Below are positions 1 through 38,010 of a stretch of DNA of 38,010 bases, in pieces. Position numbers and translations under genes: made by a program. This DNA is from Clostridiales bacterium (lineage in GTDB: Bacteria; Bacillota; Clostridia; UBA1381), in NCBI GenBank assembly GCA_029226975.1, contig JAQXZB010000053.1, forward strand, positions 1-38,010. Reading direction: 5' to 3'. Numbering within the stretch: the stretch's first letter is position 1; every line of letters begins with the position of its first letter. The notes beneath the pieces are model-generated. The model saw only the letters and a program-made list of their open reading frames with translations, ran no database searches and was not told the DNA's origin.

Positions 1-1157
1 GGATTCAGCTGTGCCTGCAATGCCTTCATCTGAGCGTTTCTTCGACTTATCTGCTCCTTGTACACTGTGTTTACAAGCATATCAATATGCTTTACAAGGT
101 CATTATACTTTACTGTCAGAAAGCCTATTTCATCCTTTCTGTCGGTTTGAACCATGCTTATATTATTTGTCTTTTCAAAATCATTTATTGCTTTTATAAG
201 CACTTCGATTACATTTAATAAATCCTTGCAGAACATCAGTGCCATAACCAGTATCAGCAAACACGTGAAAATTCCAAATAATACTACCGCATTGCGTACC
301 TTGTTTGTGTTGCTGTAAAGCTTTGAAAAAGGCATCATTGCTACAAGGTTCCATTCATATTCATCCATATGTAAAAAGAAAACCATATGGTGATTTTTCC
401 TGTCCACATATGAGCCGTTTTTGCCGGCAATAAGACTGTCAAACTGCTCTTGATCCAATGTAGGCAGCGCCGATTCCCTGTATGAATACATATACTCATA
501 GCCATCTGTTATAATTTCCAAGCTCATAAACCCGTTCAGATTCGTGTCCTCATTTATAAAAGCTTCGTCCCTTATTCTCAATATCTGAGTGCCTATTCTT
601 TCCAGAGTGTCTTTGTTGTATACGGTTCTGCCCATATATATTTTCCCATCGACGCACTTCCATACAGGTATGGCGGACTCAGACGAAAAATTCGTTAAAA
701 GTTCATCCGTATCAGATATATCGCTGCCGTTCATTCTGTAGCAAAGTCCGTTTTTATTATAAAGATATACAGCCTCAACCTCCTGCTGAGGATACGATAT
801 ATTCTTAAGCAACTCATCAATTTCCAGTGACTCGTCATATGCTTTGAGCAGATCGAATTTATCTGTATTGGAGCATATAATGCTGTAAATTCTCTCATTA
901 TACAAAATATTTTGAGAAATATTCTCCACATTGTTCATATGCGTCCGAACATTATTTCCTATATTGCAGAGCATGCTGTTTGAATACTTTACAAACATAT
1001 CCGAAAAGCACCTTTTTGTAAATACACCATTAAAAATTACACCGCTGACCGCCTGCAAAATGACTATTGCACCAAATACAAGCATTAGCTTTTTTTTAAG
1101 AGGCCAGTCTTCGTACAGACGGATTATTCTGTTCTTCAGTTTTGTTGTTTTTTTCAA
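1..1157 (-). CDS. YesM-type sensor histidine kinase, 3' end beyond window
   Basis: N-terminal part of a membrane sensor kinase. The frame opens at a TTG (1157-1155) preceded by AAGAAGGGGA at good spacing, 23 bases after the stop of the binding-protein gene, and stays open to base 1. Visible parts: a positively charged start, a first membrane helix (about residues 24-42), a long extracytoplasmic region, a second helix (about 287-306, read as VLFGIFTCLLILVMALMF), a HAMP-like linker containing DEIGFLTVKYNDL, and a coiled region ending in MKALQAQLNP. In YesM/LytS-like kinases (His_kinase family PF06580) that ending immediately precedes HFLYN, so the window stops one or two residues before the phospho-acceptor His. 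The ATPase domain lies outside. Co-transcription with the adjacent binding protein suggests a sugar-sensing three-component arrangement; this is inference. No internal damage was seen. Confidence 0.85.
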   Translation of the reverse strand, partial: MKKTTKLKNRIIRLYEDWPLKKKLMLVFGAIVILQAVSGVIFNGVFTKRCFSDMFVKYSNSMLCNIGNNVRTHMNNVENISQNILYNERIYSIICSNTDKFDLLKAYDESLEIDELLKNISYPQQEVEAVYLYNKNGLCYRMNGSDISDTDELLTNFSSESAIPVWKCVDGKIYMGRTVYNKDTLERIGTQILRIRDEAFINEDTNLNGFMSLEIITDGYEYMYSYRESALPTLDQEQFDSLIAGKNGSYVDRKNHHMVFFLHMDEYEWNLVAMMPFSKLYSNTNKVRNAVVLFGIFTCLLILVMALMFCKDLLNVIEVLIKAINDFEKTNNISMVQTDRKDEIGFLTVKYNDLVKHIDMLVNTVYKEQISRRNAQMKALQAQLN

Positions 1158-1180
1158 TTTGTATGTCCCCTTCTTTATAT

Positions 1181-2491
1181 TTAATTTTCACTCACATATC
1201 TGTATGCATAATCCCACACCTCCTGTATGGTGATTTTATCCTCCAAAAATAACGGAAATCTGTCACAGATATGGCGCAGAACATCCGAATCTATATAGTA
1301 ATTTGAAAAGTCTATGATCTGATTTGCCGAGTTAATAAAATCGCAGTTTCTCTGATAGACCTGATTCTTTGCCTTTGTTGCCGCTTTTCGTATTTTTATG
1401 GTGGGAACACTGCCCAAATTTTCCGCAATATAATATGCCGACCGTTGGGATGTAAAATATTTAACCACAGATAATATCTTCTCACGCATTTTCTCATTTT
1501 CCCAGTTTTTTGAGGAGACAAAAATCGTATCAGATCCGGCGCCGTAAAGAATTGCCTTATCCAGCGAAAGACCGTCTTCAAAAACCGGAAACGGATTTAT
1601 TGAAACTGTTTCAAAAAGTCCGCTCTCATCAATATTTTCCGAAAATTCGGAATAGCGCACTATAAACGCCGCCCTTTTTGATAAAAACAGATTATCGCAT
1701 TGTTTTTTTGTTATTGCAAACAAATCCTTCGAAAATGCTCCCATATTATAAAGCTCCTTAATGTAGTCGGCAGCACGAATATAATATTCATTCGGGACAC
1801 CGGAGCTTGAAACATTGGATGCATTGAACTTTCCTCCGAGCATGGCGGCAATACACCTGTAGAGCAAAAGCCCGTCATCGGACATATCAAAGGCAATCGG
1901 CACTATATTCTTTGAGCGAAGAACAGGGATTATCTCCTTAAGCTGCTCATAGGTTTGAGGTATGCTGACACCCGCATCGCTTAAAACATCGGTATTTACA
2001 TACATGGCCGCATAGGTTGTCATAAGAGGAAGTCCGATTACCTTATCATCCTTGGAAACATATTTCCATACACTTTTGTTAAAGCTGCTGTACCAGTCAT
2101 AATCATTTTCAATCTCCGGCTTCATGTCTACAATTTTCCCCTTGCCTGCAAATTTATTTGTGGTCACACTCGGCCATGTGATAAATATATCTGCCTCATT
2201 TCCCGACACAAAATCTATCTTTAAGCGCGAAAAATAATCATTCCCCGGCACATAGCTTGTTTCTATAACAACATCGTTATGTTCCTCATTGTAATTATTT
2301 ATTATATCCTGATAAATACGGCTTTTCCTGTCCTGTGGTCCGAAATTCAAATATATTCTTATTTTGGTTTTGCGTACTTCATTTTGATAATATGCAATAT
2401 CCTGTATAGGCTTTAAATATGTATACAAATACGCCGCACCGATACTCGCTATCAGCACTGCTGCAAGAACTGCGAATGTTTTTTTTCTCAT
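1181..2491 (-). CDS. Extracellular solute-binding protein, family 1, membrane-anchored
   Basis: Periplasmic-type binding protein, 436 residues, resembling family 1 sugar-binding proteins. It starts MRKKTFAVLAAVLIASIGAA, one hydrophobic segment without a lipobox cysteine, so it is probably held by an uncleaved N-terminal helix rather than a lipid. The segment IRIYLNFGPQDRKSRIYQDI followed by GNEADIFITWPS is typical of the fold's first lobe (strand, helix, D-[IV]-x-x-x-W-P). ATG at 2491 has GGGGTG upstream. No permease genes follow. Instead a YesM-type kinase starts 23 bases downstream, so this protein may present a ligand to that kinase rather than feed a transporter. That role is inferred from neighbourhood only; the ligand is unknown. 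A promoter-like sequence lies just upstream, so this pair is probably a unit separate from the large array. Confidence 0.8.
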   Translation of the reverse strand: MRKKTFAVLAAVLIASIGAAYLYTYLKPIQDIAYYQNEVRKTKIRIYLNFGPQDRKSRIYQDIINNYNEEHNDVVIETSYVPGNDYFSRLKIDFVSGNEADIFITWPSVTTNKFAGKGKIVDMKPEIENDYDWYSSFNKSVWKYVSKDDKVIGLPLMTTYAAMYVNTDVLSDAGVSIPQTYEQLKEIIPVLRSKNIVPIAFDMSDDGLLLYRCIAAMLGGKFNASNVSSSGVPNEYYIRAADYIKELYNMGAFSKDLFAITKKQCDNLFLSKRAAFIVRYSEFSENIDESGLFETVSINPFPVFEDGLSLDKAILYGAGSDTIFVSSKNWENEKMREKILSVVKYFTSQRSAYYIAENLGSVPTIKIRKAATKAKNQVYQRNCDFINSANQIIDFSNYYIDSDVLRHICDRFPLFLEDKITIQEVWDYAYRYVSEN

Positions 2492-2527
2492 AACATTACA
2501 CCCCGTATAATAATCCAGTTTTATTCC

Positions 2528-2559
2528 ATTATAATATAGTATTAACGACCAAATTTCAA
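2528..2559 (-). promoter_or_regulatory. Probable sigma-A promoter for binding protein/kinase unit
   Basis: On the minus strand TTGAAA (2559-2554) is followed 17 bases later by TATTAT (2536-2531), which overlaps a perfect TATAAT (2533-2528) at 20-base spacing. It lies 37 bases upstream of the ATG at 2491 and just downstream of the terminator that closes the large array, as expected for an independent transcription unit. The exact -10 is ambiguous. Confidence 0.45.
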
Positions 2560-2610
2560 CATTTTACAAAAAAAATAAAATAATATTACAACTTTCTGTT
2601 ACAAATTTAC

Positions 2611-2645
2611 AAAAAAATATCCTCACATCAGAGGATATTTTTACT
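2611..2645. terminator. Bidirectional intrinsic terminator closing the large array
   Basis: A perfect 10-base inverted repeat, AAATATCCTC (2615-2624) and GAGGATATTT (2631-2640) with a 6-base loop, is flanked by an A-run on the left and a T-run on the right. Read on the minus strand the stem is followed by seven T's, which suits termination after the ribokinase-like gene that ends at 2737. Confidence 0.75.
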
Positions 2646-2673
2646 GTACGTATAATTTTTTGAGAGTATATCA

Positions 2674-2700
2674 GCAGTAATAATGGTTGAGTATTACTGC
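2674..2700. other. Hairpin in the 3' trailer of the kinase gene
   Basis: GCAGTAATA (2674-2682) and TATTACTGC (2692-2700) form a perfect 9-base inverted repeat with a 9-base loop between the ribokinase stop (2737) and the terminator. It has no T-run on the minus strand, so it is more likely a stabilising or processing hairpin than a terminator. It could also be an operator for the downstream unit; nothing here decides between these. Confidence 0.4.
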
Positions 2701-2736
2701 ATATATCAGTTTTCCATTGATATAACCAATAGATCA

Positions 2737-3639
2737 TTACTGTTCTTCTCTTAAATAGTTGAAAGCCTTACGAACCTCTTCTTCTGTGGGAATTGACGGT
2801 GCGGCACCTTTTCCCGAAACCGTAACCGCGGAAGCGCATGACGCTATTTTTATTGCATCTTTATATTGTGTTCCTTTTGATATTTCGGAAATAAAATATC
2901 CGGTAAATGTATCACCTGCCGCAGTTGTATCAACGACCTCCGTTTTAAAAATCGGCTGATAGTACTGGGAATTTTTATCCATATACACGCATCCCTTTTC
3001 ACCTAAAGTAAGCACCACCTTAAGCTGCGGATAACTATTTTTTAAATTTAACAATATTTGCTCCGCAGAGCTTTCACCGGTGATTTCGCACCCCTCTATT
3101 TCGTTCAAGATAAGATATGTGATCTTATTAAAATCAAGATTCTTGAGCTTTTCATTAAACGGGGATGGATTAAGGGCAATAATCATTCCTTTTTTCCATA
3201 CCTTATCCACAATATAATCAATATTATTTATTTCATTCTGCAAAAGAATAATATCATCCTTTTCAAAACCGCCAAGAACCTCATCTGTAAAATCATTTGT
3301 AATCATATGATTGGAACCGGGATGTAAAAATATAGAATTTTCACCTTGTGAACTGACCTGAATGATTGCGTGTCCGTTTTTTGCGTCTACCTGTTTTATA
3401 TATGATGTATCAACACCGCTTGTCTTAAAGGTGTCTAAAAGAATTTCGGCATCACTTCCGATACATCCCGCATGATAAACCTTTGTTCCCGCTCTTGCTA
3501 TCGCAACAGATTGATTAAGCCCCTTTCCTCCGGGGAACACCTCAAGCTTATCGGTAGTTTCCGTCTCCCCAGGTTTTACAATATGCTCAATATTATAAAC
3601 ATAATCTATATTGCATGAACCAAAATTTAAAATTTTCAT
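2737..3639 (-). CDS. Ribokinase-like PfkB family carbohydrate kinase
   Basis: Cytoplasmic sugar kinase of the PfkB/ribokinase family, 300 residues from the chosen ATG. Family marks: the N-terminal substrate lid region, the glycine pair in FPGGKGLNQSVAIARAG (about residues 35-51), NPSP in mid-protein, and the C-terminal signature DTTAAGDTFTGYF (about 237-249), whose AAGD Asp is the catalytic base. The frame extends seven codons upstream to a TTG overlapping the previous stop (TTGA), but GAAGGTG lies 7 bases before the ATG at 3639, so that ATG is preferred. It directly follows a nucleoside hydrolase, and the natural reading is hydrolase releasing ribose and kinase making ribose 5-phosphate. A different sugar cannot be excluded because PfkB specificity is hard to read from sequence. 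Last gene before the terminator. Confidence 0.85.
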   Translation of the reverse strand: MKILNFGSCNIDYVYNIEHIVKPGETETTDKLEVFPGGKGLNQSVAIARAGTKVYHAGCIGSDAEILLDTFKTSGVDTSYIKQVDAKNGHAIIQVSSQGENSIFLHPGSNHMITNDFTDEVLGGFEKDDIILLQNEINNIDYIVDKVWKKGMIIALNPSPFNEKLKNLDFNKITYLILNEIEGCEITGESSAEQILLNLKNSYPQLKVVLTLGEKGCVYMDKNSQYYQPIFKTEVVDTTAAGDTFTGYFISEISKGTQYKDAIKIASCASAVTVSGKGAAPSIPTEEEVRKAFNYLREEQ

Positions 3640-3656
3640 ATTTACACCTTCACATA

Positions 3657-4535
3657 TCAACTGATTTTCATATACTTGACTATTTCCTCTGCCGCTGCCT
3701 TTTCTGTGCAGTTTAAAACAATTCGGCTGTCCTTGCCTCCATCAGTGTATACTGTATGTCCTTCACTGTCAAAGCTTACATGAAGATTGTTCTGTTTTTT
3801 GAAAAATTCGTTCTCCTGACACACAGCACAATATACCGTAATAGGATCCCAGCTTTCTCTTTTCCCGCTAAAAACATTATACGCAACTCTTACGGGACAA
3901 GACTTATCCGAAGATGTCATGTCTACAGAGGTTATTACATCTCGTCCCACCTCAAAGCCACAGTAAACAATCGGCATCGGAAAATTTTCTGCAACATAAC
4001 GGGCCGATTCTATATCTGTTTTTATATTGTACTCGGCACTTGACCGATCCTCAAAGTTACCTCCCATAGCGTAAAGGCACTTGACCGAGGCCTTTACAAG
4101 CTCAATGCCGTTTTTATCACTGATGTCATCCGGCTCTGATCTTAGCAAATCCGCAATATTATTCAGCATACCTATAGTAACAAGAGTTACATTATCATTC
4201 TCGGCAATAGCCCTGCGCATTACGCTCACCGCATCCTCAAAGCTCGGCATCGGATTATGCTCTAAATAAGTTTGCTTTATATCCTCGGTAAAGATTTTGC
4301 AGTGTTTCTCCTCGAGAAATGTCTTTTTTGTATATATACCAACCGGAATATCACTTCTGCCAAACCAAGAGTTAATTGCCTTTATTGTAACAGCTCCCCC
4401 TATATCCGAACCGCAGTGAGTCATTCCGATAATCTGTGCAGCTCCTTTTTTGGATAGGTTCTGTAAAAGGGCAATCGCACCGGCATCATCGCAATCACTG
4501 CCGATATCAGTATCTAAAAAAATCCTTTCAAACAT
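3657..4535 (-). CDS. Nucleoside hydrolase (IUNH family)
   Basis: Probable N-glycosidase splitting ribonucleosides into base and ribose, 292 residues, no signal peptide, so cytoplasmic. The N-terminus carries the calcium-binding aspartate cluster LDTDIGSDCDDAGAIALL (Asp 8, 10, 14, 16, 17), close to the family DTDxGxDDAxAI pattern, and later segments VTLVTIGMLNNIADLL and YAMGGNFED match the conserved strands around the active site (family: T-x-x-G-P-L-T-N and M-G-G). In this copy GML-N-N replaces the usual GPLTN, as in several distant homologues, so the true substrate may not be a standard nucleoside. Weak ribosome binding site AAAGGTTTAAAG before ATG 4535. It ends 18 bases before the kinase's chosen start, which suggests translational coupling. 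Placement in a xylan locus is unexpected. Confidence 0.8.
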   Translation of the reverse strand: MFERIFLDTDIGSDCDDAGAIALLQNLSKKGAAQIIGMTHCGSDIGGAVTIKAINSWFGRSDIPVGIYTKKTFLEEKHCKIFTEDIKQTYLEHNPMPSFEDAVSVMRRAIAENDNVTLVTIGMLNNIADLLRSEPDDISDKNGIELVKASVKCLYAMGGNFEDRSSAEYNIKTDIESARYVAENFPMPIVYCGFEVGRDVITSVDMTSSDKSCPVRVAYNVFSGKRESWDPITVYCAVCQENEFFKKQNNLHVSFDSEGHTVYTDGGKDSRIVLNCTEKAAAEEIVKYMKIS

Positions 4536-4574
4536 ATCTTCTTTAAACCTTTCTTTTTTGCAAAGTTTAATTTT

Positions 4575-5894
4575 TTAATGATATTCTTTCATATAACCCT
4601 GTTTTTGATGGGCGGCAACCATCTCATCACACATAGCTACAATATCATCAATGGACAGCTCTGCCGCAGTGTGAGGATCAAGCATCAAGGCTCTGTAAAT
4701 ATCACTCTTCTTCTTTGAAACCGCGGCCTCAATTGCAAGCAGCTGTGCGTTAATATTTGTCTGATTCATTGCCGCAAGCTGTGTCGGGAGATTTCCGATA
4801 TATGTAGGATGGATACCCATTGCGTCAACCATGCACGGAACCTCTACGCAAGCCTCATTGGGCAAATTTGTTATAAGACCTGTATTGATAACATTTCCCG
4901 CTATTTTATAGGGAACATCTGTTACCATAGCCTCAATTATGCGGGAAGCATACTCACGGCTTCTCTCATGAGTAACACTGCCGCCGGCAAACAGCTTCTC
5001 CTTTTGCTCTTTCCACTGCTCAATTTGCTCAACACATCTCCTGGGATATTCATCTAACGGTATATTGTATTTCTCTATCAGCTCGGGATATTTTGATTTT
5101 ATAAAGAACGGATTGTACTCCGCATTATGTTCACTGCTCTCCGTACAGTGGTAGCCGAAATATTTTATATATTCAAACCGAGTCATATCGGTATGCTTTT
5201 CATTCTTATTTTTTGCAATGGCTTTTTCCCTAATCAAAGGATAGAGGTCATTTCCCTCCAAATCCCGTATATCCAAAAGCCAGCCCATATGGTTTATGCC
5301 GGCAATCTTGTCAACAAATCCGTCCACCTTGATGTCGAGTGCCTCCAAAAGACAGCTTGAGCAAACCTGAACACTGTGACAAAGACCTATGGTTTTGATG
5401 TTGGTAAATCTCTGCATATATCCTGTAAGCATTGCCATAGGATTTGAATAATTCAAAAACCACGCATCGGGGCAAACCTCCCCCATATCCCGGGCAAATT
5501 CATCAAGGACGGGAATTGTTCTTAAGGCTCTCATAATACCGCCCACGCCCATTGTATCACCTATGGTTTGTCTTAAACCGTATTTTTTGGGTATTTCAAA
5601 GTCGATGACGGTGCAAGGCTCATAGCCGCCTACCTGAATAGCATTTATAACAAACTGTGCATCACGCAGTGCTTCCTTCCTGTTTTCAACACCGCAGTAT
5701 TTTTCCACTCTTGCCTGATTGTTGTTGCAGTTTTTATTCAAATCACAAATCAGTACATAGCTTTCCTCAAGGCGTTCGGGATCAATATCGTACAATGCAA
5801 TATCAATATCATGCAGCACCTGTGAAAGCATACAGTCACCCAAAACATTTTTTGCAAAAATGGTGCTTCCCGCACCCATAAATGTAATCTTCAT
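4575..5894 (-). CDS. GH4 alpha-galactosidase-like glycosidase (MelA type)
   Basis: NAD- and metal-dependent glycosidase of family GH4, 439 residues, cytoplasmic. The Rossmann start MKITFMGAGSTIFAKNVLGD binds NAD. WFLNYSNPMAM (about 145-155) binds substrate. LCHSVQ (Cys172-His173) and INHMGW (His202) match the Mn-ligand Cys and His of the family. In GH4 the residues after Cys-His sort with substrate: CHSV is the alpha-galactosidase (MelA) variant, whereas alpha-glucosidases have CHEV, alpha-glucuronidases CHG, and phospho-glycosidases CN. Alpha-galactosidase is therefore the best call, by motif only. It would remove galactose from imported hemicellulose or raffinose-type oligosaccharides. ATG 5894 has AGGAAATAA upstream and sits 21 bases after the YesN stop. 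No frameshift or missing motif was seen. Confidence 0.85.
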   Translation of the reverse strand: MKITFMGAGSTIFAKNVLGDCMLSQVLHDIDIALYDIDPERLEESYVLICDLNKNCNNNQARVEKYCGVENRKEALRDAQFVINAIQVGGYEPCTVIDFEIPKKYGLRQTIGDTMGVGGIMRALRTIPVLDEFARDMGEVCPDAWFLNYSNPMAMLTGYMQRFTNIKTIGLCHSVQVCSSCLLEALDIKVDGFVDKIAGINHMGWLLDIRDLEGNDLYPLIREKAIAKNKNEKHTDMTRFEYIKYFGYHCTESSEHNAEYNPFFIKSKYPELIEKYNIPLDEYPRRCVEQIEQWKEQKEKLFAGGSVTHERSREYASRIIEAMVTDVPYKIAGNVINTGLITNLPNEACVEVPCMVDAMGIHPTYIGNLPTQLAAMNQTNINAQLLAIEAAVSKKKSDIYRALMLDPHTAAELSIDDIVAMCDEMVAAHQKQGYMKEYH

Positions 5895-5914
5895 AATTTA
5901 TTTCCTCCATATTT

Positions 5915-7456
5915 TTATTCATCAATACCGATTTTATTGTTCTTCTCGCGATACTGTGTCGGAGATATACCTTCGTATTTCTGAAACTTTGTATAAAAAT
6001 AGTTTACATCCGTATAGCCAACCAAATTAGCGATATGATGTACCTTATAGCTTGTATTTATGAGCATTTCTTTTGCCTTTTCCATTCTTACACGCAAAAC
6101 ATAATCCTTAAAGCTTTCTCCCATTTTTTCTTTAAACACCTTGCCTAAGTATGACGGGGTAAGATAATATATTTTTGCTATCAGCTGCATGGATAACTCG
6201 GCATTTGCATAGTTTTTGTTGATATAATCCGTAATTTCGCCTATAACGCCGGAAGCCGATTTATTCTTTATGCGCATAAACGCCTTGCTTATCTCATCCA
6301 CAGCGCCGGTTAAAAACATATAAACAATATTATGCGTAAGCATTGGGTGTTTTTCAAGCTTTGACCAACGGTAAACGATAAATACCGCATCCTGTACATC
6401 GTTTCTGCTTATAAAGCTGCCTATTTCAACGATAATTTTTCCGATATATGTTTTTACGAAATCAGGGCGTATTCTCATTCTCACAATCTCATCATGGAAC
6501 AAGTCTACAGTTTTTCTCAAGCCCACATCGTTCATCATATTCAGATATTCCGTTATGCTGTCTATCAATTCATGCTCTGATATAAGCTTATTATACTCAA
6601 CATCCTTATAATCGTCATATATAAACACCTTCCCGGTGTCTTCATAAAACAGAGCATCCACAAGTATTTCACTTGACTTCTTTGATATACTTATGTCCTC
6701 AATAGTGTCACATTTACTTCCGACAAATATGACAAAATTAGTTAATCCGGCGGCTTCGAGATGTTCTTTTATGTTTTCGGTGTATGTCCTCACATTCCCG
6801 TCCGAATGTGTAAAATCCACCACCAGCTCAACCTCACCGCTTATGTTTTCGCTTATAAAACATATTTCGTCACTGCATCTGCTTATAACAGCATACAAGC
6901 TTCCGCCCGTCACATTGCGGGAACTGTTAAGATTTATCATATCCCTATAAAATTCCCGCACAACAATATACCTCAAATTATTGCTTTCCCTAAACTCGGT
7001 AAGCTCATTTATATTATTCTTTTTTCCTGCCAGCAGCGACATTATATATGCACCTATCTGTTGCTTTTGATACTCATTGTTTCTTTCTATTTCAGTTTTA
7101 ACCTTTTGTAACAGTGCAATAAGCTCCTCCTCATCAACAGGCTTTAATATGTACCCGCTGACATGATGGTCTATGGCAAATTTGGCATATTCAAACTCGC
7201 TGTAAGCAGACAAAAGAATATACTTGGTTGCGGATGATATTTCTTCCATGCATTTAATAAGTTCAATGCCGGACATCTTTGGCATACGAATATCGGTTAT
7301 AACAACATCGATTTTTTCTTTTTTAATAATTTCGATAGCGTCAGCCGCATTTGTTACCTTTGCAGCCACACTGTAGCCATGTTTCTCCCAGTCGATAAGC
7401 ATCTCCATTCCGTCGACTATAGTTTGTTTGTCGTCAACAAGCATAACCTTAAGCAT
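5915..7456 (-). CDS. YesN-type response regulator (REC + AraC HTH)
   Basis: Transcription factor of 513 residues. Receiver domain at 1-125: LKVMLVDDK (acid pair Asp8/Asp9), phospho-acceptor Asp55 in VVITDIRMPKMSG, and the Lys in ILKPVDEEEL. The middle (about 140-400) is a poorly conserved regulatory region. AraC-type double helix-turn-helix at about 408-505, with MQLIAKIYYLTPSYLGKVFK and IANLVGYTDVNYFYTKFQKY, ending ISPTQYRE. It starts 16 bases after the kinase stop, so it is coupled to its cognate YesM. AraC proteins usually bind tandem direct repeats about 21-22 bases apart. Such repeats occur at 34052-34089 and 35975-36012, so this regulator is a candidate activator of both units, competing with the regulator at 37905. 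That link is inference. Confidence 0.92.
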   Translation of the reverse strand: MLKVMLVDDKQTIVDGMEMLIDWEKHGYSVAAKVTNAADAIEIIKKEKIDVVITDIRMPKMSGIELIKCMEEISSATKYILLSAYSEFEYAKFAIDHHVSGYILKPVDEEELIALLQKVKTEIERNNEYQKQQIGAYIMSLLAGKKNNINELTEFRESNNLRYIVVREFYRDMINLNSSRNVTGGSLYAVISRCSDEICFISENISGEVELVVDFTHSDGNVRTYTENIKEHLEAAGLTNFVIFVGSKCDTIEDISISKKSSEILVDALFYEDTGKVFIYDDYKDVEYNKLISEHELIDSITEYLNMMNDVGLRKTVDLFHDEIVRMRIRPDFVKTYIGKIIVEIGSFISRNDVQDAVFIVYRWSKLEKHPMLTHNIVYMFLTGAVDEISKAFMRIKNKSASGVIGEITDYINKNYANAELSMQLIAKIYYLTPSYLGKVFKEKMGESFKDYVLRVRMEKAKEMLINTSYKVHHIANLVGYTDVNYFYTKFQKYEGISPTQYREKNNKIGIDE

Positions 7457-7471
7457 CTACTCACCCCTGTC

Positions 7472-9169
7472 CTACTTTTCAAATCTCATAGGTAAATTCA
7501 TTGTGATTTCCGTTTTTTCCAATGGTATACTTACGGCGCTTATACTGAAATCATCACCGAAATATAATTTCATTCTTGTATACGCACTTCCAATGCCCAC
7601 TCCCCGGGTATTGAGATATGCAACATCTCTGTTATTCATCGCCTCAACCAATTCTTTTTCTATACCACAGCCGTTATCACATATTTTTATCACTATTCTT
7701 TCATTCTCACAGCCTGCATACATTTTAAACGAACGATTGTCCTCCATTTCGTCAAGTCCGTGTCTGAAAGCATTCTCAACAAAAACCTGGACTGACATTT
7801 TGGGAATACAGCATTTACTAATCCGCTCATCAATCTGAATGTCTATCGACACATTATCCTCCAAATTAAATCTGCTTAATTCAATAAATGCGTCAATGAA
7901 AGCCATTTCATTTTCAAAAGTGATAATGTCTTTTTTCCATTCAATCAGCTTGCGCATCATAACCGACATACTTCCTATCACTTTTGCAAGCTCCCTGTCC
8001 CCTCTTTTCAAGCTATGCATTCTAAGCATATCCAGGCTGTTAAACATGAAATGAGGATTGACCTGATTAACAAGTGCCATATATTCTACCGTTCGCTTCT
8101 CTTTTTCACTCTCAATGCTCTTTATGCGTTCTTTATACACCTCATTTATAAGTGTATTTATCTTGTCTACGGCGGCATTAAAGCCGTTTACAAGCATACC
8201 CATTTCATCCTTGCCGGCACCTGCGGCATCTATCTTTTCAAATTTACCGTTCTGAATTTTAGCCGTCGCATCTGTCAGCTCATTAAGCTTTTCAACCATC
8301 GAATATGTTATCTCATAACCTACCACCAACGAGATTAATAATATTATAAACAATATTGCGAAAAATTGCAACAGTTCCTGTATTAAACCTCTCGTCCAGT
8401 CACTGTTATTCTCACAATAAATTTTGTATCCGCTGAATGTTCCAAGGTCCCTTTCAATGGCGTTTTTGCTCGGTGTTATTTTCTTTACATTTGCTTCAGG
8501 GCTTACAATACAGTTGTAAGCTGCATCGACCAGATACATCTTATTGGTGTTGTTTTCAAGCTCCTTTGCAAGGGCATTGCGTGAAATGTCTATTTTCAAA
8601 ATATCTTTATTATTCTCATCTGTATCTAAGAGCCTTATCAGGCTTATCTTTGTTTCATCCTGTTCATTATCGTAATAGGAAATAACACTGTACTCACTGT
8701 TCGTGTCGATAAATTGATTATACCAATTTGTATCCTTGGGAAGCAGTGACATCGGGTATAACACATGGCTTTTATACAGCTTTTCGTTATATGAATATAT
8801 TTTACAGGATTCGAGCATATCGTACAGTGTCAGATATGACTGTATACCGTCAATATTCTTAGCATTATCTATAAAGTCCTGTGTATTTCCCTCCTGCATC
8901 ATAAGGCTGTTGTTAAGGTCGTAATCATAATAGCAAAGCTCACTCAAAAGCCATGCTTTATCTATTATATTTTCAATCGAAACACAGCTTTTATAAACAT
9001 CAAATTGTGCCTCTTTCAGATTTGCATCCCGTATTTTACTGATCATTGATAAACAATAAATGCAGCTTATCAGTATAATCGGCAAAAATGCACACAACAC
9101 ATAGACAATCAAAATCTTTTTTCTGAATTTGATGTCATTAAATGCTGATATCCTAAAAAGTCTTTTCAT
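7472..9169 (-). CDS. YesM-type sensor histidine kinase
   Basis: Membrane kinase partnering the adjacent YesN regulator. Layout: membrane helix at about 19-40, extracytoplasmic sensor region at about 45-260, second helix at about 265-288, HAMP linker to about 345 (KDEMGMLVNGFNAAVDKI), then His_kinase motif VNQVNPHFMFNSLDMLRM with phospho-acceptor His373, and an ATPase domain with N-box VFVENAFRHGLDE, G1 CDNGCGI and G2 TRGVGIGSAYTRM. The frame begins six codons earlier (9187), but AGGGTGA lies 5 bases before the ATG at 9169, giving 565 residues. It probably senses an extracellular saccharide or the loaded binding protein of the importer just upstream in the array; the ligand is not deducible from sequence. 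Confidence 0.92.
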   Translation of the reverse strand: MKRLFRISAFNDIKFRKKILIVYVLCAFLPIILISCIYCLSMISKIRDANLKEAQFDVYKSCVSIENIIDKAWLLSELCYYDYDLNNSLMMQEGNTQDFIDNAKNIDGIQSYLTLYDMLESCKIYSYNEKLYKSHVLYPMSLLPKDTNWYNQFIDTNSEYSVISYYDNEQDETKISLIRLLDTDENNKDILKIDISRNALAKELENNTNKMYLVDAAYNCIVSPEANVKKITPSKNAIERDLGTFSGYKIYCENNSDWTRGLIQELLQFFAILFIILLISLVVGYEITYSMVEKLNELTDATAKIQNGKFEKIDAAGAGKDEMGMLVNGFNAAVDKINTLINEVYKERIKSIESEKEKRTVEYMALVNQVNPHFMFNSLDMLRMHSLKRGDRELAKVIGSMSVMMRKLIEWKKDIITFENEMAFIDAFIELSRFNLEDNVSIDIQIDERISKCCIPKMSVQVFVENAFRHGLDEMEDNRSFKMYAGCENERIVIKICDNGCGIEKELVEAMNNRDVAYLNTRGVGIGSAYTRMKLYFGDDFSISAVSIPLEKTEITMNLPMRFEK

Positions 9170-9232
9170 AACATTCACCCTATGCATTATTAACCAAATC
9201 GATAATTGAAACAGTGTATTTATCCCATAAGC

Positions 9233-10132
9233 TTAACCTTTAATTGATCCAATCATAACACCCTTTACAAAATGCTTCTGCACGAAAGGATACATAATCC
9301 ATACAGGCAAGCACGAAATCATAATACATGCATACTTTATACTCTCGGACAATGCATCTAAGCCTATTGCACCGCTGTTTGATGATGATGCACTCATGCT
9401 TGTGCTGCTTCCGAAAAGTATTTCCTTTAATACCAGCTGCAGCGGGTATTTGTTTGCATTACTGAGATACAGATATGCCGAGAACCAGTTATTCCAGTTG
9501 GCAATACCGTAATACAGAGCCAGCACCGCAATAATTGATTTTGAGAGGGGCATAACAATTGACCATATAAATCTCAAATTACCGCATCCGTCTATCTGAG
9601 CGGCCTCCAAAAGCTCTTTTGGTATGGAGGTCATAAAAAACGTTCTGGCAATAATTATGTTGTATGCACTTATTGCGCCGGGCAGGATAATTGCAAGCCT
9701 TGTATCAATCAAATGCAAATCCCGTACCAATATATATGTGGGTACAATACCGCCTGAAAACAGCATGGTAAAGGTCAGAACAAACATAAGTATGTTGCCG
9801 CCTGCCAAATCCTTTCTCGAAAGCGGATATGCACAGCATATCGAGAGAAACACCGATAGCGCCGTTCCTGCAACTGTATAGAAAATCGTATTCGCATAGC
9901 CGGTCATTATTCGCGAATCCTCAAAAACTGCCTTGTAGCCCTCTAAACTAAAGCCCTTGGGTAAAAGGAACACCTGTCCCTGCAGAACCTCTCGCGGCTC
10001 TGATATTGATGAAGATATTACATATAAAAGCGGAACAATTACGGCAACCAGTACCAAAAGCATAATAACATTTATTATACTGTAAAAAATTCTGTCTTCT
10101 ATTGCAATTTTTTTATGTTTTGCACGCTTCAT
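9233..10132 (-). CDS. Carbohydrate ABC importer permease (LplC/YtcP type)
   Basis: Inner-membrane subunit of a CUT1-type oligosaccharide importer, about 299 residues with six predicted helices. The coupling-helix (EAA) motif ELLEAAQIDGCGNLRFIWSIVMPLSKS docks to an ATPase. The N-terminal stretch SSSISEPREVLQGQVFLLPKGFSLEGYKAVF and C-terminal VKGVMIGSIKG match the YtcP/LplC subgroup. The start is ambiguous: GTG at 10144 lies one base after AGGAG, too close, while ATG at 10132 is 13 bases away; the latter is chosen. It follows the first permease by 18 bases. No ATPase is encoded nearby, as is common where one shared MsmK/UgpC-type ATPase serves many importers. Confidence 0.9.
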   Translation of the reverse strand: MKRAKHKKIAIEDRIFYSIINVIMLLVLVAVIVPLLYVISSSISEPREVLQGQVFLLPKGFSLEGYKAVFEDSRIMTGYANTIFYTVAGTALSVFLSICCAYPLSRKDLAGGNILMFVLTFTMLFSGGIVPTYILVRDLHLIDTRLAIILPGAISAYNIIIARTFFMTSIPKELLEAAQIDGCGNLRFIWSIVMPLSKSIIAVLALYYGIANWNNWFSAYLYLSNANKYPLQLVLKEILFGSSTSMSASSSNSGAIGLDALSESIKYACIMISCLPVWIMYPFVQKHFVKGVMIGSIKG

Positions 10133-10150
10133 TCTAATTTCCACACTCCT

Positions 10151-11110
10151 TTACCACAAGCTGACATCACTTATCCGCCGCGAGAACTTGTTTGCCATAA
10201 CAATCAGCACCAGGTTAATAACCGAATTGAACAGCCCGATTGCCGTACCGAATGAATAGTCCGACCCCGACACAAGCGCAACCTTATATGAATATGTACT
10301 GATAATTTCACTCGATTGAAGATTTAGAGGATTTTGCATCAAAAGCACCTGTTCATATCCGATAGACATCATTGAGCCAATCTTCAGTATAAACAACATA
10401 ACAAAAGTCGGAAGTACGGACGGGAGATCAATGTACAGTACCTGCTTGAACCTGTTTGCACCGTCTATCTCCGCCGCCTCGTACATATCGGTATCCACAC
10501 TTGCAAGTGCGGCAATATATATAATGGAGTTCCAGCCTATATTCTGCCAGATAAGCGACCATACATAAATATGAGGAAATGCCTTTGGCTCCGACCATAT
10601 ATCTATAGCTTCAACGCCTATCATATCGCATACTTTTCCGTAAAGACCGATTTTTGTGTTGAATATCTGCGCCAGTACCCCGACCATTACTACAGTCGAA
10701 ATAAAATGCGGCATATAGGAAATCATCTGTACCGTTTTCCTGTATGAGCGGGAATATATTGCATTGAGAAGCAACGCAAATATAAGAGTTATCGCCGGTT
10801 CAACAAGTATCTGGTACCCCGAAAGTCTTATCGTGTTTAAAAACACTTCTGTGAATTTGGGTATACTGAATAATTTTCTGAAGTTATCCAGACCTACAAA
10901 TTCGCTTCCCCATATTCCGCCCGAAGCCGTATAATCCTTAAAGGCAATCTGCAGTCCGAGCATAGGATAATAATTAAACACAAGCAAAAAGGCAAAAGGA
11001 AGAAGCAAAAGCAAATACAAGTCCCAATTCCTGCGTATGCTCTTTTTCAAATAAGCTTTTTGGCTTGCATTTCTGCTTTTTCGCAAAGCAATTTTTGAAT
11101 TTTTATTCAT
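10151..11110 (-). CDS. Carbohydrate ABC importer permease (LplB/YteP type)
   Basis: First permease of the importer, 319 residues, six helices. NWDLYLLLLLPFAFLLVFNYYPMLGLQIAFKDY is the hallmark N-terminus of LplB/YteP permeases (first helix then YYPM-GL-IAFKDY); the EAA loop is YEAAEIDGANRFKQVLYIDLPSVLP, and the end RRISDVSLW is family-typical. The open frame runs 16 codons further upstream, but AAAGGAT eight bases before ATG 11110 fixes the start. A strong hairpin separates it from the binding-protein gene, which would let the lipoprotein be made in excess of the permeases. Confidence 0.92.
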   Translation of the reverse strand: MNKNSKIALRKSRNASQKAYLKKSIRRNWDLYLLLLLPFAFLLVFNYYPMLGLQIAFKDYTASGGIWGSEFVGLDNFRKLFSIPKFTEVFLNTIRLSGYQILVEPAITLIFALLLNAIYSRSYRKTVQMISYMPHFISTVVMVGVLAQIFNTKIGLYGKVCDMIGVEAIDIWSEPKAFPHIYVWSLIWQNIGWNSIIYIAALASVDTDMYEAAEIDGANRFKQVLYIDLPSVLPTFVMLFILKIGSMMSIGYEQVLLMQNPLNLQSSEIISTYSYKVALVSGSDYSFGTAIGLFNSVINLVLIVMANKFSRRISDVSLW

Positions 11111-11138
11111 AAAATCTATCCTTTCGTTATGATGTTTC

Positions 11139-11175
11139 AAACGGGCAACAGAGGGCAATGCCTCTGCTGCCGTTT
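11139..11175. other. Intercistronic hairpin between binding protein and permease genes
   Basis: AAACGGGCAACAGAGG (11139-11154) pairs with CCTCTGCTGCCGTTT (11161-11175) around a 6-base loop, with one bulge and one wobble or mismatch. On the minus strand it falls 12 bases after the lipoprotein stop and is not followed by a T-run, so it is better read as an mRNA-stabilising or partial-attenuation element than a full terminator, as known between malE and malF. Confidence 0.65.
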
Positions 11176-11186
11176 ATCATTTCATG

Positions 11187-12860
11187 TTATTTACCCGCTT
11201 CCGCTCTGAATGCATCATAGCCCTTTTGAGCCAGCTCTAAGTATCTGTCAACATTCAGGCTTTTAAGACTGTTTTGGAAATCCTCCCAGTCACTGTCGGC
11301 GCTCTTTTTGCCTGTGATAAATAACGGTACATTTTCCTTGATGAAATTCGATATATCCGTCTGAAGTCCGTTAAATTCCTTCATATCCTCAAGATCGAGA
11401 AGCATCTGCGATATGACAAAGCTGTTTTTCGGTCCCTTGCCTTCATACGCTTTTAGTGCCTTTGCCTTAAAATACTCGCCGTCAAGCTCGTCGCCGTCCC
11501 ATGCCATGGTGTCAAGTATATCCGATGAGAGGAATGCCGGATTAAGCTGGAACCAGTGCGAATTCTGTACTGTGCCGTAAGGAAGTATGGGCAATATTCT
11601 TGCTTCAAAGCCGAGATCACCGAAAAGCGGCTTAGTATTTTCATCAGCCGGCTTCCAGTCCGTTCCCTCTACGCCGAAACGCGCAAATATTGACGCTTCC
11701 TCCGACATCATGAAGTCCAAAAATCTGAATGCCGCAACGGGATTGTCACAATACTTTGTGATAAAGCCCGAGCTGTTTGCCGAAAAATCTCCGACTTTTG
11801 CATAGGCTGCACCCTTAGGCCCTTTAAGCGGCGGAAGAGCAACAAAATCTCTAAGTCTTTCCGAGCCTGCGGGGAACAGATTATCCGGTGAGCTTGAAGT
11901 GAATGCACCTATTGTCAGCTCATCTGAGGAACAAAGGGAACGAAGTACATCATTGCTTTGTGTATAGCTCTGAACATCAACCAATCCCTCCTGTGCCATT
12001 TTCGCAATATATTTAAGTCCTTCTCTGTAATCCTGTGAGGTATAGTTCAGTGAGATTTTATAGTTGTCATCAACAACAAATCCGTCTCTGAAATCATCAT
12101 AAATGAATGAGTTCATCAAGAAGTCGACCGGCTTCTCATTCCAGCCCCCCGTACTTCCCGTAAAGCCTATTTCATCTGCCTTTCCGTTGCCGTTGGGGTC
12201 CTTGGTCCTAAACGCTCTCATTACATCCGCAAACTCATCAATTGTTTCCGGCATTGAAAGACCCAGCTTATCCAGCCATGTCTTATTTATAAATGACTTT
12301 CCGCAGTAATAGTTTCCTTGCTGTTCGATAATAACCGGCATAAAGTATTTTTTACCGTCGGCAGTTTTTAAATTACCCTCGATATTTTCAACGATTGTCT
12401 TTTCGCAAGCCTCTTTTATCCAATAGCCGTACTTATCCATGTAGTCGGTAAGATCCAGGAATACTCCGTCACTTCCGTACTGCAAAATCGTACTCTTATC
12501 CAAACCAAAGCCGCATATTACATCCGGCAGCTCCGTTCCCGATGCAAGCATAACATTGAGCTTATCATAACCGCCGCTTGAGGGAAACTCGTAAAACTCA
12601 ATATTTATGCCTGTCTTTTCCTCAAGGTACTTGGTAAATGCATTGGTCTTATAATCCTTAACCTTTGAGGTTGCCAATACACCCACTGTCAGCGTAACAG
12701 GCTCCTTTACGATAGGCAGCTCTCCGGGAGCGGTAACATTCTCATCGACCGCTATCGCACCGACCGTTTCATTCTGATTTTTGCCTCCGCAGCCTGCGGC
12801 CGCAAGCATTAAGCTTGCAGCACACAGCAGTGCGAATACTGATTTTAATTTCTTTTTCAT
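11187..12860 (-). CDS. Oligosaccharide-binding lipoprotein of the ABC importer (LipO/YtcQ-like)
   Basis: Extracellular solute-binding lipoprotein, 557 residues, feeding the two downstream permeases. It starts MKKKLKSVFALLCAASLMLA with lipobox AAAGC (Cys24). The ~500-residue size and features such as NVMLASGTELPDVICGF, FLDLTDYMDKYGYWI and FRTKDPNGNGKADEIGFTG (a calcium-binding-like D-x-N-G-N-G-K-A-D loop) match the large LipO/YtcQ-type binding proteins that accompany LplB/LplC permeases. The frame is open 54 codons further upstream into the preceding gene, but AAGGAAGG before ATG 12860 and the signal sequence define the start. The cargo is probably xylo-oligosaccharides, given the enzymes encoded upstream in the same array; this is inference. 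Confidence 0.92.
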   Translation of the reverse strand: MKKKLKSVFALLCAASLMLAAAGCGGKNQNETVGAIAVDENVTAPGELPIVKEPVTLTVGVLATSKVKDYKTNAFTKYLEEKTGINIEFYEFPSSGGYDKLNVMLASGTELPDVICGFGLDKSTILQYGSDGVFLDLTDYMDKYGYWIKEACEKTIVENIEGNLKTADGKKYFMPVIIEQQGNYYCGKSFINKTWLDKLGLSMPETIDEFADVMRAFRTKDPNGNGKADEIGFTGSTGGWNEKPVDFLMNSFIYDDFRDGFVVDDNYKISLNYTSQDYREGLKYIAKMAQEGLVDVQSYTQSNDVLRSLCSSDELTIGAFTSSSPDNLFPAGSERLRDFVALPPLKGPKGAAYAKVGDFSANSSGFITKYCDNPVAAFRFLDFMMSEEASIFARFGVEGTDWKPADENTKPLFGDLGFEARILPILPYGTVQNSHWFQLNPAFLSSDILDTMAWDGDELDGEYFKAKALKAYEGKGPKNSFVISQMLLDLEDMKEFNGLQTDISNFIKENVPLFITGKKSADSDWEDFQNSLKSLNVDRYLELAQKGYDAFRAEAGK

Positions 12861-12873
12861 ATACTTGCCTTCC

Positions 12874-13911
12874 TTACTCATTATTGCTGTTGATGAATAC
12901 CGCGCCTTGAATGCTGTCATAATTAACCTGTGCACCCAGCATTTCAGAAACAAATCTAATCGGTACCATTGTCCGTTCGTTAATAATCTGTATGGGAACA
13001 TCACATATATACTCCTCATCATTAACGGTTACAACGCTGCTGCCTATGGGCATAATCATCAGCTTTCCGTTTCCGATTACATACACAGACCTGTTTTCCT
13101 CGTTCCATGCCACATCAGCATCCAAAAGCTCAAATATTTTACGCATGGGGACAAGAACTCTGTCCTCAACGATTGTGGGATTTACATCATCAAATATAAC
13201 CTTATAACTGTTTACTGAGATTTTCAGCACATCTTTTCCGTTCCACTTTTTATATGCGTCCCCAAGCTTCAGCTTTATGTTTCCGTAGCTTGTGCTGTTT
13301 ACATAACACTCGGTGGAATCCGACTGCCATGTGACGCATGATACTCTCTGCCCTTTATCATTTGCGTCATTTACCTGGACATCAAAGCCTATAACCAAAT
13401 CATCGGCGGGCAATATATCATGCCAACAGCATTTGAGCTCCACACTGTATGTTCCGTCATCGTTTGTTTTTGCCACGCCTTCAAAGTCGCTGGGTGCTGA
13501 AATACCGTTACTGTGTGACCCGCTCGCCGAAACACGATATTGCTTATCGTTGTTATCGTTTATCGTACTCTTTGAGTTGTCCTCATCGATAAATACTTCC
13601 ACACTGTCCTTCTGCCACTCCTCCGCTCCGACAATCGAAAGGGTCTTTTCGTCAACGAGTGCATAAACATACAATGCTTCATAGTCCCATGCCAGCCATA
13701 CATTGGCTCTGCTGCCGTCTGCAATAGTGCAGTTTGCCTCAAGCATATGATTTACATGCATAGGCTCTCCCGTATAAATGCTGTCCTTCTCACCGTCGAG
13801 AACCGGTGTGCCGTAAAACACCTCCGGTATCTCTGTACTCGTTTCGGCACTTGCCCATGTCCAACCGGCAAAAAAGCAGGCAAGCACCAATATACCAATA
13901 ATTTTTTTCAT
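12874..13911 (-). CDS. Secreted CBM9 protein with copper-amine-oxidase-like domain
   Basis: Secreted non-catalytic protein, 345 residues. Signal peptide 1-22 (cut near ASA-E). CBM9-like domain at about 30-218: GTPVLDGEKDSIY, VWLAWDYEALYVYALVDEKT, DSVEVFIDEDNSK and YRVSASG follow the family 9 pattern known from xylanases, where it binds reducing ends of xylan or cellulose. CuAO-N1-like domain at about 232-342, with the paired hairpins RVLVPMRKIFELLDADVAWN and RTMVPIRFVSEMLGAQVNYD; in Gram-positive secreted proteins this domain is a non-enzymatic, possibly wall- or polymer-associated module. ATG 13911 has AGGAGAAG upstream; a longer frame to 14004 runs through a structured spacer and is rejected. 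It ends 13 bases before the importer lipoprotein. It probably keeps xylan or released ends near the cell. Confidence 0.85.
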   Translation of the reverse strand: MKKIIGILVLACFFAGWTWASAETSTEIPEVFYGTPVLDGEKDSIYTGEPMHVNHMLEANCTIADGSRANVWLAWDYEALYVYALVDEKTLSIVGAEEWQKDSVEVFIDEDNSKSTINDNNDKQYRVSASGSHSNGISAPSDFEGVAKTNDDGTYSVELKCCWHDILPADDLVIGFDVQVNDANDKGQRVSCVTWQSDSTECYVNSTSYGNIKLKLGDAYKKWNGKDVLKISVNSYKVIFDDVNPTIVEDRVLVPMRKIFELLDADVAWNEENRSVYVIGNGKLMIMPIGSSVVTVNDEEYICDVPIQIINERTMVPIRFVSEMLGAQVNYDSIQGAVFINSNNE

Positions 13912-13931
13912 ATTTCTTCTCCTGGACTTAT

Positions 13932-14005
13932 ATTGCCAAGGTGCGGGTATGGACCTTGTCCATACCCCCCATTTTAGGGCTTTGTATGCCCTGCCCTTTG
14001 GCAAT
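13932..14005. other. Nested three-way-junction inverted repeat between genes
   Basis: Within a 97-base spacer, an outer stem ATTGCCAA (13932-13939) / TTGGCAAT (13998-14005) encloses two inner hairpins: GGGTATGGAC (13945-13954) / GTCCATACCC (13958-13967), a perfect 10-base stem with a 3-base loop, and AGGGC (13976-13980) / GCCCT (13988-13992). It is more GC-rich than the flanking spacer. There is no T-run on the minus strand. It could be a stabilising 3' element for the upstream mRNA, an attenuator, or a dispersed intergenic repeat; no terminal duplication was found that would prove mobility. Confidence 0.6.
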
Positions 14006-14008
14006 TTG

Positions 14009-15937
14009 TTAGTTTGAAAGATTGAAATCCTCTACTGCGGTAGTATAAATCGGAGCATTACCATTGCCCAGGTCTCTGCCTACCGGTATGGGAGCAAGAG
14101 TATCCCCTCTCCACATATATAAGTATGTTGCAGGGTTCTTTGTAAGATCACCTGTGATTGGAATACTCAAATTAGACTCATAAATTCCGCTCATTGTTTT
14201 GTTGTTGCATGAAACCGAAAGCATTCTGCCTGTATCTGCGTCACGATGCGTTACCGCCAAAAGTACATTGGGGATTTCCTGCAGGCATACATTTGTGATG
14301 TCTATGTTCATATTCTTTCCCATATAGTCAATAATCGACACGTTTTCATCGCTTCTGATAAGGCTTATATCATCAAGATATAGATATGTCAGCGGGAAGT
14401 AGTCACCCAACTTATCCGGCAAATCTTTATTGAACAGTGCCAGAACAATCAATTCGGCATAGCCCTCACTGTTGAAATCTTCAGGCTTTAAAGTAATATT
14501 GGCTGTATATTCTCTCCAATAGGGTTCAAGCTCGCCAAGAGTTATCAATGTGCCTTCCTTCCTTGCATTATCATACCAGCCTTTAACCTGTTCATAACCG
14601 TTTGCACTGTTGTCAGCTTCCTCGGGAACTACGAATGCACATAATCCGCCCTTGAAGCCTGTTGCATATGAACCTGTGTTGTTTGACGCTTTCAGCCTGA
14701 AGGTATAGCTTGTTTCTGCGTCTGTAAGCTCAGCAGTTCCGCTCGGATAATCAAGCCGGCTTTTCAGCCAATCATTTTTATTCAGTCTTAATCTTGCACC
14801 TACAAGGTCATTACCACCCCAATCGGTACGGGAAGCACATCTTATACTGTACTGACCTGCCGGCGAAGCACCATGGTATCCCCTGTCTATTGAAGCTGAA
14901 GTGCCGGCTGAAGCATATCTGTTTGTTGCGGTATAATCCACTGTATTTATAACACGAGGCTCTTGATATGAGTTCTTATATCCGGGGAATGCCGACCATG
15001 TTCCGTCCTCATAGTCCCCCGGTGCTTTTGTCAATGTTATATCATAAGCAAATTGATCTTCCTTGCCTGCAGGAACGGATGCCGAAGTTCTGCCTGTTTT
15101 AAATGTAGTATCATCCTCGAAATCCCAGTTCTTGCCGTACCTTATCTGAGTGGAAAACGGTTCTTTATACATGGGATCTGTGTACCAACCCCTATCTGCC
15201 GGAGCAATCTTGATATTGTCAAAGCAGATGAATTTATTTGCCTCATAGGTGCTCCAGTTTCCTATATTTAATATAACACTTCCGTTTTCATACATATCTG
15301 CACTGGGTGTAAACTCCGCTATAACTCTTACCCAGCCTTCTTCCTTTGCAACGCTTGTTGCCCATGTCCCATCGGTTTTCTGATGACTGAGATATGTCCT
15401 ATTTGTACTCTTTGTCCAGTCGGTTCTTGTTGTATTAAAATCCGACGGTTTTGTACAAGCAACAAAAGTGTCAATTCCCCATGAAGTTGTTTGATATATA
15501 TCGGCACCTATCATATAGCTTCTTCCCGGAACAAGCTGGGTATCCGACAACTTTATTGACATTCCCAAAGCGCTGCTTTGCGCCCAAGCATTTTGATGCG
15601 TTTTTACATATGCAAAGCCGTTGCCTCCGTCTGTCGGGATAGGATTGATCTCCGGAAGTGCAAGTGCCGGATCGCTCAACGGACAATCCGCATACTGTAC
15701 CACATGAGGGCTTCCGTATATGCCGTGCTTTTTCACATATGTGCAGTGCCATGCACCGGAGTCGATTGTGTCATTTGTATTATCCCAATCCGTAAAATAC
15801 GCAACATCATTTGTCGACTCAAAGTCCCATGTTAATGTTCCGTCATTCGCTCTTGTGGCTGCGAATGCTGTGCTTGTTACCAGCATTGAAGCCGCTGCCA
15901 AAGCTGCCGCCAATGCTTTTCCCTTGTTCTTTTTCAT
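14009..15937 (-). CDS. Secreted protein with two WDFE modules, paralogue of the xylanase N-terminus
   Basis: Secreted, non-catalytic protein of 642 residues, not in a family I can name. Signal peptide 1-27 (ends AFA-A). Module one at about 33-245 starts DGTLTWDFESTNDVAYF and ends ICFDNIKI; module two at about 270-527 starts GKNWDFED and ends YLYLDDISL. Each has an internal [LV]-G-x-x-[IL]-[RK]-L strand, which with the DNI/DDI end suggests a jelly-roll carbohydrate-binding fold (CBM4/9/22-like), by inference. A last domain at about 530-620 (ADTGRMLSVS, ATYLYMWRGDTLAPI) matches one in the xylanase encoded upstream. Order and motifs equal residues 1-600 of that xylanase, so this looks like a duplicated, enzyme-free version. 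Strong AAGGAGGAATAAAAAATG start. It probably binds the same polymer at the cell surface. Confidence 0.8.
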   Translation of the reverse strand: MKKNKGKALAAALAAASMLVTSTAFAATRANDGTLTWDFESTNDVAYFTDWDNTNDTIDSGAWHCTYVKKHGIYGSPHVVQYADCPLSDPALALPEINPIPTDGGNGFAYVKTHQNAWAQSSALGMSIKLSDTQLVPGRSYMIGADIYQTTSWGIDTFVACTKPSDFNTTRTDWTKSTNRTYLSHQKTDGTWATSVAKEEGWVRVIAEFTPSADMYENGSVILNIGNWSTYEANKFICFDNIKIAPADRGWYTDPMYKEPFSTQIRYGKNWDFEDDTTFKTGRTSASVPAGKEDQFAYDITLTKAPGDYEDGTWSAFPGYKNSYQEPRVINTVDYTATNRYASAGTSASIDRGYHGASPAGQYSIRCASRTDWGGNDLVGARLRLNKNDWLKSRLDYPSGTAELTDAETSYTFRLKASNNTGSYATGFKGGLCAFVVPEEADNSANGYEQVKGWYDNARKEGTLITLGELEPYWREYTANITLKPEDFNSEGYAELIVLALFNKDLPDKLGDYFPLTYLYLDDISLIRSDENVSIIDYMGKNMNIDITNVCLQEIPNVLLAVTHRDADTGRMLSVSCNNKTMSGIYESNLSIPITGDLTKNPATYLYMWRGDTLAPIPVGRDLGNGNAPIYTTAVEDFNLSN

Positions 15938-15973
15938 TTTTTATTCCTCCTTAAAAAATTTTTTATTATTTTA

Positions 15974-15990
15974 TTAGTCATTACGACTAA
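15974..15990. other. Small hairpin in spacer after the giant xylanase
   Basis: TTAGTC (15974-15979) and GACTAA (15985-15990) form a 6-base stem with a 5-base loop in the 89-base AT-rich spacer. On the minus strand it is followed by an A-rich stretch rather than T's, so it is not a convincing terminator. It may be a weak processing or pause site. Confidence 0.3.
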
Positions 15991-16026
15991 AAATTTAACA
16001 TTATAGATATGCAGAACAACTGCTCA

Positions 16027-19000
16027 TTATTGTGCCAACACAATTTCTATATCATCAATATACATTTCTGCCGCCGTACCCTTTGCCATGACAGCAGAAT
16101 TATCGAGACTCGGCATTTGGGCTATATACAGCAGGGTATGACCGTTTTTGAAATCCTCTTCTGTCGGCGTAATCTGTGCGGTGTATGTCTGCCAGTTCTC
16201 GGACGCCGTTCCGCACGATGCCGTACCGGTCTTAATATAATTATTGATTATATTATACTGTACCGCATTTGTATCCGGATTTGCCGTCGCCGCATAAAGC
16301 TTATTGCCTGTGACATTCTTTGCTTTTGCCTTAAACTTTACATTGTATGTTTTGCCTATCTTTACCTGTTTATCACCGAGCTCTATCCTCATTCCCAAGG
16401 AATATGCGTCTATTCCCGGGTTTGTGGATACCTTTGCACAGCTAATTCCGTCCTCCTCTGCAATAACCGGCTGTGAATAGGAGATTATCGAATAGTCGGT
16501 AGTCACACTGCTCCATTTTCCCGTATCGAGAATCTTTGACACATCATCCTCATCATTAAAGCTCCACCTTGTCTTGTCAAAGCCGGCATACATTTTAGGA
16601 TACATCTGCTTAAGCTCTTCCTCGGTTTTTACCAAAGCGTAATACTGGGGCTTTGCCTTGTAATTACGGTCAAACACTCCGGCGTAATCCGTTTTGGGGA
16701 ACCATGAATCGGTGTTAAAATGTGACCAGCCGTCCGCCGTTGTCCAGAAGGTTACCCGGTTAATTGAATCTGAGTATTCCTTGTATAAATCAAACAGTTC
16801 CTTATACATCATTGTCTGCTCAAATTCACGTTTTTGCGGTATTCCGTTTTCAAAAAGCTTAACGCGCGCACCGGACTCGGCAAATGAATATGCGGTTATA
16901 TCAAACTCCGTTATATCTATCGCCGTTCCCAGAGATGCGTATTTTGCCAGGGATTCTCTTGCGTTTTGTATGGGGAAATCAACGGTGTAATGGGACTGAA
17001 GACCGATGCTGTCCACAAGCGGTCTGCCGCCGTAGTTTCCTTCGTCATTTACATTTTTGACTATCGTGTAGATTCTGTTACGCTTTATAGGCTCATCCTC
17101 AAAGTCATTATAGCGAAGCTCCGCTGTGGGATCTGCGTCCCTGGCATACTTAAACGCATAGCTTACATAGTCCTTGCCTATAACTCCCAGCCAGTTTGCA
17201 CCCGCATTGGAATATATAGGATCTGTGCTTAGGTCGTTATTATTTCTTTTTGCCGCCTCGTTTACCACATCCCATACCGGAACATGCCAATCCCCATAAT
17301 CCTGCGTTATCTCATACTCGCTTGCGTCGCCTTTGCCGTTAAAGTGGTTTATAACCTTTGTTATGTATTCCTTCATAAAGCTCAGCAGCTCATCACGGGT
17401 TTTGCCTTCGGTATATTTGTTGTAACCGCCAACTTCCCATATCAGAGCGTGTCCGGCAATATCGGTGATTCCGTTATCGTAACAGAATTTCATCAGTTTA
17501 TCCGCTCCCATAAAGCTGTATTTGCCGCCCGCTTTGGGATATATGGTGCTCATCTTGAAAAATCCGTCTGCAACCACCGAATTAAAATGCTTCTTTGTAA
17601 GTGCATCCCGACTTGAGTTTTTAAGCCATTGATTACTCTTTAGGCATGAGCCTATTTTAAAGTAATCCTTATAGACATCCTTTAATGCCGCCAAGTCATC
17701 CTCTATAGGCAGCTGCTCGCTTGACGGATAGAGGTTTGCGGTTGACGATATTTTTGACAAATAATCCGTATCGTCATAAAAGCTTCCGGTTTTGTCCATG
17801 GAAATCATCAAATCGTCCACATAAAACGGAACATTGCAGTCATCTGCTCCCACATTGTCCTTGCTTGTTGTAATGTTGAGCTTAACCTCTGCTTCATCCT
17901 TAATGTTATACCGGGACAAATCAATCTCACCGGACAGCTTCGTCCAATTATTGTTATCCGCATAAACATATGTATGCCAATTTGTAAGGGATGGCCATTC
18001 CGTTGTTCCGTCCTCAAGGGGTATCACCATTCTGAGTATATACCTTACATAATCATTGACGCTCTCATCATTCTTCACATATACCGAAACTGACAGCTTT
18101 CCGTCTCTGAATCGTTTATCGGACACTGTAAAGTTTGCCCAGCCACCGGCTCTGTCATGAACATACAGACAATTATCACCGCTGTTTGCCTGAATGGTAT
18201 TGGTTATATCATATCCCATATTACTTGTGAAGGGTATAAAATCAAGCTTACCCGCCTCGAAGCTGTTTCGTATCTTAAAGGTACCGTTATTATCAACATT
18301 TGCCACCTTATATGATACCATATCCTCAAATTCCGATTTTGAATATTCGCCTATAACTCCGCCGTTTTCTCCGTTGGACTTGCTTTTTAAATACAGCTTA
18401 ACCGAATATTCTTCACCATACGGCATGGTTATATCAAAGCCGCTGTCTCCGGATACCGTTGAATAAATTGCACCGTATCTATCGAATACCTTTGCCGCAT
18501 ACACAAACTCTCCCGCATCGTCAGCCGGCTCGGTAAAGGTCACCGCCGCCGTAAGGTTTCCGTCAGTCTGTACGGTAGGATTTTCATTCTCCTCATAGCA
18601 GTTACCTTCAACATCCACCCATTTTGCCCGCCAAGCTCTTGACACCTTAACCTCATTATCAAAGATATATGCATCGGTAATGGGGACGTATGTGTTATTA
18701 TGCCACAACAGGAACTTCACACAAGGATTATCCAAAGCACTGTCTATTTTTATATTATAGCTGAGATTAGCCTCTTTGTTTATCTTTCTGTTTACGGCAC
18801 TGAGAGAAACAAGTCTTGTTCCGTCATATAACGGCACATACCCTACAGCATCCTTTAATGTATCACTCATACACTGCATATAAAAGCTAAAGGATTCGTT
18901 CTCCTTGGGTGCGCAGTCAGTACCATTGCCCGTAAAGCTTATATTGTCAAGGTAAAGATATGCGTTTGCCGCAAATCCTCCGTCATTGATATTGTCCAGT

Positions 19001-20436
19001 GCATTCTCAATGCGGTTTGTTTCGATTATAGCCAGTGTCACATATCCGTCATCGCTAAAATCCGAGTCCTCAAGTGTTATATTGCCGCTGAAGCTTCCCC
19101 AATAATTAAACACAGTTCCAAGGTCAATTTTTTTCACGCTGCCAAGCCAATCGATTACTGCCTGCTTATCGCTTTTAGACTCTTCAAGCGAATTTTTGCT
19201 AAAGATTTGCTTTGGAATATCCTGCGCTCCGTCAGGCAAAACAACTGCGCATATATCGCCCCGTTCCTTATTTGATGCCGCATAAAAGCTCAAAGTATAC
19301 TCCCCGGCTTTAAAATACTCTTTGGATAACCGTATTCTTGTACCCAAGTACATCGCATTCCAGCCGTAACCGGATGCCGGATTTACCCTTACTCTCACGC
19401 ACTGCTCACTGCCGTTGGCAGGTCTGCCGCAGTAGCCTTTTGTTTGATTATTCTTAAATTGCGATACATTTACATAACATGGATTATTGTAGCTGTATTG
19501 CTCCATGTTCGAGGTCAGAGCCGACCAATTACCGTCTGCATATGCACCGCAGGATATGCTTTCGTCCTCTGCCGCTGCTCCCTCAAAATCCCATGCGCTG
19601 CCGTATTTGAGCTTTGTAAGCATTTTGTTTTCAGACACCGGTCTTATCACTATATTATCAAGGTACAGTTTCTCCTTTGCGTCCACATTGCCGCCGGCTA
19701 TGTTTCCGCCGGCAATGTAAAATGCCGTATATCCGTCCTCATACATTTCCCATGTTGAGGTAATACTTGTTGTAATATGTTTCCATGCCGTCCCGCCTGC
19801 ACTTCCGACATGCACCGCATTGTCCGAGGTAAACCAAGGAACCTCAGTGCCTGAAGTCGGTCTTTCGGAGGGCTTTCCAAAGCCTGCATAAACATCCCTT
19901 GTTCCGCTTGTCAATGATGATAAAACATCAAATTCAAGTGTATATTCTCTGCCCGCTATAATCTCCGACTGTGACAGTCTTATAACCATTCCCAGAGTTC
20001 TTCCGCCGATGCCGTCACCGGTTGACACTGCCGCACAGTACGAACCGCCGTTTTCCAGTGGAACGCCGCTTCCCGTGTAACCGTCATTAGTATCCGAAAC
20101 AATGCCCCAGGTAGATCTGCCTATATTTTCAAATTTCACCTGATAGGGCTGACCGTATGCCGGCCATGCAAAGCTGTTTGTAGCTTTTGCAAACTGATGA
20201 CTCCATGCGCCGGAATTGAAGGTATCGTATCCTTTTACATATCCGTAGTTTGATATGGTTTTATCAAAGAATGCAATATCGTCAGTAGCTTCAAAATCCC
20301 AGCTTAAGGTGCCGTCTTGATTTTCTGCCGCATGGGATATACCGCTTACGCCTCCTATTGAAGCGGCAAGCTGTGATACAACCACAGCGGCACAGACAAA
20401 GGCTATACATACCTTTTTCAACAAAAACTTTTTCAT
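16027..20436 (-). CDS. Giant multimodular GH10 endo-1,4-beta-xylanase
   Basis: Secreted xylanase of 1469 residues cutting internal beta-1,4-xylosyl links. Order: signal peptide (1-37); WDFE module 1 (about 42-265); WDFE module 2 (282-502); FLLWHN-type beta domain (518-592); Ig-like stretch (605-690); CBM22/4-like module (718-882); GH10 barrel (913-1285); third WDFE-type module (1291-1466). Catalytic acid is Glu1060 in WDVVNEA and nucleophile Glu1177 in DITEFD; QSHY His1149 and GHALIW His996 are present. Unusually, the -2 subsite motif (family ENxMK) reads DGFFK (957-961), and the His after HALIW is Glu1001. No dockerin or SLH domain is visible, so anchoring must be by other means. GTG 20442 is two codons upstream; ATG 20436 with GAGGAG is preferred. 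Confidence 0.93.
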   Translation of the reverse strand: MKKFLLKKVCIAFVCAAVVVSQLAASIGGVSGISHAAENQDGTLSWDFEATDDIAFFDKTISNYGYVKGYDTFNSGAWSHQFAKATNSFAWPAYGQPYQVKFENIGRSTWGIVSDTNDGYTGSGVPLENGGSYCAAVSTGDGIGGRTLGMVIRLSQSEIIAGREYTLEFDVLSSLTSGTRDVYAGFGKPSERPTSGTEVPWFTSDNAVHVGSAGGTAWKHITTSITSTWEMYEDGYTAFYIAGGNIAGGNVDAKEKLYLDNIVIRPVSENKMLTKLKYGSAWDFEGAAAEDESISCGAYADGNWSALTSNMEQYSYNNPCYVNVSQFKNNQTKGYCGRPANGSEQCVRVRVNPASGYGWNAMYLGTRIRLSKEYFKAGEYTLSFYAASNKERGDICAVVLPDGAQDIPKQIFSKNSLEESKSDKQAVIDWLGSVKKIDLGTVFNYWGSFSGNITLEDSDFSDDGYVTLAIIETNRIENALDNINDGGFAANAYLYLDNISFTGNGTDCAPKENESFSFYMQCMSDTLKDAVGYVPLYDGTRLVSLSAVNRKINKEANLSYNIKIDSALDNPCVKFLLWHNNTYVPITDAYIFDNEVKVSRAWRAKWVDVEGNCYEENENPTVQTDGNLTAAVTFTEPADDAGEFVYAAKVFDRYGAIYSTVSGDSGFDITMPYGEEYSVKLYLKSKSNGENGGVIGEYSKSEFEDMVSYKVANVDNNGTFKIRNSFEAGKLDFIPFTSNMGYDITNTIQANSGDNCLYVHDRAGGWANFTVSDKRFRDGKLSVSVYVKNDESVNDYVRYILRMVIPLEDGTTEWPSLTNWHTYVYADNNNWTKLSGEIDLSRYNIKDEAEVKLNITTSKDNVGADDCNVPFYVDDLMISMDKTGSFYDDTDYLSKISSTANLYPSSEQLPIEDDLAALKDVYKDYFKIGSCLKSNQWLKNSSRDALTKKHFNSVVADGFFKMSTIYPKAGGKYSFMGADKLMKFCYDNGITDIAGHALIWEVGGYNKYTEGKTRDELLSFMKEYITKVINHFNGKGDASEYEITQDYGDWHVPVWDVVNEAAKRNNNDLSTDPIYSNAGANWLGVIGKDYVSYAFKYARDADPTAELRYNDFEDEPIKRNRIYTIVKNVNDEGNYGGRPLVDSIGLQSHYTVDFPIQNARESLAKYASLGTAIDITEFDITAYSFAESGARVKLFENGIPQKREFEQTMMYKELFDLYKEYSDSINRVTFWTTADGWSHFNTDSWFPKTDYAGVFDRNYKAKPQYYALVKTEEELKQMYPKMYAGFDKTRWSFNDEDDVSKILDTGKWSSVTTDYSIISYSQPVIAEEDGISCAKVSTNPGIDAYSLGMRIELGDKQVKIGKTYNVKFKAKAKNVTGNKLYAATANPDTNAVQYNIINNYIKTGTASCGTASENWQTYTAQITPTEEDFKNGHTLLYIAQMPSLDNSAVMAKGTAAEMYIDDIEIVLAQ

Positions 20437-20450
20437 ATTCACTCCTCGTT

Positions 20451-22214
20451 TCAGTCCGCAACCTTCTTTAATGTAATTTCATCTGCGCTCTCAATTTCAC
20501 CTACTTCAATCACTTCCTGACTGCCCAAACCGTCAATATCGCTTTGCGTCACCGTAATTACGCACATTCCGCAGCCTTGATTTATATATGCCCTACCCTT
20601 TGCCGTTCCTATTCTTACCTGTGCCGTATCGGCATCCTGTGCCGTAGTAAATTCAACAAGATACTGTCCCGGTCCGAATGTATCGAGCGCCGACTTTATA
20701 TTCCTGTTTCCGTTTACAAGGTTTTCACCGTTATTGCAGAACTTTCCTATGTTCTGTCGTCTTTCGGATATTATATTTCCCGATTCATCGGTGTAATAAA
20801 TAGCTAAATATGAGTTTTCATCTGCGGTATTGGGAATTCTTCCGGATACACTCACCGAATTTAGTCCGCTTGTCATTTCCGTTTCGGTTTTTCCGATAAC
20901 GGTTTCACCGCTCTCGTTTATCATGGACAACACCGCCCAAATACTGCAATCATCCGGTGCATATACATTACCTTTAACCGTTATGCTTCTTTTCGCCAGC
21001 TTTTCAAGGGAATTAAATCTTTCAGGCTCTACCTGTTTCTTTATGCTTAACTCCTTTATCAGCACAGCTTCCGTTTCATTACCGTCAAACACTATTTTAA
21101 ACTTGCCTATGTCCTTGGCATCGGTTGAGCCTCTGGTTTCTCCGGAAACAAAGGGATCGTCGGGGCTTACCGAAAATGATGTCTTAACGGTTTCATATTC
21201 ACCGCCGCCTTCATTTGTAACACTGAACAGCTCCTGTGTACCGTTTAGAATACCTTTTACGGTAACCGGCGACTGGGATTTAATCTTGACCGAGAAATCG
21301 AGGGAGTTTTGCGTCTCCTCCTCGGTATTTTCCGTCAAGGTTACATTATCAAAATATATTGCTTCATATCTTTCAAGCTGTTCTGCCATGCCCAGCCAAA
21401 GAACGGTATAGCCGTCCTCGAATTTATCTGCCCCGGGAACTATTTCAACACTGAATTTTGACCAGTATCTCTTAACATTCCCAAAAGATTTTGCACTTGG
21501 CGGACACCAGGGCGCATTTGCGTCATTGGCATTGGGCACTTCCGCCGACGGCTTTGTAAGCTGACAATACAGCGGTCTTGATGCTGTGCTGTTCATTGCG
21601 TAAAAGCTTAATGTATAGCTCTTTCCCACCTGCAAATCACTGTCGGAAAGCTTTATTCTCATTCCCAGTGAGCCCATATGCCAGTCATTTTTTCCCGTTC
21701 TGCTGCGCACACATTTTGTACTTCCCTCAGACGCCGGTTCCCTGACTCCGGGATCTGTTCCGCCGCTTGAGCTTGCCGACAATTCCGAATTGTAATATTC
21801 AACTTCCTCAACGCTAATCTGCGTCGGTCTTGTCCAGCTTATTATATTTGAGTCAAACATATTACACCATTTGTTGGGTTCAAGAGTTGTAGATACATCA
21901 CTGCTGTCCTCAAAGTCCCAAAAAACTGTATGTTCACTCTTGACTTCCTCATACAAATCTCCCCCGGCTGCTGCCGAAACCTCGAAATCGCCTCCGTTTT
22001 GCGGCGTTATCTTCATAGCGGCATCCAAAAGGCTGATACCCAATTTTGCATTTTTGTCAGCCGACCAGTTGGTTTTTGATGAGCTTACGGTATTTTTCAT
22101 CACCTCAAGCTCCTGAGTAACATCATGTGTTGCGACACTCATTCCGTATGCGCATGTACAAGACATAGCCGTCATTGCCGCAACAGCTGCCGATAAAATT
22201 CCCTTTAACTTCAT
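20451..22214 (-). CDS. Secreted WDFE-module protein, no catalytic domain
   Basis: Secreted protein of 587 residues, function unassigned. Signal peptide 1-24 (AAVAAMTAMSCTCAYG). A helical or linker segment follows, then one WDFE module at about 97-294: VFWDFEDSSDVSTTLEPNKW, SLGMRIKLSDSDLQVGKSYT and IYFDNVTLTEN are the start, middle and end marks shared with the neighbouring xylanase. The remaining 290 residues are beta-rich, with a last domain (about 500-587) beginning FGPGQYLVEFTTA that resembles small ligand-binding sandwiches in clostridial surface proteins. Start ATG 22214 follows GGAGGTAGGAG; the longer frame upstream overlaps the previous gene and lacks a signal sequence. It sits between two GH10 genes and is probably a polymer-binding accessory. 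Confidence 0.75.
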   Translation of the reverse strand: MKLKGILSAAVAAMTAMSCTCAYGMSVATHDVTQELEVMKNTVSSSKTNWSADKNAKLGISLLDAAMKITPQNGGDFEVSAAAGGDLYEEVKSEHTVFWDFEDSSDVSTTLEPNKWCNMFDSNIISWTRPTQISVEEVEYYNSELSASSSGGTDPGVREPASEGSTKCVRSRTGKNDWHMGSLGMRIKLSDSDLQVGKSYTLSFYAMNSTASRPLYCQLTKPSAEVPNANDANAPWCPPSAKSFGNVKRYWSKFSVEIVPGADKFEDGYTVLWLGMAEQLERYEAIYFDNVTLTENTEEETQNSLDFSVKIKSQSPVTVKGILNGTQELFSVTNEGGGEYETVKTSFSVSPDDPFVSGETRGSTDAKDIGKFKIVFDGNETEAVLIKELSIKKQVEPERFNSLEKLAKRSITVKGNVYAPDDCSIWAVLSMINESGETVIGKTETEMTSGLNSVSVSGRIPNTADENSYLAIYYTDESGNIISERRQNIGKFCNNGENLVNGNRNIKSALDTFGPGQYLVEFTTAQDADTAQVRIGTAKGRAYINQGCGMCVITVTQSDIDGLGSQEVIEVGEIESADEITLKKVAD

Positions 22215-22236
22215 GTCTCCTACCTCCAAATTTTGT

Positions 22237-24852
22237 TTAGTCTCTTTCCGCCTCGGCAAAGCCGCTGCCGCCCGTTCCGCTGGCAATATTTATCATATTT
22301 CTCGCATCGCTGAACGAAGCGTCAAATCCCATCATCTTACATATATCCATTATCGGAACATATGTCTTTTGGTCTTTGATTATTATGTCATTATTCATTG
22401 TGTAGGGCTTAAAACCTCTGATTTGTGCCTTTCCCTCGCCAAACTCCATGTATGAGTCGGCTATTATTGCGGCATATTTATCTTTGCTTTTTACAAATCT
22501 CACACCGATACTGTCAAACAGCTTCTCTATTTCACAATAGGTTGTATCGCCGTTTTCAAACATCTCACCGTCTTCAAATTCAAGCTGTACACCGTCTACA
22601 GCCACTCTTGTAACCGATGTATCCTCTTTAAGACAATTGTTGTAATAATATTTCTCATCCACAATTGCCCAATACAAAGGCTTTGCCTGATAGTCTCTGT
22701 CAAACAGACCGGGGAAATCCACATGACCGAAGCCTAAGTTATTGAGGTGTGTCTGCGAGTCAAAGAATGACCAGAAGGTCACCCGGTCGATTTTGTCCGA
22801 ATACTCTTTGAATATGTTAAACATTTCACGAGCCAGCTCTGCCTGAGCAAACTCAACCTCCTTAGGCAAGCCGTAATCATAAAGTGCCTTTTTCTCCGCT
22901 GTCTGCTTTGTTGTATATGCGGATATATCAAACTCTGTTATATCAAAATCCACACCCAACGAAGCATATTTCTCAAATGCTGCCCTCATCTGCGACGGCA
23001 CCACATCGACCGAAAGATGGGACTGTATACCCAAAGTGTCAACTCGGCAGCCCGAATCGAGCAGGTTCTTCATAAGTATGTATACGGCGTCTCTTTTACC
23101 GCTGCGGTAATTCTCAAAATCGTTATATCTCAGCTTGACATCGTCATATCCCACTTCATCGGCAAACTGAAATGCGTAGTTTACATATTCCTTGCCCAAA
23201 ATGTTGAAAAATCCGCTGGCGTGTCTGTAGTTTTCATTTCCCTCAACCACGGCTTCATTGACTACATCCCACACAGGTATATGCCAGTCCGAATAATCCA
23301 CGCCCGGCTGATATTCGGACGGATCTCCGTCACCCTCATAATGCTTCATTACCTTTGTTATATATTCCTTCATGAAGGCAAGCAAGCTGTCGCGGTCAAT
23401 ATAGTTTCCGTTTTCATCAAGCGTATACGGTTTTGTCATGCTCAGCTCCCATATGAGGTTATGACCTACAACATCATCAATTCCGTTCTTCTGTGCAAAT
23501 TCCATCAGCCAATCACCGTTGCTGAAATCATAATCGGTTCTGTTTCCCTTGGTCAGTATTAACGGCATTTTGAAATATCCGTTTGAAACGACGGAATTAA
23601 AATGCTTTGTTACCAACTGGTTGAGACGAGTTTCGTTTGCACCCATTTCAGCTCCTCTGTAGCCGTAAAGATTTGCACCTATTTTAAAATAGTCTTTAAA
23701 CACATCCTTAAGGCTTGGTATGTCCTGCTGTACATCCTTGACAAATGCGCTTACGGCAACAGGGGTATCGGAAAGAGAGGGATCTCTGTCTGCCGGATTA
23801 TAATCCATATCATCGTAAAATTCACCCGGCTTATCACCCGACACAACCAAATCATCTACCCAATATTCCGCAAAGTTAGTATCTCCTATGGAAATCTGAA
23901 ATCCCACATAACCCTTTACATCATACTGGGAAACATCTATCGTTCCTTCAAGATAGTGCCATTCATCGTCCGTAACCGTCAGATACCCTGATACATACGG
24001 CCATACCTTGCCGCCCACCGCATCAATATCAGCCTGTACCCTAAAATCACAGCTTGCCAAGCTCGGACTTTTCTTCACCCAACAGGAAACCTTTATTTTA
24101 CATTCGGGATCTACTCCGTTTAAATATACTCGGCACGCCTCCCATGATTGATCTCTGTCATAGCAGTGCATTGAATATTTTCCCGTATGAGCCTTTACTT
24201 TATCCGTAATTTCAAACAAGCATCCCGAAGAAAGATTGAACATTTCAAAGGTTCCCGTTTCAAATGACGCTCTTTTTAACAGGTTTCCGTCATACTTTAT
24301 TTCGGGGACCGGCAACACCGCCGACTCAGCGGTGTTTTTGCTTGAAGTCACCTTAAAGTCATCAAGGAGAAATCCAACCTGCTTTCCTCCTTTTTCCGCG
24401 GATATTCCTATTACAATATCGCCGTCTGTATTGATCAGTCGTGTATTGATATGTCCCGAAATCTTTGCATAAGTGTTGTTCGACACCGGCTTGCTGTCAA
24501 GAGTGTATGCACTCTCTTTTCCGTTTGCCGTAACATATGCAATCATTTTAAATGTGACGTCGCTCTCCTCAGGCTTTACCCATACCGAAATATCCGTTTC
24601 TGCTTTTTGCTGCAAACTGCTAAGTGCCGTACGCAGAACCGTTCCCTTTTCGTCCGGTGTTATCCTAAGTGCATGCTCACTGCTTCTGCCTCCCTCTGCA
24701 ACCTCTGTCTTGAGATTTACATCCATATCATTTCCGTTTTCAAATGTCAAATCATAGATAGTATAAGGCGCATCGGCAGCAGCCCACACCGCATTTGCGT
24801 TTACACTGCACAGCATTGCAGCAGCCAAAATACCTCCGATAAGTTTACGCAT
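22237..24852 (-). CDS. GH10 xylanase with N-terminal CBM22-like and C-terminal CuAO-like modules
   Basis: Secreted endo-xylanase of 871 residues. Signal peptide 1-25; a beta-sandwich at about 28-170 (YDLTFENGND to LLDDFKVTS); a CBM22/4-like module at about 186-340 (RASFETGTFEMF to YWVDDLVVSG); GH10 barrel at about 378-735; CuAO-N1-like domain at about 745-858. Catalytic Glu533 (WDVVNEA) and nucleophile Glu640 (DITEFD) are intact, with His464 (GHNLIW) and His612 (QSH). As in the giant xylanase, the -2 subsite motif is altered (NGYFK, 424-428, for ENxMK) and the motif after HNLIW is Glu469 rather than His. ATG 24852 overlaps the preceding stop by one base (TAATG) with GAGGGTG upstream, indicating tight coupling to the DUF4340 gene. 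Confidence 0.93.
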   Translation of the reverse strand: MRKLIGGILAAAMLCSVNANAVWAAADAPYTIYDLTFENGNDMDVNLKTEVAEGGRSSEHALRITPDEKGTVLRTALSSLQQKAETDISVWVKPEESDVTFKMIAYVTANGKESAYTLDSKPVSNNTYAKISGHINTRLINTDGDIVIGISAEKGGKQVGFLLDDFKVTSSKNTAESAVLPVPEIKYDGNLLKRASFETGTFEMFNLSSGCLFEITDKVKAHTGKYSMHCYDRDQSWEACRVYLNGVDPECKIKVSCWVKKSPSLASCDFRVQADIDAVGGKVWPYVSGYLTVTDDEWHYLEGTIDVSQYDVKGYVGFQISIGDTNFAEYWVDDLVVSGDKPGEFYDDMDYNPADRDPSLSDTPVAVSAFVKDVQQDIPSLKDVFKDYFKIGANLYGYRGAEMGANETRLNQLVTKHFNSVVSNGYFKMPLILTKGNRTDYDFSNGDWLMEFAQKNGIDDVVGHNLIWELSMTKPYTLDENGNYIDRDSLLAFMKEYITKVMKHYEGDGDPSEYQPGVDYSDWHIPVWDVVNEAVVEGNENYRHASGFFNILGKEYVNYAFQFADEVGYDDVKLRYNDFENYRSGKRDAVYILMKNLLDSGCRVDTLGIQSHLSVDVVPSQMRAAFEKYASLGVDFDITEFDISAYTTKQTAEKKALYDYGLPKEVEFAQAELAREMFNIFKEYSDKIDRVTFWSFFDSQTHLNNLGFGHVDFPGLFDRDYQAKPLYWAIVDEKYYYNNCLKEDTSVTRVAVDGVQLEFEDGEMFENGDTTYCEIEKLFDSIGVRFVKSKDKYAAIIADSYMEFGEGKAQIRGFKPYTMNNDIIIKDQKTYVPIMDICKMMGFDASFSDARNMINIASGTGGSGFAEAERD

Positions 24853-25745
24853 TAAAACACACCCTCTCTGTATAATTTAATAAATTTAAAATAGTCGTTT
24901 GAAGTACGGTAAATTTCGTCACTGCCGTCAAGCATTATATAAACTCCGTTTTCCGTTTCATTTCCCATGATTATCTTATAATAATCATCCCTGCCGCAGG
25001 CCGCAACCGTTACGATTTCACTGTCGGCATTAAAGCCGTATTTTTCTTTGTTCTCATCAGTGGCCGCTATTACCTCCAGCGAATACATTCCGCCCATATA
25101 CCGCGTCACTCCCGACTTGACCTTTTCAGTCGGTACATCCGTTACGGTATCGCCGCAGACAAATCTCCAGGACCTCTGCTCCTTAGACAGGGAAAATGCC
25201 TTCTCCCCGCTCACCGTAATACTGTCTATACTGTCATAGTCAACTCCCAATATGAAGCTGTCCTCTGCCATATACCGTTTGCTTTTCATCTTATCTCCCA
25301 CATCTGTGTATACGGTGTATATATTGTCATGGCTGTCTGCAAGGTAGTATTCAGTCCCCGGAGGCGTTTTATCTCCCAAGCAAAATATTATGCTGTCTCC
25401 GTCCGTTGTCATATAAGTAACAACCGCCGACGGATTTAAAAGTCCGTATTTATCATCAGACACCCCTTGCCCAATCAGCTTACCGCTGAAATTCAGCAAT
25501 GTATCCATTATGTTTGTAACAGCATAATCGGCAGTTTTTTCACTGTCCTTTACTCTCCAGCCGTTATCATTGACAGCCGTCCATTCCTCAGAGCTGTTTT
25601 TAAATGTAATGCTTTTTATATCCTCTGCCTTAAAGTCGGCCAAATCAACCCGTTCTTCCTGCGATTTTTCCGGTAATGACAATATAATTGCCGCCGCCGA
25701 AAAAACCAATAATATGGCCGATAATACCGTTATTCTCTTTCTCAA
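24852..25745 (-). CDS. DUF4340 protein, partner of the Gld-type ABC system
   Basis: Membrane-anchored extracytoplasmic protein, 297 residues, with one N-terminal helix (ITVLSAILLVFSAAAIILSL). The segment KYGLLNPSAVVTYMTTDGDS followed by LGDKTPPGTEYYL is the hallmark repeat of DUF4340 (Y-G-L-x-x-P and G-x-x-x-P-x-G-x-x-Y-Y), a domain found next to GldG-like permeases; its biochemical role is unknown. It starts at TTG 25745 behind GGAGG, overlapping the upstream stop as TTGA. The gene is the third of a compact trio with the ATPase and the permease/GldG fusion, and runs straight into a xylanase gene. Confidence 0.8.
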   Translation of the reverse strand: MRKRITVLSAILLVFSAAAIILSLPEKSQEERVDLADFKAEDIKSITFKNSSEEWTAVNDNGWRVKDSEKTADYAVTNIMDTLLNFSGKLIGQGVSDDKYGLLNPSAVVTYMTTDGDSIIFCLGDKTPPGTEYYLADSHDNIYTVYTDVGDKMKSKRYMAEDSFILGVDYDSIDSITVSGEKAFSLSKEQRSWRFVCGDTVTDVPTEKVKSGVTRYMGGMYSLEVIAATDENKEKYGFNADSEIVTVAACGRDDYYKIIMGNETENGVYIMLDGSDEIYRTSNDYFKFIKLYREGVF

Positions 25746-27814
25746 CGATTATGCCTCCTTTTGTATACAACATATGCTGCAACAAATGCCATGAGAGGAA
25801 TAAGTATGCAAAACACCAGAATAAGTACAATTTGCCCTCCAAGCGCAATATTTAAACTCCGGCTCATAATGCTCTTAGGTGCTATGACAATATTATCCCG
25901 ATAGTTCATCAGATACTTTATATTCTTTATGAAAAATTCCTTATTGCAATAATTATAAGCGGAAAGTATGTCTCCGAGGCTGTCATCCTGCGGCACAATA
26001 AATTGTGTGGATGCGGCCGCAAATACCGCTGATTTGCTGCGTGTATTTTCCGATATGGCGGCTACGGTAAATTCGCCCGTACCAAGCTTATCTCCGAGTG
26101 AATCCTCATTTAAAACTCTTGACGCCGTTTTCTTATCGGTTACGGCAAGCTTAGTAATATTGCATCCCTCTTGTCCGGTTAAATTCAGTGAGCTTGATAC
26201 CGGGAATATTAAGTTCCTTGTCCCTGCCAAATCACCGGTTATGTCATTTTGTGCCGGATATGTCATGAGATACAGTCTGTTATTCTGAATTATTTCAGAC
26301 ATATCATCAACTGTCAATGCATCATCATTTATCTCCAGTCCGTAATTGTGCATAATCTTATTGAGATTTTCATGCTCGTATCCCGGATCAATCGCCGCAA
26401 ACAGCTTTCCTCCCTTTGAAAGATAACTGCATATGCTTTCATATTCTCTGTCACTTATATCCTTGACAGGTCCGAATATGATAACCGTATCTGCATCTCC
26501 TTTATATTCATCAAAGGTTTCGGCATATTCCACCAGGATATTTTCGCTTTTTAATACCGATGCCGGCGCTGCAAACCTTATTTCTCCGTGGCCGGTAAGA
26601 CAAAGTGCTGTGTGAGCCTTATCCTGAAGTACATAATCAATGGCTCCGGTCAGCTTTGTTTCCAGACTAAATCCCAGTTCTCTGGACACCTTTCCGTTCT
26701 CATCACGATTTATAAAAAACGCACTGCCCGGATCTACAACCGTAAATCTTTTACTGCTCTCTACTATCACAGAGCCCTTATTTATCACTTCACCGTTACT
26801 TGTGTATTTTGTTGTAAAAGAAGGATTTTTTATAATATCAACATTGCTTATATGTATTTTTGAGTTTTTTCTATTATATCTTCCCAAAACCTCTGCGGTA
26901 TAAGGGCTTTCCCGACCCGCCTCTGTGAGGTAATAAATATCAATATCATCTTTGAGTGACTCAAGATAATTCTCGGTTTCCTCCGAAAGCTCAAAAATTC
27001 CGTTCTTTGACATATCGAATGTCATTTTTACTTTATTTGAAATCTTTCCCACACAATAGTTAAACAGTAAAAAGCTTGCCGCCACGCAAATCGTGGTAAT
27101 AAGAATATATATCTTTCCCTCTTTTTTTACTTCAACTCTTTCAATATACACCACTGTCAGAAATATAAATACCGCCGAAAGGCTCAACAAATATATACAT
27201 GCCTTAACATCAAATATTCCTGCAAGGAAATTACTGTAAAATGATGTGAGTGCCAGTAAATGCAAAATAGAATTTGAGCTTACATCAAGTATCCAGTCCG
27301 AAAGATAAAGCAGAAAGCAGGCGCATAATGAAATAACCGCCGCAACTATCTGATTATCCGTCAATGCCGATACAAACACGCCAACTGCTATAAACACCGC
27401 ACCGAGGAGCAGGAACCCTGTATATACGGTAACGATTTCACCGAATGTCTGTCCTTTTAAAAATACCATCACCCATGAGGACAATGAATTTATCACCACT
27501 GCAATCGCAAAGACACCAACCGCCGCAAGATATTTGCCCAGAACAATTTCCCATTTTTTCAGCGGTACCGAGAAAAGCAGCTTTTCCGTACCGTTTTTCT
27601 TCTCGCCCGCAAACAGACCCATCGTCAGTACCGGAATAATCAGAACAAAGGAAACAACCGTATTATCCAACATTACTCCCACATCGGCGTTTGCGCCCAT
27701 CACGTTATATGACGCAAAGAAAAATCCCGATATCAGCAGGAACACTCCGATAAAAATATATCCTCTTACCGTAAAGAAATAGCTTTTTAATTCCTTTTCA
27801 ATAACCGTTTCCAA
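25742..27814 (-). CDS. ABC-2 permease fused to GldG-like extracytoplasmic domain
   Basis: Integral membrane protein of 690 residues combining two functions that gliding bacteria split between GldF and GldG. Residues 1-240 form an ABC-2 type permease with about six helices (MGLFAGEKKNGTEKLLFSVPL is the family's cytoplasmic loop). Residues about 265-650 are a GldG-like ABC_transp_aux region (KNGIFELSEETENYLESL, IDIYYLTE, TALCLTGHGE, LFAAIDPG), followed by a last helix (about 662-684) and a basic tail. The start is TTG 27814 behind GGGAGGCGG. It overlaps the ATPase gene by 28 bases and the DUF4340 gene by 4, so all three are surely co-translated. The substrate is unknown; export or envelope remodelling is plausible. 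Confidence 0.85.
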   Translation of the reverse strand: METVIEKELKSYFFTVRGYIFIGVFLLISGFFFASYNVMGANADVGVMLDNTVVSFVLIIPVLTMGLFAGEKKNGTEKLLFSVPLKKWEIVLGKYLAAVGVFAIAVVINSLSSWVMVFLKGQTFGEIVTVYTGFLLLGAVFIAVGVFVSALTDNQIVAAVISLCACFLLYLSDWILDVSSNSILHLLALTSFYSNFLAGIFDVKACIYLLSLSAVFIFLTVVYIERVEVKKEGKIYILITTICVAASFLLFNYCVGKISNKVKMTFDMSKNGIFELSEETENYLESLKDDIDIYYLTEAGRESPYTAEVLGRYNRKNSKIHISNVDIIKNPSFTTKYTSNGEVINKGSVIVESSKRFTVVDPGSAFFINRDENGKVSRELGFSLETKLTGAIDYVLQDKAHTALCLTGHGEIRFAAPASVLKSENILVEYAETFDEYKGDADTVIIFGPVKDISDREYESICSYLSKGGKLFAAIDPGYEHENLNKIMHNYGLEINDDALTVDDMSEIIQNNRLYLMTYPAQNDITGDLAGTRNLIFPVSSSLNLTGQEGCNITKLAVTDKKTASRVLNEDSLGDKLGTGEFTVAAISENTRSKSAVFAAASTQFIVPQDDSLGDILSAYNYCNKEFFIKNIKYLMNYRDNIVIAPKSIMSRSLNIALGGQIVLILVFCILIPLMAFVAAYVVYKRRHNR

Positions 27815-28722
27815 GATTGCCGCCTCCCTTCGTCATTTGCCGTTGCGTTTATAAACTCCTGTTCTACATCCACACGGTACAGCTTCAGTTCACGAATGGG
27901 CATTTTCATATCAGCAAGCTTATAGAATATTTGGTCAATGGAATTTTCTTCTGCCTCGACAATATATTTATCATTCTTTCTGATTACACTGCCAACTCCC
28001 GGAACGGACATTAAACCATTCTTAATCTCTTTTTCGCTCCCTGCAATATCATATAGATACACATTCTTTTTTACATCAACATCTTCAATATTCTTTACAA
28101 TTTTCCCGTTATCGATTATTATAACTCTGTTGCAAACATAGGAGATTTCCGATAAAATGTGTGAGCTCAGAAGTATTCCACAGTTTTTGCTCATTTCCTT
28201 AATCAGCTTAAGGGTTTGCTTTTTCTGCAGCGGATCCAGTCCTACAGTCGGTTCATCCAGTATTACATATTTGGGAAAGCCTATAAATGCCTGTGCCAAA
28301 CCTACTCTTTGCATATATCCCTTTGAAAGATTGCCTATCACACGATTTTTAACTTCCGAAAGTCCGAATGATGAAATGATTTCTTCTATATGCTCATCTG
28401 ACTTGCTTTTTGCCTTTTTTAATTTTGCAACAGTCTTTAGATACTCATATACAGTCAATTCCCTATATACAGGCGGCTGTTCCGGAAGATATCCGAACAT
28501 TTTCTTCAATGCAACCGGATCCGCACTCATGTCTATGCCGTCTGCACCTATCCGCCCCGATGTAGGTGCAAGGCAGCCCGTAATCATATTCATGGTTGTC
28601 GATTTGCCTGCACCGTTAGGGCCTATAAAGCCTACAATCTCCCCTTCGCCTATACACAGAGATATATCATCTACACCTCTTACTTTGCCGTAATTTTTTG
28701 TTAAAGACTTTACTTCAAGCAT
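27787..28722 (-). CDS. ABC transporter ATPase (GldA/CcmA type)
   Basis: ATP-binding subunit of 311 residues. Walker A GPNGAGKSTT, Q-loop YLPEQPPVY, signature LSKGYMQRV, Walker B YVILDEPTVGLDP and switch His in LLSSHILSE are intact. The C-terminal extension of about 90 residues fits ATPases paired with ABC-2 permeases. The gene opens 4 bases after the stop of the SLH protein gene, with GGAGAA upstream of ATG 28722, and overlaps the permease gene. It therefore drives the adjacent GldG-fused permease, not the sugar importer further along, whose permeases are of another class. Confidence 0.93.
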   Translation of the reverse strand: MLEVKSLTKNYGKVRGVDDISLCIGEGEIVGFIGPNGAGKSTTMNMITGCLAPTSGRIGADGIDMSADPVALKKMFGYLPEQPPVYRELTVYEYLKTVAKLKKAKSKSDEHIEEIISSFGLSEVKNRVIGNLSKGYMQRVGLAQAFIGFPKYVILDEPTVGLDPLQKKQTLKLIKEMSKNCGILLSSHILSEISYVCNRVIIIDNGKIVKNIEDVDVKKNVYLYDIAGSEKEIKNGLMSVPGVGSVIRKNDKYIVEAEENSIDQIFYKLADMKMPIRELKLYRVDVEQEFINATANDEGRRQSWKRLLKRN

Positions 28723-28725
28723 AAC

Positions 28726-31431
28726 TTAATTCTCCGAGGGATATATAGCTACAACCAAATACTGATTGTAGTTTGCAATGTATGCTTTTGATGCGCTTGT
28801 ACCGGCAATCTTGGAGCATACTGCGTCATCAATGGTACCTACTCTGTACTGATTTATATCGGTATCCCATACATAAACCGTACCCCATATGCATCTTACC
28901 GCTTCAACATGATACCAATCGTTTAAATAGTCCGAATAATTTACAAACAGCTGATTATCCTTAACATCATATACCGTTCCGAATTTTACTCTTTGATTTC
29001 CACCGGTTACGGTATGTGTCGGTGTGCTGTTCTTGAACTGATCTGCGTTCGTATACGGTACAAGCCCCGTATCTGTGTAGTCACAGAGCATCTTCCAGCC
29101 ATAGCCGTAATGATTTTCTCCTGACACTGTATCGTCCCGTATTACATATTGATTGTTAGCGTCAGTATAGAAGAATACCAAATCGCCTTTTCCGAAAGGA
29201 AGCGCTGCACTTGTATCCGTTCTCTTGTCCACAACAAATATTTCCTGCTCCACTCCATTCGTTAAGCCTTGTACAAGGTAGCCCTCTTCGCCGTTATCGT
29301 TTATTGCGACAATAACATTGTTTATCGCAAAGGGTCTTTGACCTGAGGTGTTAATCAATCCGTATGTATCCTTTACGGTTATAAGTGCGACATCTGCTAT
29401 TCCGGGAATACCGCTTACGGAATACGCCGATATTCCGTAATAGCTGCCATCGCCCAGAACACTTGTCGACGCCACACCTATACATTCCTCAGGTCTGGTT
29501 TCATCCGTCATTTCAGCCGGCTTTATGAAAAGCTTACAAGTTCCCGGTATCTGAACAATCGGGTCAGCACCCGTTCCAAATACATATCCTCCCGGATAAT
29601 ATTTGTACACGGCATTGGAGTTAGTGTAAATCATCTGAAAATCCTCATCCATAGGCGTATTCTGCGTGTCCTCCGGAATTTCATTGGAGAAGAAAAGCTC
29701 CGTTATTTCGCCTTGAATATTCATGCGATATTTAATTATTCCGCCCAAGTAATCGGAAAGGTTTGAAATTGTCTTTGATTTTATGCTTTCGCCGCCGATC
29801 TTTACCTTATCGGCTAATTCAAATTTTTCCCATGTTCCACCCTGATCCAGCAGCTTTATTATAGGCTTCTCAATATCACAGCCGTTATTGGGATAAAATG
29901 CCTGCAAGTATGCCACACGATATGCAAGAGCATCGTTTTCTTCATCGTCATCACCAAAATATACTGCTCTTCCCGTCGAGTCAAGATATATTGCACATTC
30001 GGTATTTAATTGAACGTCATTTTCTCCCTTTGCCCTAAGCTCGGTAAATCTTGATGTCAGTTCAATCTCACCCTCTGAGGTTACAATGCTGTTATCAGTG
30101 ATTGACGTTATCATTGCAGTTATATTCTTATCTGAAATGGTTATTCTGTAATATGGATCATCCGATATTGACTTTTCCACTTCCAAAACATTTCCGACTG
30201 TAATGTTCTTTAAATCCTTACGGTTTCCGTCTGTATCACATATGATATAATTTCTGTTTATACCGGTTGTAAGCTCTATGTTGTATGTGCCGTCAAACTT
30301 GTCATAAATATTGAATTTATCGCCGTATTCATTTGTTCTATCTGCAACCAGGAGCTTTTTATCTCTTATTTTTAAAACCTCATATTTTCCGTCATCGTCA
30401 TTGTCAATAAGCTCAATGCTTCCGGTTTGAGGAACATATACCTTGCTGTCGATAATATTTGCGCCGTTATAAATAACAATTACATCACTATCCAAGAACA
30501 GTCTTTTCGCTTTACTGCCTTCATGGTACGAATAAACTCCACTGCTGTAAGAATCAATATCATTTGCATCTATTTTGAGCACCTTGTCTTTATACGGCAC
30601 TGCACACAAAAGGGTCTTTCCCGTATCGTCATCACGATACCAGTATTCCATATTATAGCCGAGGGTATCTGTTACAGCTGTGTTTCCCAATTCGTATACA
30701 TCCGAACCGATCATAATTCTTCCCAACGGCGTCCTTGCGGATATACTGTACAATCCGCTTACTTCATCGGCATTAACCAAATCTCTGTTCATATATATCT
30801 TTCGGTATTTGCTAAGCAGAGTATCATCTGAAGTTTCTAATTTGATATTGTCCCCCGATATGCTTGATACACCTATAGTCTTTGTATTTATAATGTTATA
30901 CAATAAGTTTATGAATTTTTCATATTGAAGCTCTTCACTTTTGACCATGCCCACATTTTTGAGCATGTCCAGCTTATCGGCAACATACATATATCCTTCC
31001 GGATAGCCTCCGTTTATCTCTGCAATTTTTTTATATCCGAGCATATCAACCGCAATTTTAACCGCTTCAGACAGCTTTATCGGAGACTGAGGATAAAAGT
31101 TTTCCTGATTGTAACCATCTATAAATCCTCTTTCGTAAAGCCAACGCATCCCTTTGTCATTTGCCGTCAAATCAAACTCCATTACACCCTTAGGCAGGCT
31201 TTCATTCTCAAGCATCGCCATTGAGTCGGCAAACTCTGTTCTTTTAACCACCGATGTTAAATCAATCTCACCGCTTTTATTCAATAATCCCAAGGATGTA
31301 AGAATTTCTGCTTTATCATCGAATGTCAGCTTCGAATGGTCAACCTCTTCTGCAATTACAGGTGCAGTCAAAAGGGCTGCCAAAATACAAACCGATAAAA
31401 TGCCGGTACATAATTTTTTTAATAATCCCAC
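28726..31431 (-). CDS. Large secreted protein with N-terminal SLH-like repeats
   Basis: Secreted protein of 901 residues starting at GTG 31431 behind AAGGAGG. Signal peptide 1-27 (APVIA-E). Residues about 32-190 hold three degenerate SLH-like units (KAEILTSLGLL, KGMRWLYERGFIDGYNQENFYPQSPIKLSEAVKIAVDMLG, and ADKLDMLKNVGMVKSEELQYEKFINLLYNI). The rest (about 200-900) is beta-rich with repeated short DxDG-type segments (DNDDGKYEVLKIRDKKLLV, SDKNITAMITSITDN), no catalytic motif recognised. Similar SLH-beta proteins are widespread and uncharacterised in Clostridia. SLH units usually bind pyruvylated wall polymer, so this is probably an S-layer-associated surface protein. Only 12 bases from the upstream SLH gene and 3 from the ATPase. 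Confidence 0.75.
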   Translation of the reverse strand: MGLLKKLCTGILSVCILAALLTAPVIAEEVDHSKLTFDDKAEILTSLGLLNKSGEIDLTSVVKRTEFADSMAMLENESLPKGVMEFDLTANDKGMRWLYERGFIDGYNQENFYPQSPIKLSEAVKIAVDMLGYKKIAEINGGYPEGYMYVADKLDMLKNVGMVKSEELQYEKFINLLYNIINTKTIGVSSISGDNIKLETSDDTLLSKYRKIYMNRDLVNADEVSGLYSISARTPLGRIMIGSDVYELGNTAVTDTLGYNMEYWYRDDDTGKTLLCAVPYKDKVLKIDANDIDSYSSGVYSYHEGSKAKRLFLDSDVIVIYNGANIIDSKVYVPQTGSIELIDNDDDGKYEVLKIRDKKLLVADRTNEYGDKFNIYDKFDGTYNIELTTGINRNYIICDTDGNRKDLKNITVGNVLEVEKSISDDPYYRITISDKNITAMITSITDNSIVTSEGEIELTSRFTELRAKGENDVQLNTECAIYLDSTGRAVYFGDDDEENDALAYRVAYLQAFYPNNGCDIEKPIIKLLDQGGTWEKFELADKVKIGGESIKSKTISNLSDYLGGIIKYRMNIQGEITELFFSNEIPEDTQNTPMDEDFQMIYTNSNAVYKYYPGGYVFGTGADPIVQIPGTCKLFIKPAEMTDETRPEECIGVASTSVLGDGSYYGISAYSVSGIPGIADVALITVKDTYGLINTSGQRPFAINNVIVAINDNGEEGYLVQGLTNGVEQEIFVVDKRTDTSAALPFGKGDLVFFYTDANNQYVIRDDTVSGENHYGYGWKMLCDYTDTGLVPYTNADQFKNSTPTHTVTGGNQRVKFGTVYDVKDNQLFVNYSDYLNDWYHVEAVRCIWGTVYVWDTDINQYRVGTIDDAVCSKIAGTSASKAYIANYNQYLVVAIYPSEN

Positions 31432-31443
31432 GACTAATCCTCC

Positions 31444-33942
31444 TTATTTACTGATTTCATAAAGCATTTTGGCTACCTCTGCTCTTGTGGCATAACCCTT
31501 AGGTCTGAAGCTTCCGTCCTCATAACCGTTTATTACACCTCTTTTTTTCATAATGCTGACTGCATTCTTGGCATAGTCAGCCACCTCATCAATATCGGTA
31601 AAGCTTGCTGCTTCAGCATCTTCCTCCGGCTTTAAAATATTGGCTAATATTACGCATATATCCTGTCTTGTGATTTCAGCATTACTGCCAAACTCCGTTT
31701 GTGAAACTCCGTTTACAATTCCGTTTGCGTAAAGTGCCGCAACATACGGATAATACCAATCACTTTCCTTAACATCATTTAATGAAAGTATTTCTCCGTT
31801 TTGGGTTATACCGAACAAAACCGATACCATCTTTGCAAATTCCGCTCTTGTTATATTGTTGTGCGGATTATATCTGTTATCATCAGCTTTTGATATTACG
31901 CCTTTTTCTGCAAGTGCATAAATACTTTCCTGTGCCCATTCGACACTGTCAATATCATTAAATCTAAATTCTTTTGTTTTATTTTCATCCGGCGGAACTG
32001 TATATGAATTAAATTCCCCCTTGCCGCCGGAGCCACCCGAACCGCCCGAACTGCCGGAGCCACCCGAACCGCCCGCGCCGCCGGTATTACTGTTGCCGGC
32101 ACTCGCAACAAGGCTGTCAAGTCTCGCCTGCAAGGTTGAATAATCCGTCACATTCTTAATCCCGTTCATCAGACTTGTTGTAACATTATACTGCTTATCC
32201 GATGACAGCTTCGAATACCCGTCAAAATCCAGATTGAGTGCCTCTGCATATTTCTGAATAACTGCCATCTGCTGTGCCGCAGTTACTTTTGTATTAACCT
32301 CGCACCGTACAATCGTTTCGGTCAGTGCATACTCGAATGTGTCAAAATCTTTGAGTTTCGCAGGCGACTGCTCAAACATTGTGTTCAAAGATGTCTTATC
32401 TGCATTTTGGTATAGGTCTTTGTATGCCTCTATTGAATTCACATTCAAAATATCAGCGTACTCGTCAACAATATCTGTAAGCTTCTTAACTCTCCTGTCA
32501 AGCACATCATAGCAGGCTGCTGTTTTTATCGCATCCATGAGCTGTTTTCCGTCCGATATATCCTTTGCCGCAAGATAATTAAAAATTTTATTCTTGTCCG
32601 CAGATATAACAACCGGGATTGCAGAAACTCCCATATCATCCAAAACATTCTGAGTCAAAACATCCGAAACAGCGGCTGCAGTTGTACAAGCATTAACCGA
32701 GGCTGCTATTGCGTCCAATTCAGCCGTATTAGTTACATAGAAATCTGTGCTGAGTACATTGCCGACATCATTATATCCGCTCATACCGCTTACCTCGGCT
32801 CTCACAAGCTTGCGTATACCGGTAAAGGCCGGTATCTCCTGTGATATTGTGTATGCACCGTCTGAATTTGTCCGTACATTAAATGTTCCTATATCCGAAA
32901 CAGAAATGCTTATTGACTTATTCTCATTCCCGCTCTTTAATTGTCCGCTGATTGTGACAGCATTATCAGCTTGGGAAACATTCATAAAGTAATTCATGTC
33001 AACAATCTCGACATTCTTCAATGTTACCGTTGCATCACTGTCTGCCACAACATCGATTTGGGTATGTATCATATCATCTGTTGACTTTGAAGCATCAAAT
33101 ACAAGGACTGCATTCACCTCTTCGCCCTTTTTCAAAACATACTCGCTGTGTGCACCGGATACAGACGGGCAATTGAATATCAGATATGCCGAATTTGCAT
33201 CTGTTGAAACAGTACCCACAAGTGCATATTTTCCTGCACCGTAGCTGTTCTTATCGCTTTGGCAATAAATTCCGCCCGATTTGCCGCCGTTTACGGCAAA
33301 ACTCATGGTGTTGTTGCTGATGCTGATGTTTTCACTTCCCCGGGGCTTCCACATTGAAGTGCCCGCTATAGCTTCCTTACATGAAACCTCATCAATGAAA
33401 ACACTTTTTCCCTCATCTATATCATAAAATCCCATTCTGATTTTTACATTGTTAAAATCCTCGTCCGGAGTGAATGCATATGACGGTTGATTCCAATTAT
33501 CGGCACTAACCGTAAATTCTTCCGAGCTTTCCAACAGCTTCCCGTCTGAAAACACCATAAATCTCATTTTCACATTCTTATTCTTTGGATATACATTTGC
33601 CGAAATTGTATATTTTTTTCCGCTTTCCATAGAAAATGATTTCTTATTGTACACGCCTTGATATGCAAATCCGTCGCTTGCGGGGCTTATGCTTGATTCC
33701 GTTCCCAAATCCTCTCCCGGCAAGAACTCCAGCGCATAGTTTCCGTCACTTGCTATTTCCTTTGTCACATATAAAGACGGCAATGCCGTATCCTGTCTGC
33801 CGCTGTAACAAATCCCGAATTCATTTATGCCGTTTTCAAATCCCCCGTTCTCAATAGCATCTCCGGCAGATGCCGCACACATAAACGATGTCGAAAACAT
33901 AAAAAAAGCACTCAGAAAAATTGTAGTATTTATTTTTTTCAT
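31444..33942 (-). CDS. Surface protein: CBM-like N-terminus, Gly/Ser linker, three SLH domains
   Basis: First gene of the large array, 832 residues. Signal peptide 1-26; a CBM4/9-like sandwich at about 31-187 (IENGGFENGINEF to VFIDEVSC); a second beta domain at 195-315; an Ig-like unit at 325-405; a helical stretch at 405-612; a Gly/Ser linker at about 620-643; three C-terminal SLH domains at about 660-832 (each with ITRAEFAKM, ITRQDICVI or ATRAEVAKM). This suits a cell-wall-anchored carbohydrate-binding protein, and it is the only protein here with three full SLH units. ATG 33942 begins the signal sequence; GTG 33951 is an alternative. Oddly, the best ribosome binding site (AGAAAGGAG, 33991-33999) is about 50 bases upstream, and TAACATA/TATGTTA arms could loop out part of the gap. 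Confidence 0.88.
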   Translation of the reverse strand: MKKINTTIFLSAFFMFSTSFMCAASAGDAIENGGFENGINEFGICYSGRQDTALPSLYVTKEIASDGNYALEFLPGEDLGTESSISPASDGFAYQGVYNKKSFSMESGKKYTISANVYPKNKNVKMRFMVFSDGKLLESSEEFTVSADNWNQPSYAFTPDEDFNNVKIRMGFYDIDEGKSVFIDEVSCKEAIAGTSMWKPRGSENISISNNTMSFAVNGGKSGGIYCQSDKNSYGAGKYALVGTVSTDANSAYLIFNCPSVSGAHSEYVLKKGEEVNAVLVFDASKSTDDMIHTQIDVVADSDATVTLKNVEIVDMNYFMNVSQADNAVTISGQLKSGNENKSISISVSDIGTFNVRTNSDGAYTISQEIPAFTGIRKLVRAEVSGMSGYNDVGNVLSTDFYVTNTAELDAIAASVNACTTAAAVSDVLTQNVLDDMGVSAIPVVISADKNKIFNYLAAKDISDGKQLMDAIKTAACYDVLDRRVKKLTDIVDEYADILNVNSIEAYKDLYQNADKTSLNTMFEQSPAKLKDFDTFEYALTETIVRCEVNTKVTAAQQMAVIQKYAEALNLDFDGYSKLSSDKQYNVTTSLMNGIKNVTDYSTLQARLDSLVASAGNSNTGGAGGSGGSGSSGGSGGSGGKGEFNSYTVPPDENKTKEFRFNDIDSVEWAQESIYALAEKGVISKADDNRYNPHNNITRAEFAKMVSVLFGITQNGEILSLNDVKESDWYYPYVAALYANGIVNGVSQTEFGSNAEITRQDICVILANILKPEEDAEAASFTDIDEVADYAKNAVSIMKKRGVINGYEDGSFRPKGYATRAEVAKMLYEISK

Positions 33943-34003
33943 GCTGTTCACTATAACATAACTGCATTTAAAAAAATAGCTATGTTAAATCTCCTTTCTG
34001 CAC

Positions 34004-34089
34004 ACATTGCTGATTTTATGTCCTAATTATACCTGTTTTTTCCTAAAAAATCACTATAATTTGGAGCACACTCCACTCGAATTTTGAGC
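34004..34089 (-). promoter_or_regulatory. Promoter, tandem operator and leader block for the large array
   Basis: On the minus strand: -10 TATAAT (34031-34026), a weak -35 (GTGATT, 34054-34049, 17-base spacing), and two 16-base direct repeats, GCTCAAAATTCGAGTG (34089-34074) and GCTCCAAATTATAGTG (34067-34052), 13 of 16 alike and 22 bases apart. The nearer one overlaps the -35, the geometry of AraC-type activator sites. Just after the -10 lies a 17-base block CATAAAATCAGCAATGT (34020-34004), identical to one in the second module. The start of transcription should be near 34020. Confidence 0.7.
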
Positions 34090-34131
34090 AATGCTGCTTC
34101 TCTGTATTCATCAATAAATAATGCAATCCTA

Positions 34132-34172
34132 AAAAGGGAGCGCAGCAACTATGTCTTGCTGTGCTCCCTTTT
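34132..34172. terminator. Strong intrinsic terminator after the DUF4091 gene
   Basis: A 17-base stem, AAAAGGGAGCGCAGCAA (34132-34148) against TTGCTGTGCTCCCTTTT (34156-34172), closed but for one G-T wobble, with a 7-base loop. On the minus strand it ends in a T-run, 49 bases after the stop of the DUF4091 gene, isolating that gene from the promoter of the large array. Confidence 0.9.
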
Positions 34173-34220
34173 CAAGTCTGTATTTAAGAATGAAATTGCT
34201 CTATATTAACTAAGTTATTT

Positions 34221-35888
34221 TTAATATTGCTTTTTTCCCAATACTTCCTCTATCTTGTTGTTTATTTTTTCTCTTATTTGTGCTACACCTCTATCGGTTC
34301 TCGGATATTCATTAAAGCTTTTAACTCCGCTTTCATCTATTATCGCATCAACCCCGGCCTTGCCGATATAGCTTTCCAAAAGCTTGCACGCTCTTATATC
34401 CTGCAATGCCTCATAAAATACCACACTGCGTATTGACTCTATAGGACCGTCCTCGGCGGGATATACGCAAAAGGCATCGCCGGAGGGAAAAGCTTCATCC
34501 GCGTCTGTTACCAAAAACGGATTTATTGCACGCTTTGAAAGCTGTGAATAGTAGAAATTATATCCCCACTGCAAGAATCCGTTTATGCCGTACTTATAAA
34601 GCTGCATTCCGGTGACTCTGTTTCTCCCCGACGGCATGGCGATAAAACGGTTGCTGTAGCCTTCCCCCGCAGGGCAGCAGCAGTAATATGCCCATATATC
34701 ATTTATTCCCCGCTCAAAGAAGCTGTCAACAGACGACGTAACCACAACCGGATTGTTCATGAGTCCACATTCACAAAACTCATAATGGGACATGGCATCC
34801 ATTATTTTTTCATCAGGTACCAATCCCTTAAGTATTTCCCGCTCGGTTTTGTAACATTCGTAATGCCATTTATAATCCGGTTCATCCGAAACATGGAAGT
34901 ATGTATCATCATACACACACTCCGCCTTCAGAAAATCCATGAGCTGCGGAATAAATGCCTTGAGGAATGAACGATACTCAGGAGTATCCGCCTTGACATG
35001 CCATCCGAAAAGCTTCTTCTTTCCTTCATTTGTCTGTGCCTCAATCTTGGGAGTACAGCCGGTACCCCATTGTGTAAACAGATGTGATATTTCAAATTTC
35101 TTTATACCGTTCTCCTTGCATATTTTTATCCACCGTTTTAATTTATCAAATCCGAAGCTGTAAATACCGTTATCATACCGCACATCAACCAACTGCACCG
35201 TAGGTCGTTCTCCTCCCACTTCGGTGTCAAGAGGCGGCGTGAATACAGGAGTCAGTATCATATTGATTCCGATATATGCCGCCATCTTTATAAACTTTTC
35301 AATCATTGCCCAATGCTGCTTCGAAAATACCTCTTGATTATAGTAGCTTGCTATGCAGTCGGCGTGGAACCACTGGGTGTATGTAAGCTCTTGTTCGGGC
35401 AGACAAGCGTCAAGTACCTTTACTGTAAAAGTCTTTTTCTGCTCCTCCTCACCATACACAAGAACAAGCTCAACCGGATATTCTCCCGCCGGCATATCCT
35501 TAGGTATAATCACCGTCACAAATAAAGAGTGGGATTTGTCTTGAATTACCTCAAAGGTGTTATCCTTTATCGGATACAGAATATCGGGAAAAAGTCCCGG
35601 CTCCTTTGATATATAATAATCATCGTTATCCCTTGTATATGCCGGCAGGGCACATGGTACATTCTCTACCCTTCTGAACTGTACCGTCAGTCGGCTATCG
35701 GCATTTACCGAAAACCTAACCGTAGTTTTGCGGCTGTCTTCCCCTTCCTTTTTATAAAGTATCTGGTATGAAACTCTTTCACCTTTAAGCGCACTTATAC
35801 CCCGAACTTCATCTTGTTTGGTATAATTGCTCGTCAGCAAAATCTTTTCCAAAGATGATAATTGCAAAAATGTAAATTCTTTACCCAT
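34221..35888 (-). CDS. DUF4091 / GH123-like putative glycoside hydrolase, cytoplasmic
   Basis: Protein of 555 residues without signal peptide. An N-terminal beta domain (about 10-160, ending in YPVELVLVYGEEEQKKTFTVKVLD) is followed by a barrel containing TYTQWFHADCIASYY, FEISHLFTQWG and the diagnostic FHVSDEPD (Asp335-Glu336). In GH123-type enzymes an adjacent Asp-Glu pair at this point does substrate-assisted cleavage of N-acetyl-galactosaminides; DUF4091 relatives are mostly untested. Later WAYYCCCPAGEGYSNR and GFLQWGYNFYYSQ line the putative active site. It is probably a glycosidase acting on imported material, but the substrate is unclear. AGGAGAG precedes ATG 35888. It has its own copy of the promoter module and its own terminator. 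Confidence 0.8.
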   Translation of the reverse strand: MGKEFTFLQLSSLEKILLTSNYTKQDEVRGISALKGERVSYQILYKKEGEDSRKTTVRFSVNADSRLTVQFRRVENVPCALPAYTRDNDDYYISKEPGLFPDILYPIKDNTFEVIQDKSHSLFVTVIIPKDMPAGEYPVELVLVYGEEEQKKTFTVKVLDACLPEQELTYTQWFHADCIASYYNQEVFSKQHWAMIEKFIKMAAYIGINMILTPVFTPPLDTEVGGERPTVQLVDVRYDNGIYSFGFDKLKRWIKICKENGIKKFEISHLFTQWGTGCTPKIEAQTNEGKKKLFGWHVKADTPEYRSFLKAFIPQLMDFLKAECVYDDTYFHVSDEPDYKWHYECYKTEREILKGLVPDEKIMDAMSHYEFCECGLMNNPVVVTSSVDSFFERGINDIWAYYCCCPAGEGYSNRFIAMPSGRNRVTGMQLYKYGINGFLQWGYNFYYSQLSKRAINPFLVTDADEAFPSGDAFCVYPAEDGPIESIRSVVFYEALQDIRACKLLESYIGKAGVDAIIDESGVKSFNEYPRTDRGVAQIREKINNKIEEVLGKKQY

Positions 35889-35924
35889 AAATTTCTCTCC
35901 TATATGATATTATTCTATCTACAT

Positions 35925-36012
35925 ACATTGCTGATTTTATGACTTACATTATACCCGTTTTCTCCGAAAAAAACCACTATGATTTAGAGTACAATTTACT
36001 CAAATTTCGAGC
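35925..36012 (-). promoter_or_regulatory. Second copy of the promoter/operator/leader module
   Basis: It matches the module at 34004-34089 along its length. On the minus strand: -10 TATAAT (35953-35948), weak -35 (TGGTTT, 35976-35971), direct repeats GCTCGAAATTTGAGTA (36012-35997) and ACTCTAAATCATAGTG (35990-35975), again 22 bases apart, and the identical 17-base leader block (35941-35925). It drives the DUF4091 gene with a leader of about 50 bases. The duplication points to a shared regulator for both units. Confidence 0.7.
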
Positions 36013-36033
36013 ATTTTTACTGCCCTTTCCAAA

Positions 36034-37263
36034 TCATATGTAATTTTTCAAATTAAACCCGGCAAGTCTTATATGCTTTCTTTCTACCGTATACGACATT
36101 GCAAGCTCCCCGTCTTTAAAATACTGAATAAAGGGATAGAAGCAGCTTGTGTGCATATGCGCCGAAAGCACAACAGTGCTGTCCTTAATATTTTCCGTAT
36201 CTATATGGATTATGCCGATATGCTCGCGGTCTATCGGCGCATGGAACAGATACAGCTCGCCGTTATAAACGATGAAATCCGACCTTGACTGACAGTCCTC
36301 CACAAGCACCGGGGTTTCCCATGTCTTGTTTATCAAATCATACACTGTCAAGAAACCGTACTTTGTTGACTCATCATGCTGTCTTACAAAATAATAGCAC
36401 TTATCCCCTAATACATATGTCGCATTTTCCCATTTGGAATCGTTTGCGAAATCGGGCTCGGAAACATACTCCCATGTTATAAGATCTCTGCTCTTTATAA
36501 TACAAGTGAAATCTCCGCTGTAGGCTCCTGTATAATGAACCTTCTCACCGTTCTCAATACGGACAGACAGCTTTTGCATAATTCCGATGTCGCTGTACAT
36601 TTTCTTAAATCCTATCTCGCTCTCGGCAAGAGCGCTTTTCATTCCGCTTATGCTAAAATCATTTACCACATCACCTACCTTAAATCTGTTTACCGAAATC
36701 TCTCCAAGCTCCTGTGTCGAGATCTTAAACGGACAATACAGTCTGTAATAATTGTAAGTATCCCCATCCGCCAGTTCGGCAGTCCATAAAATATATAATG
36801 TATCCTCATCCTTCTGCATCAAAACCGTATCATACAATGCATTGATGCGTCTGCCGCCAAAAACATCACCGGCAGACTGAATATCCACAAAGGTCTTATT
36901 TGCCAAATCGTTTACGGGACAATACACAAAACGCGCCGTATGATCATGCGGATCCTCCAAATCAGTCTTGTTATTTGCGTAATATGTCATATAAATTACG
37001 TCATTTATTACTGCAAATGTAGAAACATGAACCATAAAATCACGCTCTTTAACCTTTCCTTCTTCAAGAAGCACTTCGGATTTTTCAAAATCCGAAACAA
37101 ACCTCTCCTCAATTTCTGCGGCAAATTGTTCACCCTTGCGTTTTGCCTCATCGGATACATCTGACGAAATTATTTTCACAAACTCACCGATTTCCTTGTT
37201 TTCCACAACAACAGACTTTTTGTCCGTTGCGAAGTCATCAGAAAAAATGCTATTCTTTGTCAT
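36034..37263 (-). CDS. Sialidase/BNR-like beta-propeller protein, function unknown
   Basis: Soluble protein of 409 residues, no signal peptide. After a charged 80-residue N-terminus the sequence repeats short sheets of the kind VINDVIYMTYYANNK, DEDTLYILWTAEL, IKSRDLITWEYVSEP, VLGDKCYYFVRQHD and IVYNGELYLFHAPIDREHIG, spaced about 50-60 residues apart. This is the pattern of a five- or six-bladed propeller as in sialidase-like and GH43/GH130-like proteins (S-R-D-L-x-x-W-E is typical). The catalytic Arg triad of sialidases or acids of GH43 cannot be assigned with confidence, so no reaction is claimed. AGAAGGAG precedes ATG 37263, which overlaps the YgjV-like gene by 14 bases. No terminator was seen after it, so transcription may run into the DUF4091 module. 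Confidence 0.65.
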   Translation of the reverse strand: MTKNSIFSDDFATDKKSVVVENKEIGEFVKIISSDVSDEAKRKGEQFAAEIEERFVSDFEKSEVLLEEGKVKERDFMVHVSTFAVINDVIYMTYYANNKTDLEDPHDHTARFVYCPVNDLANKTFVDIQSAGDVFGGRRINALYDTVLMQKDEDTLYILWTAELADGDTYNYYRLYCPFKISTQELGEISVNRFKVGDVVNDFSISGMKSALAESEIGFKKMYSDIGIMQKLSVRIENGEKVHYTGAYSGDFTCIIKSRDLITWEYVSEPDFANDSKWENATYVLGDKCYYFVRQHDESTKYGFLTVYDLINKTWETPVLVEDCQSRSDFIVYNGELYLFHAPIDREHIGIIHIDTENIKDSTVVLSAHMHTSCFYPFIQYFKDGELAMSYTVERKHIRLAGFNLKNYI

Positions 37264-37771
37264 GACTTGTCACTCCTTCTTTAATAAAATATAAAAATAT
37301 AGAAAAAATTGCTATACTTTCATTAACCACTCCCACATATGATCCTACAAACAAATCATATATCAAAAACACAACCGATACCGGAACCGAAATGATTTTG
37401 GTAAGTTTCGGTTTGCGCAGCCAAAGCGACAACGTCACAAAAGTCGACGCCGCTATCGGCAAAATATTTATCGGTGCTTTAAAAGACCTTATTCCCAGTC
37501 CCCAGTTAAGTAAAATAAAGACAATCGGCCAAAACATAAAATTCGCCCATTTTTTTTGCTCTCTGTTTATAAACACAAGCTCACGGAATATACCCACAAA
37601 ATTAGGTATCATTCCTCCGTATGCGCCAAGACATAAATAGTGAGCCGTCCAAAACAAATCGGCACAGAGTTTTCCGGCAATAAGCTTTCGGCGCTCTGTC
37701 TGCTGATAAGACATAAACAGTGACGCCATGGCTCCCAATCCCAAAAGCTGCGCAATTATCTGCAGTTTCAT
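37250..37771 (-). CDS. YgjV-family inner membrane protein
   Basis: Small membrane protein of 173 residues with about five or six helices. MASLFMSYQQTERRKLIAGK, ADLFWTAHYLCLGAYGGMIPNFVGIFRELVF and the ending IYDLFVGSYVGVVNESIAIFSI fit the YgjV family (Q-x-x-x-R-x-x-L, H-Y-x-x-L-G-A-x-x-G, N-x-x-x-x-x-R), described in enterobacteria but of unknown function. A perfect GGAGG lies upstream of ATG 37771. The 14-base overlap with the propeller gene shows co-translation, so a shared task, such as uptake or export of a sugar-related metabolite, is conceivable but unproven. Confidence 0.8.
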   Translation of the reverse strand: MKLQIIAQLLGLGAMASLFMSYQQTERRKLIAGKLCADLFWTAHYLCLGAYGGMIPNFVGIFRELVFINREQKKWANFMFWPIVFILLNWGLGIRSFKAPINILPIAASTFVTLSLWLRKPKLTKIISVPVSVVFLIYDLFVGSYVGVVNESIAIFSIFLYFIKEGVTSHDKE

Positions 37772-37790
37772 ATTTACCTCCGTTTCTTGC

Positions 37791-37819
37791 TTGACATTTC
37801 ATGTTTTTTCTATTATAAT
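37791..37819 (+). promoter_or_regulatory. Consensus sigma-A promoter for the AraC-like gene
   Basis: TTGACA (37791-37796), a 17-base spacer, then TATAAT (37814-37819): a perfect housekeeping promoter on the plus strand, 85 bases before the start codon at 37905. A second TATAAT (37825-37830 with one base offset) lies 11 bases on. The strength suggests the regulator is made constitutively unless repressed. Confidence 0.8.
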
Positions 37820-37822
37820 AAT

Positions 37823-37851
37823 AGTATAATGGAAAGAATATCAAAAATCAA
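37823..37851 (-). promoter_or_regulatory. Promoter for the YgjV/propeller unit
   Basis: On the minus strand TTGATT (37851-37846), 17 bases, then TATACT (37828-37823), about 50 bases upstream of ATG 37771. The -10 lies four bases from the -10 of the opposite promoter, so the two RNA polymerase footprints must collide. Confidence 0.6.
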
Positions 37852-37904
37852 TGTCATATATAGGGTAAAAATAACACTATCTTGCAAAAGGAAAGGACAA
37901 TAAC

Positions 37905-38010
37905 AATGCTCGGAACACGTCATGAAGAATATGACAGTTATTTTAACAATCTGCCGTTCAGGCTCACAGCGGATATAGAGATAACAGCCTCCTCATACAG
38001 TCACGAAGCA
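37905..38010 (+). CDS. Putative AraC-family regulator, 5' end only
   Basis: The only plus-strand gene supported; 35 codons are visible. AGGAAAGGAC sits 8 bases before ATG 37905 and a consensus promoter lies upstream. The protein begins MLGTRHEEYDSYFNNLPFRL and continues TADIEITASSYSHEA, matching the start of AraC-type regulators with an N-terminal cupin (x-L-P-F-x-L ... D-I-x-x-x-x-x-x-x-H, then E-I). The DNA-binding domain is outside the window, so the family call rests on this short stretch and on position. It diverges from carbohydrate genes, so it is a candidate sugar-responsive regulator of this locus. Confidence 0.55.

Follow-up and report, generated by a model that had tools for sequence, protein, structure and literature searches.

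The window analysed here is a stretch of 38,010 nucleotides from an uncultured gut Clostridia bacterium, in which three neighbouring genes for secreted proteins, on the minus strand between positions 14009 and 22214, hold all six copies of a recurring module. The features of the locus are listed below, with the searches that recover each module given in brackets.

5915-7456, minus strand: response regulator of a two-component regulator
7472-9187, minus strand: sensor kinase of the same two-component regulator
9233-10144 and 10151-11158, minus strand: two ABC sugar permeases
11187-13022, minus strand: solute-binding protein
12874-14004, minus strand: secreted protein with CBM9_1 and Cu-amine-oxidase-N domains
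14009-15937, minus strand: enzyme-free secreted protein of 642 residues, with signal peptide, Y1, Y2 and a small C-terminal beta domain
14351-15139, minus strand: module Y2, the longest copy (BLASTP, genome profile search, leave-one-out profile)
15197-15847, minus strand: module Y1 (BLASTP, genome profile search, leave-one-out profile)
16027-20442, minus strand: giant secreted xylanase of 1471 residues, with signal peptide, X1, X2, a small beta domain, a CBM22-like domain, GH10 and X3
16030-16572, minus strand: module X3, the shortest copy, directly after GH10 (BLASTP, genome profile search, leave-one-out profile)
16627-17685, minus strand: GH10 catalytic domain of the giant xylanase, with both the WDVVNEA and DITEFD motifs (Pfam GH10, E 4.5e-62)
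17794-18285, minus strand: ordinary CBM22-like domain ahead of GH10 in the giant xylanase, in which the equivalent of W53 is kept
18931-19605, minus strand: module X2 (genome profile search, leave-one-out profile)
19639-20319, minus strand: module X1 (BLASTP, genome profile search, leave-one-out profile)
20451-22214, minus strand: enzyme-free secreted protein with Z1, of 587 residues if the start is the Met at 22214
21321-21944, minus strand: module Z1 (BLASTP, genome profile search, leave-one-out profile)
22237-24852, minus strand: second secreted GH10 xylanase, with a CBM4_9-like domain, CBM22, GH10 and a Cu-amine-oxidase-N-like C-terminus, without such a module
24852-33951, minus strand: DUF4340 protein, ABC-2/GldG-like fused transporter, ABC ATPase and two SLH-domain proteins

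The window, which has two binding proteins in all and also contains a GH4 enzyme and a sugar kinase, is a xylan-utilisation cluster. The three proteins that carry the modules have N-terminal signal peptides of ordinary look, as read from the sequence, and a Pfam search finds no SLH domain or other Pfam anchor in any of them. GH10 is the only clear assignment that Pfam and NCBIfam make in the giant xylanase, which bears out the attachment of X1, X2 and X3 to a GH10 enzyme that had been read from the sequence beforehand, and neither database gives a family for the 642-residue protein or for any of the six module copies. The mechanical open reading frame of the Z1 protein extends to 22286, and this protein is matched end to end in syntenic relatives, about 640 residues being 28-29% identical (E about 1e-50).

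It is beyond doubt that the six copies are homologous. By BLASTP they match each other with E values down to 5e-19, and profiles made from five copies find the sixth with E values of 1.7e-24, 1.9e-22, 1.1e-19, 9.2e-18, 1.5e-11 and 9.3e-28, compared with 0.0044 for the best of 6000 shuffled decoys. Identity between the copies is very low, at about 25-30%, and their length ranges from 180 to 263 residues. The presence of six copies in three secreted proteins had been proposed by the sequence-only reading and is confirmed, all six lying in open frames at the positions given above; a profile search of the whole 2.8-Mb assembly finds exactly these six and no seventh copy.

An alignment of 13 rows, made of the six window copies and seven from relatives, allows the shared layout to be described again. 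Invariant in all 13 are the W-x-F opening, the tryptophan of D-x-G-x-W, the leucine of the [IV]-[RKE]-L strand, the tyrosine of the Y-T-L-S-F strand, the tryptophan of the W-x-x-[YF] strand, the glycine of D-G-Y-T and the aspartate of Y-x-D-[DNE]-[IV]. The layout first described, running from a WDFE opening to a Y-x-D-N-I end, does recur but is looser than was thought, with a variable 'S-L-G-M' element for which V-S-A, I-S-A, V-T-A and M-G-I also occur. The D-x-G-x-W tryptophan is a conserved position that was missing from the earlier list of motifs.

The ordinary CBM22 of the xylanase at 22237-24852 reads SFETG ... HTGKYSMHCYDRDQSW ... KIKVSCWVKK ... EWHYLEG ... EYWVDDLVV, and module Z1 reads WDFED ... 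EGSTKCVRSRTGKNDW ... GKSYTLSFYAMN ... YWSKFSVEI ... AIYFDNVTL. The F-E opening, G-x-x-Y-T-L-S-F, W-x-x-[YF] and Y-x-D-[DN]-[IV] of the modules align with SFE, [IL].VS.[YW]VK, [EN]W..L and Y.VDDL of the CBM22 domains of the same locus. The elements that had been taken for a new signature thus lie at core strands of the known CBM22 domain, with the order and the hallmark residues of the Pfam CBM_4_9 pattern (PF02018), and as each element falls on a CBM22 core strand the idea of a WDFE signature unlike that of any known CBM is not upheld. What is new in comparison with ordinary CBM22 is the tryptophan preceding D-F-E, a longer [LVM]-[GS]-x-[RK]-[IV]-[RK]-L-S segment and poorly predicted insertions of 40-100 residues, placed in loops that follow the first strand and that precede the W-x-x-[YF] strand.

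PF02018 is the only recurrent plausible Pfam family, found at E <= 1 in 9 of the 13 members. Its gathering cut-off is 25.9 bits; the window copies reach at most 21.4 bits (Z1), with matches that span only part of the profile, and two copies from the relative G439 are above the cut-off at 28.1 and 26.8 bits. Profile-profile comparison of the modules with ordinary CBM4_9/22 domains drawn from this genome and these loci gives a probability of 93% and an E of 2.4e-7, against 0.7% and 0.084 for a reversed-profile control, with a match that begins at the G-S-x-C strand and extends to the last one, and a tool comparison of the modules with CBM4_9/22 gives 77% and E 2.1e-5. At the level of sequence these comparisons establish a weak but real kinship to PF02018/CBM22. 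Searched against the PDB, the 13-copy profile reaches no CBM22 chain at E <= 10, whereas the ordinary CBM22 of the same cluster reaches PDB CBM22 at 1.4e-5; the profile finds nothing in the PDB under E 0.3, the best chain being a weakly matched CBM4 at E 0.31. No chain of CBM86, a xylan-binding module of a Roseburia xylanase, is recognised in the sequence and fold lists, a result that was not counted against membership of CBM86, and a tree that includes ordinary CBM4_9 domains does not settle whether the modules are a single clade.

AlphaFold models of Z1 and X2, made separately from the 13-row alignment, are both beta-sandwiches with a confident core (pLDDT 75 and pTM 0.77 for Z1, pLDDT 73 and pTM 0.78 for X2) and long loops with pLDDT under 50. 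Each has a xylan-binding CBM22 module as its best PDB neighbour: for Z1 this is 4xup, which is CBM22-1 from the Xyn10C of Paenibacillus barcinonensis, with Z 13.8 and an rmsd of 3.0 over 146 residues, and for X2 it is 1h6x, a CBM22 from the Xyn10B of C. thermocellum, with Z 12.6 and an rmsd of 2.3 over 135 residues, with CBM4, CBM16, CBM27 and CBM61 as the next neighbours. Foldseek gives E 3.6e-6 to the CBM4 1gui and 6.7e-6 to the CBM22 4xup. A sandwich of the CBM4/9/22 type, which the order of strands had suggested, is thus what the models predict, although the fold is common to many non-CBM domains, with MAM, toxin receptor-binding and ephrin-receptor domains in the same fold lists. A wholly new fold is ruled out by the fold searches, both models having CBM22 and CBM4 neighbours.

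With the CBM22 domains of known structure (CtXyn10B CBM22-2, 1dyo/1h6x; PbXyn10C CBM22-1, 4xup) the modules share the predicted fold (Z 12.6-13.8), the F-E opening, the GxxS-x-x-V strand, the C-terminal Y-x-D-[DN] and the GH10 neighbourhood, but they are longer by 25-100 residues, carry the extra tryptophan and the added [LVM]-[GS]-x-[RK]-[IV]-[RK]-L-S, and fall below the family thresholds by sequence. With CBM4 (TmCBM4-2 of laminarinase 16A, 1gui; Rhodothermus Xyn10A CBM4-2, 1k42) they share the fold, at Z 11.9 and about 12.5, and the L-x-x-G-K-x-Y-T-[IL]-S-F strand, yet they have longer loops and no significant sequence match. The modules are a divergent, elongated and rare branch of the CBM4/9/16/22 group, and have no new fold.

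The ligand cleft of CBM22 is kept only in part. Of the residues which we take to line it in CtCBM22-2, R25, W53, Y103 and E138, the cleft tryptophan W53 is aligned with tryptophan in 7 of the 13 copies, among them Z1 with its N-D-W-H, and phenylalanine in two, with isoleucine in X1 and X3, and with isoleucine or leucine in one relative as well. In the alignment of the 13 copies the position of E138 is not glutamate and has no conserved counterpart; R25 and Y103 fall in loops without a safe alignment, Y103 being not recognisably kept. With the cleft glutamate lost and isoleucine at the cleft tryptophan in X1 and X3, some copies may bind nothing, or another ligand, and X1 and X3 are the best candidates for lost binding.

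The modules are rare, with a narrow and patchy distribution in a few gut Clostridia genomes. Among roughly 880 genomes searched, all distinct and from the same phylum, the only clear carriers are G008, G264 and G439, the first being the MAG RGIG9115 from water deer rectum; a scan of named genomes finds only RGIG9115, and IMG/VR has no module copies. The weak matches in G036, G069 and G085 (E 1e-5 to 6e-3), which resemble ordinary CBM4_9 domains, were left out. The gene order of RGIG9115 is that of the window over the stretch that starts with the SLH-like protein (28726-31431) and ends with the sensor kinase, G439 has the same order over the part read, which reaches the response regulator, and so does G264 over the part read of a shorter contig. 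Identity to the relatives falls from about 60% in the binding protein and permeases to about 41% in the other GH10 and about 28% in the Z1 protein. Each of the four genomes has the modules beside or inside GH10 xylanases, within a collinear cluster with an ABC sugar importer and a two-component regulator. G439 and G264 are placed in other families of the class, and the genomes closest to them have no modules, so that a transfer of the cluster as a whole explains such patchy carriers most simply; alternatively, misbinned contigs may explain them.

Residues 1-617 of the 642-residue protein match residues 3-588 of the giant xylanase by BLASTP (E 1.7e-37), and in the tree X1 pairs with Y1 at 100/96 and X2 with Y2 at 96/93. 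These matches show that the 642-residue protein was copied from the xylanase's N-terminal half, without CBM22, GH10 and X3. In RGIG9115 and G439 the xylanase gene and the CBM9_1 gene have no gene of this type between them. In both, and in G264, the frame of the xylanase is broken at the same spot, a run of nine A (A9) and then CAG, inside the CBM22 domain just before GH10; within the loci of RGIG9115 and G439 (about 20 kb) this run is unique. The frame upstream of the run stops a few codons later, and the downstream frame continues through GH10 and is under purifying selection (dN/dS about 0.09-0.18, dS above 1). With one extra A in the transcript, or with a -1 shift of the ribosome on A-AAA-AAC, the two frames would be read as one, and slippage at the run would also give an enzyme-free product in the relatives. 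Slippage of transcription at runs of A or T is treated as an established bacterial mechanism in references given in PMC3711429. Synonymous conservation round the run, in 9 of 14 columns compared with 110 of 216 for the gene background, is not clearly raised and so indicates no stimulating RNA structure. The xylanase gene of the window has no such A run at the corresponding place (GTATATGTGAAGAATGAT).

An attractive idea, though an unproven one, is that the cluster requires the fibre-binding arm in two forms, one linked to the enzyme and one free of it. It is possible, although we hold it doubtful, that these forms come from slippage at A9 in the three relatives and from duplication of the arm (14009-15937), without a slip site, in the species of the window, and that the modules would rank by their sequence as a new CAZy CBM family when their binding is demonstrated.

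The account that we regard as probable is that the modules are divergent, enlarged sandwich binders of the CBM4/9/16/22 group, nearest to CBM22, that tether the xylanase and its enzyme-free companions to plant fibre. Carbohydrate binding, xylan as the ligand and multivalent tethering are what we infer here, and xylan binding is plausible from the GH10 and cluster context. The modules would most likely bind a beta-glycan of plant fibre, xylan foremost. With X1 and X2 at the N-terminus and X3 at the C-terminus of the giant xylanase, the three modules and the ordinary CBM22 would give it several holding points on the substrate, each contact being weak and several together holding the xylanase and its companions on xylan-rich fibre. 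The two enzyme-free proteins with the other three modules would probably coat or loosen the fibre, or keep freed chains near the cell, and the ABC importer of the cluster would take in the resulting oligosaccharides.

A different ligand for the same sandwich binders, such as mixed-linkage glucan, xyloglucan, mannan, pectic side chains or, in an anchoring role, the surface glycan of the producer itself, seems unlikely to us. The partial loss of the CBM22 cleft speaks for it, as does the closeness in fold of CBM4 and CBM16, binders of beta-glucans and mannan, and an anchoring role would suit three proteins that have no SLH or other Pfam anchor in a cluster with two SLH proteins. However, the enzymes adjoining the modules that cleave polysaccharide chains are GH10, and modules are fused to GH10 in all four genomes, either directly in frame or with the A9 run between them. 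Less likely still is a role as spacers, in which some or all copies would be degenerate sandwiches that have lost sugar binding and give only length and stability. That would fit the very low identity among copies, the isoleucine or leucine in place of the cleft tryptophan, and the much lower conservation of the module proteins than of the adjoining transporter genes (about 28% against about 60%), but the two enzyme-free proteins, which are mostly made of such domains, are still kept, with the Z1 protein in all four genomes, and their retention is hard to explain by a mere spacer role.

Least likely of all, and in our view very improbable, is that the modules form a new CBM family, as had been suggested when they were first noticed, and that its fold or type of sequence lies beyond all known ones. 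The window copies are under the Pfam cut-off, the PDB gives no sequence match under E 0.3, and the modules are confined to few Clostridia genomes, all of which would suit a new family. Nevertheless the proposal fails at the level of Pfam, where two copies from the relatives are inside PF02018 even if the window copies are not, a profile inside a known CBM family having been the condition set beforehand for its refutation. The CBM_4_9 motif and the CBM22 and CBM4 fold neighbours likewise argue for a new branch of a known kind.

The tethering account, with the modules as divergent relatives of CBM22, adds a rare, enlarged and uncharacterised branch to the CBM4/9/16/22 group, confined to one xylan cluster that few gut Clostridia have, and it shows that binding proteins without an enzyme are part of such Gram-positive clusters. 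Should slippage truly occur in the relatives, it would exemplify recoding that adjusts how much binding arm is made per enzyme in a secreted glycoside hydrolase.

In the genomes G008, G439 and G264, three divergent Clostridia carrying a related xylan cluster, the frame of the xylanase gene is interrupted at a conserved A9 run that is followed by CAG, the break lying within the CBM22 domain, ahead of GH10:

L041:13570-13600, A9 frame break in G008
L047 near base 9110, minus strand, A9 frame break in G439
L039:2121-2145, A9 frame break in G264

The frame downstream of the break is under purifying selection and, taken with the conservation of the break itself, this makes programmed slippage or a -1 frameshift likely at the run. 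The window xylanase has no A9 run at the corresponding place. The adjoining 14009-15937 is the N-terminal half of this xylanase copied without the enzyme, and no counterpart is found at the same place in the syntenic relatives G008 and G439.

At 24852-33951 in the window, a gliding-type auxiliary ABC transporter set (DUF4340, ABC_transp_aux and ABC ATPase) adjoins SLH proteins, and other genomes keep this stretch in the same order beside the xylan cluster as far as 31431. Within it a single frame (25742-27814) fuses an ABC-2 permease to a GldG-like auxiliary protein, whereas G008, G264 and G439 have these on two genes. Elsewhere, a CBM fragment resembling the modules (E 1.3e-5) and containing an in-frame TAG occurs on L030 (contig C60 of G085, a different family of the same order).

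The entire cluster (loci L041, L047 and L048) is common to single genomes from different families, with close relatives of these carriers lacking the modules. Misbinned contigs are the alternative to be weighed here, with horizontal transfer of the whole cluster the probable explanation.

Follow-up and report, generated by a model that had tools for sequence, protein, structure and literature searches.

A duplicated promoter with tandem repeats before a GH123-like gene and an 18-gene array: a candidate local YesM/YesN regulon in a Clostridiales bacterium

Known targets of YesN-type regulators are transport and glycosidase genes linked to them. Class-II AraC activation geometry served here as the standard of comparison; at araI1-araI2 the sites lie in direct orientation with a 21-bp spacing, and araI2 overlaps the -35 element. 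These sites of E. coli araBAD are described as adjacent half-sites, of which the proximal araI2 recruits RNA polymerase (PMC4760080). Tandem repeats are taken as usual for AraC-type promoters (PMC7499043), the AraC/XylS family is said to have no consensus (PMC3572039), and conserved sites could not be found for a related two-component system, according to PMC12175519. For Caldicellulosiruptor bescii, tandem-repeat sites upstream of mapped promoters are reported for all four single-component (4/4) and for 3/5 two-component AraC-type regulators, and these regulators are probably activators (PMC8579813). XydR, an AraC-type response regulator of Clostridium cellulolyticum, is involved in the expression of a hemicellulase cluster, and its effector domain binds upstream DNA (PMC3572039).

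The DNA analyzed here (hereafter the window, 38,010 nucleotides) is one whole contig of the 2.8-Mb assembly of a Clostridiales bacterium. A sequence-only reading of it had proposed that a DUF4091 gene and an 18-gene array are preceded by copies of the same promoter module, and the module is indeed present at both places. The local alignment of the two minus-strand regions has 80 of 99 columns identical with 2 one-base gaps, and its score is 97, whereas 1000 dinucleotide-shuffled pairs scored no more than 33. The elements of the two copies are as follows.

33994-34090, minus strand: promoter module before the 18-gene array (candidate operator pair, weak -35, -10, start of the leader)
34089-34075, minus strand: distal repeat GCTCAAAATTCGAGT of the array promoter, from a pattern scan
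34067-34053, minus strand: proximal repeat GCTCCAAATTATAGT of the array promoter, touching the weak -35, from a pattern scan
34031-34026, minus strand: -10 hexamer TATAAT of the array promoter, a perfect match
35915-36013, minus strand: second copy of the promoter module, before the GH123/DUF4091 gene, from local alignment
36012-35998, minus strand: distal repeat GCTCGAAATTTGAGT of the GH123 promoter, from a pattern scan
35990-35976, minus strand: proximal repeat ACTCTAAATCATAGT of the GH123 promoter, from a pattern scan
35953-35948, minus strand: -10 hexamer TATAAT of the GH123 promoter, a perfect match

Each copy consists, in this order, of two RCTCnAAATnnnAGT repeats, a poor -35, TATAAT and a leader beginning CATAAAATCAGCAATGT, and homology between the copies spans the whole promoter and the 5' leader. 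Since the copies are homologous as wholes, the four repeats represent one tandem pair copied once and not four independent operators. Thus, one promoter has been duplicated once and now stands before the GH123 gene and before the 18-gene array. The leader was considered as a second conserved element and rejected: its 17-base identical run is unremarkable under random placement of mismatches (P = 0.34), and the leaders fold no better than shuffles. Elsewhere in the genome, the leader sequence occurs only with 2 or more mismatches. At the start of the array's first gene (window 33940-33995, minus strand), a Shine-Dalgarno-like AAAGGAG lies some 40 bases ahead of the likely ATG (33942); a TAACATA/TATGTTA hairpin separates the two.

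The two copies precede the following units, which are the putative targets of regulation, and a hairpin lies between them.

34221-35888, minus strand: GH123_cat (DUF4091-type) gene, first target (PF13320, E 5.2e-105)
34128-34176, minus strand: intrinsic terminator-like hairpin between the GH123 gene and the array promoter, from folding
2737-33951, minus strand: 18-gene array, second target, from gene spacing and Pfam

The segment 34126-34182 folds at -31.5 kcal/mol (z -8.6; 0/200 shuffles as stable) and carries a U run. This strong predicted terminator supports separate promoters for the two units, and the array probably needs its own. Intergenic gaps within the array range from -149 to 89 bases, after which a gap of 245 bases follows. 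The array products include SLH proteins, an ABC exporter with a DUF4340 protein, two GH10 proteins, a CBM9 protein, a solute-binding protein, two permeases, YesM, YesN, a GH4 protein, a nucleoside hydrolase and a PfkB kinase. At 24852-33951 of the window, two SLH proteins are followed by the exporter (ATPase, fused ABC2/auxiliary protein, DUF4340), and this SLH/ABC exporter gene order is kept in a second genome, G008 (L079); together these proteins perhaps form a dedicated surface or secretion system for xylanases. The link to xylan comes from the GH10 domains only; the organism is a probable fibre degrader.

The two direct repeats of about 16 bases at 22-base spacing, as described in the sequence-only reading, occur in both promoters, where 22 bases is the distance from start to start and the gap between the repeats is 7 bases. 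Read from the sequence, CTC and AGT lie 11 bp apart within each repeat, and the repeat period is 22 bp. A weak -35 and a perfect -10 also characterize both regions, as had been claimed: the best -35 of the array promoter is GTGATT (3/6, spacer 17) or, likewise at 3/6, TAGTGA (spacer 19), that of the GH123 promoter is TGGTTT or GTGGTT (2/6), and the fit to TTGACA across both promoters is thus only 2-3/6 positions, with TATAAT in each. With the -10 set at -12 to -7, the end of the proximal repeat falls at about -34/-35, which agrees with its description as abutting the -35. The locus therefore shows two direct half-sites about 21-22 bp apart, the proximal one touching or overlapping a poor -35, and the repeats and promoter fit a class-II AraC-type activator operator. 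Of the proposed AraC-type activation layout, the geometry stood (11 bp, 22 bp, -34/-35), for what are candidate operators only, but conservation before an orthologous array did not, as set out below.

The genome scan for the repeat pair at 22-base spacing, which the sequence-only reading had suggested, was run on the assembly. With up to 3 mismatches, the tandem pattern was found in these two promoters only (backwards control 0), and the single repeat RCTCNAAATNNNAGT has four exact matches in the 2.8 Mb, all in these promoters (backwards control 1). Within the window, the single repeat with 2 mismatches occurs at chance level (25 found vs 24 expected). Exactly two tandem and four single sites in a genome are the signature of a local regulator.

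Two genes inside the array, together with a truncated gene at the contig end, were the candidates for such a regulator.

7472-9187, minus strand: YesM-type sensor histidine kinase (His_kinase PF06580, 3.5e-16; HAMP)
5915-7456, minus strand: YesN-type response regulator with an AraC DNA-binding domain, the favoured candidate binder, from Pfam
37906-38010, plus strand: AraC-family regulator, first 35 codons, cut by the contig end, the disfavoured binder, assigned from its orthologues

YesN has a Response_reg domain (2.1e-26), a HTH_18 domain (6.3e-21, covering profile positions 1-79/80) and a phosphoacceptor region DIRMP with D55. At 5915-13022, a His_kinase/HAMP sensor adjoins a regulator with REC and AraC-HTH domains, as in a YesM/YesN pair, and the two are linked to the solute-binding protein and the two permeases. 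On this linkage the pair is a plausible candidate, and a better one than the 37906 AraC.

We lean towards a model in which YesN, phosphorylated by YesM, activates the GH123 gene and the array through the duplicated promoter with its tandem half-sites. In this model, duplication of a promoter that carries two operator half-sites, arranged head to tail at a distance of two helical turns, would have put one copy in charge of the GH123-like gene and the other in charge of the 18-gene array; the repeats would be occupied by two subunits of an AraC-type activator, most probably phosphorylated YesN, and the proximal subunit would sit against the poor -35 and recruit RNA polymerase. Positive autoregulation would follow from the position of yesM and yesN within the array. 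The inducer would probably be a product of GH10 activity, imported by the neighbouring transporter, and the array would be read as one long transcript. Operator function, the identity of the binder and activation are what we infer from the arrangement of these elements.

The repeats could instead be operators of another AraC-type activator, either the 37906 protein or one encoded elsewhere in the genome. The YesN query gave 74 first-look candidates in this genome, so many regulators probably exist, but those encoded elsewhere have no linkage to the array. The 37906 gene lies 2 kb away and, although its 35-codon fragment by itself has no Pfam match, is AraC-family by its orthologues: its N-terminus resembles those of orthologues in the relatives G083 (89%) and G071 (83%), which at full length (279 and 271 aa, respectively) carry cupin and AraC HTH domains. 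It belongs to a separate conserved block of AraC, YgjV and a 409-aa protein, which recurs in both relatives; in G083, the 409-aa protein shows 92% and YgjV 97% identity, and the values for G071 are 79% and 84%, respectively. No tandem match with up to 3 mismatches was present in these two genomes (fragmented assemblies), and no such repeat occurs in the AraC/YgjV intergenic region, which is conserved in all three genomes; hence the operator was not found beside the close orthologues. The block stands on short contigs in G083 and G071 (4985 and 7768 bases), and neither contig has the GH123 gene or the array. So similar a regulator should keep its site, which makes the 37906 AraC an unlikely binder, and control by any activator other than YesN appears improbable. 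The two regulators offered by the sequence-only reading have thus fared differently: YesN is still plausible by linkage, whereas the 37906 AraC has its orthologues in operator-free genomes. As a separate observation, the 79-97% protein identity of the AraC/YgjV/409-aa block (window 36034-38010) in G083 and G071, which are other genera, is above that of array proteins in G008 (30-60%), which perhaps points to a recent transfer.

By itself, the tandem is only modestly unusual and weak evidence. The array-promoter pair matches at 12/15 positions at offset 22 (p = 0.03 over offsets 20-23, from shuffles); the GH123-promoter tandem alone is not significant (p = 0.37), and the best match there has a different offset of 21 bases. 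Both module copies keep the 20 core repeat bases. The matching positions of the two repeats comprise 24 bases in the array copy, and 22 of these are unchanged in the GH123 copy. This is not significantly better than at the other aligned columns (58/73, p = 0.14), also when only the part upstream of the -10 is compared (22/24 vs 25/35, p = 0.055); the pattern is suggestive of selection acting on the repeats. The absence of a significant conservation excess, the GH123 tandem's lack of significance, the spread of mismatches through the module and the unremarkable leader run would all be expected from a recent promoter duplication without a special operator, in which the repeats have no special role and time has been too short for much divergence. 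We consider this unlikely, given the array tandem's own significance, the retention of the core repeat bases in both copies and the placement of the repeats against a poor -35, as fits activation. Alternatively, each 15-mer may be read as an imperfect palindrome (CTC n7 GAG in the distal copies), so that two repressor dimers, two turns apart, would block the promoter. While the distal repeats fit the consensus on the other strand too, with 2 mismatches, the proximal repeats have no other-strand match within 2 mismatches, and the direct-repeat similarity is 12/15. Moreover, no LacI/DeoR/GntR-type domain was found among the window genes scanned, and the -35 is poor for a promoter needing only repression, which together make this reading very doubtful.

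Activation by YesN was further assessed at related loci. A contig of G008 (C40) carries the same gene series (SLH, ABC, DUF4340, GH10, CBM9, solute-binding protein, permeases, YesM, YesN). Upstream of this array, the repeats are absent, no significant tandem at 20-23 bases was found, and alignment with the window promoters is no better than with shuffles. Conservation of the operator before an orthologous operon, a supporting and not strictly defining feature, was thus not seen at the one orthologous array found. The result argues against a conserved YesN operator, but less strongly in view of the 45% identity of the YesN HTH regions of G008 and the window and of a broken yesN frame in G008. 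The absence of the repeats before orthologous operons, named in the sequence-only reading as an outcome that would speak against it, therefore applies in part. The G008 yesN orthologue (L118:10570-12113) is represented by two overlapping frames, which reflects either a pseudogene or an error of assembly. The solute-binding protein of the array has a close relative in 5/95 genomes of the order, the window's own included; among six fetched loci, only G056 C21 has further YesM/YesN-like genes, at 29-30% identity.

The motif is absent upstream of 18/18 GH123 homologues examined, drawn from 24 matches and including two own-genome paralogues; those left out were L006 (self) and L020 and L026-L029 (weak or partial). 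In 149 other genomes, the tandem pattern has no match at up to 2 mismatches, and at 3 mismatches the 21 matches compare with 29 for the reversed control, i.e. chance. Viral contigs gave 0 matches. A scan of the GTDB contig collection for exact matches to the tandem pattern, with the gap ahead of the second CTC set to 7-9 bases, retrieved 10 stretches, which were rejected, none resembling the promoter: 8 carry an unrelated repeat around CGCTC(G/A/T)AAATGACAGT (Bacteroidales and other MAGs), and 2 are from Pseudovibrio. The unrelated repeat, around TTCGCTCGAAATGACAGT, is tandem in several of these MAGs (L081-L086, L089, L090) and mimics the operator pattern. A noncoding tandem census of 21 loci (22,328 noncoding bases) had a cut of 13/15, below which the window's own pair (12/15) falls, and yielded five matches of at least 13/15, one of them at offset 22 (in G040), too few to show a class. 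The G040 match (C152, L091:2050-2130, minus strand; also L022) is a perfect 22-bp tandem of a GCTCAAAAAATTTTAGTGTGAT unit about 140 bases upstream of a GH123 homologue; it adjoins divergent sugar-permease-like genes, is equalled in 0/300 shuffles and occurs once in that genome. It starts GCTCAAAA, contains AGT and at first looked related, but the spacing inside the unit is off by 2 bp and the alignment extends over 9 bases only; its operator layout is similar, and it is retained as a lead.

Taken together, the arrangement probably represents a local two-promoter regulon activated by YesN, an ordinary kind of sugar regulation. More tentatively, it may be a private regulon, in which the array-embedded YesM/YesN switches on the array and a captured GH123-like gene, and whose operator is no longer recognizable when compared with the orthologous array of another genus, site and regulator co-evolving quickly. 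If the proposed control is correct, one regulator would be tied to one cluster in a probable fibre degrader, a compact operator sequence would be available for a YesN-type regulator, a group with few defined sites, and the GH123 gene would exemplify the entry of an enzyme gene into a regulon through promoter copying. The general picture of AraC-type control is unchanged.

Compared with araBAD, the spacing here is 22, and the candidate here is a phospho-response regulator, whereas AraC binds a sugar. Common to both are two adjacent half-sites, putative ones here, of which the proximal one at araBAD recruits RNA polymerase (PMC4760080). XydS/XydR of Clostridium (Ruminiclostridium) cellulolyticum likewise pairs a histidine kinase with an AraC-type response regulator, and controls the hemicellulase cluster to which it is linked as well as one other gene; XydR reportedly does not act on its own genes, unlike the loop proposed here, and the common elements listed for it differ (PMC3572039). 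A large exporter/SLH array and a duplicated promoter, both present here, are not described for the C. bescii systems in the part of PMC8579813 drawn on. The two-component AraC-type regulators of that species (e.g. BxgRS) share with the present locus tandem sites upstream of the promoter, near ABC transporters and glycosidases (PMC8579813).
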